A stretch of DNA of 64,000 nt from positions 62,001-126,000 of the forward strand of contig NZ_AP025144.1 in assembly GCF_019977755.1 (NCBI RefSeq), read 5' to 3'. Position numbers and translations under genes: made by a program. The notes below the pieces were generated by a model, which ran no database searches, had not been told where the DNA came from, and saw only the letters and a program-made list of their open reading frames with translations. Positions within the stretch are counted from its first letter, which is position 1. Every line of letters begins with the position of its first letter. Below, piece by piece: positions 1 to 64,000 of this stretch. The stretch is from Vibrio penaeicida. GTDB lineage: Bacteria; Pseudomonadota; Gammaproteobacteria; Enterobacterales; Vibrionaceae.

Positions 1-690
1 ACGCTAGAGCTGGTGTTCGGCGCAACGTTGATCATTATCTTCTGTTCGATCCCGTTAGGGGTCTATTCAGCAATTCATCCAAAGAGTTTTTTCACGAAAC
101 TGGTGATGGCAGGTAGTAGCGTTGGTATTTCTGTACCTGTTTTCCTAACCGCGATCATGCTGATGTACGTCTTCTCAATCGAGTTGGGATGGCTACCGTC
201 TTATGGGCGGGGCGAGACAGCAAACTGGTTAGGCTGGGATTCCGGTTACTTTACCCTCGATGGGCTGGCGCATTTGATTCTGCCATGTGTGGCTTTGTCT
301 TCCATTATGTTGCCACTCTTTATCCGCTTAGTTCGCTCAGAAATGCTAGAAGTGCTGAGTTCTGAGTACATTAAGTTTGGTAAAGCAAAAGGGCTAGCGC
401 TGAACAAAATCTATTACCAGCACGCATTGAAAAACACTATGTTACCGGTACTGACGGTAGGTGGTGTTCAAATCGGTACTATGGTGGCCTATACCATTCT
501 TACCGAAACGGTTTTCCAATGGCCAGGTACTGGCTTCCTTTTCCTAGAAGCGATTAACCGCGTAGATACGCCACTTATCACAGCATATGTGATTTTTGTT
601 GGGCTGATTTTCGTGGTAACGAACACCATTGTTGATTTGCTGTACGGCATCATCAACCCAACGGTAGACCTAACTGGAAAGGGAGCATAA
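1..690 (+). CDS. ABC transporter permease, DppB/OppB type (5' end outside window)
   Basis: Inner-membrane permease subunit of a peptide/nickel-type ABC importer. The reading frame is open from the first base, so the N-terminus lies upstream of the window. Several hydrophobic segments are visible, and the EAA loop typical of binding-protein-dependent permeases is seen around 'EYIKFGKAKGL', where the ATPase docks. The C-terminus ends with the usual '(N)P(T)VDL' style tail. The stop is 2 nt before the next permease gene, so the two are co-transcribed and should form a heterodimeric channel. The substrate cannot be told from the permease alone; oligopeptide, dipeptide or antimicrobial peptide (Sap-like) uptake are all possible. 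Confidence 0.9.
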   Translation, partial: TLELVFGATLIIIFCSIPLGVYSAIHPKSFFTKLVMAGSSVGISVPVFLTAIMLMYVFSIELGWLPSYGRGETANWLGWDSGYFTLDGLAHLILPCVALSSIMLPLFIRLVRSEMLEVLSSEYIKFGKAKGLALNKIYYQHALKNTMLPVLTVGGVQIGTMVAYTILTETVFQWPGTGFLFLEAINRVDTPLITAYVIFVGLIFVVTNTIVDLLYGIINPTVDLTGKGA

Positions 691-692
691 TC

Positions 693-1631
693 ATGACTAC
701 TTCTACTGCCGTTCCTTCTCGTTGGGAGCGATTTAAAAACTCGGACTTTTTGTACTACTTCCGTAGAGACAAAGTCGCGATGTTCAGCTTTGCCGTATTT
801 ATGCTGTTTTTGGTAATGGCTTTAGCTGCACCATTGATTGCGCCATCGGATCCCTATGATTTGTCATCGATTGACATCATGGATTCAGAGCTGCCTCCAT
901 CATGGATGGAAGACGGCGATGAGCGCTTTGTTTTAGGCACCGATGAACAAGGGCGTGACATCTTTTCGACCATTTTGTATGGATCTCGCCTTTCATTGAC
1001 TATCGGTTTCCTTGCGGTTGGCTTACAGCTTTTCTTGGGCATCATTATTGGTCTATCTGCGGGTTATTTTGGTGGTCGCGTTGATAGCTTCTTAATGCGT
1101 TTTGCCGACGTGCAGTTGTCGTTCTCAACCATGATGGTGGCAATCATTGTTTCCGCCATCTTCAAAGCCAGTTTTGGTAGCGATTTTTACGCTCAATATG
1201 CGGTAGTGATGCTGGTGGTGATCATCGGTGTGGCTGAATGGCCTCAGTATGCGCGTACGATTCGTGCATCGGTACTGGCGGAAAAGAAGAAAGAATATGT
1301 TGAGGCAGCACGAGTCATGGGCTTCAAATCCCCAAGAATCATGTTCCGTCACATTCTTCCAAACTGCTTGTCACCTATTTTGGTTATCTCAACGGTACAG
1401 GTGGCAAACGCCATCATGTCAGAGGCGGCACTTTCTTTCCTAGGATTGGGGTTACCTGTCGATCAGCCATCATTAGGAGCGCTGATTAGTATCGGATTTG
1501 ACTACATATTCTCTGGTGCTTGGTGGATTACCGCATTCCCAGGATTGGTACTGGTTACATTGGTTTTGGTTATCAACTTGCTTGGTGATTGGTTACGAGA
1601 TGTATTTAACCCGAAAATCTATAAAGGGTGA
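693..1631 (+). CDS. ABC transporter permease, DppC/OppC type
   Basis: Second permease of the same importer, 312 aa. It carries the OppC N-terminal extension (one membrane segment near residues 28-50), a periplasmic loop with 'LGTDEQGRDIFSTILYGSR', the family signature, and an EAA loop at 'EYVEAARVMGF'. The ATG is 2 nt after the previous stop. No ATPase or binding-protein gene follows; the operon ends here at a hairpin, so these must be encoded upstream or elsewhere. Substrate unknown. Confidence 0.92.
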   Translation: MTTSTAVPSRWERFKNSDFLYYFRRDKVAMFSFAVFMLFLVMALAAPLIAPSDPYDLSSIDIMDSELPPSWMEDGDERFVLGTDEQGRDIFSTILYGSRLSLTIGFLAVGLQLFLGIIIGLSAGYFGGRVDSFLMRFADVQLSFSTMMVAIIVSAIFKASFGSDFYAQYAVVMLVVIIGVAEWPQYARTIRASVLAEKKKEYVEAARVMGFKSPRIMFRHILPNCLSPILVISTVQVANAIMSEAALSFLGLGLPVDQPSLGALISIGFDYIFSGAWWITAFPGLVLVTLVLVINLLGDWLRDVFNPKIYKG

Positions 1632-1672
1632 TCCAATACCATTGATTTCCAATCGGAAATATTCATAAACTT

Positions 1673-1702
1673 AAGAGCCGGCGTAAAGCGGGCTCTTTTT
1701 TT
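1673..1702 (+). terminator. Rho-independent terminator of the permease operon
   Basis: Stem AAGAGCC (1673-1679) pairs with GGCTCTT (1691-1697), followed by a run of T. It lies about 40 nt after the dppC-like stop. Confidence 0.85.
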
Positions 1703-1758
1703 GCATTCACCTTTCTTTGCATTACATGGTTATTGGGGGCAATGTGTGGAGTAAGTTT

Positions 1759-2718
1759 ATGGACACAAAACCGACAGTAAAAACGGTAACAGTATTGGCT
1801 GGCTTACTGCTTGTAATGGTAAGTGCGATTAGACCTGCTCAGGCCGACGAATACTTGTGTGATGCCACTCAGGCTTCTACAAACGAGTTGCCCATCCTTA
1901 AGGCAGAATGCCCAATTGGAGAGGGGCTTTGGGGAAAACGCGGTCCTTCTCGAAGTGCTGAATTGTTCTGGATCCAGTGTGGAATCTTAGACAAACCTTT
2001 GCCACTAAGGCATGCCAAAAAATTGTATCAATCAATATCGACAGACGTTTGGATGATGCGTTATGGCAAGGAATACCGCTGTTTGATCGGTCCATACGAC
2101 GATTACGCCATGGCGTTAAAAGAGTGGCGACAAGTGCGTAAAATCCCAAAATACAGCGATGCGTTTATCCGAGAAATTAAAAATGATGCGACAGCTGTAC
2201 CTGCAAAACCAACATCGACAAAGCCAGCACCTATAAAACCGGCGCCAGTTAAAGCAGAACCGGTTCCGCCTTCGAAACCTGTTGCTCAGGTATCGACTCC
2301 TGCACCTGTTTCTACACCAGCTCCTATTCCTGAAGCAGTCGTTCTCGCAACGCCTCCACAGTCAACGGCTGCTAAAGCGTCGGAAATGGACATCATTGTG
2401 AGAAGACAGGCGAAGCTAGGCGATAAAACTTACGCTATTCCATTTATTCGTGATTACGAACACTTCTATATGGAAAGCGAAAAGCCATGGAACCGTATGG
2501 ATTATGATTCAGCAACTGAGGTGTGCGGTCTTTTGGGTATGCGTTTAGCGACACAAAAAGAGTGGAAAGGCATATTGGAATCTAATGAATTATCCCGCTC
2601 GAAATGGCCGTTGCATTTACCTTACTGGGGGATTAGCCAACAAGGGTTCTTTACCAGTGGTAAAGTCACCCAGTTGAAAGGCTCGTCATTGTTGAATGTG
2701 TTGTGCATTCAGCCTTAA
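1759..2718 (+). CDS. Exported SPOR-like domain protein with proline-rich linker
   Basis: 319-aa exported protein of unknown role. An upstream in-frame ATG exists at 1717, but GGAG at 1748-1751 places the start at 1759, which also puts the signal peptide at the very N-terminus (hydrophobic run ending '...RPAQA', cleavage before DEY). Residues of about 60-145 resemble a SPOR-type fold ('FWIQCG', 'YRCLIGPYDDYAMALKEW'), a peptidoglycan-binding module. Then comes a low-complexity Pro/Ala/Lys linker (about 150-210) and a C-terminal domain of about 95 residues with paired cysteines. A cell-envelope or septal role is inferred from the SPOR resemblance only. The 3' end overlaps the convergent PAP2 gene by 53 bp. 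Confidence 0.75.
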   Translation: MDTKPTVKTVTVLAGLLLVMVSAIRPAQADEYLCDATQASTNELPILKAECPIGEGLWGKRGPSRSAELFWIQCGILDKPLPLRHAKKLYQSISTDVWMMRYGKEYRCLIGPYDDYAMALKEWRQVRKIPKYSDAFIREIKNDATAVPAKPTSTKPAPIKPAPVKAEPVPPSKPVAQVSTPAPVSTPAPIPEAVVLATPPQSTAAKASEMDIIVRRQAKLGDKTYAIPFIRDYEHFYMESEKPWNRMDYDSATEVCGLLGMRLATQKEWKGILESNELSRSKWPLHLPYWGISQQGFFTSGKVTQLKGSSLLNVLCIQP

Positions 2719-3214
2719 AAGCGCACTTGCGCCGTAAAACCGTGATGGAGTACCCTAGCTCTGTCACGGCATATTGAACGCCCGTCGCCAATGCCATACC
2801 CGCAATAACATCTCGCCAATAGTGATGGTTTGCATCAACTCTCGAGTACCCAACTAACGCCGCCGCACCGTACGCTGGAATGCCATAAGCGGAGCCATAT
2901 CGGAATTGCAAATACGCAGCACCTTGAGTTGCAGCAGAGGTGTGCCCAGAAGGAAAGGAGTGGTCGCCGCCATTGGGGCGCTCAGCATTGACAGCAAACT
3001 TAATAGAATGGGTTGCGAGTGCATTGTACAGTGCCCCTTCAGTAAGCTGAATGAGCCCTTCCGTGTCCTCTTTGTACCAAGAAATCATAGCCGCAGTCAG
3101 CGGTATTCCGATTTGCGCGATGTCGCCGTACGTTTCTAACGCTTCATTTTTTGCTTGGGCTTGAAAGGTAGCCAAAGAAGAGACCATCACAGCCAAAGGT
3201 AAAGATATTTTCAT
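2666..3214 (-). CDS. PAP2-family phosphatase, exported
   Basis: 182-aa phosphatidic-acid-phosphatase type 2 enzyme. All three motifs of the family are present: K-x6-RP ('KFAVNAERP'), 'PSGH' and 'SR-x5-H-x3-D' ('SRVDANHHYWRD'), giving the catalytic histidines. A signal-like hydrophobic N-terminus ('...ATFQAQA') suggests a periplasmic or membrane-anchored position, where such enzymes dephosphorylate lipid phosphates such as undecaprenyl pyrophosphate or PGP. No strong ribosome binding site precedes the ATG. The last ~18 codons run antisense into the end of the neighbouring SPOR-like gene, so the C-terminal tail may be an extension particular to this strain. Confidence 0.85.
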   Translation of the reverse strand: MKISLPLAVMVSSLATFQAQAKNEALETYGDIAQIGIPLTAAMISWYKEDTEGLIQLTEGALYNALATHSIKFAVNAERPNGGDHSFPSGHTSAATQGAAYLQFRYGSAYGIPAYGAAALVGYSRVDANHHYWRDVIAGMALATGVQYAVTELGYSITVLRRKCAFKAECTTHSTMTSLSTG

Positions 3215-3379
3215 GTGTAAACTGCGTAAAGGGAATTGGCGATAGTCTACCGGAAATCGCTAGCCTAAGGCGCTGATTTGACGAAATGAAACATTTTTCT
3301 TGGGTTAGAGTGAAGGGGTTGTTTTCCAATTTTGAAAGGGAGGAAAGCCATGACCGACTTTCCTTTTTTACTGCAGGGG

Positions 3380-4000
3380 TTAAAGCTCAAGTTGTTTGCG
3401 CAAGTTGGCAAAGTACTCTTCATTCAATTCAATTTTCAGCGCGACTGAGCGTGAACCACCTAGGTCGACTGATTTACCCAGACCAAAGCGAGCCGTTTTT
3501 ACGTTCATTTTTCGAAGGTAGCGCTCAATAGATGCTGTCGTTACAAAAACAAACTGCGTTGCTCCACCTTTTACCGCGAGCTCTCCTGCTTGCAACAACA
3601 AATCAAACGTGATTTTGCTTATGCCTTGAGAGTTGTGGTTGCGATCTGAAGTATCGACACCAAAACGGCTGATCTCCCAAACCTTATCGGTTGTCGGAGC
3701 TGCTTCACCCTGAAGTAATTGCGGGAAGGTATCGCGCAGCATGTAGAAGCCCGAACAAGGCAATAAACGCAAACAACCATTGATGTTGTCTTGAGCATCT
3801 TTCGAGTTCACGTAGATTGGGTTCAACTGGTCATACTCATCCATTTCCTGACCTGTGTTATCCACTTTCACATCCCATTTTAGCCGCGCAGAAAAGACAG
3901 ACGTTCGAAAGCGGAATAGCTCACGACGATTTGCTGTTGCCATATTAGCGGCTTGCGTGCTCGAACATGATGTTTGGTAGTGTGAAAGTAGCGCAGTCAT
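3380..4000 (-). CDS. LuxI-family acyl-homoserine-lactone synthase
   Basis: 206-aa autoinducer synthase that makes an N-acyl-homoserine lactone from SAM and an acyl carrier. The conserved LuxI residues are readable: the N-terminal R-x-R-x3-F ('LFRFRTSVF'), the W of 'RLKWDVK', E/D/D in 'QEMDEYD', R in 'CLRLLP', F in 'LRDTFPQLL', and E and R in 'WEISRFGVD'. AGGGA lies about 9 nt before the ATG. The N-terminus is about 10 residues longer than in V. fischeri LuxI, and Met20 could be an alternative start. It is the LuxI type, not the LuxM/AinS type also found in vibrios. It diverges from gene 4157-4558 with a dyad between them, and its likely receptor is the LuxR protein 14 kb away at the other end of the island. 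The acyl chain cannot be read from sequence. Confidence 0.93.
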   Translation of the reverse strand: MTALLSHYQTSCSSTQAANMATANRRELFRFRTSVFSARLKWDVKVDNTGQEMDEYDQLNPIYVNSKDAQDNINGCLRLLPCSGFYMLRDTFPQLLQGEAAPTTDKVWEISRFGVDTSDRNHNSQGISKITFDLLLQAGELAVKGGATQFVFVTTASIERYLRKMNVKTARFGLGKSVDLGGSRSVALKIELNEEYFANLRKQLEL

Positions 4001-4079
4001 TGTTTTCGTCCCTGATTAACCGTTGTGCGTTCATCGTACTGCGCATCGCTTAATTGCACAGCTACCTAATCTGTTAGTT

Positions 4080-4105
4080 GGTACCTATCATTTTCGATAG
4101 TTACC
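4080..4105. promoter_or_regulatory. lux-box-like dyad between luxI-type gene and 4157 gene
   Basis: GGTACCTATC (4080-4089), spacer ATTTTC, then GATAGTTACC (4096-4105); the arms match at 9 of 10 positions. The inner 20 bp (4083-4102) has the length and symmetry of a lux box, the binding site of LuxR-AHL dimers. It lies 80 bp upstream of the luxI-type start and 52 bp upstream of the divergent gene. Binding is inferred. Confidence 0.6.
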
Positions 4106-4156
4106 AATGTCGAAAAAATAGACGAAGATGTAACAAATTGAACTTTTGGGCTGCGT

Positions 4157-4558
4157 ATGCAAGACATTTATATCCTAAACCACACTAAGGTTTTAGAAGG
4201 ATTACCTTTAAACAAACCCAACCCAATGGCGGTTGTGCTGACTGAAAATGGACGCTATGCCGGTGAGTTTTGGGGGCAATATGCATGGAAAAACACAGTC
4301 GCCCATTTGAATGTGGTGCAGCTGGATTCCTTTTCGGTGTACGTCAATCGTTACCCGTCGGATGATGAATGGGAAGAGTTCATCAAAGTTTTGGATCTGA
4401 GCCCGACAAAGCTGGTGGTGTGCGATCAAGCGAGCAATCCAAAATGCATTTCCGCCATTAAAGAAAAAGGCATTACTTTTGAAAATATGGCGATCAACTT
4501 TAGCAAGATGAGACCAGGTCTCTTGTCTTCCCCTCGGTATTTCCAACGGTTAATTTAA
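4157..4558 (+). CDS. Hypothetical protein, divergent from the AHL synthase
   Basis: 133 aa, not recognised. It is a soluble mixed alpha/beta protein without signal peptide or membrane segment, with two Cys near the middle ('VVCDQASNPKCI'). The ribosome binding site is weak. It is the first + strand gene of the island, 132 bp ahead of the N-hydroxylase operon, and faces the AHL synthase across the lux-box-like dyad. Codon use and sense-strand openness support it being real. Its position suggests quorum control and a possible part in the pathway that follows, but nothing in the sequence gives a function. Confidence 0.6.
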   Translation: MQDIYILNHTKVLEGLPLNKPNPMAVVLTENGRYAGEFWGQYAWKNTVAHLNVVQLDSFSVYVNRYPSDDEWEEFIKVLDLSPTKLVVCDQASNPKCISAIKEKGITFENMAINFSKMRPGLLSSPRYFQRLI

Positions 4559-4690
4559 TTGAGAAAAATATAACCAAGTATCTAAAGGTTATTTTAGGAA
4601 AATAAAAGTAAATACGTTTTTAATTATTTCTCTCGGATTAGAGAAATAATTAAAGCGTAATTTCAGGAAGTAATATAAAGGAATAATAAA

Positions 4691-5992
4691 ATGATTTATG
4701 ACGTTATTGGTATAGGTTTTACCGCTAACTTGGCAATTGCCGCAACGATTGAAGAGCAAGGGTTTAATGAACAGTCGACCCATTTATTTATTGAAAGTAA
4801 GTCAGAGTTTGATTGGCATCCAGGTATGTTAATTGAAGGTGCAAGAATGCAAATTTCTTATCACAAAGACTTAGCGACAATGCGCTCACCAACCAGCAAG
4901 TTTACTTTCTTAAATTACCTTGATGAATGTGGAAGACTGGAAAGCTTTGTTAACCTGCAAGAATTCTATCCGACACGTCATGAATATCGCGATTACTTAA
5001 AATGGGCAGCAAATCAGCTTAAAGGTTACGTGAATTACGGTGAGAAGGTGGTGGATATCACTCCTGTGATGAATGGTAATGACGAAGTGAGCTATATCAA
5101 CGTTCACACGGTCAACGCTGAAGGAAAGAAAGCACGATACCAAGCGAAAAATATCATTACTTCATCGGGCTTAGTGCCAAAGCTGCCAGAAGGCATCCAT
5201 GCCAGCGCCAGTCAAAATGCCTATCATTCCTCGCAATTCTTACCCAGTTTGGAGAACAAGTTCTCAGATACGTCGTTCCCATGGGAGTTTCTTGTTGTAG
5301 GTTCCGGCCAAAGTGCGGCAGAAATTACTAAGCATTTACTCAACCATTACCCAAATGCGACCGTTAATTCGACGATCCGAGAATATGCGTATAAGCCAGC
5401 CGACAGCAGTGAATTTGTAAATGAAATCTTTGCCTACAGCACGATTGATGATTTTTACAAACTGGAAGCGAATGACAAACAGCGAATCATCAATAAATAC
5501 AAAGACACCAATTATTCTTGTATCGATCCACCATTAATTCGAGAGCTGTATCAAATGAAATACGATATGAGCGTTTCCGGTGACGAGCGATTTAAATTAA
5601 ATAATTTCCAAGAATTAAAAGAAATTAAACACACGCCAAATATGTACCATGTTGGTACGGCTTATTTTGAAAATACCAACACCAAAGAGCAAACCGAAGT
5701 GCCTTATCACGGCGTGTTTTTAGCAACAGGCTACCATGATAGAAATAACCTAGATCTCACTCAAAAGTTGTTTGATTGGTTTGAAAAAGATGAATTAGGT
5801 CGACCAAAGCTCACTCGCCAATACCAAGTGAAAACGTCGGATAAATGCCATGCTGGCATCTTTATGATTGGCAACAATGAACACAGCCACGGTCTTAGTG
5901 ACACCTTGCTCTCGATTCTGCCAGAAAGAGCAATGGACATTATGAACGAAATAAATAGCGCCAAACCGAATTACAACATTAAAGCGGCGTAA
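4691..5992 (+). CDS. Lysine/ornithine N-monooxygenase family enzyme (Spb38/Tri26-like)
   Basis: 433-aa flavin- and NADPH-dependent N-hydroxylase of the IucD/PvdA/SidA family. The FAD site is the degenerate 'GIGFTAN' at residues 7-13, followed by the family block 'MQISYHKDLATMRSPTSKF' (53-71). The NADPH site is 'VVGSGQSAAE' (202-211), and 'ATGYHDRN' lies near the C-terminus. AAGGAA precedes the ATG. In siderophore loci this enzyme feeds an acylase and NRPS or NIS synthetase, none of which is here. The next gene is a cupin-MetRS fusion, the arrangement of hydrazine pathways (s56-p1 Spb38-Spb40, triacsin Tri26-Tri28), so N6-hydroxylysine (possibly N5-hydroxyornithine) is the predicted product. 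Pairing and order make this more likely than a siderophore role. Confidence 0.88.
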   Translation: MIYDVIGIGFTANLAIAATIEEQGFNEQSTHLFIESKSEFDWHPGMLIEGARMQISYHKDLATMRSPTSKFTFLNYLDECGRLESFVNLQEFYPTRHEYRDYLKWAANQLKGYVNYGEKVVDITPVMNGNDEVSYINVHTVNAEGKKARYQAKNIITSSGLVPKLPEGIHASASQNAYHSSQFLPSLENKFSDTSFPWEFLVVGSGQSAAEITKHLLNHYPNATVNSTIREYAYKPADSSEFVNEIFAYSTIDDFYKLEANDKQRIINKYKDTNYSCIDPPLIRELYQMKYDMSVSGDERFKLNNFQELKEIKHTPNMYHVGTAYFENTNTKEQTEVPYHGVFLATGYHDRNNLDLTQKLFDWFEKDELGRPKLTRQYQVKTSDKCHAGIFMIGNNEHSHGLSDTLLSILPERAMDIMNEINSAKPNYNIKAA

Positions 5993-6020
5993 TGATTGTC
6001 TGTCTGTTCATTGGAGATCT

Positions 6021-8030
6021 GTGAGTATTATGAAAAAAGCAAAATTAACGGAAGAATTCCGAGCCTATGGGTTGAGCTGTACGAAGCTGTTTCCCGTGGA
6101 TTCCTTTCCTGCAAAAACGCCTTTTGGTTCGATGGTTTGCCGATTAAGTGCGGGTGAATCGTCTACGCCCCATAACCATCATGAATTTGAAGTTTTTCGA
6201 ATTCTAGAAGGCAAAGGTACGGTCACATCTGGCTCACATACTATTGAAGTAGAAGCCGGCGAAATTGTGTATTTGGATGCGTTTGACTCACATTACGTGA
6301 CCAATACGTCTCGCTTGTCGGAGTTGGTATTTGAGGCGACGTGGTGGGAAGACCTAACGAAATTACCGAAGACTCAAAGAAAGCTGCCTGCAAAGCACTT
6401 GGTTACAGCAACACCACCGACGCCTAATGGTGATTTGCATGTCGGGCACCTATCGGGGCCATTTTTAGCCGCCGATATTTATAAGCGTTTCTTAACCATG
6501 AATGATGCCGAAGGGCATTACCTAACAGGTGTTGATACCAATCAAACCTATGTTGAGCTCAAAGCCGTGAAGTCGGACATTTCACCTCAACAAGTGGATA
6601 AGAGTTTTGGTGAACAAATTCATCAAACCTTAGCTAAAGCAGGTGTAACGCCAGACGCTTACTACCATCCCGCCAATATTGATAACTACAACCAACAGGT
6701 TCAGACTTTTTTCCAAACGTTGCTCGATAGGGATCTGCTGGTTTTAAAAGAGTCGGATGCGCTCTTTTGTGCAGATTACGGCAATTACCTGCACGAGGCG
6801 TGGGTGAGTGGGGAATGTTCTTACTGTGGTTCGGGCTCTGATGGCAATGCTTGTGAGCAGTGTGGAAGACCAAACAATGTCACCGATCTAAAGAACCCAA
6901 AAACGAAATTAACGGGTCGAGATCCTAAACAAGGCACCGTTAAACAATTTGTATTCCCGCTATCTCGATTTGAAAGCCGACTTAAGGAATATTACTCGCG
7001 TGTTGAAATGACGCCACATATTTCCATGTTGGTTCATCAAATGCTGGAAGATGGGTTACCGGATATTCCCATTACTCACCAATCAAGCTGGGGTGTCCCA
7101 GTTCCGGTGAAAGGGTTTGAAGACCAGATTATTTATGTGTGGGCTGAAATGGTCGTGGGCTACTTGATTGGCTCGGCTCAAGTGTTTGATGGTTCTGATC
7201 AAGCACGCCCGTATCATCAGTGGGTTGATGACGGAACATCGTTAGCGCAGTTCTTTGGTTTTGATAATAGCTGGTACCACGCTGTCCTTTTCCCAGCGTT
7301 ATTCATGGCATTAAACGATACGCCTAAATTGGCAGACAAGTTCGTCACGAATGAGTTTTTACTACTCGATGGTTCCAAGTTTTCGACCAGCCGAAATCAC
7401 CTTATTTGGGCAAAAGACCTACTTGAAAGCCATGACAAAGAAGCGGTGAGATTGTATTTGGCTCTGGTTCGCCCAGAAACCAGCCAAACTAACTTTGAGA
7501 GTAAAGGCTTCGAGCGCTGGTATGAACAGACTTTACTTGGGTCATGGCAAAGTACGATTAACGACGTTTTAAGCGAAGTTTCGCTTCAGTTTGACGGAAA
7601 TATTCCAAACCCAGGTGGCTGGAGCTCAGATCACCAGTTGTTCTTCAATCAAATGAGCCATGAGCTCGATGCCGCTTACAACCATTTCAACAGTGCGAGT
7701 TTTTCGACCAGTAGTGTCATGCAAGGCGCGGATAATATGTTCCGCAGTTTGGCTCGTTTGATGACACTGGATACGCACTTAAAAGAAAGTGACGTGTTTT
7801 ACGACACGCTTCGTACATCGGTAGCGATAAAAGTCGCAGGGCTAAAAACCATAGCGACAGTGCTTTCGCCGATTGCTCCAGAATTTGCTCAAAAACTGTG
7901 GCGTGCCATTGGGCTATCGGGTTCACCTGTTTGGGCAGACAGCCCTTCGTTTGCGGATGAAGGTGCAAAAATCCAACCTGTTAACCGCGAATGGTTTCCT
8001 AGCTTGGAGGGTGCGCGCGGTGGCGAATAA
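6021..8030 (+). CDS. Cupin-methionyl-tRNA-synthetase-like fusion, predicted hydrazine synthetase
   Basis: 669-aa two-domain protein. Residues of about 30-110 form a cupin with metal-ligand-like His51, His53, His54 and His91. Residues of about 125-669 form a class I MetRS-like ligase with the HIGH-type 'HVGH' (140-143), a zinc knuckle of C266, C269, C278 and C281, and a KMSKS-type 'KFSTS' (453-457). This exact fusion is known from Spb40 and Tri28, where the MetRS-like domain activates an amino acid (glycine) and joins it to N6-hydroxylysine, and the cupin rearranges the ester to an N-N bond. It is not housekeeping MetRS because of the cupin and the context. Start: GTG at 6021 has GGAG 4 nt upstream; ATG at 6030 is the alternative. 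The last 11 nt overlap the next gene. Confidence 0.9.
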   Translation: MSIMKKAKLTEEFRAYGLSCTKLFPVDSFPAKTPFGSMVCRLSAGESSTPHNHHEFEVFRILEGKGTVTSGSHTIEVEAGEIVYLDAFDSHYVTNTSRLSELVFEATWWEDLTKLPKTQRKLPAKHLVTATPPTPNGDLHVGHLSGPFLAADIYKRFLTMNDAEGHYLTGVDTNQTYVELKAVKSDISPQQVDKSFGEQIHQTLAKAGVTPDAYYHPANIDNYNQQVQTFFQTLLDRDLLVLKESDALFCADYGNYLHEAWVSGECSYCGSGSDGNACEQCGRPNNVTDLKNPKTKLTGRDPKQGTVKQFVFPLSRFESRLKEYYSRVEMTPHISMLVHQMLEDGLPDIPITHQSSWGVPVPVKGFEDQIIYVWAEMVVGYLIGSAQVFDGSDQARPYHQWVDDGTSLAQFFGFDNSWYHAVLFPALFMALNDTPKLADKFVTNEFLLLDGSKFSTSRNHLIWAKDLLESHDKEAVRLYLALVRPETSQTNFESKGFERWYEQTLLGSWQSTINDVLSEVSLQFDGNIPNPGGWSSDHQLFFNQMSHELDAAYNHFNSASFSTSSVMQGADNMFRSLARLMTLDTHLKESDVFYDTLRTSVAIKVAGLKTIATVLSPIAPEFAQKLWRAIGLSGSPVWADSPSFADEGAKIQPVNREWFPSLEGARGGE

Positions 8031-8952
8031 GAAAATTGCAATTGTAGGGCCATTAACCGGGCCACGCTCTGCTTATGGTGACTTGTTGACGTCGGCGGCG
8101 AACGCGGCACTGTCTGCTCATCCTATATCCGCAAAAGCTGTATCTACAAAGGCAGTATCTACAAAAGCTACATCCACCCAAGCGGTATCGGAAGGGGTCG
8201 AGTTTGTTTATATGGATGACCAAGCTTTACCTCATGTTGCGGATGCGGTTGCAAAAGCGCTGATTGAAGAAGGGGTGACTGCGGTCATCGGGCATTTCAA
8301 CAGCGCATGTGCAGCAACCGTGAAAGATCAATATGAGAACGCTGGCATTGTGTTTGTGCTGCCAGCTTCAACCGGTGATGACCTCACCGAGCAGCCGAGC
8401 CGCTACCGTTTTCGACTGTGCGCCAGCAACACAAAACAATGCGAAGTGGTTGCAGAACTATTGGATGCCCAAAGTGGTTCGCACATGGTGGTATCGGATG
8501 GTTCTCCTTATGCCGAAGGGCTGGCGACGGTGCTCGCGAGTACTTATGGGTACCGAGTGATTCATCAAGAAAACTTGTATGAACAAACCACGTTTGATTT
8601 CGACAACGTGTTTCTAGCCGGTACGCATTTCTCGTGTGCGGATATGCTGAACCATTTAAACCGGCATGCCTTTACTGGGCGGGTTGTGGGTTGCGACGAT
8701 TGCGATATTGAAGAGATTGAGACCTTATTAACGCCACCCTATTCCATAGAAGTGATGAAGCTGGATAACGGCTTTGAATTCTATATTCGTCATGGGGTGA
8801 AAGCCGTTTTAGACATTCTGTATGACGATTCCGATGTCAGCAATTTGGACATGGCTGATCGTTTGCGGTGTTCTGCATCCTCATTTCGCTTTAATGAATA
8901 TGGGGATAACACGTTGTCGACTTGGCATCACTTGACCATTAAGGAGCAGTGA
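8020..8952 (+). CDS. Cytoplasmic LivJ-like (type I periplasmic-binding fold) protein
   Basis: 310 aa from a GTG with GGAGG 9 nt upstream; it overlaps the preceding stop by 11 nt. The N-terminus 'KKIAIVGPLTG' and the pattern that follows ('VIGHFNSACA', 'VFVLPASTGDDLT', 'YAEGLATVL') resemble branched-chain amino-acid receptors of the LivJ/AmiC fold. No signal peptide is present, so it probably works in the cytoplasm. Between the first strand and the rest is a short Ala/Val/Ser/Thr/Lys repeat of 5-6 residue units (about residues 36-55), an apparent slippage expansion. The role is unknown: a ligand sensor, or a binding or chaperone partner for a pathway intermediate, is possible. Its place inside the operon argues that it belongs to the pathway. 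Confidence 0.75.
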   Translation: MANKKIAIVGPLTGPRSAYGDLLTSAANAALSAHPISAKAVSTKAVSTKATSTQAVSEGVEFVYMDDQALPHVADAVAKALIEEGVTAVIGHFNSACAATVKDQYENAGIVFVLPASTGDDLTEQPSRYRFRLCASNTKQCEVVAELLDAQSGSHMVVSDGSPYAEGLATVLASTYGYRVIHQENLYEQTTFDFDNVFLAGTHFSCADMLNHLNRHAFTGRVVGCDDCDIEEIETLLTPPYSIEVMKLDNGFEFYIRHGVKAVLDILYDDSDVSNLDMADRLRCSASSFRFNEYGDNTLSTWHHLTIKEQ

Positions 8953-10046
8953 TGAGCACCAACCAACGACAATTTGATTGGGTCATTATTGGGGCGGGTG
9001 TGATCGGCTGTGCCATTGCGCGTGAATTGTCACTGCAATCGAATTTCAGTGTTGCTCTGATTGAACAAAACCGAGTGGGCAGTGGCGCGACGCTTTATTC
9101 CGGTGGTTTTGTTCGTGTGATTCACAGTGAAGATCACATCACAGAGATGGCCAAGGAAAGCCTGCCATTTTTTCTTCAGCATAAAGAAGAGACAGGGTTT
9201 GACGAAATTGGCACGCTCTTTGTGCCAACGACTGAGAGCCTTGAGACCATTTCAGAATGGGTTCGAACGACGAGTACGAATGAGCACCCTATCTATTTGA
9301 AACAAGTGAAGTCACTACCAGAAGAGCTTCGGAAGATTCTCCCTAAGCGGTTGGATGCGGATTACGTTGTCTGGGAGCCAGTGAGTGGCTACGCCGACCC
9401 CCTCAAATCAACCTTATGGCTTTCCAATGAAGCACAGAAAAATGGCGTCGAGCTGTTTGAGTCAACCCAAGTGCAGTCGATTGACACCCATGGTCATGAT
9501 GGGTTTCAACTGACGACAAGCGATCAGGTCATACTGACGAATGGGCTGATTGTTTGCACGGGAGCATGGAATTCATTGGCAGGAGATGCGTTTGACTTAT
9601 CCGACGTTCAGCGCCCTAAAGCCATTCAAGCGGAATTCATGCGCTCACAGCCTTTGCCCTCCCAGCATCCTGCGCTCATTGTGGGGGATCCAGATGTTTA
9701 CATGCGCCCTATTGGTGGTGATACCTGGTTAGTCGGCACAGCGACCAGCGAGTGGGATATTGATGTGGAATCGCCAAGGCGTAAAGACATCACCCACACC
9801 GATCTGACTAAAGAAACCGTCTCGCAAGCGTTGAATATTCAAAAAGACGCTCTTAACGCTTTAGGCGCGAGAGTTGGATTTGATGGTTATACCTACGGAA
9901 AAACAGGGTACTTAGGGGCGAAATCCAAGTACAAAAATGTCCTTTTTGCCACCGGTTGGAGCGGCATGGGATTTAAGCTTTTTCCATCCATCGCCAAACG
10001 TATATCTCACCTCGCGACTCAATCAAGGAATGATGTGTATGAGTGA
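8952..10046 (+). CDS. FAD-dependent amine/glycine-oxidase-like enzyme (DAO fold, Spb39/Tri27-like)
   Basis: 364 aa. The Rossmann FAD motif 'IIGAGVIG' is at residues 12-19, and the DAO-family C-terminal FAD stretch 'FATGWSGMGFKLFPSIAKRI' is present. ATG 8952 has AAGGAG 5 nt upstream and overlaps the previous stop by one base. In the s56-p1 and triacsin pathways an oxidase of this family acts after the cupin-MetRS enzyme and oxidatively cleaves the lysine-glycine hydrazine to release hydrazinoacetic acid. The same step is inferred here. The gene overlaps the next gene by 8 nt, so all the catalytic genes are translationally coupled. Sarcosine- or glycine-oxidase activity on another substrate cannot be excluded. 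Confidence 0.83.
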   Translation: MSTNQRQFDWVIIGAGVIGCAIARELSLQSNFSVALIEQNRVGSGATLYSGGFVRVIHSEDHITEMAKESLPFFLQHKEETGFDEIGTLFVPTTESLETISEWVRTTSTNEHPIYLKQVKSLPEELRKILPKRLDADYVVWEPVSGYADPLKSTLWLSNEAQKNGVELFESTQVQSIDTHGHDGFQLTTSDQVILTNGLIVCTGAWNSLAGDAFDLSDVQRPKAIQAEFMRSQPLPSQHPALIVGDPDVYMRPIGGDTWLVGTATSEWDIDVESPRRKDITHTDLTKETVSQALNIQKDALNALGARVGFDGYTYGKTGYLGAKSKYKNVLFATGWSGMGFKLFPSIAKRISHLATQSRNDVYE

Positions 10047-10995
10047 TTACTCTGCGACAAAAAACACCGAAAATCAGGGTATTTTACTGATCTTCTCTTT
10101 CAATATTCTGTCGGGTGTTCAGGCGGTTTATTTATCGGGCATGCTGCAAAAAGCCGATGTCTTTTCAACGCTTATCCTGACTTTTCTCCTCGTCAGCTTG
10201 TATTTTTACGTGGCTCAATCGATCAGTAAAAAGCCATTGGTTGAAACTCGATGGAAAGATTGGATAGGGGTGAACCTCACCACGGCGGGTAGCTGGCTTG
10301 GTTTCTTTATAGCGCTTAAATACATTGAGCCTGCTATTTCCAGTGCGTTAGCCAACTCAATTGGACCATTAGTTACGATTCTAATTACGGTCTTTATTCT
10401 TAAGACCGATAAGCTGAGTGCACCGCAAATGGTCACTGCATTAGGCGTAATGGCGAGCATGATATTCATGATTAATTCGACCTTCAGTGGTAACTCTGCG
10501 ATGGGACACATTGATCGTGATGATGCGATATTGGGTGTGGTGATGTCCTTTGTGTGTGGTGTTTCCATGGCGCTTAACACGTTGGCATCCAAATCTTTAA
10601 ATCAGAAAGGGGTGACACCTGGCCAAATCATGTCGAAGCGATTTCTTTTGCTTATCGGTATAGCTTTTGTGTTGAGTGATAAACCCGTTTTGGTCTATAC
10701 CGCCACGACCTTTTATTGGGAAATCCTGATGATAGCGGTGATCGGAAACATTATTCCTTTGTATTGCTTACAGCTGGGTATCAAGAAGTCGGACCCGTTA
10801 ATCGTGAGTTTCTCGTTAGTCGCTGCGCCGATTATTTATCTCTTCATTCAGATGTTTAATTCGAGACTTACCTTTTCTATGGAATCGCTGATAGGCACCA
10901 GCTCCGCCATTATTTTTGTGGTGATTGGCATCTATTTAAAGCAGAAAAGAGCCGTGAATCAGCCAAAAGAAGAGCCGCTGCAAAGCGCCAAGTAG
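10039..10995 (+). CDS. EamA/DMT-superfamily transporter, predicted product exporter
   Basis: 318 aa with about ten hydrophobic helices in two repeated halves, the EamA (drug/metabolite transporter) layout. ATG 10039 has AAGGA 9 nt upstream; two earlier ATGs (10030, 10033) are too close to it. It overlaps the oxidase gene by 8 nt. EamA proteins commonly export amino acids and amino-acid-derived metabolites, so its place inside the operon suggests export of the finished hydrazine compound and self-protection. Direction and substrate are inference. Confidence 0.85.
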   Translation: MSDYSATKNTENQGILLIFSFNILSGVQAVYLSGMLQKADVFSTLILTFLLVSLYFYVAQSISKKPLVETRWKDWIGVNLTTAGSWLGFFIALKYIEPAISSALANSIGPLVTILITVFILKTDKLSAPQMVTALGVMASMIFMINSTFSGNSAMGHIDRDDAILGVVMSFVCGVSMALNTLASKSLNQKGVTPGQIMSKRFLLLIGIAFVLSDKPVLVYTATTFYWEILMIAVIGNIIPLYCLQLGIKKSDPLIVSFSLVAAPIIYLFIQMFNSRLTFSMESLIGTSSAIIFVVIGIYLKQKRAVNQPKEEPLQSAK

Positions 10996-11008
10996 TGAGG
11001 GACACAGT

Positions 11009-11122
11009 ATGCAGATTTCGATATGCGAAGCGAAAGATGAGTCGTTAAGGCTCGGACGATTGGATGCGGACGCCATCAATGCTTTGGTGGAAAAAGAAAG
11101 GAAAGGAGTTCACCATGAATAA
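11009..11122 (+). CDS. Small ORF (37 aa) coupled to ATP-grasp gene
   Basis: ATG at 11009 with GAGG 8 nt upstream; the stop overlaps the ATP-grasp start region (11115-11122). The peptide is charged, with one Cys near the N-terminus ('MQISICEAKDE') and a His-His-Glu end. It could be a coupling leader, a small carrier or scaffold peptide for the ligase, or chance. The well-placed ribosome site and the exact overlap are the only support. Confidence 0.4.
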   Translation: MQISICEAKDESLRLGRLDADAINALVEKERKGVHHE

Positions 11123-12368
11123 AGATTACGTCGTCATTGTCGACCCATATTCTAGCGCGTGTTTACTGCCACGAGATTTCAACGCTGCTGGTTTTGATTG
11201 TATTGCTGTGCACAGCCAAAAGACGATCCCATCAAACTATGCGGGCTCGTTTCACGCACAGGATTTTGTGGCTGAAACCGTATTTAACGATGTGGAGTTG
11301 TGCGCCCATTTTCTAAAAGAATACGCCCCCGTGGCGGTACTTGCTGGGGCTGAAAGTGGGGTGCAAAAAGCGGATTTACTCACGCATCATTTAGCGCTTT
11401 CCAGTAACGATTTTGCGCTTTCCTTGGCTCGCCGAGACAAATTTGAGATGCAGGAAGCCATTGCGAAGCAAGGCATTCGAGCGATCAAACAGCTAAAAAC
11501 GTCTCAGTTTGATGAAATAGAGCCTTGGCTTAAGTCGAATAATATTCAAGAGTTTATTATTAAGCCTTTGGCTTCGGCAGGTTCTGAAGGTGTCAGTAAG
11601 TGCTCGAATTTGGATGAGGCTAGAAAGGCGTTCGACAGTATTCTTCACTCTGAAGACATGTTCATGCAGCTCAACCAAGCGGTATTGGTGCAAGAATTTA
11701 TCCATGGGTCGGAATACGTTGTCGATACGGTATCGTGTGATGGAAAAAGTTTTGTCACCAACCTGTGCCGTTATCATAAATGCCAAGCGAATGGTTCGGA
11801 TGTGGTGTATCGAGAAATGGAGTTTCTACATCCAGAAGACGAGTCATTGCAAGAAATCATCGAATACAATCAAGGTGTATTGGATGCATTAGGCATTACG
11901 GTTGGTCCTGCTCACAGTGAGATTATGCTTTCTCCTGATGGACCTGTTCTGATAGAAGTAGGGGCGCGGATTCATGGCGGATACACCCCGAGAACCGTGC
12001 AGAATTTCTCTTCAGTGTCACAGTTAGATCTCACGGTAGATGCGTTTACCAATCACTCTCGCTTTAGGGAAAGAACGTCCCAACCTCCGACATTCCATAA
12101 GAAAGCATTGGTTCAGTTCTTTATTAGCACTGAAGAAGGAAAAGTAGAGGATGTGAATGGCAAGGAACAGCTGTCTAAGCTGGATTCTTACTTTGACTCG
12201 GTATGGGGGATTGCCCCGCAATCGAAGGTGTCGAAAACAGTCGACCTGTTTACATCGCCTGGTTGGGTTGTCCTTATGAACGAGAGCGCTAACGCACTGA
12301 ATAGGGACAAACAGGCTGCTATTGACTTAGAAGAGAACCACGAGCTTTATCGGTTGTCCTCTGTGTGA
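11115..12368 (+). CDS. ATP-grasp ligase, L-amino-acid-ligase (BacD-like) type
   Basis: 417 aa, start chosen at ATG 11115 behind AAAGGAG. ATP-grasp features are readable: the lysine strand 'EFIIKPLASAGSEGV', the 'VLVQEFIHGSEYVVD' strand, and the metal-binding C-terminal block 'HSEIMLSPDGPVLIEVGARIHGG'. Family members activate a carboxylate as acyl phosphate and couple it to an amine, often making dipeptides. As the last gene of the operon it is predicted to attach the hydrazine amino acid (or hydrazinoacetate) to another amino acid. With no NRPS or PKS nearby, the product would be a small dipeptide-like hydrazide. Partner substrates are unknown. Confidence 0.85.
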   Translation: MNKDYVVIVDPYSSACLLPRDFNAAGFDCIAVHSQKTIPSNYAGSFHAQDFVAETVFNDVELCAHFLKEYAPVAVLAGAESGVQKADLLTHHLALSSNDFALSLARRDKFEMQEAIAKQGIRAIKQLKTSQFDEIEPWLKSNNIQEFIIKPLASAGSEGVSKCSNLDEARKAFDSILHSEDMFMQLNQAVLVQEFIHGSEYVVDTVSCDGKSFVTNLCRYHKCQANGSDVVYREMEFLHPEDESLQEIIEYNQGVLDALGITVGPAHSEIMLSPDGPVLIEVGARIHGGYTPRTVQNFSSVSQLDLTVDAFTNHSRFRERTSQPPTFHKKALVQFFISTEEGKVEDVNGKEQLSKLDSYFDSVWGIAPQSKVSKTVDLFTSPGWVVLMNESANALNRDKQAAIDLEENHELYRLSSV

Positions 12369-12391
12369 TGGTGGTAATCTAACTTGTTAAA

Positions 12392-12420
12392 AGAGGCTGG
12401 TGCTCCCAGCCTCTTTTTTT
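12392..12420 (+). terminator. Terminator of the hydrazine operon
   Basis: AGAGGCTGG (12392-12400) and CCAGCCTCT (12406-12414) form a perfect 9-bp stem followed by seven T, 24 nt after the ligase stop. Confidence 0.93.
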
Positions 12421-12435
12421 ATGCCTGAAATCCAG

Positions 12436-12457
12436 TTCTCTATTCCTCGATAGAGAA
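12436..12457. promoter_or_regulatory. Palindrome upstream of the peptide locus
   Basis: TTCTCTAT (12436-12443), spacer TCCTCG, ATAGAGAA (12450-12457), perfect 8-bp arms. It lies just after the hydrazine-operon terminator and 153 bp ahead of the first peptide gene. It shares the 6-bp spacer and ATAG half-site with the dyad at 4080-4105 and may be an operator for the same LuxR protein; this is inference. A second short palindrome, AGGTATATACCT, sits at 12488-12499. Confidence 0.4.
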
Positions 12458-12610
12458 GCCACTGAACCAAATATATTAAGGTTATTTAGGTATATACCTA
12501 CCAAATATAATAGCTACTAGAAATAGGACTATAAGATTTGAGAGTTTTTATTTTTTCTGGTTTTTATAGAATGAAAACACTTAAGGAAAACAAGTAAAGA
12601 AGGAATTCAA

Positions 12611-12709
12611 ATGAAAGAAATTAATTTAGAAGAATTAAATGAAGTAACAGGCGCATATATGATTGGTGGCTGTTTTCCATTCCCAACTAAAAAGCCAAAA
12701 CTATTTTAA
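12611..12709 (+). CDS. Double-glycine leader peptide 1
   Basis: 32 aa. Leader MKEINLEELNEVTGAYMIGG, predicted core CFPFPTKKPKLF after the GG. AAGGAAT precedes the ATG. It is a substrate candidate for the C39-peptidase exporter at 14268-16409. An alternative cut after the earlier 'TGA' would give a longer core. Confidence 0.8.
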   Translation: MKEINLEELNEVTGAYMIGGCFPFPTKKPKLF

Positions 12710-12721
12710 TAAGGAAATAAA

Positions 12722-12811
12722 ATGAAAGTAATTAAAAAAGAAACAACGAAAAAAGTAAATGGCGCCATTGTTGAAGGTGGCTGTGTTATGAACCCTTGGG
12801 AGAGAAAATAA
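12722..12811 (+). CDS. Double-glycine leader peptide 2
   Basis: 29 aa; leader ends 'VNGAIVEGG', core CVMNPWERK. AAGGAAA precedes the ATG. The stop overlaps the next start by one base. Confidence 0.78.
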   Translation: MKVIKKETTKKVNGAIVEGGCVMNPWERK

Positions 12812-12897
12812 TGAAAGTCCTTGATCTAAAAATGTTGAACGCCGTTTCTGGTGGTAGCCAATGGGTTGTGTGTGATTTTGGTGAAACCACAGAGTGA
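12811..12897 (+). CDS. Double-glycine leader peptide 3
   Basis: 28 aa; leader MKVLDLKMLNAVSGG, core SQWVVCDFGETTE. It starts on the last base of the previous stop codon, so translation is coupled. The leader has the canonical hydrophobic spacing before GG. Confidence 0.8.
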   Translation: MKVLDLKMLNAVSGGSQWVVCDFGETTE

Positions 12898-12907
12898 AGG
12901 TGAAGCT

Positions 12908-13006
12908 ATGGACAATGCGAATTGCATTAAGTCAGCCAGTCACTACCCAGGTAAGAACAGTCGATCGGACTCGCGTCTGTTCTTAAAAAACCGCGTAGTG
13001 GAATAG
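12908..13006 (+). CDS. Small ORF between peptide genes and exporter
   Basis: 32 codons, begins 'MDNANCIKSASHYPGK', with an AAGG about 7 nt upstream. It lacks the leader and GG of its neighbours and contains a 9-bp hairpin. It may be a divergent peptide, a regulatory leader ORF or chance. Confidence 0.3.
   Translation: MDNANCIKSASHYPGKNSRSDSRLFLKNRVVE
12952..12985. other. Hairpin between peptide genes and exporter genes
   Basis: TAAGAACAG (12952-12960) and CTGTTCTTA (12977-12985), perfect 9-bp arms, 16-nt loop, followed by A rather than T. It is therefore not a classical terminator for this strand. It could limit read-through or process the transcript so that peptide mRNA exceeds exporter mRNA. 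Confidence 0.5.
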
Positions 13007-13029
13007 CCAAACGTTGAGCCGGAGGGAGT

Positions 13030-14271
13030 ATGTCTGAAGAATCGTTATTCAGAAAAAAAGCCAAAGAAGCCTATTTTAAAAGGCTGGATGGCAAAGTCAT
13101 TATAAATACGCATTTGTCACATTGGTGGGTTACGTTGCTCATCGCCTTAATTGTTACCTTTGTGGTGCTATTTATTAGTTTTGGTTCTTACTCTCCAAAG
13201 GCTCAGGCGACGGGGTATTTACTCCCTGAAAATGGGCTAAGTGAGGTGTACTCAACATCGAACGGGTATTTGAGTGAGGTGTACATAGAGGAGGGGCAGT
13301 TAGTCAAAAAAGGGCAGCCGTTGGCAACGATAAGCTATGAGCGGTATGTCGAAACAGGTGAGGCGAGTAGCCACCAATTAAGAGCTCTGACAAAACAAAT
13401 GATAACGACACTGAATCACCAGATTCAGACAACCAATGATATTTACCAATCTAAAATGTCATTGATTGATAATAAAAAGAAAATGCAGAATTCAACGATA
13501 TCCCGTAATGGAAATCGGCTTAAGAATATAAATAATAAAATAAGAATAGAAAGTAAGAAATACAATAAATTAAACACACTATATAAAGATAAATATATAT
13601 CTGAAGATGTTTTGCTTCAACAAGAAGTCTTACTCTCAACACTCAATATAGAGAGAGATGATCAGCTGTCGCAATTGGATATTGCCAAGCAAGAATTATT
13701 AGCGCTGAACGTAGAACACGAACTATTGGAGCGTCAGCGTAAAACTGAAATAGCGAACTTAGAACAAAAAATCGATCAGCTAGAGCATTCGGAAATAGAA
13801 AGCCTGAGCAGTAAAGGTGAAACGTTAATTGCCAAAGTGTCTGGCAGGGTACGCTCTGTCGCCGTAAGACCCGGTGAACGTATTGAACTCGACACACTGG
13901 CGATGACCATTGTGCCAGAAGAGAGTGAACTGCACGTCGAAATGCAAGTGTCTTCAAACAGCTTAAAAATGGTGGAAGTCGGGCAAGAAGTACAAGTGAA
14001 GTTATCGGCTTTCCCTTACCAAAAATACGGAACATTAACGGGTGTAGTCAGCTACATCGCGGATACGGCAAGTGTCGATAAAGATTCGGCAAAAGCAGCA
14101 AGCTACAGGCTATTAGTGAGTTTGCCGCAGCAAAGCATTGTGGATGGATCGATTCGTCATGACCTAACAGTAGGCATGCAAGCAATCATCGATATCAAAG
14201 GGAAGTCCATGCCTATCATGACATGGCTATTGGAACCAATTCGGTACGCAAAGGAGCAATTTGAAATATGA
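13030..14271 (+). CDS. HlyD/CvaA-type periplasmic adaptor of peptide exporter
   Basis: 413-aa membrane-fusion protein. One membrane helix lies near residues 33-55 ('WWVTLLIALIVTFVVLFISF'), then a lipoyl-like half ('VYIEEGQLVKKGQPLATI'), long coiled-coil hairpins (about 110-250), the second lipoyl half ('ETLIAKVSGRVRSVAVRPGERI') and a beta-barrel. GGAGGGAG precedes the ATG. It bridges the inner-membrane ABC exporter to a TolC-type outer-membrane channel, which must be encoded elsewhere. It overlaps the exporter gene by 4 nt (ATGA), as in microcin (cvaA-cvaB) loci. Confidence 0.92.
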   Translation: MSEESLFRKKAKEAYFKRLDGKVIINTHLSHWWVTLLIALIVTFVVLFISFGSYSPKAQATGYLLPENGLSEVYSTSNGYLSEVYIEEGQLVKKGQPLATISYERYVETGEASSHQLRALTKQMITTLNHQIQTTNDIYQSKMSLIDNKKKMQNSTISRNGNRLKNINNKIRIESKKYNKLNTLYKDKYISEDVLLQQEVLLSTLNIERDDQLSQLDIAKQELLALNVEHELLERQRKTEIANLEQKIDQLEHSEIESLSSKGETLIAKVSGRVRSVAVRPGERIELDTLAMTIVPEESELHVEMQVSSNSLKMVEVGQEVQVKLSAFPYQKYGTLTGVVSYIADTASVDKDSAKAASYRLLVSLPQQSIVDGSIRHDLTVGMQAIIDIKGKSMPIMTWLLEPIRYAKEQFEI

Positions 14272-16409
14272 GTTTTTTAAGTAATCTGAATTTTTCATTC
14301 AAAAACAAATTGCCCGTCTATTACCAAAGTGAAGTAGCGGAGTGTGGATTAACCTGTATCGCGATGATTGCTACGTATCACGGATACAAAACAGACATCG
14401 ATACATTGCGACAGCGCTTCCCCCTGTCGCAGAAAGGAACGGGTCTCAATGTACTGATTGATATCGCCTCAACATTGAAATTGAGTACAAGACCTCTCCA
14501 ATTGGACATGGAGCATCTAACCGAACTGAAGCTGCCTGCACTGCTGCACTGGAACTTCGATCACTATGTTGTGTTGAAATCTGTAGGTAAAAAGCACTGC
14601 ATCATTCATGACCCAGCGCTTGGTGAGCAAAAAGTATCGCTGGAGCAGGTATCAGAACAATTTACCGGTGTTGCGCTGGAGTTTATGCCAGCAGAAGAAT
14701 TCGAAGAAGTTAATGAAACAACGGAATTAGGCATCCGCCACTTGTGGTCAAGAATTCAAGGGTTACTGCCATCCATTACACAAATTTTAGCGCTAACGGC
14801 TTTTATCCAGATATTTGCTTTGTTAACCCCTTATTTTATCCAGCTAACGATAGATGAGGTTATTACCACCGGAGATAGCGACTTATTGATGGTACTCGGT
14901 ATTGCGTTTGTGAGCTTACACCTATTTAGGGCAATCACATTTGCACTACGAAGCTGGGTGGTCACGTTTGTCGCGACGCAACTGAATTACCAGCTCAGCA
15001 ATAACTTGTTTACGCACCTTATTCGATTGCCGTCAGACTTTTTTGCGAAGCGACACATTGGAGACATTACAAGCCGATTCTCATCGTTAGATGAAGTCAA
15101 TCGAATGCTCTCTACCGGATTTGTGGAAGCCTTTATTGATGGCGTGATGATGCTGACTGCCATAGGGATCATGTACTACTACAACGCATCATTAGCCAAT
15201 GTGGTCATGATTATGCTGGTGGCATATGTTGCACTGAGAACTCTGCTCTTTAAACCCATTAGAAGAGCTGTTCGAAACAAGCTGATAAACCAAGCGAATG
15301 AAGACTCGTACTTTTTAGAAAGCATCCGAGCGATACAAACTGTTAAATGTTTTGGTCATGAAGCGGAGCGAGTATCAGGGTGGCAAAACCGATACGCAGA
15401 TCAAATGAATGCTTCGGTAAGAAGCGAGCGACTGGGCATTATCCATAAATCGGCAGACCTATTTATCACAGGTGTAGAGCATGTACTGATTATTTGGATA
15501 GGCAGCATGTTAGTGATGGACCATGCAATGACCATTGGTATGTTGTATGCCTTCTTAAACTACCGACAAATGTTTTCAGACCAGTCACGTTCACTAGTGG
15601 AAAAGTGGTTCGAATTCAGAATGCTAAAGCTTCACTTGTCACGAGTTACCGACATTGTGATAGCGAAAAAAGAAGAACATGTACACAGCGAACGTGCCAA
15701 ATTAGAACCGATTAAAGGTGGTATTAAGCTTGAGAACGTCGCGTTCAGATACAGCCCTAATGATGATGATGTGATTGATGGTTTCGACTTAGAAATACAG
15801 CCCGGTGAATCCGTGGTGCTCACCGGAAACTCAGGATGCGGTAAGTCCACACTAATGAGAATGCTCACAGGGTTGGACCAGCCGACAAAAGGCAAAGTGC
15901 TGGTCGATGATATTGCTTTACAACACATGGGGTTAGCCGCTTATCGAGACGACATCGCAACGGTGATGCAGGACGACCAATTGCTCAGCGGTACGATACT
16001 GGACAACATTACTATGTTTGATAAAACACCCAATTTAGAGCAGGTAGGTAGGGCAGCTGGGCTCGCTGCGATAGGACAAGAAATTATGAAGATGCCCCTA
16101 GGCTTTCAAACCCTGATAGGGGATCTAGGTAGCACTCTCTCGGGTGGACAGAAACAGCGGATATTATTGGCAAGAGCCTTTTATAAACAGCCGAAAATAC
16201 TGTTTTTAGATGAAGCTACCAGCAGCCTAGATACAGAAAACGAAAAACACATTAACAACGTTATCAAAAAAATGGGCATCACCCGAATTTCGATAGCTCA
16301 CCGCAAAGAGACCATTGAGATGCACGATCGTGTCATCAAATTAGGTGAAAAAGGGCAGATACTCAGCGACAACAGACAGGAAAAACCAAAACTCGAAGCT
16401 TTGGCATAA
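14268..16409 (+). CDS. C39-peptidase-containing ABC exporter (PCAT, CvaB-like)
   Basis: 713 aa. An N-terminal C39 cysteine peptidase has oxyanion Gln20, Cys26 in 'ECGLTC', and a His and Asp in 'HWNFDHYVVLK' and 'IIHDPALG'. A six-helix transmembrane domain follows (about 165-430), then an ATPase with Walker A 'GNSGCGKST', signature 'LSGGQKQR', Walker B 'ILFLDEATSS' and H-loop 'SIAHR'. Such proteins cut double-glycine leaders and export the core peptide in one step. Eighteen leader-bearing peptides flank it. No modification enzyme (LanM, radical SAM, YcaO) or obvious immunity gene is linked, so unmodified or disulfide-containing peptides are expected. Confidence 0.95.
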   Translation: MSFLSNLNFSFKNKLPVYYQSEVAECGLTCIAMIATYHGYKTDIDTLRQRFPLSQKGTGLNVLIDIASTLKLSTRPLQLDMEHLTELKLPALLHWNFDHYVVLKSVGKKHCIIHDPALGEQKVSLEQVSEQFTGVALEFMPAEEFEEVNETTELGIRHLWSRIQGLLPSITQILALTAFIQIFALLTPYFIQLTIDEVITTGDSDLLMVLGIAFVSLHLFRAITFALRSWVVTFVATQLNYQLSNNLFTHLIRLPSDFFAKRHIGDITSRFSSLDEVNRMLSTGFVEAFIDGVMMLTAIGIMYYYNASLANVVMIMLVAYVALRTLLFKPIRRAVRNKLINQANEDSYFLESIRAIQTVKCFGHEAERVSGWQNRYADQMNASVRSERLGIIHKSADLFITGVEHVLIIWIGSMLVMDHAMTIGMLYAFLNYRQMFSDQSRSLVEKWFEFRMLKLHLSRVTDIVIAKKEEHVHSERAKLEPIKGGIKLENVAFRYSPNDDDVIDGFDLEIQPGESVVLTGNSGCGKSTLMRMLTGLDQPTKGKVLVDDIALQHMGLAAYRDDIATVMQDDQLLSGTILDNITMFDKTPNLEQVGRAAGLAAIGQEIMKMPLGFQTLIGDLGSTLSGGQKQRILLARAFYKQPKILFLDEATSSLDTENEKHINNVIKKMGITRISIAHRKETIEMHDRVIKLGEKGQILSDNRQEKPKLEALA

Positions 16410-16418
16410 GGAAATAAC

Positions 16419-16502
16419 ATGAAACAACTGACTCAATTACAAGTGAAAGAAATTAAAGGCGGATCTCATCAAGTTGATTTTGATAGAACGGTGTGTATTT
16501 AG
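16419..16502 (+). CDS. Double-glycine leader peptide 4
   Basis: 27 aa, 9 nt after the exporter stop with AAGGAAA upstream. Leader MKQLTQLQVKEIKGG, core SHQVDFDRTVCI. It is the first of 15 peptides downstream of the exporter. Confidence 0.8.
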   Translation: MKQLTQLQVKEIKGGSHQVDFDRTVCI

Positions 16503-16511
16503 GAATTAATT

Positions 16512-16592
16512 ATGAAAGAAGTAACTAAAGAAGAAATCATTAATATCGTGAATGGTGGTATGGGAAATACTTATTCGAATAACCCTTTTTAA
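16512..16592 (+). CDS. Double-glycine leader peptide 5
   Basis: 26 aa; leader ends 'IVNGG', core MGNTYSNNPF, the only clear core without Cys apart from peptides 8-11. AGGAATT lies upstream. Confidence 0.78.
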   Translation: MKEVTKEEIINIVNGGMGNTYSNNPF

Positions 16593-16647
16593 ACGATTTG
16601 CTAGATAATATTCGAGATATAAATTTAAATAAATAAGAGTGTGTATT

Positions 16648-16764
16648 ATGAAAGAAATAAGCGTAAATGATGTGAAAAAAGTAATAGGTGCAGGCACATG
16701 TTATGGCTGGGATACAGGTAGTGCATGCATTGGTATCTATGTACGATCTCCAGGTGAAAGATAA
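16648..16764 (+). CDS. Double-glycine-type peptide 6 (two-Cys loop group)
   Basis: 38 aa. Leader MKEISVNDVKKVIGA; the core begins GTCYGWDTGSACIGIYVR with two Cys eight residues apart, suited to one disulfide loop. Paralogue of the next gene, with an extra six-residue C-terminal tail. Confidence 0.8.
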   Translation: MKEISVNDVKKVIGAGTCYGWDTGSACIGIYVRSPGER

Positions 16765-16822
16765 ACTTCATCGAATATTACAAATTAAAATAGTAATAGT
16801 ATAAAAAAGTAGGAATTAAAAA

Positions 16823-16927
16823 ATGAAAGAACTAAATACAAATGAAGTTGAAAAAGTAACAGGTGCTGGTACGTGTTATGGTTGGGATACGGGTAATGCA
16901 TGCATTGGTATCTACGTTAGAAATTAG
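16823..16927 (+). CDS. Double-glycine-type peptide 7 (two-Cys loop group)
   Basis: 34 aa. Leader MKELNTNEVEKVTGA; core begins GTCYGWDTGNACIGIYVR, differing from peptide 6 by one residue over the shared 18. AGGAATT lies upstream. A 135-bp gap follows and may hold a promoter for the repeats downstream. Confidence 0.8.
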   Translation: MKELNTNEVEKVTGAGTCYGWDTGNACIGIYVRN

Positions 16928-17062
16928 TAAAAGAAGACAACTCCTCAATATTAACTTTTAGATAAATTAGTTATCAACCTCTAATGGTATATTTTTTAAA
17001 TCTATCATGAGCTGGTAATAGGGACTTTATTTTCTAATACAATATGGAAATAGGAATTAAAA

Positions 17063-17158
17063 ATGAAAGAGCTTACAACAGCAGAATTAGAAATGGTTTC
17101 AGGTGCTCGCTGGCAGCACGTTAAAGATTTCGTATTAGGCTTCATGTCAGAATTTTAA
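17063..17158 (+). CDS. Double-glycine-type peptide 8 (RWQH group)
   Basis: 31 aa. Leader MKELTTAELEMVSGA, core RWQHVKDFVLGFMSEF, which could form an amphipathic helix and has no Cys. First of four copies on an exact 113-bp period. Confidence 0.82.
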   Translation: MKELTTAELEMVSGARWQHVKDFVLGFMSEF

Positions 17159-17175
17159 TTGGAAAGGAATATAAA

Positions 17176-17271
17176 ATGAAAGAGCTTACAACAACAGAAT
17201 TAGAAATGGTTTCAGGTGCTCGCTGGCAGCACGTTAAAGATTTCGTATTAGGCTTCATGTCAGAATTTTAA
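17176..17271 (+). CDS. Double-glycine-type peptide 9 (RWQH group)
   Basis: 31 aa, core identical to peptide 8; the leader differs only by Thr for Ala at residue 7. AAAGGAAT lies upstream. Confidence 0.82.
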   Translation: MKELTTTELEMVSGARWQHVKDFVLGFMSEF

Positions 17272-17288
17272 TTGGAAAGGAATATAAA

Positions 17289-17384
17289 ATGAAAGAGCTT
17301 ACAACAGCAGAATTAGAAATGGTTTCAGGTGCTCGCTGGCAGCACGTTAAAGATTTCGTATTAGGCTTCATGTCAGAATTTTAA
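17289..17384 (+). CDS. Double-glycine-type peptide 10 (RWQH group)
   Basis: 31 aa, identical to peptide 8 in leader and core. Third unit of the 113-bp repeat. Confidence 0.82.
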   Translation: MKELTTAELEMVSGARWQHVKDFVLGFMSEF

Positions 17385-17401
17385 TTAGAAAGGAATATAA
17401 A

Positions 17402-17497
17402 ATGAAAGAGCTTACAACAACAGAATTAGAAATGGTTTCAGGTGCTCGCTGGCAGCACGTTAAAGACTTCATCCACGGTTTTATTTCAGAATTTTAA
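17402..17497 (+). CDS. Double-glycine-type peptide 11 (RWQH group, diverged)
   Basis: 31 aa, core RWQHVKDFIHGFISEF, so the changes are confined to the C-terminal half of the core. Fourth unit of the 113-bp repeat. Confidence 0.82.
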   Translation: MKELTTTELEMVSGARWQHVKDFIHGFISEF

Positions 17498-17515
17498 TAC
17501 GTAAGGAATAGATAA

Positions 17516-17623
17516 ATGAAAGAACTGAATACTCAAGAAATACAAGATGTAAACGGTACTTGCTCATCATGCTACGCATCAGGTCAAGCTTTAGCTCAAG
17601 CGATTAAAGAATTTTTTGCATAA
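17516..17623 (+). CDS. Double-glycine-type peptide 12 (CSxCY group)
   Basis: 35 aa. Leader MKELNTQEIQDVNGT, with Thr in place of the usual Ala/Gly at the cut site. The core begins CSSCYASGQALAQAIKEFFA with a C-x2-C pair at its N-terminus. Confidence 0.8.
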   Translation: MKELNTQEIQDVNGTCSSCYASGQALAQAIKEFFA

Positions 17624-17634
17624 GGAAACTAACA

Positions 17635-17742
17635 ATGAAAGAACTGAATACTCAAGAAATACAAGATGTAAACGGTGCTTGCTCATCATGCTATGCCGCT
17701 GGACAAGGGTTAGCAAGAGCCATTAAAGAATTTTTTGCATAA
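17635..17742 (+). CDS. Double-glycine-type peptide 13 (CSxCY group)
   Basis: 35 aa; leader MKELNTQEIQDVNGA, core CSSCYAAGQGLARAIKEFFA. Predicted mature N-terminus is Cys. Confidence 0.82.
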   Translation: MKELNTQEIQDVNGACSSCYAAGQGLARAIKEFFA

Positions 17743-17754
17743 GGGAAAATGACA

Positions 17755-17859
17755 ATGAAAGAGCTGAATACCCAAGAAGTACAAGACGTTAATGGTGCTT
17801 GCTCGGCATGCTATGCCGCTGGACAAGGTCTAGCACAATTCCTTAAAGAACTATTTTAA
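17755..17859 (+). CDS. Double-glycine-type peptide 14 (CSxCY group)
   Basis: 34 aa; leader MKELNTQEVQDVNGA, core CSACYAAGQGLAQFLKELF. Amphipathic helix pattern after the C-x2-C. Confidence 0.82.
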   Translation: MKELNTQEVQDVNGACSACYAAGQGLAQFLKELF

Positions 17860-17877
17860 TTGTTAGGTAATCTAAAA

Positions 17878-17982
17878 ATGAAAGAACTGAATACTCAAGA
17901 TGTACAAGACGTGAATGGCGCTTGCTCGGCGTGCTATGCCGCTGGACAAGGTTTGGCACAATTCCTTAAAGAACTATTTTAA
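17878..17982 (+). CDS. Double-glycine-type peptide 15 (CSxCY group)
   Basis: 34 aa; core identical to peptide 14, leader MKELNTQDVQDVNGA. It lacks the strong AAGGA of its neighbours (TTAGGTAA upstream), so it may be less expressed. Confidence 0.8.
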   Translation: MKELNTQDVQDVNGACSACYAAGQGLAQFLKELF

Positions 17983-18003
17983 TTGTTGTTAGGTAATCTA
18001 AAA

Positions 18004-18087
18004 ATGAAAGAACTAAATACTCAAGACGTACAAGAAGTGAATGGCGCATGTTGCATCTGCTGTATTATCGAAAGAATTCTACGCTAA
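18004..18087 (+). CDS. Double-glycine-type peptide 16 (CCxCC group)
   Basis: 27 aa; leader MKELNTQDVQEVNGA, core CCICCIIERILR: four Cys in the first five residues, then a cationic/hydrophobic tail. Confidence 0.8.
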   Translation: MKELNTQDVQEVNGACCICCIIERILR

Positions 18088-18103
18088 TTAAAAGGACGAA
18101 ATG

Positions 18104-18187
18104 ATGAAAGAATTGAATACTCAAGACGTACAAGAAGTGAATGGTGCATGTTGCATCTGCTGCATTATCGAAAGAATTCTACGCTAA
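18104..18187 (+). CDS. Double-glycine-type peptide 17 (CCxCC group)
   Basis: 27 aa, protein identical to peptide 16 (100-bp period). ATG 18104 preferred; ATG 18101 just before it would add one Met. AAAGGACG lies upstream. Confidence 0.8.
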   Translation: MKELNTQDVQEVNGACCICCIIERILR

Positions 18188-18203
18188 TTAAAAGGACGAA
18201 ATG

Positions 18204-18299
18204 ATGAAAGAATTGAATACCCAAGATGTACAAGAAGTGAATGGCGCATGCCTCAACAATGTTTGTGTTTTCGACATTATTGACCGGTTGATTAACTAG
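18204..18299 (+). CDS. Double-glycine-type peptide 18
   Basis: 31 aa; the leader is the same as in peptide 17 (MKELNTQDVQEVNGA), but the core is new: CLNNVCVFDIIDRLIN. The leader and upstream region are duplicated while the core is replaced, a cassette pattern. Last gene of the array. Confidence 0.8.
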   Translation: MKELNTQDVQEVNGACLNNVCVFDIIDRLIN

Positions 18300-18318
18300 T
18301 CACTTCAGTTAGAGATAA

Positions 18319-18340
18319 GCCTGGATCTTTTCCAGGCTCT
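18319..18340. terminator. Hairpin ending the peptide array
   Basis: GCCTGGA (18319-18325) pairs with TCCAGGC (18331-18337) across a TCTTT loop. It lies between the last peptide gene and the convergent luxR-type gene; the following T-tract is short. Confidence 0.65.
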
Positions 18341-18368
18341 CAATTCAACCAGACATCAGTGATTAAAA

Positions 18369-19076
18369 CTACAGTTTATCTGGTGCAATAACGCCGCCAA
18401 TGATGGCTTTAGCGATAGCATGATGTCGGTTGACCGCATCCAATTTATTGATGCAATTCTTGATATGGAAATTGATTGTACTTTCAGACACCCCAATGAT
18501 TTGAGAAGCTTCCCAAGAGGTTTTACCTTCGGCGGTCCAAGTCAGTACTTCTTTTTCTCTGTCTGTTAAGGTTTTTGGTTCACACACATTCACTCGGCTC
18601 ATAGCAGAATGAAGGTAAGGCCAAATAGAAAGCATGTTCGTTTCAATTTCAAATGCTTTATCATCCGGTATGTGTTCACTGTTCGCGATAGAAAACACAC
18701 CGATAGTGCCGCCTTTCCCATGGATAGGAATTGAAATTCCATCTTTTAGCCCATATTCGACGGCTTTTTCCATGACTTCTTGTTGGTCTGTTGGCATAGC
18801 ATCAAAGTCGCGGTGCCACAATATCGGAGCGACACCACTTTTGGCATACTCCAATACAGGATCGCTTTGGCGGTAATTGTGTTCGAAGTACCACTCCATC
18901 CAATCTTCTGGATAGTTGTTGATCAAAAACACATCGTAATGCTGTGTGTTTAATGGGGTAAATAATGCGATTAGGTAGTAATCGACTCCGAGTGTTTCAG
19001 TAATGTCGGCACATAGCCGTTTTAACTGAGGTTGAGTGGTCACTCCGTGACTACTTGAAATTAACTGTTTAACCAT
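18369..19076 (-). CDS. LuxR-family AHL-responsive transcription regulator
   Basis: 235 aa. N-terminal autoinducer-binding domain with the usual conserved residues: W and Y in 'WMEWYFEHNYRQSDPV', the following D-P, W in 'ILWHRDF' and G in 'YGLKDGISIPIHG'. The C-terminal LuxR helix-turn-helix is 'LTDREKEVLTWTAEGKTSWEASQIIGVSESTINFH...' (about 170-225). It is read toward the peptide array and is the likely receptor for the AHL made by the LuxI protein at 3380-4000; the two genes enclose the hydrazine operon and the peptide locus. The partnership is inferred from co-location, since luxI and luxR genes are usually adjacent. Confidence 0.93.
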   Translation of the reverse strand: MVKQLISSSHGVTTQPQLKRLCADITETLGVDYYLIALFTPLNTQHYDVFLINNYPEDWMEWYFEHNYRQSDPVLEYAKSGVAPILWHRDFDAMPTDQQEVMEKAVEYGLKDGISIPIHGKGGTIGVFSIANSEHIPDDKAFEIETNMLSIWPYLHSAMSRVNVCEPKTLTDREKEVLTWTAEGKTSWEASQIIGVSESTINFHIKNCINKLDAVNRHHAIAKAIIGGVIAPDKL

Positions 19077-19309
19077 TCACTAGCTCCCTCTCTAATGGTT
19101 ATTTATTCCCTGAATTTGTAGCATTATTCAATGTTTTGGTAGCCAGTAAGTATAATCTTATCAATTCATTAGATTCTTATGTCATGCCGTCAATAGTATT
19201 GAAGTGCGAGTGATCTCACTGCATTTCGCTATATATTTTGAAACTGGCTGATCAAAAGCAAAGAAGTTGTCCAATAATCCATAGAGTGAATTGAGCTAAA
19301 GTTCGGGAC

Positions 19310-20224
19310 TCAACGTGGTGAATGAGAGTTTACCCAGCTTTGCAAAAACTGAATAAAAGCTAAAAGTGCTTCACTGTGCTTGAGCTGTTGGGGAAAAACC
19401 AAGTAGATCTCTCTTTTTTGGCTATAGTAAGGCTCCAATATTGCTGATAATTGCCCTCGGTTCAGTGCCGGTTTAACAAGATAATCAGGCAGTTTAATGA
19501 TGCCTTCACCCTCTATTGCGGCGTCATAAAGTAAAAAGTTGTCGTTGGCGTAAAACGTTCCTTTTGTTTCAGTTTCCTTTATCGTTCCTTGATCCGTGTA
19601 TTGCCACGTCGTGAGGTGTGGGTCTGACAAACAGTTGTGTGAGCGCAAATCGTCAGGTGTTAATGGCGTGCCAAAGGTGTTGAGATAATCTGGCGAGGCA
19701 CAACATACATGTCGGTAGTCCATTAAATGCTTGGCTATCATGTTTTCTGGCGGGGTACTTGTCGCTCTTATCGCAAGGTCAAAAGGCTGTTGAGTCAGAT
19801 CTTGATTTGTGTAGCCAACATCGATATCAAAAGTGATGTCTGGGTGGAGTTTTCGAAAGGCTCGGCACGCAGGCACCAAGTAACGTTGCCCAAAAATAGC
19901 CGCACTGGTGATGTTTAACTTCCCTTCGATGGCAGAAGCAGACTGCCTAATCTCTCTCTCCATAAGATTAACGGAAGAGGTAACACCTTGCATTTGCAGC
20001 AATACTTTTTGTCCTGATTGAGTCAGCCTAACGCTTCGCGTTGTACGTATCAGTAAGGTGACATCAAGATCGCGCTCTAAGGCATTAATTTGGGTAGACA
20101 AATAGCTGCGTGAAATCCCCAATTTATCGGCAGCTTGCCCAAAATTCAGGCATTCCGCCACAACACTGAATAAATAATAGCGTTCGAATCGTTTATGCAA
20201 TCGCATCTCTTGTGGCAGTTTCAT
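19310..20224 (-). CDS. LysR-family transcription regulator
   Basis: 304 aa. N-terminal winged helix-turn-helix ('LFSVVAECLNFGQAADKLGISRSYLSTQINALERDL', about 18-55) and a LysR effector-binding domain ('GKLNITSAAIFGQRYLVPACRAFRKLHPDI...'). It diverges from the aldo/keto reductase gene at 20373 across 148 bp, the classical layout for a regulator and its target. The signal is unknown. GGTGAAAG precedes the ATG. Confidence 0.9.
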   Translation of the reverse strand: MKLPQEMRLHKRFERYYLFSVVAECLNFGQAADKLGISRSYLSTQINALERDLDVTLLIRTTRSVRLTQSGQKVLLQMQGVTSSVNLMEREIRQSASAIEGKLNITSAAIFGQRYLVPACRAFRKLHPDITFDIDVGYTNQDLTQQPFDLAIRATSTPPENMIAKHLMDYRHVCCASPDYLNTFGTPLTPDDLRSHNCLSDPHLTTWQYTDQGTIKETETKGTFYANDNFLLYDAAIEGEGIIKLPDYLVKPALNRGQLSAILEPYYSQKREIYLVFPQQLKHSEALLAFIQFLQSWVNSHSPR

Positions 20225-20372
20225 CTTTCACCCAAACCATGAAGTCTCTATTGTTCCTTATAGTACATTTTATTGTTCTCTATAAAGAATAGTTAATTCT
20301 GAATGTGAGGTTTAATCGCAACAAAGCACCGTCTAATATTTAGGTATTACGTTTATGAGGTTTGAGGTGAAA

Positions 20373-21290
20373 ATGTCTAATTATCAACAAAATAGTATGG
20401 GTGTATATCAAAACGACCCGTTAGCTGATATTGAATTTATACAAGGGTATTGGCGAATGGGTGAGTGGGGGATGTCACCTGCTCAGAGGCTAGATTTTGT
20501 TAAGCAGCACATAGAGTTGGGAATAACCACCGTAGATCATGCTGCTATTTATGGCGGTGATGTCCCTTGCGAAGCCTTGTTTGGTGAGGCACTAGCACTT
20601 GAGCCCTCCATCCGGGAGCAACTCCATATCATTACTAAGTTAGGCATTATCGCTCCTCAAACCGAAGGGGGAATTGCGTACTATGACAGCGGTCGTGGTG
20701 AGATAATCGGATCGGTAGAGCGCTCACTCAATCAGCTGGGTGTAGAGCATGTCGATACACTGTTATTGCACCGACCTGATATTTTGCTTCAACCAGAAGA
20801 GGTCGCCGAAGCATTTGAAGTGTTAAGACGCTCAGGTAAAGTGTTGAATTTCGGTGTTTCTAACTTCACGACACATGAGTTTTCTTCTCTTCAATCCTAT
20901 TTAGATGTCACGTTAGTGACCAACCAAGTAGAGATTAACCCCATCAACATGCAAAGCCTCGAAGATGGAACATTGCATCAGTTGCAAGCTCAACGTCGCC
21001 GCCCAATGGCTTGGTCATGTTTGGCTGGAGGCAACCTTTTCAACTCATCAACTGAGCAAGATAACCGCGTGCTGACTGTGCTGGAAGAGATAAAAGAAGA
21101 AGTGTCTGCCGATTCGATTGATCAAGTGGTGTTTGCTTGGGTGATGGCGTTACCCTCACGCCCAATCCCTATCATTGGAAGTGGTAAAATAGAACGCGTA
21201 AAAACCGCAGTCGCAGCCAAAAACATCTCGTTAATCCGTGAACAATGGTATCGAGTATGGACCGCTTCTAAAGGGCATGGTGTTGCGTAG
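20373..21290 (+). CDS. Aldo/keto reductase (YdhF-like)
   Basis: 305-aa NADPH-dependent oxidoreductase with a (beta/alpha)8 fold. The catalytic tetrad is visible: Asp55 and Tyr60 ('TVDHAAIYGG'), Lys89 ('IITKLGI') and His133 ('LLLHRPD'). The cofactor site 'IPIIGSGKIERV' lies near the C-terminus. An ATG at 20355 is in frame, but GAGG at 20364-20367 fits the ATG at 20373. Substrate unknown; probably controlled by the divergent LysR gene. A hairpin follows. Confidence 0.88.
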   Translation: MSNYQQNSMGVYQNDPLADIEFIQGYWRMGEWGMSPAQRLDFVKQHIELGITTVDHAAIYGGDVPCEALFGEALALEPSIREQLHIITKLGIIAPQTEGGIAYYDSGRGEIIGSVERSLNQLGVEHVDTLLLHRPDILLQPEEVAEAFEVLRRSGKVLNFGVSNFTTHEFSSLQSYLDVTLVTNQVEINPINMQSLEDGTLHQLQAQRRRPMAWSCLAGGNLFNSSTEQDNRVLTVLEEIKEEVSADSIDQVVFAWVMALPSRPIPIIGSGKIERVKTAVAAKNISLIREQWYRVWTASKGHGVA

Positions 21291-21314
21291 ATTTCAAGCT
21301 TCATAAAACTTCAT

Positions 21315-21334
21315 AGGAAGGTGAAAGCCTTCCT
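21315..21334 (+). terminator. Hairpin after aldo/keto reductase
   Basis: AGGAAGG (21315-21321), loop TGAAAG, CCTTCCT (21328-21334). The rest of the gap to 21483 shows no gene or other clear signal. Confidence 0.6.
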
Positions 21335-21483
21335 TCGTCTTTGCCTTTGTCTTAAAAGCCCTACTTCTCTTCTACGCCCCAACGATAAGTAACTCTTGTA
21401 TCAGTTACATTCCTAGTCAAGATTTATGAGAACCCCGCTCAACTTTTTTTACTGAATAGCCTTCTTTAATTCATACGCCTTAG

Positions 21484-22086
21484 GTTGCGATACGTGATGC
21501 ATATATAATCGACGAAAGGTTTTTTTCACAGACAGATAACAACCCTATCCATACCATAGAAGACTATCACCAAGACGGTGTAATAAGCAGTAAAGGCGTT
21601 AATCTTGGTAAGCTCTCATGGCGTGCAATTATTCCACTTTACTTAATGAAAACACCAGATGGGAAAGCTCTGTATTCACGAGAGCAAATTAAAGAACGTG
21701 TTGATTTTGATATTGCGTGGTTACGAACTCTTTGGTTTGATGGCATACATAGCGTCGACCATGTGATTGATTACTATGAAGAGGTCAAAGCTAGAACTAA
21801 ATACAATGAAGAAAAATTTGGTCCTCCTGAACTCATTAAAAATCTATCTTTTAATGAAGTGAATTTTGGCACCCAAAACGATCCCTCTTTACTTTATATT
21901 GGGCTGCAAGAAACGTGTTATTCCAATTTAGGCTGTAAATATCTGGAGCATCAAGCCATTTATGTTCTTCTCGAAATGGGGATTTTTACGCCACCAGAAA
22001 ATCAACCGTTCTATAAATCACATTTATGGAATCACGCACATTTTAATGTGAAGCCCACATTGATAAAAAGGGTTAATTTTGATTAG
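21484..22086 (+). pseudogene. 5'-truncated fragment, effector-like C-terminal region
   Basis: The frame is open from 21484 (TAG at 21481-21483) to 22086, and the protein-like sequence clearly continues upstream of the first ATG (21646): 'SSKGVNLGKLSWRAIIPLYL' precedes 'MKTPDGKALYSREQIK'. No ATG, GTG or TTG occurs in frame before 21646, so this looks like the remaining ~200 codons of a larger gene. The style and the exported protein just downstream recall C-terminal toxin regions of secreted (T6SS or polymorphic-toxin) effectors, but I do not recognise the family. A short real gene from 21646 (146 aa) is the alternative. Confidence 0.55.
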
Positions 22087-23461
22087 TAAGCTATTAATTT
22101 CAATATTTATTTTCTACTCATTTCCGTTGATCGCTTATGAAATGACAGAGCGAAAAATGATACTAAGCTACTCATCTGAGGCTAAGAGCTTTGTTGAAAT
22201 ACATGATGGATATATAGGGTATTCGTACGTTTTAGAAGCAGGAAAACGTATGAATTATTTACCTGAATCAGAATCTATAATTGATAATAGTTCTGTAGTT
22301 CGGATGTTTAAGAGAGCATCTTTTAATGGTGGTAAGTATATAAACTTTTATAATTATAAGAAATATAAAAATCATGTTGTAATTAATGAAAATGGACACA
22401 TAATCCAACTAGTTCTTCATATATTATCTAATAAGCAACATAGTCATAGAGAATTAATGGATTTTATATCATCCCTTAAAAGCTTGGAATATTTGTCATT
22501 AGAGTTTAATAATAGTAAAATAAAAGAATTAGATCTAACTACATTAAAAAATCTGAAACAAGTAAGAATAAATAAATTAAGCGATGGAATTATAAGTCTA
22601 CCAATAGAAAGCAAACTTGAAGTTTTAGATTTATATTCAGAAAAAGAAATAAAAATAAATAATATAAAATATCAGGAATATATTAAAGCATCCTCTTTAG
22701 TTGGTGCTTATATGAGGCTTTCTGATTTTGAAGAGCTTAATAACCTTGAAGTATTAGACTTGTTTTACTCTAGAGATAATACTTTGGATACAGAGGTGAT
22801 ATTTAATTTATCAAATCTTGGTAAATTGGAATCATTATACTTGCCGACTGAGAAAAACGTAAAGTCCATTGGGTTGAAAGGTCTAGTTAATCTTAAGAAA
22901 CTAAGTTTTGGTTCAGATAATGACTACTCGCATACCATTATTCCAGAGAATGTAGAGTATGTAATTGCTGGTGGTGAAATAAACAATAGTATTCCAGACT
23001 TTTCTAAAAATAATAAGTTAAAGAAACTTATCCTGAAGAATACTTCCATAAAAAACTTAAAAGGACTTAGTAATCTTCCTAAATTGGAGGAGATAATTAT
23101 TGAACATAGTAAACTTGAAACTATGGATGGACTCAAAAATCTTCCTTCTCTCAAAAAATTAACATTTTACGGTGGAAACCTAACTGAAATTGGAAAAATG
23201 GAAGGTGTGGAAAATTTGGAGGAGTTGGTAATTACACGAAATAAAATTAAAGAAGTGAAAAATGTTAACCATCTTTCATCTTTAACATTTCTCCGTTTAT
23301 TTAATAATCAAATTGATACGTTGGATTTTAATGAAGTAAAAGATCTTGCTTATTGTGGAATTGGTCTCCTATATAACCCTATTGAAAAAACCATGACAAA
23401 AGAAGACGAGGAAAAATTAGAGAATTTATATGAATACGGCAATATTAACGGGAAACAATGA
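22079..23461 (+). CDS. Exported leucine-rich-repeat protein, immunity-like
   Basis: 460 aa from TTG 22079, with AAAGGG 7 nt upstream; it overlaps the preceding frame by 8 nt. A signal peptide ('LLISIFIFYSFPLIAYE') points to the periplasm or surface. From about residue 130 on there are irregular internalin-like LRRs of about 22 residues ('LKSLEYLSLEFNNSKIKEL', 'NLPKLEEIIIEHSKLETM', 'LSSLTFLRLFNNQIDTL'). It is far more AT-rich than the flanking genes, a sign of transfer. Directly behind an effector-like fragment, it could be the periplasmic immunity or antagonist partner of a lost toxin. This is inference; an adhesion role is possible. Confidence 0.75.
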   Translation: MISKLLISIFIFYSFPLIAYEMTERKMILSYSSEAKSFVEIHDGYIGYSYVLEAGKRMNYLPESESIIDNSSVVRMFKRASFNGGKYINFYNYKKYKNHVVINENGHIIQLVLHILSNKQHSHRELMDFISSLKSLEYLSLEFNNSKIKELDLTTLKNLKQVRINKLSDGIISLPIESKLEVLDLYSEKEIKINNIKYQEYIKASSLVGAYMRLSDFEELNNLEVLDLFYSRDNTLDTEVIFNLSNLGKLESLYLPTEKNVKSIGLKGLVNLKKLSFGSDNDYSHTIIPENVEYVIAGGEINNSIPDFSKNNKLKKLILKNTSIKNLKGLSNLPKLEEIIIEHSKLETMDGLKNLPSLKKLTFYGGNLTEIGKMEGVENLEELVITRNKIKEVKNVNHLSSLTFLRLFNNQIDTLDFNEVKDLAYCGIGLLYNPIEKTMTKEDEEKLENLYEYGNINGKQ

Positions 23462-23640
23462 TCATGATCTATATTCAAATTATTGCCGTTATTACGCTTC
23501 TCATTAACTTCGTAATGAGTACTATCCATGAGTTTTCAGACGGCGAAGAAACGTTTATGGATTACGCGAGTATTTTGGTATTGAGCTACATTATTGTTCT
23601 GGTAGTGAATAAGCTATTTTTCAGGCGTGATGATACGTAG
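23458..23640 (+). CDS. Small membrane protein
   Basis: 60 aa (ATG 23458, or ATG 23464 two codons later), overlapping the LRR gene's stop by 4 nt. Two hydrophobic segments (about 4-20 and 35-53) are separated by an acidic loop. Not recognised. Overlap with the LRR gene suggests one transcript and a linked function. Confidence 0.65.
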   Translation: MIMIYIQIIAVITLLINFVMSTIHEFSDGEETFMDYASILVLSYIIVLVVNKLFFRRDDT

Positions 23641-23720
23641 ATGATTAAATCGATAATTCAACTAATGTTACTCAAAGCATGTTGAATCAAGTATATTTAA
23701 GCGATTTTTTTACCGCTTAT

Positions 23721-23748
23721 AAGAAAGGAGGCTTTCGCCTCCTTTCTT
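23721..23748. terminator. Bidirectional terminator
   Basis: AAGAAAGGAGGC (23721-23732), loop TTTC, GCCTCCTTTCTT (23737-23748): a perfect 12-bp stem between the convergent 23458-23640 and add genes. Confidence 0.9.
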
Positions 23749-23765
23749 CTTTAATTTTCTAACTA

Positions 23766-24767
23766 TCAGCGATTTTTTGCCATTTCACGTAGCGCTTCTT
23801 TCTCAGCGTCGGATAGGAATGCGATGTCCAAGCCATTGATTTGTGCTTGGCGAATTTGCTCTTGGCTCAAGCCTGCTGCTGGAGCTGCCACTTCAAATTC
23901 ATAAGGCTGCTCAATACCTTCAACTGCTGGGTCATCGGTATTAATACACGCTTTCACGCCGTGCTCTAGGAAGGTTTTCAGCGGGTGGTTAGCCAGTGAA
24001 TCAACCGTGCTGGTTTGGAAGTTAGACGTTAGGCAAGATTCAATACCAATACCGTGTTCAGCAAGGTAATCCATCAACTTAGGATCGTGAATCGCTTTCA
24101 CGCCGTGCCCGATACGGACAGCGCCAAGTTCTTGAATCGCTTGCCACATACTTTCTGCACCTGCTGCTTCACCTGCGTGAATTGTAACTTGTAAGCCTGC
24201 GTCTTGAACCTGCTTGAAGTGGTTAATAAAGCGATCACCTGGTTGACCAAGTTCATCACCGGCTAGGTCAATAGCAACCAATTTGTCTTTGTGTGCAAGT
24301 AAACCGTCCAGTTCTTGTTGGCAAGCATCTTGGCCAAACGTACGGCTCATAATTCCGATAAGGTTGGTTTTTACACCGTAGTCGCGTGAACCAGCTTGTA
24401 CCCCATCAATAACCGCTTCTACTACACCTTCAATAGGCAGTTTGTGTTTCATTGCCATGTAGTAAGGCGAGAAACGAAGCTCAGCGTAATCGATTTGAGC
24501 ATTCAATGCGTCTTCTACGTTTTCGTAAGCAATACGACGGCATGCATCCAAGTCACCCAGTACGGCTACACCCCAGTCTAACTTGGACAGAAATGCAACG
24601 AGTGAAGGCTCAGCTTCAACAATTTGTACGTGCGGACGAAGCGCTTCCAAATCGTATGCGGGAAGTGCCACGCCAAATTTTTTGCCAAGATCAAGAATCG
24701 TCTGGCTACGGACGTTACCGTCGAGGTGGCGGTGAATATCAGTTAAAGGCAGGTTTTTGGTGATCAT
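23766..24767 (-). CDS. add: Adenosine deaminase
   Basis: 333 aa. Converts adenosine and deoxyadenosine to inosine and deoxyinosine in purine salvage. Zinc ligands are visible in 'DIHRHLDGN' (H-x-H), 'IHAGEA' (H and catalytic E follow) and 'NTDDPA' (Asp-Asp), and 'IGHGV' gives the further conserved His. The length matches bacterial Add proteins. Monocistronic, ending at a strong shared terminator. Confidence 0.96.
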
Positions 24768-24863
24768 GTTTACTTCCTAAATGCGACGAGTTTCGGCTAA
24801 TTCGCCTAAGTATAAAAATCATTTAGTAAACTGTCAGTACCATAAGAACAGATTATTGTTTGA

Positions 24864-27416
24864 TCAGTGCTGCTTTTCTTTAATGTTCACTAAATCTGTT
24901 GGCCATTCTGAGAAAGGAACCGGTCGGCTAAACAAAAATCCTTGCGCTTGAGGGCAGTCGAGTAAGCGGAGAAGTTCGGCTTGCTCTGTGGTTTCGACCC
25001 CTTCAGCCACAAGATTCACCTTGAAGCCCTTTGTGATGTTCACAATAGCGGCGACGACAGACGTTTCTATTTGCTCCCTTTCTAATTGAACGATGAACGA
25101 TCGGTCGATTTTCAAGCAATCAAAGGGCAATTTGTGGAGATAAGCAAGCGATGAATAACCAGTTCCAAAGTCATCAATGGCAATCTTAATGTTTAAGTCT
25201 TTAATGGCTTGCATGTTTTTCAAGATAATCGGGTCATTATCGACGATTCTCGATTCTGTAATCTCAAGCGTTAAGTTTTGGGCGTTTAGCCGTGTGTACT
25301 TAAGCACCATTTCCAACTCTTCAGTAAACCCTGGTTGGGATAATTGATTCACGGAGAGGTTAACATGCAAGCTGAATTCGGGGTGCCATTGCCCATTTTG
25401 AATGGCATTGGCGGTATCACTGCATGCTTTCAGTAAGATTTGCGAACCAATGTCGCCAATTAAGCCGCTTTCTTCTGCAACAGGGATAAAGTCGAGAGGT
25501 GGTACGACCCCATTTTCTTCCGAGACCCAACGCGCCAAGGCTTCAGCTCCTAGGATTTCACCACTTTCTAAATCAATGATGGGCTGATAAAACGGGACAA
25601 ATTCACTGTTGGCAATCGCTTCATTTAGGTTGGCGAGAGTTTGTGTTTTCTTACGAGAAACATCGGCCATTTCAGGGCGGTAGTACACAACGCGGAGCGC
25701 GTCCTGCTTGGCGTGGCTTAAGGCGATGCTGCTGTTGCGTAGCCATGTGCTCATATCATTTTTATCGCAGGATAAAACAATACCTATGGAGACATTGACG
25801 ACCACTGTCTCCGTACCCATATTGAATGGTGAGCTAAACGACTGTTTTATTCGAGTGACTAACTGCTCGACTGCCATTTCAGAGCCATTTCTAGGATCAT
25901 AAATAGCGAACTCATCACCTGCGACTCTGGCAAGCAATACGCGTTCGTGGCAAATATTCTTTAATCGCTGAGCAATAATGGTTAACAGTTGATCGCCACT
26001 GTAATGACCTAAGCTGTCGTTGATGTCTCGGAAGCGATCGATGCCAATGAGAATCAAAGATCCAGGTAGAGAAGATTTCAGATTACTGCTCGTTTCGATG
26101 AGACCTTGGCGGCTGTAGAGCTGAGTTAAAGAGTCGTAGACCAACTGAGTTCGTAGTGCTTCAAATGACGCCTTTAAGTTTTGAGTCATGTTGTTGAATG
26201 CCGACACCAACATGCTGGTTTCAAAGACTTTGCCCGGTTCTGGCATCGGGCTGTCCCAATCGCCTTTAGCTATTTCTCGCGCTGCGTTCGCTGTCGTTGT
26301 AATTGGGTGTGTAATGCGATTGAACACCAATACACCGATCAAAAAGCCCAATAAGCTGAAGGTCATACCAATCAGCCAACCACGTTGTTGTTGCTCTGGT
26401 AAGTCACCTAACAAATCGTGCTCAGAAATGGTAACGACAATGTACCATTCCAGACCGTATGGGTTGGTGTAGCGAGACAATTTATTGAAGTAGCGATCCC
26501 CATTGGCAACGTAGTCAAACATTACTGGCTGACTTTTAGCTTCCAAACGGTTGCTCGCGATGTACTTTGCACTTGTTTGTACAACAGGGTTCGTACTTTC
26601 TGTCATTTGTAGCCGCTGCCCTTTTATGGTCATCGGCGTGCCTTTGGATACCACGCTAGAGTTATCCGAATGCGCCACCAAGCGGTTATCCTGATCGAAG
26701 ATAAAAATGGAGGCAGCCGTTCTCTTTTTTTGGTCCACAAGGAAATTGTTGAACGTGTCGATTTTAATATCAGCGACCATGACACCAATCAGCTCATCGC
26801 TCACAATCACAGGGGTCGTTGCGGATAAGGTAATTTCTTGGCGTTCATCGGCATTGGTGTAAATGTTAGACCACGATGGGGAGCGCGATTCTGCCGCTGG
26901 GACATACCATGGACGAATTCTAGGGTCATAGCCCTGGAAGGTGGATTTGGCACCCGATTCGACATTTCTCCCCGAGTAGATAACCAAATCGTTTTCGGTG
27001 CGTTTGTCTTGAAGCATCAAGGTAAAATCAGAAGTAGGCTCTCGCCTAAAGCCGACAAACTCGCCTTCTTTACCACCAAAACCGACCACATCTAAGTGGG
27101 GGATGTTTTTGTATAAATGATTAAAACTTAAGGAGAGGAAATTCTCGATTTGATTGAGGTTACCGACCTGATACAGCCCGTTAAATTCGACGGATTTACT
27201 TAACGTAATGTTGGCTTGATAGGGCTCATCTAAAAAGATCGACAAACGGCTTTTCACGTTCTCAGTAAAAGCCATGAGCTGCTTATGGCTCAAATTAGAC
27301 ACCATATTCTCGAAGCTGCTCTTTTGAACGAAGGCAATTACCCCAAATGTGAACATGAACACGATCACAAAGGGTAAAATGACAGCCATTCGTAAAGTTA
27401 TCTTTTTATTCGCCAT
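24864..27416 (-). CDS. Membrane dCache-HAMP-GGDEF-EAL protein (c-di-GMP turnover)
   Basis: 850 aa; ATG 27416 fits GTAGGG upstream better than the in-frame start 13 codons earlier. Order: transmembrane helix (about 10-32), periplasmic dCache sensor (about 35-320), second helix 'WLIGMTFSLLGFLIGVLVF', HAMP, GGDEF and EAL. The GGDEF motif reads AGDEF ('RVAGDEF'), which may lower or abolish cyclase activity. The EAL domain keeps 'GAEALARW', 'LEITES', 'DDFGTGYSS' and 'EGVET', the residues needed for hydrolysis. It probably acts mainly as a c-di-GMP phosphodiesterase under control of an extracellular ligand. Transcribed behind ntrC, but separated by about 100 bp. Confidence 0.9.
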   Translation of the reverse strand: MANKKITLRMAVILPFVIVFMFTFGVIAFVQKSSFENMVSNLSHKQLMAFTENVKSRLSIFLDEPYQANITLSKSVEFNGLYQVGNLNQIENFLSLSFNHLYKNIPHLDVVGFGGKEGEFVGFRREPTSDFTLMLQDKRTENDLVIYSGRNVESGAKSTFQGYDPRIRPWYVPAAESRSPSWSNIYTNADERQEITLSATTPVIVSDELIGVMVADIKIDTFNNFLVDQKKRTAASIFIFDQDNRLVAHSDNSSVVSKGTPMTIKGQRLQMTESTNPVVQTSAKYIASNRLEAKSQPVMFDYVANGDRYFNKLSRYTNPYGLEWYIVVTISEHDLLGDLPEQQQRGWLIGMTFSLLGFLIGVLVFNRITHPITTTANAAREIAKGDWDSPMPEPGKVFETSMLVSAFNNMTQNLKASFEALRTQLVYDSLTQLYSRQGLIETSSNLKSSLPGSLILIGIDRFRDINDSLGHYSGDQLLTIIAQRLKNICHERVLLARVAGDEFAIYDPRNGSEMAVEQLVTRIKQSFSSPFNMGTETVVVNVSIGIVLSCDKNDMSTWLRNSSIALSHAKQDALRVVYYRPEMADVSRKKTQTLANLNEAIANSEFVPFYQPIIDLESGEILGAEALARWVSEENGVVPPLDFIPVAEESGLIGDIGSQILLKACSDTANAIQNGQWHPEFSLHVNLSVNQLSQPGFTEELEMVLKYTRLNAQNLTLEITESRIVDNDPIILKNMQAIKDLNIKIAIDDFGTGYSSLAYLHKLPFDCLKIDRSFIVQLEREQIETSVVAAIVNITKGFKVNLVAEGVETTEQAELLRLLDCPQAQGFLFSRPVPFSEWPTDLVNIKEKQH

Positions 27417-27517
27417 TGCCCTACATACAGTTAGTGAACGCCATCCTGTAATCAAGATTGGAGGCGCTATTGTAAAGGCTAGATATCAAGCTAGCGAGTT
27501 TTTTTTGAACAATTCGA

Positions 27518-28927
27518 CTAAATGTTTAACTCTTTTAGCTTTCTGGTGAGCGTATTCCGTCCCCATCCTAGAACTTTAGCGGCATCCTGCTTATGACCGT
27601 TAGTGTGATTTAGCGCTGTTTTTAAAAGTATACGTTCAAATTCGGGGAGTGCATAAGAAAGGAGCTCAGTTTCGCCAGAAGTCAGAGCTTCTTTCGCCCA
27701 TTCTTCTAGTTGAGACTGCCAACCGCCATTTTCATGAGAATTGGGCACGGATTTTGTCTCTTCGAACAGTTCTCGCGGTAAGTCAGAAGGCAAAACTTCA
27801 TTCCCGCTGGCCATTACGGTTAGCCATCGACAAATGTTTTCTAATTGACGAACGTTACCAGGCCAAGGCAGTTGGTTGAGGTTAATAACCGTATCTGGAT
27901 GCAAGGTTTTCATTTCCACGCCCAGCTCTTCGGCGGCGAGGTTCAAAAAGTGTTGCGTGAGTTTCTCAATGTCTTGCTTACGTTCACGTAGAGCGGGGAT
28001 GTGTACGCGGATAACATTCAGGCGATGGAAGAGATCTTCACGAAAGTCACCATCATGAACCAGCTTTTCTAGGTTTTGGTGGGTGGCTGCAATGATACGA
28101 ACGTCCACATTGATGGGAGAGTGACCGCCAACACGGTAAAATTGCCCGTCTGCCAAAACTCGCAGTAAACGAGTCTGGATATCCAGTGGCATGTCGCCAA
28201 TTTCATCTAGGAACAGAGTGCCGCCATTGGCTTGTTCAAAGCGCCCTTGGCGAACGGTGTTTGCCCCAGTAAATGCGCCTTTTTCATGACCAAATAACTC
28301 AGACTCGATCAAATCTTTAGGGATCGCAGCCATGTTCAAAGCAATGAAAGGGCTTTTCGCCCTAGGGCTATGGCGGTGTAAAGCATGAGCGACCAGTTCT
28401 TTACCAGTACCAGATTCGCCGTTTATTAAAACCGAAATGGAAGAACGAGATAAACGCCCAATAGCACGAAATACTTCCTGCATGGCAGGGGCTTCACCGA
28501 TGATCTCTGGGGCGTCGCTGATAAGGGGATCGGTGCTTTCTTGATGCCTCTTTTGTTCGTGACTGTGCGCGATGGCGCGCTCAACGAGTGTTAGGGTCTC
28601 ATCGATATCGAAAGGCTTCGGCAGGTATTCAAATGCGCCTTTTTGATAGGCGTTTACGGCTGCATCGAGGTCCGAGTGCGCCGTCATGATAATGACGGGT
28701 AAGTCTGGGTACTGCTGATGAACTTCTTTAAGTAGGTCTAAACCATCGATGCCGGGCATACGTATGTCGGACACTAGTACATCAGGTACTTGCCGTTCTA
28801 ACGCCATAAGCACGCTTTCGGCATCGGCAAACGTCTCGCACTGAATTTGCGCCGAAGATAAGGTTTTTTCCATAACCCAGCGGATAGAACTGTCGTCATC
28901 AACGACCCATACAAAGCCTTTACTCAT
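27518..28927 (-). CDS. glnG: Nitrogen regulator NtrC (NR(I))
   Basis: 469 aa. Receiver domain with acidic pocket ('VVDDDSS') and phospho-acceptor Asp in '[10 protein letters not shown]'; sigma-54 AAA+ domain with Walker A 'GESGTGKE', sigma-54 contact loop 'GAFTGA' and '[13 protein letters not shown]'; C-terminal Fis-type helix-turn-helix ending '[17 protein letters not shown]'. GGAGAG lies 6 nt before ATG 28927, which is preferred over the start seven codons upstream. Phosphorylated by NtrB, it activates glnA and other nitrogen-scavenging genes. It follows ntrB by 28 nt. Confidence 0.97.
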
Positions 28928-28955
28928 TGCGCTCTCTCCTAACAGCAATACCTGA

Positions 28956-30011
28956 TCATTTGATTGGTAAAATTATGGTGAATGTGGTTTTTCCAGGCCA
29001 GCTTTCGACATCGATTTTTCCCTGATGCTGGTCGATTAAGTTTTGTGAGATCGATAGCCCGAGCCCTGTGCCACCCTCACGCCCACTCACCATGGGGTAA
29101 AATAGCGTGTCTTGAAGCTCGCCAGGAATACCTGGACCGTTATCGATAATGTCTAACTTGGCAGCCAGTTTGTAGCGCTGCCCATGAATGTTAGCTTGAT
29201 GCACCGTTCTGGTGCGAAGCACAATTTCCCCGTGTTGTTGGTCGCCTAGAATTTGTGCGGCGTTACTGACAATGTTCAGTAATGCCTGCTCAATTTGGTC
29301 AGAATCCATCATGAGTGGCGGTAAACTCGGATCGTAATCACGCTTGATAGAGAGCGATTTTTTTGATTCTAATTCGACGAGCTGACGGACTTTTTCTAGT
29401 GCGAGGTGAAGATTGGCTTCCCGTTTCTCACCTGGCTTTTGGGGACCAAGTAAACGGTCGACCAGCGCGCGAAGCCTATCAGCCTGCTCAATAATGATTT
29501 GCGTGTATTCGCCTAGGCTTGGATCCGGCAGCATTTTGGATAAAAGCTGCGCCGCGCCGCGAAGCCCCCCTAAAGGGTTCTTGATTTCATGGGCGAGCCC
29601 TCGAACCAGAACTTTTGCAGCTTGTTGTTGAGCGTGTTGATTCAACTCTTGGCTTAATCGGCGTTGCTGACCAATCTTTCGAAGTTCAACCAACAAGAGA
29701 AGTTGCTTTTCCCAAGTAAAAGGGCTGACCGTGACTTCGACCATTGTCGGTTTTCCATCAATCACGAAGGTGACGTCGCTGTCTGTGATGCTCTGACCTG
29801 TCTGTAATGGTTGGGTCAGCATGCTCAGATCCATTGAAGCGTGTTGGATCAATTCTGCGAGCTTACAGGTTTGAAGGCGTTTTGCACTTTGTGAGAAAAG
29901 CAGTTCTGCTGCTGGGTTAGCGTAGTGCACGGCGAGCTGCTCATCTAGCAGCATGGTGGCTGTGACGATGTTATCGAGAATGGCGGTAGAGCGCAGATCG
30001 AGGGTGGTCAT
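28956..30011 (-). CDS. glnL: Nitrogen sensor histidine kinase NtrB (NR(II))
   Basis: 351 aa, cytoplasmic. N-terminal PAS-like domain, H-box 'GLAHEIKNPLGGLRGAAQLL' with the phospho-His, and ATP-binding boxes 'NIVSNAAQIL', 'DNGPGIP' and 'GREGGTGLGLSISQ'. It phosphorylates or dephosphorylates NtrC under PII control. An NtrC-type site lies at 30029-30045, just upstream, consistent with autoregulation of glnLG from its own promoter. Confidence 0.97.
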   Translation of the reverse strand: MTTLDLRSTAILDNIVTATMLLDEQLAVHYANPAAELLFSQSAKRLQTCKLAELIQHASMDLSMLTQPLQTGQSITDSDVTFVIDGKPTMVEVTVSPFTWEKQLLLLVELRKIGQQRRLSQELNQHAQQQAAKVLVRGLAHEIKNPLGGLRGAAQLLSKMLPDPSLGEYTQIIIEQADRLRALVDRLLGPQKPGEKREANLHLALEKVRQLVELESKKSLSIKRDYDPSLPPLMMDSDQIEQALLNIVSNAAQILGDQQHGEIVLRTRTVHQANIHGQRYKLAAKLDIIDNGPGIPGELQDTLFYPMVSGREGGTGLGLSISQNLIDQHQGKIDVESWPGKTTFTIILPIK

Positions 30012-30028
30012 GTCCTTACCTTATAGTT

Positions 30029-30045
30029 TGCACCAAAATGGTGCG
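30029..30045. promoter_or_regulatory. NtrC-binding site at ntrB
   Basis: TGCACCAAAATGGTGCG matches the TGCAC-N7-GTGCA operator at all but the last base. It lies 18 bp before the ntrB start, the position expected for repression or autoregulation. Confidence 0.85.
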
Positions 30046-30117
30046 TCGCTTGTTTAGTATGGAGCATGAACCTTAAAAGAAAAAGTTAATAAGCCGAAAT
30101 TGGCTCGTTAATCCTTA

Positions 30118-30684
30118 TTATCCCGTGGATTTCACCCTCGCTCGATGCAAATGCACCGTTACTGGAGAGGTAGATGCAATAAGCTTGCCGTCTCTAACTG
30201 CTTGTACAGCAAGTACATGAGTGCCTCTATCGACATTAATAAGCTGCCACAGTGGCTTGTTTTGTGGCGCGCCGTAAGGCTTCCCATCGAGCATCAATTG
30301 GAGTCGCTCACCAATGCCCAGTTTTCGGTTTTGATCCACTTGAACATTGATGATGCCGCGATTGCTTCGGATGGTTTGATTTTGCTCTAGATTGCTAATA
30401 GAAAGAGACAGTGGAGCCGCCTTCTTTGGCTTTTTCTTTTGTTCTGCCTTGGTCTTAGCGGTCTGTTTATTTTTCAGTGGTTTTGCTGGTGTAAAAACAG
30501 GATCGGGAGCACTTGTTTTGGCGTTTGGTAAAACAAACGATTCCTTTTTATTGGCAGGGCCATCGGGGGGGGTGTCGCTGATATGAAGGATGCCGTCGTC
30601 ATCGACCCATGAGTAGACAGTTTGGGCAATGGCGGCAGGAACAATCATCAAACTAAGCACAGTAAGTAGGGTGATCAGTTTCAT
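30118..30684 (-). CDS. Exported DUF4124-domain protein
   Basis: 188 aa. Signal peptide 'MKLITLLTVLSLMIVPAAIA' followed directly by the DUF4124 block 'QTVYSWVDDDGILHISDTPP'. Then a basic Lys/Pro linker (about 50-95) and a C-terminal beta-rich region resembling an Ig-like fold. It commonly lies beside glnA-ntrBC in vibrios and relatives; function unknown. ATG 30684 is chosen over a GTG three codons upstream because it starts the signal peptide. Confidence 0.82.
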   Translation of the reverse strand: MKLITLLTVLSLMIVPAAIAQTVYSWVDDDGILHISDTPPDGPANKKESFVLPNAKTSAPDPVFTPAKPLKNKQTAKTKAEQKKKPKKAAPLSLSISNLEQNQTIRSNRGIINVQVDQNRKLGIGERLQLMLDGKPYGAPQNKPLWQLINVDRGTHVLAVQAVRDGKLIASTSPVTVHLHRARVKSTG

Positions 30685-30819
30685 TGTAAGCACCAGTGTA
30701 GAGTACGTTAAAAGTTATAAGCTGCGCCTCTGATTGTATTTTTAAGTAAGGTTGGGCGTCACGCTAAAATGCTGGAGTTTTAACCTAATGCTAAGGGCTT
30801 GTTAATTAGAGTGAAATAT

Positions 30820-30846
30820 AAAAAAGGCCCGCCTGCGAGGCGAGCC
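30820..30846 (-). terminator. Terminator of glnA
   Basis: On the minus strand GGCTCGCCT and AGGCGGGCC form a GC-rich stem with loop CGC, followed by a T run (A run at 30821-30825 on the + strand). Confidence 0.88.
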
Positions 30847-30875
30847 TAATAATTATGTAAATAGTTACATCAATT

Positions 30876-32285
30876 TTACACTGAGTAGTAAAGTTCAAAC
30901 TCTAGTGGGTGAGTAGTCATGTTGATTTGCTCAACTTCTTTAGACTTCAATGTGATGTAAGAATCGATGAAGTCATCAGAGAATACGCCACCTGCAGTTA
31001 GGAACTCACGATCTTCGTCTAGTGCTGTAAGCGCTTCTTGTAGAGATTCCGCAACTGTTGGGATCTCTGCTGCTTCTTCAGCTGGAAGGTCGTAAAGGTC
31101 TTTATCCATTGCTTCACCAGGGTGGATCTTGTTCTTGATACCGTCAAGACCAGCCATAAGCATACAAGCAAACGCTAGGTATGGGTTTCCTGTTGGATCT
31201 GGGAAACGTACTTCGATACGACGTGCTTTCGGGCTTGGTACCACAGGGATACGGATAGAAGCAGAACGGTTACGTGCAGAGTATGCAAGCATTACAGGTG
31301 CTTCGAAGCCAGGTACAAGACGCTTGTATGAGTTCGTAGAAGCGTTCGCGAATGCGTTGATTGCGCGAGCGTGCTTGATGATACCGCCAATGTAGTGAAG
31401 CGCCATTTCAGATAGGCCGCCGTACTTGTCGCCAGCGAATAGGTTAACACCGTCTTTCGCTAGAGATTGGTGTACGTGCATGCCGCTACCGTTGTCACCA
31501 ACGAGTGGCTTAGGCATGAATGTCGCTGTCTTACCAAATGCGTGTGCAACGTTGTGTACCACGTATTTGTAAATTTGGATTTCATCCGCTTTTTCAGTCA
31601 ACGTGTTGAAACGTGTAGCGATTTCGTTTTGACCAGCAGTCGCAACTTCATGGTGGTGTGCTTCAACAACTAAACCCATTTCTTCCATGATCAAACACAT
31701 AGCAGAACGGATATCTTGAGATGAATCAACTGGTGCTACTGGGAAGTAACCACCTTTAACGCCTGGACGGTGGCCTTTGTTACCGCCTTCAATTTCAGAA
31801 CCTGTGTTCCAAGCTGCTTCGATGTCGTCAATCTTAAAGAAAGAACCAGACATGTCAGTGTTAAATTTCACATCGTCAAATAGGAAGAATTCTGGCTCAG
31901 GACCAACAAGAACAGTGTCCGCTACGCCAGATGAGCGCATGTATTCTTCAGCGCGCTTAGCGATAGAGCGAGGGTCACGGTCGTAGCCTTGCATAGTAGC
32001 AGGCTCTAGAATGTCACAACGTACGTTTAGCGTTGCATCTTCAGTGAATGGGTCAAGAACTGCGCTTGATGCATCCGGCATCATCACCATGTCTGACTCG
32101 TTGATGCCTTTCCAGCCAGCAACAGAAGAACCATCGAACATTTTACCTTCTTCGAAGAAGTCTGCATCGATTTGGTGAGCAGGGATAGAAATGTGCTGTT
32201 CTTTACCTTTAGTGTCGGTAAAGCGTAGGTCAACAAACTTAACTTCGTTTTCTTGGATTAACGATAGAACGTTTTCTACTGACAT
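30876..32285 (-). CDS. glnA: Glutamine synthetase, type I
   Basis: 469 aa, the usual GSI-beta length. Makes glutamine from glutamate, ammonia and ATP as a dodecamer. Metal and substrate motifs are readable ('[17 protein letters not shown]', '[10 protein letters not shown]', '[11 protein letters not shown]', '[20 protein letters not shown]'). The adenylylation loop with its Tyr is 'KDLYDLP'. GGAGG precedes the ATG. The upstream region carries a sigma-54-like promoter and NtrC sites. Codon use is that of a highly expressed gene. Confidence 0.98.
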
Positions 32286-32391
32286 CTTGGATAACCTCCA
32301 GTGTTATTAAAGCGTTGGTGCACAAGTTTAGTTAAACCGGCATTGATTAATTTGAACATTTAATAGCATTAATCGATGACAGTTCTGTGAA

Positions 32392-32407
32392 AGCTAAAAG
32401 TGTGCCA
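32392..32407 (-). promoter_or_regulatory. Sigma-54-type promoter of glnA
   Basis: Minus-strand TGGCAC-ACTTT-TAGCT matches the -24/-12 consensus TGGCAC-N5-TTGCW with one mismatch in the -12 box, 107 bp before the glnA start. An NtrC site lies about 85 bp further upstream, the normal enhancer distance. Confidence 0.75.
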
Positions 32408-32491
32408 AAAAAATAGATCCTTTAAATATCATGCAGTTATAACTTCATTCGCGATTTTGGTGCTTCATGTTGCACCATAATGATCTGCGGT

Positions 32492-32508
32492 TGCACCAGT
32501 GTGGTGCA
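32492..32508. promoter_or_regulatory. NtrC enhancer site upstream of glnA
   Basis: TGCACCAGTGTGGTGCA, a perfect 17-bp NtrC palindrome. A weaker half-site TGCACCATAATG lies beside it at 32471-32482. The rest of the glnA-typA gap (32509-32799) should hold the typA promoter; I see no other clear signal there. Confidence 0.9.
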
Positions 32509-32799
32509 GTCGGAATGAGTTTGCTTACACGATAGAGTCAGACCTATTCAGCGATCAATTGGCATGTTTGTCAATCGACTTTTTACGCCTCGAAAATCAA
32601 GTTTTCGGGTATCAAAATGGTTTAATTAACTCAAATGTTACAAATAGCGCCACTTTTCACCGTTTGAGATCACATATTCCTAGGCTTTTTCCTAAAATCT
32701 GGTACATTATTGACCGTTTTTTAAATCAAGTAAGCGGCTATTCGTCATGACACAAATGTGATGGGGGAGGCGGCTTCTTTTATAAGTGAATCAAGATCC

Positions 32800-34629
32800 A
32801 TGGCTACCCCACAGATTGATAAATTGAGAAATATCGCGATCATCGCGCACGTTGACCACGGTAAAACGACTCTGGTTGATAAATTGCTACAACAATCAGG
32901 CACCCTTGAGTCTCGCGGCGAAGCGGAAGAGCGAGTCATGGACTCGAACGACATCGAGAAAGAGCGTGGCATTACCATTCTTGCTAAAAACACAGCAATT
33001 AACTGGAATGATTACCGCATCAACATCGTAGATACCCCAGGACACGCCGATTTTGGTGGTGAAGTTGAGCGTATTATGTCGATGGTTGATTCTGTTCTGC
33101 TTATCGTTGACGCAGTAGACGGTCCAATGCCTCAGACTCGTTTCGTAACGCAAAAAGCTTTCGCACACGGTCTAAAGCCAATCGTTGTAATCAACAAGAT
33201 TGACCGCCCGGGTGCTCGTCCTGATTGGGTTATGGATCAAGTATTCGACCTATTCGACAACCTAGGCGCGACCGACGAACAGCTAGACTTCCAAGTGGTT
33301 TACGCATCAGCACTTAACGGCTGGGCTACGCTAGAAGAAGGCGAAGAAGGCGAGAACATGGAACCATTGTTCCAAGCAGTTGTAGATACTGTTGAAGCGC
33401 CTAACGTTGATATCGACGGTTCACTTCAAATGCAAATCTCTCAACTTGATTACAGCTCATACGTAGGTGTTATTGGTGTTGCTCGTGTTACTCGTGGTTC
33501 TGTTAAGCCAAACCAACAAGTCACTATCGTGAGCTCCGATGGCAAGCAGCGTAACGGTAAAGTGGGTACTGTACTTGGCTACCTAGGTCTTGAGCGCCAT
33601 GAAGTTGAACAAGCAAACGCTGGTGACATCATTGCAATTACAGGTCTTGGTGAACTGAAAATCTCAGACACTATCTGTGATCAAAACAACGTTGAAGCAA
33701 TGAAGCCGCTTTCTGTTGATGAGCCAACTGTAACCATGACGTTCCAGGTAAACACTTCTCCGTTCGCGGGTAAAGAAGGTAAGTTTGTGACGTCTCGCAA
33801 CATTCTTGAGCGTCTAGAAAAAGAATTGGTTCACAACGTAGCACTGCGTGTTGAAGAAACGGATAACCCAGATCGTTTCCGTGTATCTGGTCGTGGTGAG
33901 CTTCACCTATCTATCCTAATCGAAAACATGCGCCGTGAAGGCTTCGAGCTAGCGGTATCACGCCCAGAAGTTATCATCAAAGAAGAAGATGGTCAGCTGA
34001 TGGAACCGTATGAAACGGTAACCATCGACGTGCTAGAAGAGCACCAAGGTGGCATCATGGAGAACATCGGCTTACGTAAAGGTGAGCTAACAGACATGTC
34101 TCCAGATGGTAAAGGCCGTGTACGCATGGACTTTATGATGCCTTCTCGTGGTTTGATTGGTTTCCAAACGGAGTTCCTAACGCTAACGTCTGGTTCTGGT
34201 CTTCTTTACCATACGTTCGATCACTACGGTCCACACAAAGGTGGCGTAATTGGTCAGCGTAACAATGGTGTATTGGTTTCGAACGCAACAGGTAAGGCAC
34301 TGACTTACGCGCTGTTCAACCTACAAGATCGTGGTCGTCTATTTGCAGAGCACGCAGACGAAGTTTACGAAGGTCAAATCATCGGTATTCATAACCGTTC
34401 GAACGACCTAACAGTAAACTGTTTGAAAGGTAAGCAGCTAACCAACGTTCGTGCATCTGGTACAGATGAAGCGCAGGTTCTGTCTCCACCAATCAAGTAC
34501 ACGCTAGAGCAAGCACTTGAGTTTATTGATGAAGATGAACTAGTCGAAGTAACACCAGAAAACATTCGTATCCGTAAGAAATTACTTACTGAGAACGAAC
34601 GTAAGCGTGCTGCGCGTCCAGCAAAGTAA
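32800..34629 (+). CDS. typA: Ribosome-associated GTPase TypA/BipA
   Basis: 609 aa from ATG 32800 ('[21 protein letters not shown]'); an in-frame upstream ATG (32758) would add 14 unlikely residues. Translational GTPase with G1 'AHVDHGKT', G2 region 'ERGITI', G3 'DTPGHADF' and G4 'NKID', then EF-G-like domains II, III and V and the BipA-specific C-terminal domain. It binds the 70S ribosome and supports subunit assembly and growth at low temperature or under stress. Next to glnA, as in E. coli. Confidence 0.98.
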
Positions 34630-34651
34630 TTTATAACGCTGAAAAATAATG

Positions 34652-34683
34652 AAGCCCTGTCAGTTTTGCTGGCGGGGCTTTTT
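34652..34683 (+). terminator. Terminator of typA
   Basis: AAGCCC (34652-34657) and GGGCTT (34675-34680) with an inner CAG/CTG, then TTT. The remaining gap to 35005 is AT-rich, without a visible gene; it probably carries the protease promoter. Confidence 0.85.
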
Positions 34684-35005
34684 ATGTTTATAAATCGTGT
34701 TTTTTTCTCTTCACCAATATAACTCATTCAAATATCGGAATTTTTGAGTAACTATTCAGTCAATATCTTTACTTGGAATTTGTCCTAAATTGGATGCGCC
34801 TCATGATCAATAATCAATGATGACTTTGTCATTTTCACATTCCTCACATCATCGACACATATTTCCTAAAAAGCTCTCAGTCAAATTTGTTGAATCAAAA
34901 TTCTCCTTCTAAGTGTTAATAGCCTTTGGGTAGTAGGCAGATGCGTTGGGCATGGAAGTTTAATCAGTAACGTGCCTTTAACATTAAAAATCAATGGAGT
35001 GTAGA

Positions 35006-36916
35006 ATGAAACTCAACACCACTGGGCTATTTTTAGCCCTTTCAGTCACAAGTGCGTTAACGTCCCAGGCTATTGCTGCCAATCGAGTCAACTTGGATGA
35101 AGGTGCGGAAAGAAGCCAACTAATTTCTATTTCAGAGCTGGTCGAGCAGCATCAGTTTGAAACTACGGCTTCAGTAAAACTCAATAATGACATCTCAAAA
35201 ACCAAGTTACAGCAAATGTACAAAGGGATCCCTGTTTATGGTGAAAGCTTAGTTTCTACTGCGAGCGCACTTCGGTCGGCAGAGAGCTTTTCAGGCGATT
35301 TGATCACAGGAATCGAACAAGACCTTTCCGATGTGATGCCATCAATATCAGAAAATGAAAGTGTGTCCATATTGGCTCAGCATTGGAATCACGACCTGAT
35401 AAAAGTCTCGCAGCCAGAGAGGAACTTAGTGATATGGCTGGACGAGAAAGACACGGCACATTTGGCGTGGCAAGTCTCTTATGTCGTCTATGCTAAAGAT
35501 CCTTCCCGTCCTTATGCATTTATTGATGCTAAAAGTGGCGCCATTTTAGATACGTGGGATGCGATCGCTTTTGCACAAGGAACTGGACCTGGGGGAAACG
35601 CTAAAACAGGTCGCTATCATTTTGGTACCGATTACCCTGCGTTTGATGTGAAAGAGGTAAATGGCATTTGCAGCCTTGATTCTGCCAATGTTGAAACGTT
35701 GGATATGAAGCATCAGCAAGCGGGCGGTTCAATCCACTCCTTTAACTGTTATGAGAACACCAGTCGTGAAGTGAATGGCGCCTATTCACCACTGAACGAT
35801 GCCCATGCTTTTGGACAAGTGGTGTTCAAAATGTATAAGGACTGGTATCAAACAGCGCCGCTAACCCAAAAGCTTAGGTTGCGCGTTCATTACGGTAACA
35901 GTTACGAAAACGCATTTTGGGATGGCCGCCAGATGACCTTTGGTGATGGTGCGACGCGCTTTTACCCATTGGTCAGCTTGGATGTGGTCGCCCATGAAGT
36001 CAGCCATGGCTTCACTCAGCAAAATTCCAATCTTGAATATAAAAACCAGTCAGGCGGGATGAACGAAGCGTTTTCTGACATTTCTGCTGCTGCCGCAGTT
36101 TATTACCATACCGGGAGCTTTAACTGGAAAATCGGCGATCAGATATTCAAAGGCTCAGGTTCCATGCGCTACATGGATACGCCATCACGTGATGGTAAAT
36201 CCATTGATCATGCTAAGGATTACCGCCAAGGGCTGAATGTGCACTACAGCTCTGGTGTATACAACCGTTCATTTTATCTGTTGGCTAATACCCAAGGTTG
36301 GGATATTCGCAAAGCCTTCGACGTATTTGTGTTAGCTAACCAGATGTATTGGACACCTCGATCAACTTACGACCAAGGTGCCGTGGGTGTTGTGAAAGCG
36401 GCAGTAGATTTAGGGTACTGTGTCGATGACATCGTTTACGCCTTTAACAAAGTGGGAGTGAATGCTGGTGCACTGACAGGGCAAGGGTGTAAGGATATTC
36501 CTACAGATCGTCCTCCTTTAGCGGCTTTTGACGCCTCTGTATCGGGTAAGCAAGTAACGGTCACGGATCGTTCATCCGATGATAAGGGAATCGTTGGTCA
36601 CCAGTGGACGTTTGGTGATGGGGCGATATCTACTCAACCTAATACCGCGCATACTTACAATGCCGCGGGTAGCTATACGGTGACCCTAACGGTCACTGAT
36701 ACCTCTGGGCAAACCAATTCATCGAGCCAGTCCATCACCATTGTTGATAACGGGAATTGTACGGCACCGTTGTGGGATGCTGGCACCATTTATCTGAAGG
36801 GCGACAAAGTTTCCCAAGCGGGTAAAAACTACGAAGCCAAATGGTGGACTCAAGGTGAAGACCCCACTCAAACAGGTACATGGGGAGTTTGGCGAGACCT
36901 AGGGGCTTGTCAGTAA
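35006..36916 (+). CDS. Secreted M4 (vibriolysin-type) metalloprotease with PKD and chitin-binding modules
   Basis: 636 aa; ATG 35006 with GGAG 6 nt upstream, four codons after an alternative ATG. Signal peptide to about residue 24, FTP/PepSY propeptide (to about 195), then a thermolysin-family catalytic domain. Zinc site H330-E-V-S-H334 and Glu354 in 'GMNEAFSD'; catalytic His in the 'VHYSSGVYNRSFY' block. A PKD domain ('VTVTDRSSDDKGIVGHQWTFGDG', split by eye) and a C-terminal CBM5/12 chitin-binding domain ('WDAGTIYLKGDKVSQAGKNY' with W and C residues) follow. Probably exported by type II secretion and used on chitin-associated protein. Monocistronic, with a hairpin following. Confidence 0.93.
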   Translation: MKLNTTGLFLALSVTSALTSQAIAANRVNLDEGAERSQLISISELVEQHQFETTASVKLNNDISKTKLQQMYKGIPVYGESLVSTASALRSAESFSGDLITGIEQDLSDVMPSISENESVSILAQHWNHDLIKVSQPERNLVIWLDEKDTAHLAWQVSYVVYAKDPSRPYAFIDAKSGAILDTWDAIAFAQGTGPGGNAKTGRYHFGTDYPAFDVKEVNGICSLDSANVETLDMKHQQAGGSIHSFNCYENTSREVNGAYSPLNDAHAFGQVVFKMYKDWYQTAPLTQKLRLRVHYGNSYENAFWDGRQMTFGDGATRFYPLVSLDVVAHEVSHGFTQQNSNLEYKNQSGGMNEAFSDISAAAAVYYHTGSFNWKIGDQIFKGSGSMRYMDTPSRDGKSIDHAKDYRQGLNVHYSSGVYNRSFYLLANTQGWDIRKAFDVFVLANQMYWTPRSTYDQGAVGVVKAAVDLGYCVDDIVYAFNKVGVNAGALTGQGCKDIPTDRPPLAAFDASVSGKQVTVTDRSSDDKGIVGHQWTFGDGAISTQPNTAHTYNAAGSYTVTLTVTDTSGQTNSSSQSITIVDNGNCTAPLWDAGTIYLKGDKVSQAGKNYEAKWWTQGEDPTQTGTWGVWRDLGACQ

Positions 36917-36953
36917 ATAAAAGAAAGTAAATAAGAGTCAGTAACTAAAAGCG

Positions 36954-36979
36954 AGAGGGGGCATTTCTGCTCCCTCTTT
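36954..36979 (+). terminator. Terminator of the M4 protease gene
   Basis: AGAGGG (36954-36959) pairs with CCCTCT (36972-36977), followed by TT. It overlaps the end of the pgpA remnant on the other strand. Confidence 0.65.
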
Positions 36980-37082
36980 ATAGTACGCCGAGTAAGCTGA
37001 GCCCGTATACGCACAGCCAAGCAGCAATACCCGCCAAAATGTCATCCAACATGATTCCCAATCCTCCTTTCAATTTTTTCGA
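36978..37082 (-). pseudogene. C-terminal remnant of a PgpA-like phosphatidylglycerophosphatase
   Basis: Minus-strand frame ending at 36978 reads 'KGGLGIMLDDILAGIAAWL' and then a short hydrophobic tail, the recognisable C-terminus of PgpA (E. coli has 'HGGMGIMIDDIVAGVISAG'). It is closed upstream by a stop at 37083-37085 and lacks the rest of the enzyme, so only about 34 codons remain. Confidence 0.6.
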
Positions 37083-37239
37083 TCAATCAGACTCTGTGCT
37101 CGGCTGTTTGTTGTTCTTAATGCTGTTCTACCAACCGGAATTACCAGTGTGGATCGCCATATTCATTACCGCGACATTGGTGCATTATTTTATGAATATC
37201 GTTCTATATACCCTTAGATTAAAGTCGAGCCCTTGGTAG
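37039..37239 (+). pseudogene. C-terminal remnant of a CarS-like (CDP-archaeol-synthase family) membrane protein
   Basis: 66 codons. 'NFFDQSDSVLGCLLF' and the following two hydrophobic segments resemble the C-terminal half of the CarS/DUF46 family, whose full members are about 160 aa. The N-terminal half is missing, and the first codons overlap the antisense pgpA remnant, so two opposing gene ends appear fused. It may still be read as a short membrane protein. Family assignment is by eye and tentative. Confidence 0.45.
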
Positions 37240-37454
37240 AGACTTTTGCTACATCTTTGAAACAAATTGAATCAATATATTCAAAATATTGTTGGTTGAA
37301 TCGTAATTATTCGTAACGACACTTGATAAGATAGTGGAAAGTTCTTAACTTGAAGAGTTAATTTCGACCTGTTCGAATCGACTCTCAGTTGAGTCTGCTT
37401 GGCAGGAAGCCAAGTAAATCCGGTTTTCACTTATTTCATTTCGACGAGTTTTCA

Positions 37455-38666
37455 ATGAGTTCCGATAAAAATACCAACGCATGGCAAGCACCTATGCCAG
37501 CTTCCCAGTTTGAATTTATGGCTGATATCTTAGACGCTCCATCTCCAATTGGATTTGAAGCAGCGATGAGCTACGGCGTAATCAAGCCTGAATTTGAATC
37601 TTTCATGCCGAAAGACTGGGGTATTCACCAATTCAAAGGCAATGCAGGATTAGTCTTCGATTCACACCCTGGACGTGATGATTTGGTCAGCGTAATGATC
37701 GTTGGTCACGCGGACAAAATTCGTATGCAAGTACGTAAAATCGATAGCGATGGTAAAGTTTGGATCAACACTGATTCTTTCTTACCAACCACGCTGATTG
37801 GTCACGAAGTGAAAGTCTTCTGTCAGAACCCTGAAAAAGCAGGCGAGTTCAAGACAATCGAAGGCTGTACGGTAGAAGCCTTGGGCGCTATCCACTTCTC
37901 AACGCCGGGTCAACGTTCAGGCGATCAAGGCATCAAGCCAGAATCTATCTACCTAGAACTTCACACGCACGGTGAAGATCGTAAAGCACAAGTTGAAGCA
38001 CTAGGCCTACGCCCAGGTGACCCAATCCTGCTTGATCGCCGCATCAAGCGCGGCGTGTCTTCAGACACGTTTTACGGTGCATACTTAGATAACGGTTTGG
38101 GTTGTTTCTCTGTAACTGAAATCGCACGTCTATTGGCGAAAGAAGGCTTGGACAACGTTCGCGTTCTTTACACGATTGCAACGCACGAAGAAATTGGTCG
38201 TTTCGGTTCAACTGCTGTAGTTGGTGAACTAAGACCAGACGTGCTTATCGCGACAGACGTAAACCACGATTACGAAGCTGCACCAGGTATTGGCGCAAGA
38301 AAGATGAACCCGCTGAAAATGGGTAATGGCTTTACCATTGGTCGTGGTTCTGTTGTATCTGAGTTCCTAGTGCAATCACTAGAGAAAGTATGTAAAGACA
38401 ACGACATCCCATACCAGCTGGACTTCAGTGGTCGTGATATGGGTACTGACGGTATGGCGGCAGTATTGGCGGGTGTTGATAGTGCAGCAATCACGGTAGG
38501 TTACCCTATCCGTAACATGCATACAGCATCTGAATCAGCACATACTGGTGACCTATTAGCTTCTATTCATGGTTTGACTGAATTGCTTCGTCACTTCAAC
38601 AGCCTAAACGATGGCAAAGGCATCACGCGTGATGACCTGCTAAACAGCCATATCCGTTTGGACTAA
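37455..38666 (+). CDS. M42-family metallo-aminopeptidase
   Basis: 403 aa; ATG 37455 chosen over a TTG 22 codons upstream. Cytoplasmic dinuclear zinc peptidase related to FrvX/DAPs. Metal ligands and catalytic residues are visible: 'GHADKIRM' (His, Asp), 'YLDNGLGC' (bridging Asp), 'ATHEEIGRFGS' (Glu pair), 'ATDVNHD' (Asp) and 'RNMHTASE' (His). Members usually form dodecameric particles that trim peptides. Monocistronic, ending in a strong terminator. Confidence 0.9.
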   Translation: MSSDKNTNAWQAPMPASQFEFMADILDAPSPIGFEAAMSYGVIKPEFESFMPKDWGIHQFKGNAGLVFDSHPGRDDLVSVMIVGHADKIRMQVRKIDSDGKVWINTDSFLPTTLIGHEVKVFCQNPEKAGEFKTIEGCTVEALGAIHFSTPGQRSGDQGIKPESIYLELHTHGEDRKAQVEALGLRPGDPILLDRRIKRGVSSDTFYGAYLDNGLGCFSVTEIARLLAKEGLDNVRVLYTIATHEEIGRFGSTAVVGELRPDVLIATDVNHDYEAAPGIGARKMNPLKMGNGFTIGRGSVVSEFLVQSLEKVCKDNDIPYQLDFSGRDMGTDGMAAVLAGVDSAAITVGYPIRNMHTASESAHTGDLLASIHGLTELLRHFNSLNDGKGITRDDLLNSHIRLD

Positions 38667-38716
38667 GTTCTACCTAGAGTAAGTAACACTTAAATCAAAA
38701 GGGCAGCCGAGTGGCT

Positions 38717-38803
38717 AATGCCGGTTAGTTAAGACGTTAATCGGCAGGTCAATTGAATGATCCTAACAGTATGTAAAAAATCCGATGAACCTTGTTTATC
38801 GGA
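38717..38803 (+). repeat. Dispersed ~85-bp repeat, copy 1
   Basis: Begins CTAATGCCGGTTAG and runs through GTTAATCGGCAGGTCAATTG to CTTGTTTAT. It aligns along its length, about 80% identical by eye, with 40833-40917. Both copies sit directly downstream of a + strand gene and merge into its terminator. Confidence 0.7.
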
Positions 38804-38810
38804 TTTTTTT
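38778..38810 (+). terminator. Terminator of the M42 peptidase gene
   Basis: AAATCCGAT (38778-38786) and ATCGGATTT (38798-38806) followed by T. It is part of the repeat copy 1. Confidence 0.88.
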
Positions 38811-38920
38811 ATACACGTTTCCAAGCTTTCGACATCATTGATCTTTACTAACCAAGTTGAGACACTCGCTGATCTTCTAGACATACAATTCTCCTAGAAA
38901 ATCAATTCTTCTAGAAAAAT

Positions 38921-38948
38921 AATGCCGCTCAACTAAGTGAACGGCATT
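38921..38948 (-). terminator. Terminator of the 39003-39794 operon
   Basis: On the minus strand AATGCCGTTCA and TGAGCGGCATT form the stem, followed by ATTTTTCT. Confidence 0.8.
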
Positions 38949-39002
38949 AGAGCATGAGCTCTCTTTAGTGTTGGGTTACTTACATCGGTTTAACGACCGT
39001 GA

Positions 39003-39488
39003 TTAATCTTCTTGTCTTAGAACTTTTGCCAGTAAGGATAGCGCCGCCGCAAGCAATACAATGTCTTTCAACAGGAATTGACCCGGTACGACAGAGATTG
39101 CAGGGAAGCCACCTAAGCTTGCTTCGGCGATCGGTGCGGTAAACAGAAAGCTTGTTGTAACGGCAAAGATAACCGTTGCACTAGCAGCTCCGAAGAGTGC
39201 AAACACGCGATGCACTGGCGCGAGCAACAAAGCAACCGCGGTTGCCACTTCAACCAAACCGATGAGGTTAGAAGCACCTTGTAAGCTGAAGATACTGTAT
39301 AACCAACTGGTCAGTGGGCTTGATGCCACAAGACCTTGGATTGCATTTGCTTCGTAGCTGGTAAACTTCATTGCCCCGATCCATGCCAGGACGATGATGA
39401 TAGAAAAACGTACCGCTTGGTCAGAAATGTTGGTCAGTGACTGTGTACCTGCTGCTCGGTGATTGACGGTGTTATTGAAAGTTGTCAT
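39003..39488 (-). CDS. DUF417 membrane protein (RclC/YkgB-like)
   Basis: 161 aa; ATG 39488 has AAGGAAC at the right spacing, six codons after another possible start. Four hydrophobic helices and the family pattern 'IVLAWIGAMKFTSYEANAIQGLV...SPL.SWLY' identify DUF417, the family of E. coli RclC, an inner-membrane protein made under reactive-chlorine stress. It lies 27 nt after a glutaredoxin gene on the same strand and beside an AraC regulator with two cysteines placed as in RclR. A role in oxidant defence is inferred. Confidence 0.85.
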   Translation of the reverse strand: MTTFNNTVNHRAAGTQSLTNISDQAVRFSIIIVLAWIGAMKFTSYEANAIQGLVASSPLTSWLYSIFSLQGASNLIGLVEVATAVALLLAPVHRVFALFGAASATVIFAVTTSFLFTAPIAEASLGGFPAISVVPGQFLLKDIVLLAAALSLLAKVLRQED

Positions 39489-39515
39489 GGTCTTGTTCCT
39501 TATCATTTCTTTGAG

Positions 39516-39794
39516 CTATTTGGCGTTATGTGTGATGCCTTGGCGCTCTAATATCTGTTCAAAATTGCCACTTCTGATGCTGGCGACTAAATCATCGTTT
39601 CCGCCTACATGGTGGTCGCCGACAAAAATCTGTGGAACAGTTCGTCGTTGGCTGCGGTTCTTCATCTCGTTTAGTCGCGTTGGGTTATCACTGACTTCAA
39701 TTTCTCGATACGTTAAACCTAAACGCTTTAAAGTGTGCTTTGCGGCTTTGCAATGAGGGCAGTAGTGTTTGGTATAAATTTCGATTTTTGCCAT
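39516..39794 (-). CDS. Glutaredoxin
   Basis: 92 aa, class I glutaredoxin (GrxC-like) with dithiol active site 'YCPHC' near residues 11-15, cis-Pro loop 'RTVPQIF' and the glutathione-binding 'GGNDDL'. It reduces protein disulfides and mixed glutathione disulfides. Co-transcribed with the DUF417 gene, and divergent from the AraC gene across 142 bp. Confidence 0.93.
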   Translation of the reverse strand: MAKIEIYTKHYCPHCKAAKHTLKRLGLTYREIEVSDNPTRLNEMKNRSQRRTVPQIFVGDHHVGGNDDLVASIRSGNFEQILERQGITHNAK

Positions 39795-39936
39795 GGTGGC
39801 TCTCCGCTTGTTGTCTGTAGGGTTAATTTAGCTGTTGCGGTAAATACTATCTATGCATGATAATCTTGATTTAATACACAGATCGTCTAGCTAACCTCTT
39901 ATCCCGAGTTCAGGTTAGTTAAGGGAGAGGCTAAAT

Positions 39937-40788
39937 ATGGAAGTGATGAGCGACATGCTGCGCGCGATTCGTGTCGTCGGCAGCGTCTACTTTTGCAGTC
40001 AGGTGGAAGCGCCTTGGAGTAAAACCTTTAACGACCTAGAGCACGCCAGTTTTCATTTGATTCGACGCGGTGGTTGCTGGGCGATTATTGATGATCAAGT
40101 GGAACGATTGGAAGCGGGAGATTTGATCTTCTTAGGTCCAGGGCAAGACCACGTATTGTCGAGTCAATCTCCGGATAGAGGTCAGCCAGACCTAGAAGAG
40201 CCAACGCTGTTACTTTGTGGTTCTTTTAGCTATACGCGAACAGTGACGACGCCAATACTGGAGATCTTTCCTCGGGTGACGATAGTGCGTGATAAAGACC
40301 TAGCGCAATATCCTTGGTTGCGAAGCACTTTTGACCAGTTGAGTTCAGAGTACCTATCTCAAGGACCAGGCTCGGAGCTGATCGTCAATAAGCTGACCGA
40401 AATTATCTTGGTCGAACTGATCCGAATTAACTTTGGGCGAGAGCAAAAAAGCCCGTTTTTAGAAGCGCTGAACGACAAACGTATTTCTCGCGCTCTGCAA
40501 CTGTTGCATGACCATCCTGACAAGAGTTGGACGTTGGAGTTGGTTGCAGGCGAAATTGGTATGTCGCGCGCGGCGTTCGCTAGCCGCTTTTCTGCTTTGG
40601 TTGGACAACCGATGTTTGAATACTTAACCAATCTCAGAATGGGAAGGGCACAGGAGCTATTGCGTGAATCGTTGTTGTCGATTGATGACGTGGCTGAGCA
40701 AGTTGGCTATGAATCGGAGCGCGCTTTTACGCTCACGTTTAAAAAGCATACCGGCACAACCCCCAAGCGCTTTAGAGCGCAACAGTAA
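39937..40788 (+). CDS. AraC-family regulator with cupin_6 domain (RclR-like)
   Basis: 283 aa. N-terminal cupin-type sensor (about 8-130), C-terminal AraC double helix-turn-helix (about 185-283, 'WTLELVAGEIGMSRAAFASRF' and 'SIDDVAEQVGYESERAFTLTF'). Cys20 ('VYFCSQ') and Cys94 ('LLLCGSF') fall close to Cys21 and Cys89 of E. coli RclR, whose oxidation by hypochlorite turns the regulator on. It diverges from the glutaredoxin-DUF417 operon, its probable target. Confidence 0.85.
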   Translation: MEVMSDMLRAIRVVGSVYFCSQVEAPWSKTFNDLEHASFHLIRRGGCWAIIDDQVERLEAGDLIFLGPGQDHVLSSQSPDRGQPDLEEPTLLLCGSFSYTRTVTTPILEIFPRVTIVRDKDLAQYPWLRSTFDQLSSEYLSQGPGSELIVNKLTEIILVELIRINFGREQKSPFLEALNDKRISRALQLLHDHPDKSWTLELVAGEIGMSRAAFASRFSALVGQPMFEYLTNLRMGRAQELLRESLLSIDDVAEQVGYESERAFTLTFKKHTGTTPKRFRAQQ

Positions 40789-40832
40789 CTCGATATTACT
40801 TGATATACAGATAACAAAACAGAGCCAAAGCT

Positions 40833-40917
40833 CTAATGCCGATTCAGTTAAAATGTTAATCGGCAGATCAATTGAATGGTTCTACCAATATGTGAAAATC
40901 CGGTAAACCCTGTTTAT
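40833..40917 (+). repeat. Dispersed ~85-bp repeat, copy 2
   Basis: Counterpart of 38717-38803. It contains TGCCGATT (40837-40844) and AATCGGCA (40858-40865) as a perfect inverted pair, followed by ATCAATTGAATG as in copy 1. Confidence 0.7.
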
Positions 40918-40947
40918 TCTGTAGATACAGAATAAACAGGGTTTACC
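40902..40947. terminator. Long hairpin between convergent AraC and MATE genes
   Basis: GGTAAACCCTGTTTATTCTG (from 40902) is exactly mirrored by CAGAATAAACAGGGTTTACC (to 40947); 22 bp stem in all. Probably a bidirectional terminator. Confidence 0.85.
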
Positions 40948-40980
40948 CGTGCATACACTTGGGGCATCTACTGAGTATCG

Positions 40981-42321
40981 TTACGCTCGCACTTTGTCAG
41001 CATGCACTTTAACCCAGCGACCTGACATCAAACGCTGAATACACAAGCCAATCTTTATGACCTCTTCAACGATCATCAACAATAGGATTTGCTTTGGTTC
41101 AATACCCGTTGTGATGAAGTAATAGGTAAGAGGCAGTAAAACGATCCACTGGCAGAATACATCCACGCCTAGACAGTATTTCGCGTCTCCACCTGCACGT
41201 AAAATGCCGATCATAAACATGAGCGACAAGCCTTTTAGTGCCATTGCTGCCATCAATATTTGATAAGCAAACTGAGCAGTATCGTGCAACGTTGAATTGT
41301 CACTCGCGATAAAATCAAGCACCAATGGCTGACACGCGTAAAGCAGTAAAGAGAGCATCAAACCAGAGATTAAACTCAGCCCCAGATAACGCGGTAGTAA
41401 GTATTGAATCTCATCGGTCTCTTTTTGCCCTGAGTGATTACCAATAACAACGGAAGCAGCACTCGCAAAGCCAATCAGGAGAGCTGCTGCAATGGATTCT
41501 ATCGGTGCTAACGCGCCTAAAGTGATGAGTAAATCATTACTTTGTTTCCCAATCAATGAATGGAAGACATACAAACCCAGCGACCAGATAACACTGTTAA
41601 GAGCAGCAACAGCAGAAAGCTGAATAACCACGACCGCGTCGCTTAGGTGAGTGGAAGCCCAAACCTGCTTGATTTGTGTGAGCGAGAACCAGCGCTTGAA
41701 CATTACAAATCCAATCAGGAGTAAAGTTTCTACACACGCTGCGATCAAAGAACCAATAGCGACACCAGCAATGCCCCATTTAGGAATGAAGCTGATGTTG
41801 AGGGCAATGTTAAGTGCGACACCAACCAAGCTCACCACTGTCGCAGTCATCGGTTTAAACATAGTGCGCAGCACCGTTGCCAATGAGAGTGTAATGGCGA
41901 ATAACACAAAGGTCGGCGCGATGATTTGCAGATACAAGCTACCTTGCTCAATGATGGTGCCGTCACTGGTACCAAAGGCCATCACCGCATCACTGCCCAT
42001 TAAAACGAACCCAGCACAACCAAGTGCAATGATCACGGCTAACACGAGCATAATTAAGCAAACGCGAACAAACTTGTTGTTGACCTTGTCGCCGTAACAT
42101 TGCGCTGCAACTTGCCCACCGCCAATCGCAACACCAATAATGCAAAAGCTCAACACCATGTGTGCTTTGGTTGCCAATCCCATTGCTGCCATATCCAGCG
42201 GGTTGAGATTGCCGAGCATGACGGTATCAATCATGCTTTTACTGGAAAAAAGCGCGGTTTGAAATGCGATAGGCAGCGCAAGGCTAAGCAGTGCAAGCAG
42301 CCAGTGCTTTTGCGTCTTCAT
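40981..42321 (-). CDS. MATE-family multidrug/Na+ antiporter
   Basis: 446 aa with twelve hydrophobic helices and the MATE pattern ('ALPIAFQTALFSSKSMIDTVMLG' start region, two similar halves). AAGGAAG precedes ATG 42321. Exports cationic drugs or metabolites in exchange for Na+ or H+. Its start lies inside the 3' end of the acetyltransferase gene (38-nt overlap), so the pair is translationally coupled. Confidence 0.9.
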   Translation of the reverse strand: MKTQKHWLLALLSLALPIAFQTALFSSKSMIDTVMLGNLNPLDMAAMGLATKAHMVLSFCIIGVAIGGGQVAAQCYGDKVNNKFVRVCLIMLVLAVIIALGCAGFVLMGSDAVMAFGTSDGTIIEQGSLYLQIIAPTFVLFAITLSLATVLRTMFKPMTATVVSLVGVALNIALNISFIPKWGIAGVAIGSLIAACVETLLLIGFVMFKRWFSLTQIKQVWASTHLSDAVVVIQLSAVAALNSVIWSLGLYVFHSLIGKQSNDLLITLGALAPIESIAAALLIGFASAASVVIGNHSGQKETDEIQYLLPRYLGLSLISGLMLSLLLYACQPLVLDFIASDNSTLHDTAQFAYQILMAAMALKGLSLMFMIGILRAGGDAKYCLGVDVFCQWIVLLPLTYYFITTGIEPKQILLLMIVEEVIKIGLCIQRLMSGRWVKVHADKVRA

Positions 42322-42991
42322 TGTTGCTTCCTTGTTCAAGGTATTTCACGACTACTGCTGGGTTGCCGATGGCAATGGCGTTATCCGGAATGTCTTTGTA
42401 CACCACACTGTTGGCACCAATGACAGCATTGCGACCAATGGTCACGCCCTTCAAAATGGTGGCACCCACGCCAATCCAAGCGCCAGAGCGAATGGTTACC
42501 GGGGCTGTGTGAGTGCGTTCTACTTCATCCGGTTCACCTCTGCCTGTCACTGGGTGACCACTGCAATCCATTATGGTGACGCGCGGACCAAAGCTGACAT
42601 GGTCCTCAATCGTCACTTTTTCGTAACTGACGATATTGGTTCCCTGCATGATCACATGGTTGCCAATCTCGATTTTTCCTGCCGGACGGTGGTTGGCTTT
42701 GACCAGTGTTAAGCGGACAGGGGTATTTTCAAAGGCAATATCATTTTGCGAGTAGATAAGGTTGTGCTCGCCAATCGAGATACGACCAATAAAATCATCA
42801 CTGTTGATCAACCCAGTTTCTTGAGGTAATGCGCCATAACTTTCATCACGAACAAAGGTGAACCCTACGTGTGGTTGACCGATCAGTGAGCTCGTTTTTC
42901 CTATGGTGAGGTGCGGCTGATATTGGGGTAGAACCTGTGGTGTCGCGGAATCTTGATCCATAGGGTAAAGGTTTTCATAAAAGGTGGTCAT
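42284..42991 (-). CDS. Hexapeptide-repeat (LbH) acyltransferase
   Basis: 235 aa from ATG 42991 behind AAGGAG. Left-handed beta-helix repeats ('IGRISIGEHNLIYSQND', 'IEIGNHVIMQGTN', 'IGVGATILKGVTIGRNAVIG'), with the typical end 'NAIAIGNPAVVV'. It transfers acetyl or another acyl group to a sugar, antibiotic or other acceptor; the acceptor is unknown. It precedes the MATE pump in the same operon. Confidence 0.88.
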   Translation of the reverse strand: MTTFYENLYPMDQDSATPQVLPQYQPHLTIGKTSSLIGQPHVGFTFVRDESYGALPQETGLINSDDFIGRISIGEHNLIYSQNDIAFENTPVRLTLVKANHRPAGKIEIGNHVIMQGTNIVSYEKVTIEDHVSFGPRVTIMDCSGHPVTGRGEPDEVERTHTAPVTIRSGAWIGVGATILKGVTIGRNAVIGANSVVYKDIPDNAIAIGNPAVVVKYLEQGSNNEDAKALAACTA

Positions 42992-43143
42992 GTATCTTCT
43001 CCTTGATAGCAACGACAGACCCTAGCGGATTGGAATATCGTTAACGAATGTCGAAATAGAATCGAGCATTAGGTGCCATTGCTTGTTTGTTCATCACGTG
43101 AGCAAGCACCTAGAAATTGAATTTAATTAGGTGGTCGTTGAAA

Positions 43144-44052
43144 TTAACCAACGTCCATAAATTGGAATGCCTTGAAGGCTGGGTTTTCTTGTGGACGATG
43201 CAACTTAATGATCCGATTGAGTGGGACACCACCCTCGCGGTGATCAATGTTGTAGAAGCTGGTCTGCCAGATGTTGTATTTCTCGTGAATACGTTGTGCT
43301 GCGCTGTTTGAATGTTCATCGCTGTCTGCGACTTCTTTAGGGTGTGGCCAATGCAATGAGCAGATTGCCTTATTCATCACATATTTATTTTTATTGAGGA
43401 ATAAACGGATACCTAAGTCAACATCTTCTCCACCCCAAGTGTTGAATGACTCATCAAACAAGCCCGCTTTTAGCAACTCATCTCTTTCTGCAGACACATG
43501 ACAGGTCCAAAATAGATCAAACGGTGCTGGCCATTTACTCAAGTCTTCACCCATAATCTTGTATTGATCGTGGCGAATATCGTAAGCACCGTTTTTCTTT
43601 AGGTGCATCAGCGTTTTATCTACATCTTTGCTATTGAGGTGAGGTTTAAGCGCTTCAAGTTCTTCGGTACCTACATCAAAGCCATACACGTAGCCGACAA
43701 TAGTAATGGGTGTATCTGCCTTTTCATGGGCTTTTAAGTGTTCTTCTAGCGTGATGCTTGAAAGTAATACACCTGTATCTATATAAATAATGTATTTTCC
43801 ATCAGCAATCATAGTGCCAACATTACGTGCTTTACCAGCGCGAAAACCTTTATCGGGTTGCCAAAAATATTGTAAATCCAGTTCTGATTTATATTTTTCA
43901 ATAACACTCTCGGTATTATCTTGGCCACCATCATTAACAACGATAACTTCAAATTGATCTTTATCGAGTGTTTGTGAAACTAATGAGTCAAGTGTATAAG
44001 CCAATAAATCTTCTCGATTATAAGTCGGGATAACCACACTGATCTTTTTCAT
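43144..44052 (-). CDS. Family 2 glycosyltransferase
   Basis: 302 aa; ATG 44052 chosen because AAGGGAAT precedes it and the GT2 motif starts at once ('KKISVVIPTYNREDLLAYTL'). GT-A fold: 'VIVVNDGGQDNT', metal site region 'YIIYIDTGVLLS' (IDTG in place of the usual DxD), and C-terminal 'WGGEDVDLGIRLF', where the ED pair is typical of polypeptide-GalNAc-transferase-like enzymes. Cytoplasmic. Acceptor unknown. It lies alone upstream of the acetyltransferase-MATE pair. Confidence 0.87.
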   Translation of the reverse strand: MKKISVVIPTYNREDLLAYTLDSLVSQTLDKDQFEVIVVNDGGQDNTESVIEKYKSELDLQYFWQPDKGFRAGKARNVGTMIADGKYIIYIDTGVLLSSITLEEHLKAHEKADTPITIVGYVYGFDVGTEELEALKPHLNSKDVDKTLMHLKKNGAYDIRHDQYKIMGEDLSKWPAPFDLFWTCHVSAERDELLKAGLFDESFNTWGGEDVDLGIRLFLNKNKYVMNKAICSLHWPHPKEVADSDEHSNSAAQRIHEKYNIWQTSFYNIDHREGGVPLNRIIKLHRPQENPAFKAFQFMDVG

Positions 44053-44591
44053 TTTATTCCCTTCAATATTTAACGTTCTGTTTGATAACGTGTTTATATC
44101 GTTACAATAAAATATGTGCAAGGTCTCATATTTGATATTTTTTCATTGAAAGCAACTTAATTGCTATTTTTTTGTTTGAAAAACAATCACTTGAATAAGG
44201 TGATTTTTATTCCAAAAAATTAATGTAATTATGGATTTTTTACATAAAAAAGAAATTTATAATCAATAATTTATATTATTTTAATGATATAAATCATTAT
44301 ATCGGGTTGGAAAACACTCAATGTTTGTTTTATAGATTTCTGTTTAATTTAAATAATGATGGGTTTGTGAAGTGTATTTATATTTGTGGGTATTGTTTTT
44401 TGATGAGATAATACCTTTAATAAAGGCGAGGAGGTTGTTTATTGAACAGTTTGTAGGCTGTGTATGACTCTGTTTTTAATAAAGGTGTGATTTTTTAATA
44501 TTAATAAAATTCAACATGCCTATATTCTACTGTTATATTTTTCATATTAAGATGTTTGAAAAATAAATAATAACCTTGTCACATTGAAGCA
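44053..44591. other. AT-rich intergenic region without visible gene
   Basis: 539 bp, strongly AT-rich with many short A and T runs. No frame of useful length on either strand. It should contain the promoter of the glycosyltransferase gene, and may be a silenced, H-NS-type region; nothing else could be read. Confidence 0.6.
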
Positions 44592-45749
44592 CTAAACAGC
44601 TTCATAAGTGGTTTTGGGAATATTTTTCTGAGTAACCTTACTTGGAAAAAATGAGAACACTTTTTCAGGTGCACTTTCATTCAAACGTTGAGTCACGTTG
44701 CCATGAAGGAAACCGGTTTTATCTTTTGCTACTCCAGCATCATCTAATGGCAGTTTTAATGCCAATCCATCCTTTCCACTTTCGTCAAATACGATGTCGT
44801 TTAAATCTAGCCAAATCATATAAGGGCTATAAATCGACTGATAAAAATAAGTGTTGGAGATTTGGCTTGTCATATTGATGAACCAAGTCCTGCTCTCGTT
44901 TGGTTTTTCTGACGTTGAGTCTGTATTAAGACCGATTGGTCGAGATACATTGTGCATTACGCTAGCAACCCCAGCAATGGCGGTGTCATTGTCGCAGTCT
45001 CGCTGTAAATGACGAGTGTAGTAGGATGCTCTAACAAACCGATCGATTGAGTTGCTTGTACCCGGCAGGTTTATCGGCCATTTATGCACCGATTTGTATT
45101 CATTGGTGAGTCGCCAATAGTTGTTGATTTCTATTTGCTTTGAAAAATCAGGTTCATTCGTCATCACACAAATTTCGCGAATATCGTAATAGTGATAATT
45201 TGGAATATCACCATCAGGGACGGCATTAGAACTGATATGCAGTTTGCCTTCTATATACTCAAAAATAGCCACTTTACCGCCTTTGTCTGCAACAGCTAGG
45301 TGGCATAGAGCTTCTTTGTTGGAAGAGGGCAGCACGCCACCCTGAACATAAACGTGCTGCATCGCTTCAATGGCACTTTCAACCGAATCACAGATATCCA
45401 AAATGAACTGAGCCCAAATGCTCACGCAAATTGGCTTTTTGTTTGTAGGTTGGTTTTCAAGTATTGGGTATTGAGCTTCGGTAAACCAAAGTAAATTAGC
45501 GACTAACCCTTTTTCATTGATGCCATCATTTACTGTTCCCATAAGAACAGAATCTATTTCACCAACATAGGCAGAAGTCACAGCCGAACGATACTTCGAT
45601 GTCCAACCCCACGTGTGGTTAGGGCAGGAATTGTTTCTTTTCAGTTCATTAGGAAACACCCATAGATCAGGCTTTAGAGACTCATACCAATCCAGTGTTC
45701 TGCCAGAAAATACCCCATTTTCGGTGATATGGCTGATCCGTGTGCACAT
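44592..45749 (-). CDS. Ntn-hydrolase of the choloylglycine hydrolase/penicillin V acylase family
   Basis: 385 aa. Starts 'MCTRISH', so removal of Met exposes Cys2 as nucleophile, the mark of linear-amide C-N hydrolases. 'GRTLDWYE' supplies the conserved Arg and Asp, and 'NEKGLVANLLWF' the Asn region. No signal peptide. Family members cut bile-acid, penicillin V or AHL amide bonds. A 21-bp motif shared with two other genes of this island lies 66 bp upstream, so it probably belongs to the YcaO-TfuA regulon; it could trim or release the cluster's product. Confidence 0.87.
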   Translation of the reverse strand: MCTRISHITENGVFSGRTLDWYESLKPDLWVFPNELKRNNSCPNHTWGWTSKYRSAVTSAYVGEIDSVLMGTVNDGINEKGLVANLLWFTEAQYPILENQPTNKKPICVSIWAQFILDICDSVESAIEAMQHVYVQGGVLPSSNKEALCHLAVADKGGKVAIFEYIEGKLHISSNAVPDGDIPNYHYYDIREICVMTNEPDFSKQIEINNYWRLTNEYKSVHKWPINLPGTSNSIDRFVRASYYTRHLQRDCDNDTAIAGVASVMHNVSRPIGLNTDSTSEKPNESRTWFINMTSQISNTYFYQSIYSPYMIWLDLNDIVFDESGKDGLALKLPLDDAGVAKDKTGFLHGNVTQRLNESAPEKVFSFFPSKVTQKNIPKTTYEAV

Positions 45750-45814
45750 GTTGGTTACCTGTGTTTGCCTAAGTGAAAAGTTCTCTACTCACTTTAGAAA
45801 AGGTAAGAGAAAAT

Positions 45815-45835
45815 GGCGATTACACGGGGTTACAC
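45815..45835 (-). promoter_or_regulatory. Shared upstream motif, copy A
   Basis: Minus strand reads GTGTAACCCCGTGTAATCGC(C): two GTGTAA boxes ten bases apart. Same as copy B except two bases. It lies 66 bp before the hydrolase start. Confidence 0.75.
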
Positions 45836-45931
45836 GAAGGTTGGCTGAGTATTCTATGGTGGGAAAGGCAACTCAGTTGAGCAGGAAGGTGTTTCTCCTA
45901 CTCAACTAATGATAGCTAGGTTCATTTTTTA

Positions 45932-46306
45932 TTAGGCACAATCAAATTTTTTACTTTTGTGCCCTCGAAGCGAGAAACCTATTAGTTCTCGGATTAGATT
46001 CCGAAAATCTTGAGCGTCAGGATGTAGGTTTATGGTGTAGTACCAATTTTTGTGTGTACCAATGTCAAAAAGACCTTGCCCTTTTGTATCTGACTTGTCT
46101 CTTACTTTAATGTCAAATTTGGAAAATACATTTTGGCATTCTTGATAGCTTAGCCCCCAAGTGGTTGCATTATGTCCAGTTAGCTCGTAGTGAAATACGA
46201 TGTCTGTCATTTGTGGATTGGTTTTGTAGTTAGCAATAAGCTTTGCTTTTTGGTTTGGTCTTTCAAATACGAGTATTGATTCATTATTTGAGCTTGTTGT
46301 TTCCAT
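45932..46306 (-). CDS. Hypothetical protein of the YcaO-TfuA island
   Basis: 124 aa from ATG 46306, where AGGA sits 8-9 nt upstream (an ATG two codons earlier is too close). Soluble, no signal peptide, two Cys ('YQECQNVF' and the C-terminal 'KKFDCA'), mixed alpha/beta composition. Not recognised. It follows the cystatin-like gene by 58 bp on the same strand, probably in one transcript. The C-terminal Cys-Ala end is worth noting in a cluster with a Cys-modifying type of enzyme. Confidence 0.65.
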   Translation of the reverse strand: METTSSNNESILVFERPNQKAKLIANYKTNPQMTDIVFHYELTGHNATTWGLSYQECQNVFSKFDIKVRDKSDTKGQGLFDIGTHKNWYYTINLHPDAQDFRNLIRELIGFSLRGHKSKKFDCA

Positions 46307-46364
46307 TTTCATTATCCTAATAAATATATTGACGTTATATTGCCATAAGTACCAGCGGCTCAAA

Positions 46365-46664
46365 TTAAGGCGCAATACGCTCAATTTGGGTAATGGAGTA
46401 ATGGATTTTTCCTTCTGAATCAGGAAGGGATGCAAAAACAGTTGCTCGTGCTAAAAACGCCTCTGCTTCTGGGTAGACTGGCTGAGCCTTACAGAAGAAA
46501 GCATAGTTTAACCCAGCGACTACTTGCTTTTGAACGGCAAGAGGGGTGTATTCAACACCAACAATAGAATGCAAAACTTCCGCAGCATTGATCGTTTGCT
46601 CATCAAAATCTTGCGCCAAAATAAGAGTGCCGTACCCACCTAGAACAGTGTTTTCGAATGACAT
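46365..46664 (-). CDS. Small cystatin-like protein
   Basis: 99 aa with a perfect AAGGAG ribosome site 6-7 nt before the ATG. Residues 47-51 read QVVAG, the first inhibitory hairpin motif (QxVxG) of cystatins, set in 'VQKQVVAGLNYAFFCKA' like a cystatin/stefin strand. A Gly-Gly pair (9-10) lies near the N-terminus, where cystatins use a Gly; the second (PW) hairpin is not seen. No signal peptide. It could inhibit a cysteine peptidase or simply share the fold. A copy of the shared upstream motif lies 69 bp before the start. Confidence 0.7.
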   Translation of the reverse strand: MSFENTVLGGYGTLILAQDFDEQTINAAEVLHSIVGVEYTPLAVQKQVVAGLNYAFFCKAQPVYPEAEAFLARATVFASLPDSEGKIHYSITQIERIAP

Positions 46665-46732
46665 GTGTATCTCCTTTTTATAATCACCATGACTGACGTA
46701 GTCAAAGCCAGTTTATCTACTGGACAGTAAAT

Positions 46733-46753
46733 GGCGATTACACGGTATTACAC
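46733..46753 (-). promoter_or_regulatory. Shared upstream motif, copy B
   Basis: Minus strand GTGTAATACCGTGTAATCGC(C), two GTGTAA boxes at a 10-bp period. It lies 69 bp before the cystatin-like gene. Confidence 0.75.
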
Positions 46754-46842
46754 AGGCTCATGACTGATTTGCTTGCCTTATAGCAACGGTGTAGAAGCGA
46801 TAACTTGAAAGGTTGATGACTTAGGATGTATCAACCTCTTTA

Positions 46843-47106
46843 GGGTCTGTTGATCTTTCGCGGTTAAATTTTGTTCGACTTCTATGCCTTTTAATCGCGG
46901 CGCAAGGTGTGACGCCTAGTTATTCTAAACAAATACCTTGTAACAAAGAGTAAAAGGCATAGAAGCGAACCCTTTGGGCAGCATTTGTGGCTTATTTCTA
47001 CTGCGTTATCGCTCATTGATGTAGAGCGACTACATCGAATAAGCTCTGCCTTGTATAAATCACCCACAAATTGCTGCAAAAATCATCTCGAAAGGTCAAC
47101 AGACCC
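46843..47106. mobile_element. 264-bp MITE-like element
   Basis: Terminal inverted repeats GGGTCTGTTGATCTTTCG (46843-46860) and its complement at 47089-47106, with one mismatch. TA dinucleotides flank both ends (46841-46842, 47107-47108), as left by TA-targeting transposases of the IS630 or IS5 type. No transposase is inside. The only long frame (46891-47079, -) is probably not a gene. It sits between the TfuA gene and the cystatin-like transcription unit. Confidence 0.88.
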
Positions 47107-47117
47107 TAGTATTAGCA

Positions 47118-48212
47118 TCAATTTTGAAGTGGCTTAAATTGCCTGAAACTGCGGTCTACCAAAACTTCGTCGCTGAACCCTTTATACTCGCAATATGCCA
47201 GCAAAAGAGCTTCCCTTTCCACCCATTGGTTGAATTGGGTTACCGTTGTTCCTAACGAGTGAAGAATTCGACTAACTTGTTCAAAGTTGGGTGCTCCTTG
47301 CTCATCAATGCATTGCCATTCGGTGGCTATTTTTTTAAATGCGGGTTGAATCCATGGTTGGCTACTAAGCCCAAGTTGTTTGGCCTGTGCTAGTGCAGCC
47401 CCTCTTAGTTTATTGTCTGTTTCCGCCTCCTTTTCTAGGTGCGCTTGAACATCAAACAGATTTGCCGCTTTGGCTTGTTGCTCATTTTCCACATCATTGA
47501 TCAGCGTTTGCCATGCATCGTTTTCATTAAATGTGTATTCAACCTGCTTGGCTGTAAGTGTTGTTGTGTTTATGGTTTCCAGCTTTTTAACGAGACTGAG
47601 CGCATCTTGCTGTTTCAGCGAAATGACGTTACTTCCTAAAAAGTGCTTGAGAGCTTCGAGCTGTTTTTCAGTGAGTAGAGGTTGGGCAAATTGGTAAAGT
47701 GCCTCTGGTGTTCGATGGGGGTACCAGAGCGATTTCAGTTGCTCTTCGATCGCTTGAGCGTGCGCTTGTGAGAGAAAATCGTGCTTATGGGCGCGTTGTA
47801 AATCTTGTCGTAAGTCGACCATGGCCCTGGATATCGGTTGATACCCCAAATGAGCCGGTGCGTGGATGAGCGCGACTTCATCATCGTCTTCTAGCTTACC
47901 GGAAGTAAACTGCTGATAGATTTCACCGACACCCACCATGCCGAAAGAGTCCAGTTCCGCTGCCCTTAATGCCCCCATACTTGAGCTGCCATAAACGTGA
48001 ACACCTCGAGACATCGCATATAAAATTTCTTTGTGCCACACCGCGGGTACACGCTCAAAAAAGCCATCGATCAAAGCGATAATCTTAGGTTCTTCCTGAA
48101 CGGCGATATAAATATCCCCTTGTTTTGCTGGCGGTCTAATATCGGCATCTGGAAGGTGATGTTTGATGTCATCTATAGAGATGGAAGGTCCCGCAAATAC
48201 AATGATGCTCAT
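47118..48212 (-). CDS. TfuA-like YcaO partner protein
   Basis: 364 aa. The N-terminal ~200 residues carry the TfuA core: 'VFAGPSI', 'AVWHKEILYAMSRGVHVYGS', 'SSMGALRAAELDSFGMVGVG' and 'DDDEVALIHAP'. The C-terminal half is helical and less conserved. TfuA proteins partner YcaO enzymes in thioamide or azoline formation, probably delivering or activating the sulfur source, as known for trifolitoxin and methanogen McrA thioamidation. The start overlaps the YcaO stop by 4 nt, so the two proteins are made together. Confidence 0.93.
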   Translation of the reverse strand: MSIIVFAGPSISIDDIKHHLPDADIRPPAKQGDIYIAVQEEPKIIALIDGFFERVPAVWHKEILYAMSRGVHVYGSSSMGALRAAELDSFGMVGVGEIYQQFTSGKLEDDDEVALIHAPAHLGYQPISRAMVDLRQDLQRAHKHDFLSQAHAQAIEEQLKSLWYPHRTPEALYQFAQPLLTEKQLEALKHFLGSNVISLKQQDALSLVKKLETINTTTLTAKQVEYTFNENDAWQTLINDVENEQQAKAANLFDVQAHLEKEAETDNKLRGAALAQAKQLGLSSQPWIQPAFKKIATEWQCIDEQGAPNFEQVSRILHSLGTTVTQFNQWVEREALLLAYCEYKGFSDEVLVDRSFRQFKPLQN

Positions 48213-49432
48213 GGTGTTTGCCCTTTGAATTCTTGCATAACGCGTTGCCCCCGCTGGCCAAATACATACCCCGGTACCTCGTGCAGCCCTTCAAGACCGG
48301 GGGCAATAACGCGAACCACTGGGATTTCAAATTCTGGTTTGGTGAGATCGACAGCAATGGGATTAGGGAGGGCTTGTTGCTCCAACTGAGCACAGAGTAA
48401 AACCAAATCCTCTTCGAGCGTATCGTTGTCCCAGCTATCAATGGAGTCAAAGTTGATATATGAAGGCGCACTCATTATTTCGTCGCGAATATAGCGCTGC
48501 TTTTCGAGTTGTTGTCGAGACTCGTATTTGTTCAAGCTGATGTCATCGCGTGACCCTGAAATTAGGGTTAAACGAGATTGAATGGCTTCGGTTATGGCTC
48601 GCATGATGGCGACGTGTTTGTCTGGGTGTGTTCCTGAGCCTGATATGGCGTAAAGAGGACGATACTGATTTTCATGTTCGTTGATGATCATACAAAAGAA
48701 GGTGGGTGTGCCAATGTTGGACGTCACATCCCAAACACTGATCATGACACCAGCTTGTTCGATTTGCTCTAAAAGCGATCGAATGGTTGGGTCATTGATG
48801 GTCGAGGTATCGACTTTCTTTTTTGCTTGATGCGTTTTGGGTAACAGAGACCATAAGGCGAGTGCATCGCGCTCAATCACTTCACAAAGTGCGTGGCAGG
48901 TGGCTTCTTCAATGGTATTTCCAGATGCCAGCCCATTGGTACTGAGCTGAAAACAGCCACTTCCTTGCGGTAATGGGAGAGTAAAATCGCAATGCACCAG
49001 ATCGTAGGGAACAAATTGAGCTCGCTTTGATTGAATCTGTCTGCCTTGAATCCAAACCCGCCTAGAATCTGGGCAAAACGAACTCACGTCCATTTTCGGA
49101 AGAGATTCGATGTCGACCACGTCATTGCTCTTAACCAATTCGTTGTAGCTTGTAAAATGTACGGGAAGGCTAATGTTTTCGGCGTGGTAGGTTTCTATTG
49201 CTTCCATCGCCGCAGAGGCTTTTGCGGCTGCCAGTGAAACGCCTTTGCCTTGAGATACGGCGACGGCTTTTGCATTGGGTCGACAAGCGGTGACAACAGG
49301 AATACCGATGTCATCCAGCCCGGTGACATTCGCAAGTCGGGTAATGCCCATAGCAGAGAAGAGCGGACGAATCCGCTCCAATGTTTGCTCGGGACTGACG
49401 GTACGGTGGGTGCCAATCCGATATGTTTTCAT
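48209..49432 (-). CDS. YcaO-family peptide-modifying enzyme
   Basis: 407 aa. ATP-dependent backbone-amide activating enzyme. YcaO signatures are present: 'GKGVSLAAAKASAAMEAIETYHAE' with the Mg/ATP glutamates, 'STNGLASGNTIEEATCHALCEVIERDA', and 'AIMRAITEAIQSRLTLISGSRDD'. The C-terminus ends 'FKGQTP' without the PxPxP tail of azoline cyclodehydratases, and no E1-like partner is nearby. TfuA is the partner, so thioamide formation is more likely than heterocyclisation, but this cannot be settled from sequence. Confidence 0.94.
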   Translation of the reverse strand: MKTYRIGTHRTVSPEQTLERIRPLFSAMGITRLANVTGLDDIGIPVVTACRPNAKAVAVSQGKGVSLAAAKASAAMEAIETYHAENISLPVHFTSYNELVKSNDVVDIESLPKMDVSSFCPDSRRVWIQGRQIQSKRAQFVPYDLVHCDFTLPLPQGSGCFQLSTNGLASGNTIEEATCHALCEVIERDALALWSLLPKTHQAKKKVDTSTINDPTIRSLLEQIEQAGVMISVWDVTSNIGTPTFFCMIINEHENQYRPLYAISGSGTHPDKHVAIMRAITEAIQSRLTLISGSRDDISLNKYESRQQLEKQRYIRDEIMSAPSYINFDSIDSWDNDTLEEDLVLLCAQLEQQALPNPIAVDLTKPEFEIPVVRVIAPGLEGLHEVPGYVFGQRGQRVMQEFKGQTP

Positions 49433-49447
49433 GAATCAGCCACTCAA

Positions 49448-50176
49448 TCAGGACTTGAATGTTCTAAGGTTTGCAACATAGCAAGCGGCGGCTGAACCAC
49501 CGTTAACTTGATGGTGGCTTTCAAAATCTTCAGGGTTCATTGCGCCAGACTGGACACAAGTTTGCCCATAATAAAATTCTAGGAGCGACTTAGTGTCTTC
49601 TAGGGTGGCAATCTTGTTGTCAGAAATTTCATATTCATCTAAGACACTTGCTGGAATGTAACTGATGCAATAGCCGTAGGCATTGTTAGGCGAGCGCACC
49701 TTGGCAGGGTGTTTATAAAATGCGATGTACAGATTATCTTCATCAGGATTTTGCCCTAATTGATACAGTCTGTTTTCTGGCACTTCTTGTAAACCTTTAT
49801 GCGCTTCATCTGTCAGTGGTTTATCCTGCTTTAATTTGCTTTCGGGTTTTAGGTTTAATAAGTCTAGACGATTCAGTGTGATACGGCGGAGATCAATAAA
49901 GTACCCAGGTCTTTTTTGTGGGTGCGAGCTAGGTTGAGTTTCCAGATTCCAATCAATGACTTTGGTTACAGTAGGACCAGCTAAGTTGAGTGGAAAACTG
50001 CCGTTTTTATCTGCAAAGAAGTACTTTCTTTTGTCTGCATTTCGAGTGATTGACTCAATGATCACACTTTCATTGGCGTAATCCTCGTATTCAAGGTGCG
50101 CAATTTTTCCATTGGCGCGCAAAATGAAAATATCGTTCATGGACTCGATGGTGGTTTTTTCTGGTGTATCTGACAT
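49448..50176 (-). CDS. Unknown protein upstream of YcaO, possible modification substrate
   Basis: 242 aa, 15 nt ahead of the YcaO gene and 18 nt after the kinase gene in the same operon. No signal peptide or membrane segment. The first ~200 residues look like a folded soluble domain with many Tyr and Ile. The C-terminus ends with Gly-Gly (226-227) followed by SAAACYVANLRTFKS, a 15-residue Cys-containing tail that resembles a RiPP core after a double glycine. That makes it the best substrate candidate in the operon. It could equally be an adaptor or target protein. Not recognised as a known family. Confidence 0.6.
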   Translation of the reverse strand: MSDTPEKTTIESMNDIFILRANGKIAHLEYEDYANESVIIESITRNADKRKYFFADKNGSFPLNLAGPTVTKVIDWNLETQPSSHPQKRPGYFIDLRRITLNRLDLLNLKPESKLKQDKPLTDEAHKGLQEVPENRLYQLGQNPDEDNLYIAFYKHPAKVRSPNNAYGYCISYIPASVLDEYEISDNKIATLEDTKSLLEFYYGQTCVQSGAMNPEDFESHHQVNGGSAAACYVANLRTFKS

Positions 50177-50194
50177 AGCGTTTCCTTTTACTAC

Positions 50195-53100
50195 TTAAAT
50201 AAATTGATGTGATTTAGATAGAACGGACAGCTCCATAAGGTATATGTGTCGATTCTCTCTACTGGAATGAGCGAGGTTTTCGAGGCAGCTTTCAATGTCA
50301 CTTGGTAATTGTGCTTGGTGCTGGTTTAACAAGCAGGTTGCTAGCATTGATATATCTGGTGAGCATTCATTCGCAACACTGTCGTCGACTAGACAAATAG
50401 CTATTGCATGAAGGTGAGAAAGCCATAGGAACGGGAATTGAGTTGAGGGGGTGTTCCATATATTTAAACACTGACCGAGATAGGTATTGGAAAGGCTAAT
50501 ATCTCCTTCTCTATAGCTGCACCATGATAGGTTTGCGAGAGCAGCGGCGATGTAGTCGTGCATTGATGCGCTCTGGGATAAGCTCAGCGAATGGGAAGCG
50601 AACTCGCGTGTTTTCTGAGTATTTCCCATCAACCGATAAGCAACGGCTAAATAGGTGTAACACCGAGTTTGAAGAACTTTATCGTGCAGGCGCTCTGCGT
50701 ACTTTAATGCCTCTTCCAGATAGACCAAAGCAGGCTCAATGTCTTGAAGGTGGCACAAACAAAAACCACGGTTAAATAGAGCATTGGCAATAAGGGGGTC
50801 ATGCCCACTAAGCTTGGCGGCTTCTAATCCTTTTTGCGCTATCTCTAATTGGTTTTTATCGAGAACGTATCGCTGTGTGCGTAGGTAAAAGAGAAGCAAG
50901 TTGTTGTAGTGCGCCGATATCTGCTCATGGTCCGACAACGCTAACACGATAGGCTCGACCTCTGAGTGGATAGCGTGCATGTTCTCGGTGTTTCCTAGCC
51001 AATACTGAACATATAATTCGGCATTTTTCAGATCCAGCCAGGTTTGCCACCATTCCGATTGAGTTGGTTCTGGAGAATGTTCGAGTTGCTGGAGCGTAAT
51101 TTTTGCTTTCTGGTAGTAGTCCAATGCTTGCTGGTGTTCGTTGACGACTTCGTGGGTTTTTCCTTGCGCAAGCTGAGTTTTGGCTAGCGCTAAATGGTGA
51201 CGATTGATCTGATAGATAACGGATAAATCGTCAAAAATCTCACGTGACTCTGTGTGCTGCCCATCGAGCACTAAGTTGGATGCATAACCTTCCAATATCC
51301 TGACTTTAAGCTGAGCTTGCTCCTGAGTTTCGTCGCAGGAGAGACAGAGAGGCAGCGCCGCTTGGTACAACGTGATGGCGTCTTCAACGGCGTAAATGGC
51401 GGAGGCGCCCTCAGCCGCTTTTTCGTACCACCAGCTTGCCTCAAAGTGTTTTTCGGCTCGATTAAAGTGCAGGGCAATTTGGTGGCTAACCAATCTGTCT
51501 GGTTTTTCGAATAATGAAGCCATGCCGCGTGCAACTTGTAAGTGCATATCGGGACGGGTTTGTGCTGGTATGGTGTCGTAACTCACTTCTTGAATTAAGG
51601 CGTGTTTAAAAAGGTATCGATCACCTTCTACATTCCTTTGTTGAATAATGATTTGATTTTCGAGAAGCGCTTCAAGATCGTTTTGGACTTGAAGGCGACT
51701 TAATAAAGACACCTCTGTGAGTATCTGATAATCAAACTCTCGCCCCATTGTTGCGGCGAGTTGCAGTGTGTCCTTAGCGTAGGTCAGCCCATCAATTTTG
51801 TTTTGAATCGACTCTCGCAGTGTCAGCGGGATTTGGTGTGTTTTTTCTGTATCTTTAAAAGAGACTTTTCCGTCAATGACGTGAGTTAATTCATGTTTTT
51901 TTAGCATTTGTACCAGCTCTTCGATAAAAAGCGGTACGCCATCCGTTCGAGCGAGAAGAACTTGATTTACCTCTTCAGACACCAGCGCGCCATCAAAGAG
52001 GGTAGATATGAATTGGTGAGTATCCGATGACTGCAGGGGGGCTAATTGCATCGAAGTGATGTCGCATTCCTCTAGACATTCTTGTAGTGGAGAACGCGAT
52101 GTCATGAGCAATGTTTTATCTGTGCCAGCATTTTGTGCGATGAGGTAATGGATGAACTCTAACGTCATTGGATCTGCCCAATGCGTGTCCTCAACTACAT
52201 AAAGGGTGGCCTCTGGATTTGACTGTTTTAGAAGACAGTTGAGGCCTTCAAATAGCAGCGCTTTGTGGACTGATGGGTCGATGTTTGAGAGCGTCTTTTT
52301 TTGAGAAGACTCTATGCTTAACCAAGCAAAAAGCAGCGTAGTAATTTCGTCTTTTTGTCCTGTTACTTTCCCTTTCTTAATCAACTCGGTCAGCCGCTCA
52401 CCACTATCTCGGTTATGCCTGAACAATGTGTGCTTGAGAAAAGCTAAAATGGGAAACAGAGCATTGGATTGGTGTTCCGGCAAGCACTGAAAAATCAAGT
52501 GGGGTCGATTTTGGTGAAACTCATGAACTAATCTTGATTTCCCGATTCCCGCCTCTCCTTGAAGGTGAATGGCAGGTGTTGTTTGGTTTGTGGTGAGTGT
52601 GTTCAGCTGGCTCACTTCCAGTGATCGACCAACCATGGAACGTTGGTTGCGCGTACCCCGAAGGAACCCAAATGCTTCGAGAGTTCGTTCAGACTTCAGT
52701 GCGACATGCGCTATGTTTTCAGACGCTGTGGCCGTCTCTTCAAAATGATAAAAAGATTGCAGTAAGGTTTCGCTATCGCTAGAACAGAGAATGCTCCTGT
52801 CTTCTGCTAATCGCACCAAGTCAGTGACGATATGGTTCGAGAGTCCATCAGGCACTTGATTATTTCTAACCAAATATTGATCGCTATGAATGGCTAGATG
52901 AAACTGGAATCGATACCCGTATTGCTGCCGAATGTAAGAATCTTGCTGATTGGCTAGGCTGATGATCTCCAGTGCAGTACGCGCCGCAAATCGCGTGTCA
53001 TTATCGCTGGCAACTGGGTAGCCAAAATAGAAAAGGGACAAATCGCTTAAGTTGCCAACGTGAAAGCCTCCGTATCGCTTGGCAATATCAATGCATTTAT

Positions 53101-54211
53101 TGCGCGTCGATTGGAATACAGCCTCAATGATGTCGGCGTGTTCTGATTTATCCTCGATGCTTACTGCGCGAATACGCAATGCGAGCGAAGCTATCTGTTT
53201 TTTGTGCGAAGAATCGACTTGGACCGCTGGAAAGTATGTCGAGTCATCTTGCCTTAGCGCAACGGTTATCTCTTCACTTGGCTCGTTCTTTTGAATAGGG
53301 CAGCTTTGAATGAGATTGGTCTGAATTCGACCGACCAAATTGCTGACGATCATACTATCGAGTTGGCTGTAAGTTTCTTCTGCGCTTACGGTTCGTTCAT
53401 TGACTCGTTTTTGTAAAACTTGCCGCAGCAAACTCCCAAGAGGATGAGACAACAATTCCTTAGGCACAGGAATTGGCGTATCGCTTAGGTGTTGGTGGTA
53501 AGTCTCGGCAATGCCTCCCCCTTTTACGGCTGGTGAGCCCGTCAGGCATTCAATGAAGACCAAGCCCCACATATAGAGATCCGAACTAAAGGTAACGGCT
53601 TCTCCCCTCAACTGTTCCGGCGCACAATAGGTTGGTGTGCCCAGTGTTTCTTGGTCTAACGTGAGCGTTTGGTAACTGGATGTTCTATTTTCAAACGCTT
53701 GCGTACTGATGCCAAAATCGAGCAATTTGGCATGAAGCTTGGCGCCGTTGTGAGACAGCATGATATTTGAAGGCTTGATATCGCGATGGATAACGCCACA
53801 TTGATGTGCATGAACAAGGGCATCTAAAACCTGAAGCATGATGGAGCGGGTGCTTTCGACATCAAGTGCACCGTAGGTATGAAGGTGCTCGTTCAGCGGT
53901 GTGCCTTCCACATATTCAAACACACTGTAGATACAGCTTGTCGCGACGCTTCCCTTATCCAAAAGCCGCACAATATTGGGGTGGCTAAATTGACTAACAA
54001 ACTGGCTCTCGCGATCAAAGCGCGCGATTTCTCGTTGTCTTTTTTGTTCGTTGAACCCCGTGTCTAGTTGCAAAAACTTTATCGCAACGCTTTGTTCGGT
54101 ATTCAAGTATTTGGCTTTATAGACGGAGCCAAAACCGCCTTCGCCAATCTTGTGTTCTAATTCGTACCCTTTTGCAGACAACGCCTGCCGGATTTCTAGA
54201 TTAGGTAACAT
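50195..54211 (-). CDS. Giant Ser/Thr kinase with cyclase-like, ATPase and TPR regions
   Basis: 1338 aa, cytoplasmic. Residues 16-290: Hanks-type kinase with glycine loop 'GEGGFGSVY' (23-31), Lys45, 'HRDIKPSN' (142-149) and DFG (165-167), so probably active. About 335-500: class III nucleotidyl-cyclase-like domain ('RYGGFHVGNLSDLSLFYFG') lacking clear metal Asp pairs, so perhaps only a sensor. About 525-830: AAA-type ATPase with Walker A 'GEAGIGKS' and 'ATLYVVEDTHWAD'. The C-terminal 450 residues are TPR-like helical repeats. The layout resembles large signalling kinases of myxobacteria and cyanobacteria. It lies 42 nt after an FHA protein, the usual phospho-Thr reader, and upstream of the YcaO genes. 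Confidence 0.9.
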   Translation of the reverse strand: MLPNLEIRQALSAKGYELEHKIGEGGFGSVYKAKYLNTEQSVAIKFLQLDTGFNEQKRQREIARFDRESQFVSQFSHPNIVRLLDKGSVATSCIYSVFEYVEGTPLNEHLHTYGALDVESTRSIMLQVLDALVHAHQCGVIHRDIKPSNIMLSHNGAKLHAKLLDFGISTQAFENRTSSYQTLTLDQETLGTPTYCAPEQLRGEAVTFSSDLYMWGLVFIECLTGSPAVKGGGIAETYHQHLSDTPIPVPKELLSHPLGSLLRQVLQKRVNERTVSAEETYSQLDSMIVSNLVGRIQTNLIQSCPIQKNEPSEEITVALRQDDSTYFPAVQVDSSHKKQIASLALRIRAVSIEDKSEHADIIEAVFQSTRNKCIDIAKRYGGFHVGNLSDLSLFYFGYPVASDNDTRFAARTALEIISLANQQDSYIRQQYGYRFQFHLAIHSDQYLVRNNQVPDGLSNHIVTDLVRLAEDRSILCSSDSETLLQSFYHFEETATASENIAHVALKSERTLEAFGFLRGTRNQRSMVGRSLEVSQLNTLTTNQTTPAIHLQGEAGIGKSRLVHEFHQNRPHLIFQCLPEHQSNALFPILAFLKHTLFRHNRDSGERLTELIKKGKVTGQKDEITTLLFAWLSIESSQKKTLSNIDPSVHKALLFEGLNCLLKQSNPEATLYVVEDTHWADPMTLEFIHYLIAQNAGTDKTLLMTSRSPLQECLEECDITSMQLAPLQSSDTHQFISTLFDGALVSEEVNQVLLARTDGVPLFIEELVQMLKKHELTHVIDGKVSFKDTEKTHQIPLTLRESIQNKIDGLTYAKDTLQLAATMGREFDYQILTEVSLLSRLQVQNDLEALLENQIIIQQRNVEGDRYLFKHALIQEVSYDTIPAQTRPDMHLQVARGMASLFEKPDRLVSHQIALHFNRAEKHFEASWWYEKAAEGASAIYAVEDAITLYQAALPLCLSCDETQEQAQLKVRILEGYASNLVLDGQHTESREIFDDLSVIYQINRHHLALAKTQLAQGKTHEVVNEHQQALDYYQKAKITLQQLEHSPEPTQSEWWQTWLDLKNAELYVQYWLGNTENMHAIHSEVEPIVLALSDHEQISAHYNNLLLFYLRTQRYVLDKNQLEIAQKGLEAAKLSGHDPLIANALFNRGFCLCHLQDIEPALVYLEEALKYAERLHDKVLQTRCYTYLAVAYRLMGNTQKTREFASHSLSLSQSASMHDYIAAALANLSWCSYREGDISLSNTYLGQCLNIWNTPSTQFPFLWLSHLHAIAICLVDDSVANECSPDISMLATCLLNQHQAQLPSDIESCLENLAHSSRENRHIYLMELSVLSKSHQFI

Positions 54212-54253
54212 AATGGGGCATATCGGCTTAGCTTTCGAGTTTGCGATTGTGGG

Positions 54254-55288
54254 TTAGCTTTCATTCTTTCCGCCTTTAACTATCTCAATATTGGCGGTAT
54301 TTAAACGAACTTCGCCTCCTTGAAGCTGTAAGATTTGGCAAGCATCTATACCGCTAAAGCTGGCGGTATCTCTTAAGCGAGTGCGCAATCGGTGAAGACG
54401 TATGCGGGTATTTTCAGGTTCGATACCGAGTGAATTGGAGAGCTCATTCAAATTCACCCATCCGCAATGAGCAGGTTCGTACCCTAGTGCGCGATCAGAA
54501 TTAGATTGTCTAGCCAAACAAAGGAACAAATAGAGTTGGTTGTATAGACGGTGCCCGCCAATGGTTGCCGTGTGTTCAGAATCATTAATGGATAACTGGA
54601 TTTCTTCTTCATCACTGGAAACATTTATGTGGAACGTCAAATCTTCAATGGTTCGCACCACCGGACGGTTCTGGCAGGTTTTTTCTTCTATGCGGTTGGT
54701 TTGAAGTGTGTATTCTCCACCATCAATGTGAATGGTGTCGCCATCATAAACTTTGGTGCTTTCCCAGTTGTCGTCAACCAATGTTTCTAGATACCAAATC
54801 CCATTTTCAAAGTAGAGGGAAAACTGTTTGGAGAGCTTGGTGAACGGCTTATTCAAGCAAATGGAAGGAAGAGACTTGGAATTAATCAGCATATCACTTG
54901 GTTCATCGCTCGATACCAATGTGAAAGTATCACCAGCCTTTGAAGATAGAGCGATCTGATCGTTTTTCTGTAGAGCGACGGTTTGGTCTTTCGCGATTCT
55001 TTTACGGTTTACCCAGACACCATTTGTGCTTTTATCTTGAATGTACCAACCGTTTTCTTGCCAAAACATGACGGCATGTATTCGAGATATATCGTTTCGT
55101 GATAGTGGCGTATGGCAATCTTTTGAACGACCAATCGTGTGATACTGCCTTAAATAGATGTTGTCACCCGAAGATGAATTCAGTATCCCTCCATGGAAAT
55201 AGAGGTTTTCTGATAATGGAGAGGCTGATGCGTTATCGGATGCAGAGAGTATTTTATCGAATGATTGGGTTTTATGGTTGATCGACAT
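54254..55288 (-). CDS. FHA-domain protein with C-terminal winged-helix-like region
   Basis: 344 aa. FHA domain at about 40-115 with 'IGRSKDC', 'SRIHAV' and 'STNGVWVN', the phospho-Thr-binding residues. A second, weaker beta-rich region spans about 135-210. The C-terminal ~110 residues contain 'VNLNELSNSLGIEPENTRIR' and 'LHRLRTRLRD', resembling an OmpR/SARP-type winged helix, as in mycobacterial EmbR-like FHA regulators. It is therefore predicted to bind DNA under control of the kinase encoded next. First gene of the - strand operon leading to YcaO-TfuA; a related copy of the shared motif lies 127 bp upstream. Confidence 0.85.
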   Translation of the reverse strand: MSINHKTQSFDKILSASDNASASPLSENLYFHGGILNSSSGDNIYLRQYHTIGRSKDCHTPLSRNDISRIHAVMFWQENGWYIQDKSTNGVWVNRKRIAKDQTVALQKNDQIALSSKAGDTFTLVSSDEPSDMLINSKSLPSICLNKPFTKLSKQFSLYFENGIWYLETLVDDNWESTKVYDGDTIHIDGGEYTLQTNRIEEKTCQNRPVVRTIEDLTFHINVSSDEEEIQLSINDSEHTATIGGHRLYNQLYLFLCLARQSNSDRALGYEPAHCGWVNLNELSNSLGIEPENTRIRLHRLRTRLRDTASFSGIDACQILQLQGGEVRLNTANIEIVKGGKNES

Positions 55289-55414
55289 GAGTATGTATCC
55301 AGACAGTATCTTATGAATTTATATCGATTCAGTTTTATAAGGATAATACGCATATAGTTTTATTAATGACAACGGTTATTAGTACGTAGTGTAACCATTT
55401 GCAAAAATTATGTG

Positions 55415-55435
55415 TGCCGTTTCACGGTATTACAG
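55415..55435 (-). promoter_or_regulatory. Shared upstream motif, copy C (diverged)
   Basis: Minus strand CTGTAATACCGTGAAACGGC(A), matching copy B at 15 of 21 positions with the central TGTAATACCGTG intact. It lies 127 bp before the FHA gene. Confidence 0.6.
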
Positions 55436-55468
55436 AACAACACGAACGAGAGATCGGGAATAAAAAAT

Positions 55469-55494
55469 AAGGCCAGTATAAAAATACTGACCTT
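55469..55494 (-). terminator. Terminator of gor
   Basis: Minus strand AAGGTCAGTAT, loop TTTT, ATACTGGCCTT, then ATTTTTTATT. One mismatch in the stem. Confidence 0.85.
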
Positions 55495-55529
55495 ATGAGT
55501 AATGTTCTTTAACGCAGAAGCTAAGAAGC

Positions 55530-56885
55530 TTATCTCATGGTAACGAACTCTTCCGAGCCCGTTGGGTGGATAGCCACCACGCTGTCGAAGTCTTCTTTGG
55601 TTGCGCCCATCTTCATGGCGACGCCGAAGCCTTGAATCATTTCGTCTACTGCGAAACCAATACCGTGTAGGCCAACCACTTTTTCATCATCGCCTGCACA
55701 AACCAGCTTCATTTTGCATGGTTGACGATGCTGAGTAACCGCGGTGTACATGGCTGTGAAGCCCGAGGTGTACACTTTAACGTTCTCTTCGCCGTATTGA
55801 TCAATGGCTTCTTGCTCGGTTAAGCCAATGGTGCCAATTGGTGGATGGCTGAATACAACAGTAGGCACGAGGTTGTAATCCATTTTTGCGTTTGGCTTGT
55901 TGTTGAACAAACGCTCAGACAACTGGCGACCCGCTTTAACCGCAACAGGTGTTAGTTCGATACCGCCTTCCATGATGTCGCCTACACAGTAAATACCATC
56001 AACGTTGGTTTGCTGGTATTCGTCTACTTTGATGTAGCCGTAATCGGTGGTTTCAACACCTGTTGAAGCAAGGTTGATAGCATCAGTAGCAGGGTGACGA
56101 CCGATCGCCCAGATTAGGGTATCGACATTTTGGCTACGACCGCTTTCGAAATGCAGCGTTAGGCTGCCATCGTCTTCTTTTACCACTTCTTTTGGAACTG
56201 AATTCGTATGAAGTGTTGGACCTTCTGCTTCCATCACTTCCATTAGCGTTTCAACGATAAGCGGGTCAAAGCTGCGAAGTGGTGACTCTTTACGCACAAA
56301 CAGATGCGTTTCCGTGCCCAATGCGTTCAGTACGCCTGCGATTTCAACGGCAATGTAGCCTGCACCCACAACCGCTACGCGTTTTGGCTGCTCTTCAAGG
56401 TCGAAAAAGCCATTGGAGTCGATGCCGTATTCAGCACCAGGAATGTTAGGGATAGTCGGGCGGCCGCCTACTGCAATCAGAATGTGGTCTGCGGTGTAAT
56501 GCTCGCCGTTCACTTCTACTGTTTTCGCATCAACAAACTTAGCAAAGCCTTTAATCACATTGACTTTGTTGTTGCCCAATACGCGGTCGTAAGACTGATG
56601 AATACGGCCAATGTAAGCTTGACGATTTTCAACCAGCTTACTCCAATTAAACCCTTTTACATCAACATCGAAGCCATAGTCTTCAGCATACAGATTCATT
56701 GCTTCTGCGACTTGAGCGCCATGCCACATCACTTTCTTTGGAACGCAACCTACGTTTACGCACGTACCGCCAAGATCTTGAGCTTCAATGAGCGCGACTT
56801 TGGCACCATACATCGATGCACGGTTTGCAGAGGCAATGCCGCCGCTGCCGCCGCCGATGCAAATATAATCAAAATGTGTTGCCAT
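55530..56885 (-). CDS. gor: Glutathione reductase
   Basis: 451 aa, matching the 450-aa E. coli enzyme. Keeps glutathione reduced with NADPH. FAD motif '[10 protein letters not shown]', redox-active disulfide '[13 protein letters not shown]', NADPH-binding '[13 protein letters not shown]', and C-terminal '[12 protein letters not shown]' carrying the catalytic His and Glu at the dimer interface. GGAGAAAG precedes the ATG. It follows rlmJ, as in the E. coli gor region. Confidence 0.97.
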
Positions 56886-56946
56886 GACTTTCTCCGATTA
56901 TTGTTTCATTTATTATTGGGTTGCGCTCTGAATGATTCGTTCAAGC

Positions 56947-57786
56947 TTATTCTGGAACGATCCATTCCACCTTAAAGTGACCCGTTACTGGCGCAATTAC
57001 TTCCTTTAAATATGGAAGAATTTCTTTCATTTGGCTTTCTAGCTTCCATGGCGGGTTGATCACAATCATCCCAGAAGCGGTCATGCCGCGCTCATTCGTA
57101 TCGGCAGAGACGCCCAGTTCTATTTGTAATATCTTTCTAATTCCGAGTTTTTCAAGCCCTGAGAGCATGTCATCGATGTCGTGACGGTTCACCACTGGGT
57201 ACCAGATCGCATAAACACCAGTCGCCCAACGTTTATGAGATTGGGCAATGGCATTCACCACATCGCGGTATTCGTGTGCTAATTCATAAGGCGGATCAAT
57301 CAAAACAAGGCCGCGTCGCTCTTTCGGTGGCAAGCTTGCTTTTAAACGTTGAAACCCGTCTTCTTTGTAAATGCTGACTTGGCGATCACGATGAAACTCT
57401 TGTTCCAAAAGAGGGTGATCGCTCGGATGAAGTTCGGTTAACACCATTCTGTCTTGCTTGCGAATATGAGCACGTGCGACACGAGGTGAACCAGGGTAGT
57501 AACGTAAACTGCTATCCTGATTCAAAGACTGGACGGCTTCAAGGTAAGTGTGTATTTCTTCCGGAAGGTTGTTTGCTTGCCATAAGCGAGCGATACCTTG
57601 TTTGTATTCGCCCGTTTTTTCGGACCATTCGTGCGTTAAGTCGTAGCGACCCACACCAGAGTGTGTATCGTGATACACGTAAGGTTTTTCTTTTTGATTC
57701 AATGCGTTCAGTATTAAAGACTGAACAATATGTTTCAGTACATCGGCATGGTTGCCTGCATGGAAGCTGTGACGGTAACTTAACAA
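56947..57786 (-). CDS. rlmJ: 23S rRNA (adenine-2030-N6)-methyltransferase RlmJ
   Basis: 279 aa. Starts 'MLSYRHSFHAGNHADVLKH', as in E. coli RlmJ, but the codon is TTG at 57786. Rossmann methyltransferase whose catalytic motif is 'LIDPPYE' (DPPY type). Modifies A2030 of 23S rRNA. It diverges from prlC and precedes gor, the same grouping as in E. coli. Confidence 0.96.
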   Translation of the reverse strand: MLSYRHSFHAGNHADVLKHIVQSLILNALNQKEKPYVYHDTHSGVGRYDLTHEWSEKTGEYKQGIARLWQANNLPEEIHTYLEAVQSLNQDSSLRYYPGSPRVARAHIRKQDRMVLTELHPSDHPLLEQEFHRDRQVSIYKEDGFQRLKASLPPKERRGLVLIDPPYELAHEYRDVVNAIAQSHKRWATGVYAIWYPVVNRHDIDDMLSGLEKLGIRKILQIELGVSADTNERGMTASGMIVINPPWKLESQMKEILPYLKEVIAPVTGHFKVEWIVPE

Positions 57787-57937
57787 AATAGTCTCTTACA
57801 AGTTTGAATTGGCGAGCGCAAGAGGCTCATTATATCAAAGGCAGGGTTCACTGTGTGAGCCTTGCCGACGTTGGCTATTGAAAAATCCCGTCCCGACCTA
57901 CATTTAGTAAAGGACAAAATGATAAAAGGAATGAAAA

Positions 57938-59980
57938 ATGTCTAACCCATTACTGACGTTTACTGATCTTCCCCCGTTTTCCGACATTAAGCCAGAGCAC
58001 GTAAAACCTGCCGTTGAGCAAGCGATTGATGCGTGTCGTGCCAAAGTGGATGAAGTGGTCGCAAACAATGCGACACCAAGCTGGAACAGCGTATGTGCAC
58101 CATTAGCGGAAGTGGATGACAAACTAAACCAGATTTGGTCTCCAGTGAGTCACTTGAACTCGGTAAAGAACAGCAACGAGCTGCGCGAAGCGTATGAAAG
58201 CTGCCTTCCATTGCTGTCTGAGTACGGCACTTGGGTTGGACAACACAAAGGATTGTACGACGCGTACAAAGCAATAAAAGCTTCAGATGAATTTGGTACT
58301 TTGTCTCAGGCGCAGAAGAAAAGCATTATTGATGCGCTACGTGACTTTGATTTGTCGGGTATTGGCTTACCAGCAGACGAACAACATCGCTACGGTGAAA
58401 TCAGCAAGCGCATGTCGGAATTGAGCTCTCAGTTTTCGAACAACGTACTGGACGCTACCATGGGGTGGTCGAAGCAAGTTACCGATGAAAAAGAGCTGGC
58501 TGGCATGCCGGAATCGGCATTGGCGGCAGCAAAAGCTGCAGCAGAAGCCAAAGAGCTGGATGGTTGGTTGCTGACGCTGGATATTCCTTCTTATCTTCCA
58601 GTTTTGACTTACTGTGATAACCAAGCTCTGCGTAAAGAGCTGTACGAAGCCTACGTGACTCGCGCTTCTGATCGGGGACCTAATGCGGGTAAGTGGGATA
58701 ATACTGAATTGATCACAGAGCAGTTGAAACTGCGTCATGAAATTGCCCGTTTACTCGGCTTTAGTGCGTTCAGTGAAAAATCACTGGCGACAAAAATGGC
58801 TGAAAACCCACAGCAAGTGCTGGGCTTTTTAAACGAGTTGGCGGTGAAAGCCAAACCACAAGGTGAGCGTGAAGTTCAAGAACTGCGTGATTTTGCAGAG
58901 CAAGAGTTTGGCGTTTCTGAGCTGAATCTTTGGGACATCGCTTACTACAGCGAGAAACAAAAGCAGCATCTATTCCAGATCTCTGACGAAGAGTTGCGCC
59001 CTTACTTCCCTGAAGACAAAGCGGTATCTGGTCTATTTGAAGTCTTGGATCGCGTGTTTGGCATGAAAGTGACTGAGCGTGAAGGGGTAGACGTATGGCA
59101 TGAGTCGGTGAAGTTTTACGACATCTTCGACAGCAATGGCACACTGCGTGGCAGTTTCTACCTAGACTTGTACGCTCGCGAGCACAAGCGTGGCGGCGCG
59201 TGGATGGACGAATGTCGTGTGCGTCGTACTAACGCTGATGGTGAATTGCAAACCCCAGTGGCTTACTTGGTGTGTAACTTCAACAAGCCAGTAGGCGATA
59301 AGCCAGCACTATTCACTCACGATGAAGTTGTTACCTTGTTCCACGAAACAGGTCACGGTATTCACCACATGCTGACGCAAATCGATGTATCGGCGGTATC
59401 GGGCATCAACGGTGTACCTTGGGATGCCGTCGAACTGCCAAGCCAGTTCCTAGAAAACTGGTGTTGGGAAGAAGAAGCGCTGGCGTTTATCTCGGGTCAT
59501 TACGAAACGGGCGAACCGCTTCCAAAAGCCATGTTGGATAAAATGCTGGCAGCGAAAAACTTCCAATCCGCGATGTTTATTCTTCGCCAATTAGAGCTTG
59601 GCCTGTTCGATTTCACACTTCACACCGAATACGATCCAGACATCGGTGCTCGTGTGCTAGAAACGTTGGCGCAAGTGAAAGAGAAAGTCGCGGTATTGCC
59701 AAGCGTTGAGTGGAACCGTTTCTCTCATAGCTTCAGCCATATTTTCGCGGGTGGCTACAGTGCAGGTTACTACAGCTACTTATGGGCAGAAGTGTTGTCT
59801 TCAGATGCGTACTCACGTTTCGAAGATGAAGGTATTTTCAATGAAGATACTGGACGTTCATTCCTGAATAACATTCTGGAAATGGGTGGCAGTGAAGAGC
59901 CAATGGAATTGTTTAAGCGTTTCCGTGGTCGCGAGCCTGAAATCGATGCCTTGCTCCGTCACTCTGGTATTACCGCGTAA
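57938..59980 (+). CDS. prlC: Oligopeptidase A
   Basis: 680 aa, matching the E. coli enzyme in length. Cytoplasmic M3 zinc peptidase that degrades signal peptides and short oligopeptides. Zinc site 'FHETGHGIHHML' (HExxH) with the third ligand Glu in the following 'ELPSQFLENW' block. The start 'MSNPLLTFTDLPPFSDIKPEH' is typical. The start lies 151 bp from the divergent rlmJ. Confidence 0.98.
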   Translation: MSNPLLTFTDLPPFSDIKPEHVKPAVEQAIDACRAKVDEVVANNATPSWNSVCAPLAEVDDKLNQIWSPVSHLNSVKNSNELREAYESCLPLLSEYGTWVGQHKGLYDAYKAIKASDEFGTLSQAQKKSIIDALRDFDLSGIGLPADEQHRYGEISKRMSELSSQFSNNVLDATMGWSKQVTDEKELAGMPESALAAAKAAAEAKELDGWLLTLDIPSYLPVLTYCDNQALRKELYEAYVTRASDRGPNAGKWDNTELITEQLKLRHEIARLLGFSAFSEKSLATKMAENPQQVLGFLNELAVKAKPQGEREVQELRDFAEQEFGVSELNLWDIAYYSEKQKQHLFQISDEELRPYFPEDKAVSGLFEVLDRVFGMKVTEREGVDVWHESVKFYDIFDSNGTLRGSFYLDLYAREHKRGGAWMDECRVRRTNADGELQTPVAYLVCNFNKPVGDKPALFTHDEVVTLFHETGHGIHHMLTQIDVSAVSGINGVPWDAVELPSQFLENWCWEEEALAFISGHYETGEPLPKAMLDKMLAAKNFQSAMFILRQLELGLFDFTLHTEYDPDIGARVLETLAQVKEKVAVLPSVEWNRFSHSFSHIFAGGYSAGYYSYLWAEVLSSDAYSRFEDEGIFNEDTGRSFLNNILEMGGSEEPMELFKRFRGREPEIDALLRHSGITA

Positions 59981-60004
59981 TTGCCCAGCCTGACTTAGAT
60001 TTAC

Positions 60005-60028
60005 AAAAACCACCTTCGGGTGGTTTTT
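60005..60028. terminator. Bidirectional terminator between prlC and asnC
   Basis: AAAAACCACC, loop TTCG, GGTGGTTTTT: a perfect stem with A and T tails serving both convergent genes. Confidence 0.95.
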
Positions 60029-60045
60029 TATTGGGATAAGTAAAC

Positions 60046-60510
60046 TTAGGGATTCACATTTCTATTGATGGGGTTTTGTAGAGAAATCAGAGTCTCTGTC
60101 GACTGAACTTCATCGATGGCTTGAAGTTTGTCTATCAGCACAAATTGCAGCTCTTCGATCGATTTACACATGAGCTTTACAAAAATGTTGTATGCCCCTG
60201 TGGTGTAATAGGCTTCGACCACTTCATCTAAAGCATTCAGTTTTTCTAGAGCAGAATGGTAATCGCGCGCCGCATTGAGGTTGATTCCGATAAAACAGCA
60301 GACGTCGTACCCCAGTTTTTTGGTATTGACGATCACTTCCGTACCTTCAATCACATCCGCCGCTTTCATTTTTTCGATGCGCACGTGAATGGTGGCTGGG
60401 CTGACGTTGAACTGCTTTGCCATTTCTGCATAAGGGGTTCTGGCGTCTTCCATTAGCGCTTTAAGAATTTCGCGGTCCAGATCATCAAGACGTGCTGTGG
60501 CGGTTTGCAT
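60046..60510 (-). CDS. asnC: AsnC, Lrp-family regulator
   Basis: 154 aa. Lrp/AsnC family: N-terminal helix-turn-helix 'TPYAEMAKQFNVSPATIHVRIEKM', C-terminal RAM ligand domain 'DVCCFIGINL...VEAYYTTGAYNIFVKLMCKS'. It follows E. coli AsnC almost along its length ('STETLISLQNPI'), so an asparagine-responsive regulator is likely. Its classical target asnA is not in the window. It has been inserted between prlC and rsmJ relative to E. coli. Confidence 0.93.
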   Translation of the reverse strand: MQTATARLDDLDREILKALMEDARTPYAEMAKQFNVSPATIHVRIEKMKAADVIEGTEVIVNTKKLGYDVCCFIGINLNAARDYHSALEKLNALDEVVEAYYTTGAYNIFVKLMCKSIEELQFVLIDKLQAIDEVQSTETLISLQNPINRNVNP

Positions 60511-60641
60511 ACTTGTTTCCTTTGATCAATCCCGATAGATGGAGGGTATAAGCCTCTGATTCATTGGCTACATCCTATCTTGCAAACTCATGCTTCACAA
60601 CAGCTCTTGAGGTCATCATCTGATATACTCACTGAAATTGA

Positions 60642-63600
60642 ATGGATATAGAGAGAGCGTACCGAGTGCGGATTGTTGGGATAATACTAACGCTCATGTT
60701 GAGCTTTGCCTTACAGGCGAGCGAGAACGTATTGGTGGTGCATTCATACCATCAAGGCTTTTTCTGGACAGACAACTTTCAAGAAGGTCTGGCTCAGCGT
60801 CTCGACACACACCAAATCCCCAATCGCGTGTTCTACCTCGATTCTAAGCGCTTACAAACGCCAGAATATTTTGCCCGATTAGAAAACTTGTTCAAAACCA
60901 AGTTAGAACAAGAGTCTTTCAAAGCCATCATCGTGAGCGACAATAACGCGCTCAATATGATGCAAAACCTGCATGAATACGTCGGTGACACGCCCGTTAT
61001 CTTTGGCGGTATCAACAATTATTCACCTAAACTTCATAAAGATCTGAATGCCACGGGCATTTCCGAAAATATTGACCTTCACAACAACATTCGTTTGATC
61101 AAGAAGTTACAGCCGAATGTGGAGCGCGTTGTCGTACTCACTGATTATTCAGTAACAGGGGAGGCGGCCAGAGCTCAGATCGCCAAATACCTGAATGAGA
61201 ACCCAGAAGACCGATCACTGGTGGAAAGTGTTGTTCCAGAGTCATTTGATAAACTGCTGGATGTTGCCTCTGGCTTGAATGCAGAAAACAGCATCCTATT
61301 CTGGATATATTTTCGTGATAAACAGGGCAACGTGATTGAGGACGTGTCCTGGAAAACCCTCAATGAGCGAGCGAATGCCCCTGTATATATGGCTTACAAC
61401 GCGGGTCTTGGGTTGGGCAGCGTCGGCGGTTTTATGCAAGATGGGTTTGCCAATGGCTCTGCGGTCGGAGAGCTGCTTGTTAAAGTGTTGAACCAGAAAG
61501 AGGGGGAGCCATTGCCTGCCCCTCGTCCTATTCGCACCCATTTAAAATTGGATTATCAGGTGCTGCAACAGTGGGGCATGAAAGATTCGGCAGTGCTCGC
61601 GGATACCATACTGAACAAACCAGAGCCGTATTTTGTGCAGTACGCCCGCGAGATAAAAGTACTCTCAATGGCTGTCTTTATTCTATTGGTCGTTATTGGT
61701 TCGCTGCTATATTACATGAAGCGTCTCAAGCAGAGTGAAACACAAGCCAAACAAAGCCAAGTTTTGCTGGAGTCCATATTCGACCAAAGCTATCAATACA
61801 TCGGCATTGTGGATCAGTTTGGAAAATTGGTATCGAGCAACAACAAACTCCAAGATTTACTGTATGTGAAAGGGGCGCAGTATGGTCGTCCTATTTGGCA
61901 ATATCGCGGGTGGTGTGACGAGTCAAAGAAAATCTTCAAAGAATACCTAGAGCAGATAGGACAAGAAGACTCCGTTCGATTTGAAGCAGAGTTGGTTCGC
62001 CAGCATTACGGATTAAGTGTTCTGGATGTTGCGATTAAGCCATTGCCTCATGAGATTGGCGATCAATGCCATTTCCTCTTAGAAGCGCAAGACATCACTG
62101 CACGTAAAGCGACCGAGCAAAAATTGCTCGCCAGTGAAGCCGATTTTCGTCATTACTACGAAAAGCAACCCGTGATGATGATGACGTTGGATGAAAACAA
62201 CCGAATTCAAGCGGTGAATCGATTCGCACAAGAGTTGTTGAGCTATTCCTCGCAGCAAATGCTGGGTCGGAAATTGGAAGATTTCTATGCCGGTTCGGTA
62301 GAACTGAATGCGCGACAGGTGTTACTTCAGCCCAAACCCCACCATCTTTCTGTTTGGCGACGCGAAATTGAATACACGACAGCGAGCGGCTTCACCATAT
62401 GGGTTCGAGAAAATATCCGCCCATTAACCGAAACTCATCAATTACTGATTGTGGGTGAAGACATCAGTGAAACCCATGATTTATCACAGCAATTGGCGTA
62501 TCAGGCCCAACACGATTTACTGACAGGCACTTACAACCGAAACTTCTTTGAGCAGCAATTGCAAAAAGCCATGGTGGAAGTGGAAGGGCATGTTCGCACT
62601 CACGCTATGCTGTTCCTCGATCTCGATCAGCTCAAGGTGATTAACGATACGGTAGGGCATGAAGCAGGTGACGAAGCCATTGCATTTTGTGCGTTACTGA
62701 TACAACAAATATTGCCCAATAGCGCCATTTTATCGCGCATGGGAGGTGATGAGTTTGCTGTGTTATTGCGAGATTGCACCAAAAGTGAAGCGACCGATAT
62801 TGCTCAGTCGATCATTGACCAATTGAACCAGCACCCATTTGTTCGTGATGACCTGACGTTAAACATCAGCTGTTCCATCGGCATACGTCTTATCGACCAT
62901 ACAGCGGACTCGCCTCAGATGGTACACGCCCACGCAGATACGGCGTGCCACGCCGCCAAGGAAGAAGGCAGAAACCGCTATCAGCTTTACTTACTTCACG
63001 ATGAAGAGCTCAAACAGCGTGAACGCGAGATGGAAAGCGTGAACTTAGTGCATGAAGCGATTGCGAATGAGCGTTTGCAGTTGTTTGCTCAGCAAATTCA
63101 GGGTTTAGACGAGGAGAATGCTCACCAATGCTACTTTGAAATATTGGTTCGACTGGTGGACTCCAATGGAGATTACATTTCCCCTGGTGTCTTCATGCCT
63201 GCGACTGAGCGTTACAATATTGCGCATTTGGTTGATAAATTTGTCGTCACTAGGACGTTGAGCTGGCTGGATGAACATCCAGAGCAAGCCGCGTATCTCG
63301 ATCGAGTATCGATTAATGTTTCGGGTCAATCGGTAGGCAATCAAGATTTTATGACAACGTTGAAAGACGCGTTGCAGCAGAGCAATTTTCCTAATCATAA
63401 AATCTGCCTAGAGATAACGGAAACCGCGGCGATTCATAGCATCAAGCAAGCAAGCCAAGCATTTACCGAATTGAAATCTTTAGGTTGTTTGGTGGCGTTG
63501 GATGATTTTGGTTCTGGGCTGTCTTCATTTGGTTACCTAAAAACCCTCCCCGTCGATATCGTGAAGATTGATGGCATTTTTGTGCGAGATATAGACCAAA

Positions 63601-63824
63601 ATGAGAGCGATTATGTCATGGTTCGCTCCATTAACGATCTCGCTCAGCAAATGGGCAAAGTCACCGTTGCTGAATTTGTGGAGTCGTCTGCCGTGATGGC
63701 TTGCTTGAGCAAATTAGGTGTGAATTATGGTCAGGGTTATCATATTGGTATGCCCAAACCTCTGTCAGAACTGGTGGACGAGCTCGTTCAAGAAAAGCGC
63801 ACATTACTTACGGAAAATGAATAG
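60642..63824 (+). CDS. Periplasmic-sensor PAS-GGDEF-EAL protein
   Basis: 1060 aa. N-terminal signal/anchor (about 10-26), periplasmic ABC-substrate-binding-like sensor (about 28-325, 'VLVVHSYHQGFFWTDNF', 'VIFGGINN'), transmembrane helix 'VLSMAVFILLVVIGSLLYYM', two PAS domains (about 375-490 and 495-610), GGDEF with an intact motif 'RMGGDEFAVLL', and EAL in which the signature reads EIL ('YFEILVRL') but 'LEITET', 'LDDFGSGLSS', 'KIDGIF' and 'AEFVES' remain. Both synthesis and hydrolysis of c-di-GMP are possible; the EIL and AEF changes make hydrolysis less certain. Start ATG 60642; a GTG at 60666 is the alternative. Confidence 0.9.
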   Translation: MDIERAYRVRIVGIILTLMLSFALQASENVLVVHSYHQGFFWTDNFQEGLAQRLDTHQIPNRVFYLDSKRLQTPEYFARLENLFKTKLEQESFKAIIVSDNNALNMMQNLHEYVGDTPVIFGGINNYSPKLHKDLNATGISENIDLHNNIRLIKKLQPNVERVVVLTDYSVTGEAARAQIAKYLNENPEDRSLVESVVPESFDKLLDVASGLNAENSILFWIYFRDKQGNVIEDVSWKTLNERANAPVYMAYNAGLGLGSVGGFMQDGFANGSAVGELLVKVLNQKEGEPLPAPRPIRTHLKLDYQVLQQWGMKDSAVLADTILNKPEPYFVQYAREIKVLSMAVFILLVVIGSLLYYMKRLKQSETQAKQSQVLLESIFDQSYQYIGIVDQFGKLVSSNNKLQDLLYVKGAQYGRPIWQYRGWCDESKKIFKEYLEQIGQEDSVRFEAELVRQHYGLSVLDVAIKPLPHEIGDQCHFLLEAQDITARKATEQKLLASEADFRHYYEKQPVMMMTLDENNRIQAVNRFAQELLSYSSQQMLGRKLEDFYAGSVELNARQVLLQPKPHHLSVWRREIEYTTASGFTIWVRENIRPLTETHQLLIVGEDISETHDLSQQLAYQAQHDLLTGTYNRNFFEQQLQKAMVEVEGHVRTHAMLFLDLDQLKVINDTVGHEAGDEAIAFCALLIQQILPNSAILSRMGGDEFAVLLRDCTKSEATDIAQSIIDQLNQHPFVRDDLTLNISCSIGIRLIDHTADSPQMVHAHADTACHAAKEEGRNRYQLYLLHDEELKQREREMESVNLVHEAIANERLQLFAQQIQGLDEENAHQCYFEILVRLVDSNGDYISPGVFMPATERYNIAHLVDKFVVTRTLSWLDEHPEQAAYLDRVSINVSGQSVGNQDFMTTLKDALQQSNFPNHKICLEITETAAIHSIKQASQAFTELKSLGCLVALDDFGSGLSSFGYLKTLPVDIVKIDGIFVRDIDQNESDYVMVRSINDLAQQMGKVTVAEFVESSAVMACLSKLGVNYGQGYHIGMPKPLSELVDELVQEKRTLLTENE

Positions 63825-63924
63825 CGGCATTCACTCAGCGGTTCGTGATTGCCATTCGTGATTATTGTGTGAATCTGAGGTTATTCAGGTAAACTGACGC
63901 AAAAATTTCCCCTTGGAGCCAACC

Positions 63925-64000
63925 GTGCAGCTGAACCTTATCTGCGAAGCCCCTCATCGACAACCTGAACTCAACGCCATTGCTGAGCAGTGGGGGCTGA
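63925..64000 (+). CDS. rsmJ: 16S rRNA methyltransferase RsmJ, N-terminal part (cut by window end)
   Basis: GTG 63925 with TTGGAG 6 nt upstream; 25 codons in the window read 'VQLNLICEAPHRQPELNAIA' and then 'EQWGL', like the N-terminus of RsmJ (m2G1516 of 16S rRNA). In E. coli rsmJ is the neighbour of prlC, which supports the call. The rest lies outside the window. Confidence 0.78.
   Translation, partial: MQLNLICEAPHRQPELNAIAEQWGL

Follow-up and report, generated by a model that had tools for sequence, protein, structure and literature searches.

The window, a stretch of 64,000 nucleotides from Vibrio penaeicida, contains 18 tiny peptide open reading frames (ORFs) arranged around one pair of HlyD/C39-ABC exporter genes, with three upstream and fifteen downstream, the latter spanning 16419 to 18299 (Table 1). 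A reading made from the letters alone (the sequence-only reading) had described this arrangement, and all of its ORFs were re-derived here. They encode 26 to 38 amino acids, as had been stated, but the core range of 9 to 24 residues given at that time has to be amended to predicted cores of 10 to 23 amino acids for the 18 window peptides. Every ORF carries AGG, GGA, GAG, or GGG within 20 nucleotides 5' of its start, which agrees with the earlier description of separate starts and mostly separate ribosome sites; the motif is short or more distant from the start for peptides 6, 15, and 16. Intergenic gaps in the downstream array measure 9 to 21 nucleotides, with exceptions of 55, 58, and 135 nucleotides, and the ORFs of peptides 2 and 3 share 1 nucleotide. 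Sorted by hand, the window peptides form four paralogous groups (with two, four, four, and two members) and six singletons, in keeping with the previously suggested minimum of four groups plus singletons, and the impression of many short distinct cores behind a single exporter holds.

Table 1. Features of the peptide locus and its flanks (window coordinates)
Feature	Coordinates	Strand	Remarks
LuxI-type acyl-homoserine-lactone synthase, other flank	3380..4000	-	Autoind_synth 8.4e-30
Conserved region upstream of peptide 1, presumed promoter	12460..12610	+	sequence conservation
Framework peptide 1	12611..12709	+	core YMIGGCFPFPTKKPKLF; found in 4/4 genomes
Framework peptide 2	12722..12811	+	core IVEGGCVMNPWERK; found in 4/4 genomes
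Framework peptide 3	12811..12897	+	core SQWVVCDFGETTE; found in 4/4 genomes
HlyD-type periplasmic adaptor (membrane fusion protein)	13030..14271	+	Pfam HlyD_3 above cut-off
C39-peptidase ABC exporter	14268..16409	+	catalytic and ATPase motifs present
Framework peptide 4, opens downstream array	16419..16502	+	core SHQVDFDRTVCI; 4/4 genomes
Variable peptide 5	16512..16592	+	core MGNTYSNNPF; singleton
Variable peptide 6	16648..16764	+	core GTCYGWDTGSACIGIYVRSPGER; two-Cys group
Variable peptide 7	16823..16927	+	core GTCYGWDTGNACIGIYVRN
Variable peptide 8	17063..17158	+	core RWQHVKDFVLGFMSEF
Variable peptide 9	17176..17271	+	core RWQHVKDFVLGFMSEF, identical to peptide 8
Variable peptide 10	17289..17384	+	core RWQHVKDFVLGFMSEF, identical to peptide 8
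Variable peptide 11	17402..17497	+	core RWQHVKDFIHGFISEF
Variable peptide 12	17516..17623	+	core CSSCYASGQALAQAIKEFFA; amphipathic
Variable peptide 13	17635..17742	+	core CSSCYAAGQGLARAIKEFFA
Variable peptide 14	17755..17859	+	core CSACYAAGQGLAQFLKELF
Variable peptide 15	17878..17982	+	core CSACYAAGQGLAQFLKELF, identical to peptide 14
Peptide 16	18004..18087	+	core CCICCIIERILR; module common to G116 and G117
Peptide 17	18104..18187	+	core CCICCIIERILR, identical to peptide 16
Framework terminal peptide 18	18204..18299	+	core CLNNVCVFDIIDRLIN; core identical in 4/4 genomes
Stem-loop between array end and luxR	18312..18341		fold of 18306-18345, -16.8 kcal/mol without shuffle control
LuxR-type regulator with autoinducer-binding domain	18369..19076	-	convergent with array; Autoind_bind 1.3e-31, GerE

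The consensus of C39 leaders has hydrophobic residues at positions -12, -7, and -4 and an end of the GG/GA type. The array of 18 peptides with double-glycine leaders is far above chance. A strict leader pattern matched 19 times on both strands of the 64-kb window, always inside the peptide locus; three of these matches are alternative starts, leaving 16 of the 18 peptides matched, and the leaders of the two that were missed, peptides 2 and 5, are recognized by eye as the double-glycine type. Within the two array stretches alone, 17 plus-strand matches represent 15 peptides (the last peptide drops out of this count, with fewer than 141 nucleotides remaining after its start), and none appeared in any of 200 dinucleotide shuffles. 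Ten shuffles of the whole window gave 0 or 1 match. The leader models of Pfam and NCBIfam produced sub-threshold matches only (scans of 6 of the 18 and 7 of the 18 peptides), and single-peptide scans against both collections produced none above cut-off. A double-glycine leader motif is also quoted in PMC4462113.

Coding selection is evident in the peptides. Frame peptides have an uncorrected pN/pS of 0.19 to 0.20 in the core versus 0.40 to 0.42 in the leader, and the variable cores have uncorrected values of 0 to 0.24; the CSSCYA group is reversed, with a leader (0.12) stricter than its core (0.24). Because purifying selection acts on the cores, they are very probably translated and in use. 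The exporter is intact, with Peptidase_C39, ABC_membrane, and ABC_tran above the Pfam cut-offs and with Walker and signature motifs. Its triad, read off motifs as Cys26/His99/Asp115, has the spacing given for Cys32/His105/Asp121 of CvaB in the available part of PMC9746304. The adaptor scores 151 bits with the TIGR type_I_hlyD model, which is under the cut-off of that model.

An exporter orthologue, 98% identical, was found in three others among 226 Vibrio genomes, and most middle peptides are nonetheless replaced in these relatives. The sequence-only reading had proposed comparing core repertoires between strains, and across the four genomes (that of the window, two Vibrio penaeicida strains, and Vibrio sp. 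S9_S30), a frame is kept while the middle cores are swapped. All four genomes have the three peptides upstream of the exporter and, downstream of it, the first and the last of the array. Colinear DNA identity up to base 16501 is 94 to 97% in relatives G116 and G117 and 83 to 88% in G175, and colinearity returns inside the last cassettes, between 18004 and 18204 depending on the relative. In between, the cores differ, and only leader-sized DNA matches plus one 84-bp stretch in G117 were found. Neither this architecture nor the flanking luxI/luxR pair had figured in the sequence-only reading.

Altogether, the four genomes yielded 64 peptides with 35 distinct cores in 19 hand-made core groups; contigs of G116 and G117 break within the array, so their peptide counts are at least 12 and at least 16, and the counts leave aside an N-filled copy in G116 as well as copies truncated at contig ends. 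Core groups M1 to M4 and M10 occur in all four genomes, and the remaining 14 are patchy, with five or six variable core groups per genome. In G175, a block of five cassettes is found twice. Groups M8, M9, and M10 share 88 to 95% DNA identity in the leader and 33 to 36% in the core, which reads as one leader joined to different cores. Array-wide gene conversion of leaders was rejected: leader identity was higher within than between arrays by 0.011, a value reached in 29 of 500 permutations and thus not significant, for 49 of the 64 peptides (12 upstream peptides and 3 with 13- or 16-residue leaders were omitted). Only the M8, M9, and M10 leaders support homogenization.

Genomes were surveyed with leader profile A1, which was built from peptides of the four array genomes, so that arrays with other leaders may escape it. 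In the genus (226 genomes, E ≤ 0.05), the profile matched 11 genomes, with 11 to 16 matches in each of the four array genomes and 1 or 2 in each of seven others. In the family (324 genomes, E ≤ 0.001), 11 genomes were matched as well, the seven nonarray genomes having 1 to 6 matches each, including a three-peptide set found twice in G326. In the class, 3 of 261 genomes were matched, including the genome of the window, and the other two had 1 match each. The related exporter loci that were inspected hold at most three GG peptides convincing by eye (plus-strand matches, about 1.5 kb of flank per locus), and no comparable array was found by title and start of abstract among open-licence papers.

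Among the 226 Vibrio genomes, a luxR orthologue (E ≤ 1e-60) occurs only in the four array genomes. luxI is present in the three genomes checked: the window genome, G175 (same place), and G116 (region 95% identical). Both genes appear linked to and coinherited with the array, and a quorum-sensing link of the array is probable. A 20-mer located upstream of peptide 1, at 12496-12515, is lux-box-like and resembles another at 4083-4102, upstream of luxI; a pattern derived from both matches perfectly at those two places only, genome-wide (a circular derivation), and with one mismatch at two further places, versus one for the reversed control. An unbiased shuffle test failed: a match between the luxI and peptide 1 regions as good as the best observed one arose in 8 of 60 shuffles, and a combined score as high in 19 of 300. 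A lux box could not be established, and the 20-mer at 12496-12515 is only a weak candidate. The stem-loop downstream of the array could be a terminator shared with luxR; it was not flagged by the terminator scan, and the output of promoter and terminator scans of the sequence was no higher than shuffle noise.

Inspection of ORFs in the arrays of the window and the relatives found no cognate immunity gene, as the sequence-only reading had also concluded. The window array contains no plus-strand ORF of 42 amino acids or more; antisense ORFs of 46 and 63 amino acids overlap its peptides, and a 51-amino-acid ORF at 12851-13006 overlaps peptide 3. G175 contains one out-of-frame, hydrophobic plus-strand ORF of 66 amino acids (L031:10186-10386) and several antisense ORFs. 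On visual inspection, none of these ORFs was recognized as shared among the arrays.

In the explanation proposed here, the locus would secrete its peptides by a type I route (C39-ABC/HlyD, presumably with TolC), and its frame is fixed whereas its middle can be exchanged. A cassette, in most cases some 95 to 135 bp long, would comprise a ribosome site, a 13- to 16-residue leader of the GG/GA type, and a 10- to 24-residue core; the peptidase of the exporter would remove the leader, and the core would be exported unmodified except for possible disulfides. Cassettes would be gained, lost, duplicated, and swapped while single cores are kept under purifying selection, which would therefore provide each lineage with a different set of ready-made effectors. 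Control by the LuxI/LuxR pair on the flanks would have the peptides made when cells are dense, and these effectors would most likely be used in competition with near relatives. We give about an even chance to this reading of the locus as a quorum-linked, bacteriocin-like competition arsenal of exchangeable cassettes that works like pneumococcal blp. Cassette swapping favors a mixed bacteriocin arsenal more than secreted signals, since wholesale replacement would hardly be expected of a conserved signal whose exporter is almost unchanged. Counting against an arsenal are the failure to find a cognate immunity gene, unlike class II microcins and blp; the short, mostly near-neutral cores (charges of -3 to +3, with 29 of 35 between -1 and +1); the unestablished lux box; the nonsignificant array-wide leader homogenization; the stricter CSSCYA leader; and a comparison of four genomes only.

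A possible but doubtful variant is a combinatorial system that is under quorum control and has no immunity: leader DNA would act as a homology arm, and any core behind a leader would be exportable at once. The cassettes would then be a natural platform for very short secreted peptides, forming a blend that changes and is specific to each lineage (kin tag or cocktail), and not classical bacteriocins with paired immunity. It is rather unlikely that the peptides are secreted signals or kin-recognition tags, a lineage-specific blend sensed by sister cells with the frame peptides perhaps as a shared signal. The small, near-neutral cores, the arrays in which no immunity gene was found, the quorum-sensing genes on both flanks, and the frame peptides kept at fixed places are consistent with signaling, but a Pfam scan between 3383 and 19076 found no peptide receptor in neighboring genes, and five or six variable core groups per genome are many for a signal.

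Biofilm or surface-active peptides (phenol-soluble-modulin-like or amyloid-like) would be selected on physical properties over exact sequence, as EbfG1-4, GG peptides of Synechococcus that enable biofilms, might suggest (PMC4997328). Helical amphipathicity was indicated for three CSxCYA cores (0 of 500 shuffles) and CLNNVC (0.004), and strand-type alternation for three VIW cores (0.012 to 0.03), all uncorrected for 70 tests; of two precursors modeled, one is a helix (mean pLDDT, 79) and one has strands (67), with modest confidence and unused as fold evidence. We regard this explanation as unlikely, as purifying selection acts on the exact core sequence and hydrophobic moments gave no significant periodicity for most of the 35 cores. 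Peptides directed at shrimp, of which V. penaeicida is a pathogen, or at another eukaryote would suit the missing immunity genes; this is quite improbable, since no host-specific trait was recognized in the sequences and cassette turnover among near relatives would better suit intraspecific conflict.

No maturase lies between 12611 and 18299, as previously noted. A YcaO-TfuA pair lying some 30 kb from the array was rejected as a maturase in trans, as G175, the one array genome of four without a YcaO match, has a full array. An upstream ATP-grasp gene (about 11118-12368) was also rejected: it scored above cut-off only for PRK07206, resembles a dapdiamide synthase, has no MvdD match, and is part of a cluster that G175 lacks at the corresponding position. 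It is very improbable that the array encodes RiPP (modified peptide) precursors whose maturation depends on an enzyme from another part of the genome, despite cysteines in 27 of 35 cores, the YcaO-TfuA pair, and a nearest exporter paralogue within a graspetide cluster, because the full array of G175 goes without YcaO, the graspetide genes are located on the other large contig, where they have an exporter of their own and a repeat precursor of a different kind, and no motif is common to all core groups.

The competition arsenal takes its model from blp of Streptococcus pneumoniae, in which a double-glycine exporter system serves many double-glycine peptides, including strain-variable bacteriocins under quorum sensing, set in a fixed general structure (PMC4860687). 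A fixed exporter frame with a lineage-variable peptide region likewise appears in the four Vibrio genomes. However, blp is a Gram-positive locus that has putative immunity genes and is controlled by a peptide pheromone, histidine kinase, and response regulator (PMC4860687), whereas no immunity gene was found in the Vibrio arrays and a LuxI/LuxR pair flanks the Vibrio locus. The HlyD adaptor and cores of 10 to 24 amino acids also distinguish the Vibrio locus.

Class II microcin loci encode one or few peptides, which are usually longer. The GG/GA leader, C39-ABC exporter, and membrane fusion protein resemble those of Gram-negative class II microcins (colicin V type), but these are defined with a cognate immunity protein (PMC9746304), and none was found in the Vibrio arrays; a Vibrionaceae example is a plasmid locus of Aliivibrio wodanis (PMC4462113). 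The combination, within a single genome, of conserved leaders and numerous hypervariable cores recalls the NHLP/Nif11-leader families (PMC2887384) and prochlorosins, although these are modified peptides with long leaders (mean GG positions, 83 and 70), whereas the array leaders have 13 to 16 residues and the array has no linked maturase. EbfG1-4 also come from adjacent GG-motif genes and depend on one C39 protein for secretion, but they are four products of 6 to 7 kDa, and an exchangeable array is not described in the available part of PMC4997328.

If the cores are active, the locus would be a compact natural library of secreted peptides of 10 to 24 residues, with 35 distinct cores in four genomes and with neither a maturase nor an immunity gene linked to it. 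The example would show a Gram-negative bacterium remodeling its secreted arsenal through cassette swaps behind one exporter, and both producer survival without linked immunity and leader DNA as a driver of exchange would become testable.

The array comprises 18 short open reading frames (ORFs), each with its own start, which flank an HlyD adaptor and a C39-ABC exporter on both sides. The leaders are similar to the double-glycine motif of Gram-negative bacteria, M(R/K)ELX3E(I/L)X2(I/V)XG(G/A), as quoted in PMC4462113, and the leader pattern gave 17 plus-strand matches (15 peptides) in the array stretches versus 0 in 200 shuffles. The exporter contains C39, membrane, and ATPase domains with the expected catalytic motifs, and scored under the curated cut-off of every NCBIfam model among the matches listed (25 of 194). 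Frame peptides 1 to 4 (three upstream of the exporter and the first downstream) could conceivably form dimers or mixed disulphides, judging from their cores; peptides 1 and 2 also carry another GG right before the core Cys.

Features of the array, its surroundings, and related loci
Feature	Location	Remarks
LuxI-type gene	window 3380-4000	Same position in relative G175; region 95% identical in relative G116
133-aa protein	window 4157-4558	No Pfam match; adjoins luxI; conserved in G175
7.7-kb cluster between luxI and peptide locus	window 4691-12368	Lysine/ornithine N-monooxygenase, cupin-MetRS didomain protein, periplasmic-binding-like protein, FAD oxidoreductase, EamA transporter, dapdiamide-synthase-like ATP-grasp
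18 short ORFs	window 12611-12897, 16419-18299	
Frame peptides 1-4	window 12611-12897, 16419-16502	Exactly one core Cys each
YcaO and TfuA (thioamidation-type pair)	window 47118-55288	With kinase-AAA-TPR protein and FHA protein
Graspetide-like cluster, own genome	L005:2390-8212 (C2 about 2168389-2174211)	Precursor with three APSDDDEG repeats, two MvdD-type ATP-grasp proteins, HlyD-like protein, C39 exporter 43% identical to array exporter
Hydrophobic 66-aa ORF, G175	L031:10186-10386	Out of frame with last variable peptide; extends into 249-nt gap

The exporter is present at 98-100% identity in 4 of the 227 genus genomes searched, its own included, and the next best score corresponds to 45% identity there and 47% among 329 family genomes. 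A genome-contig scan identified the three other carriers as Vibrio penaeicida TUMSAT-NU1, V. penaeicida 6E01, and Vibrio sp. S9_S30. Two of them, G116 and G117, are colinear with the window at 94-97% DNA identity as far as base 16501, where peptide 4 ends, and once more from the last cassettes onward; G175 is colinear at 88% over 12389-16501 and, onward from 18204, at 83%. Between these boundaries, the middle of the array gave just leader-sized matches to the relatives and one 84-bp stretch (G117). Both boundaries lie on a single G175 contig, so the swap is not due to an assembly break. The own genome and G175 each carry 18 peptides, G116 at least 12, and G117 at least 16, the latter two being lower bounds from contigs that stop within the array. 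The total of 64 peptides contains 35 distinct cores, hand-sorted into 19 groups: all four genomes have five of these groups (M1-M4 and M10), M9 and M13 each occur in three genomes, and each of the remaining twelve occurs in no more than two. Most of the array is common to G116 and G117, and a five-cassette run is present twice in G175.

Duplication is evidenced by peptides 8-11, which are tandem copies at 113-bp spacing. Within or across genomes, units of groups M8, M9, and M10 share 88-95% of their leader DNA and 33-36% of their core DNA; therefore, either a single leader became fused to different cores, or new cores were substituted behind it. A general within-array excess of leader similarity was not significant.

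Judged by selection, the array peptides are evidently genes. Between the window and G175, 34% of synonymous and 7% of nonsynonymous core sites differ in the five frame peptides (ratio 0.20 in cores and 0.40 in leaders), and core ratios are 0.06-0.24 in the paralogous variable groups RWQ, CSSCYA, GTCYGW, TCISS, and VIWIIK. The CCICC group, and likewise the six G116/G117 pairs, showed 0 nonsynonymous versus 3 synonymous core changes. All of these values are uncorrected proportions summed over non-independent pairs with small counts. Stricter conservation of cores than of leaders holds for the frame peptides but not for the CSSCYA group.

An ORF survey of the arrays did not find a cognate immunity gene at the locus. 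The window array contains no plus-strand ORF of at least 42 aa, and no extra ORF was recognized as shared between the arrays of the window and relatives. Antisense ORFs overlap peptides in the window array and in the relatives, and the hydrophobic ORF of G175 is possibly a small membrane protein or a chance reading frame. No maturase is linked to the array. The YcaO gene, about 30 kb away, was found in G116 and G117; G175 has the array without a YcaO match, ruling out YcaO as a requirement for having it. A same-superfamily exporter lies in the graspetide cluster of this genome, and elsewhere such exporters adjoin none to three GG peptides, as judged by eye at 15 loci with wide flanks and 43 with about 1.5-kb flanks, many of the latter being narrower cuts of the same places. 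At one such locus (L070, G326:C48), a related exporter, whose match contains one TAA, is followed downstream by three GG peptides in the size range of microcins; this peptide set occurs twice, about 61 kb apart, on a single contig.

A LuxR-type gene with an autoinducer-binding domain is convergent with the array, and its orthologue (97-99%; E<=1e-60) was found only in the same four array genomes among 226 searched. All four also conserve the sequence preceding peptide 1. A shuffle test of the luxI and peptide 1 upstream regions did not establish a lux box at the locus, so linkage is what suggests quorum control of the array. By gene content, the intervening 7.7-kb cluster appears to be of the hydrazinoacetic-acid type (N-N bond), akin to the s56-p1/azaserine clusters (PMC10445470); in G175 it is missing at this place save for a 100-bp similar piece, and the peptide locus is thus independent of it. 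At high cell density, LuxR would switch on the operon, precursors would reach the exporter, cleavage behind GA or GG would remove the leader, and the cores would exit via HlyD and TolC. Disulphides are possible outside the cell, since 15 of the 35 distinct cores contain two Cys and a further one contains four.

Both double-glycine peptides served by C39 exporters and polymorphic bacteriocin loci are known kinds. Genome searches at genus, family, and class level and searches of the open-licence literature turned up no other Gram-negative array of exchangeable 10-24-residue cores that lacks both a linked immunity gene and a linked maturase. Class II microcins have an immunity feature, whereas the array locus lacks it as tested, so we do not file the array as a microcin; it appears to work like a polymorphic bacteriocin locus. 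Missing immunity is also the main argument against a role in conflict. Because near relatives keep the exporter and frame yet change the peptide set, the likeliest role of the array would be conflict with near relatives, as at the blp locus.
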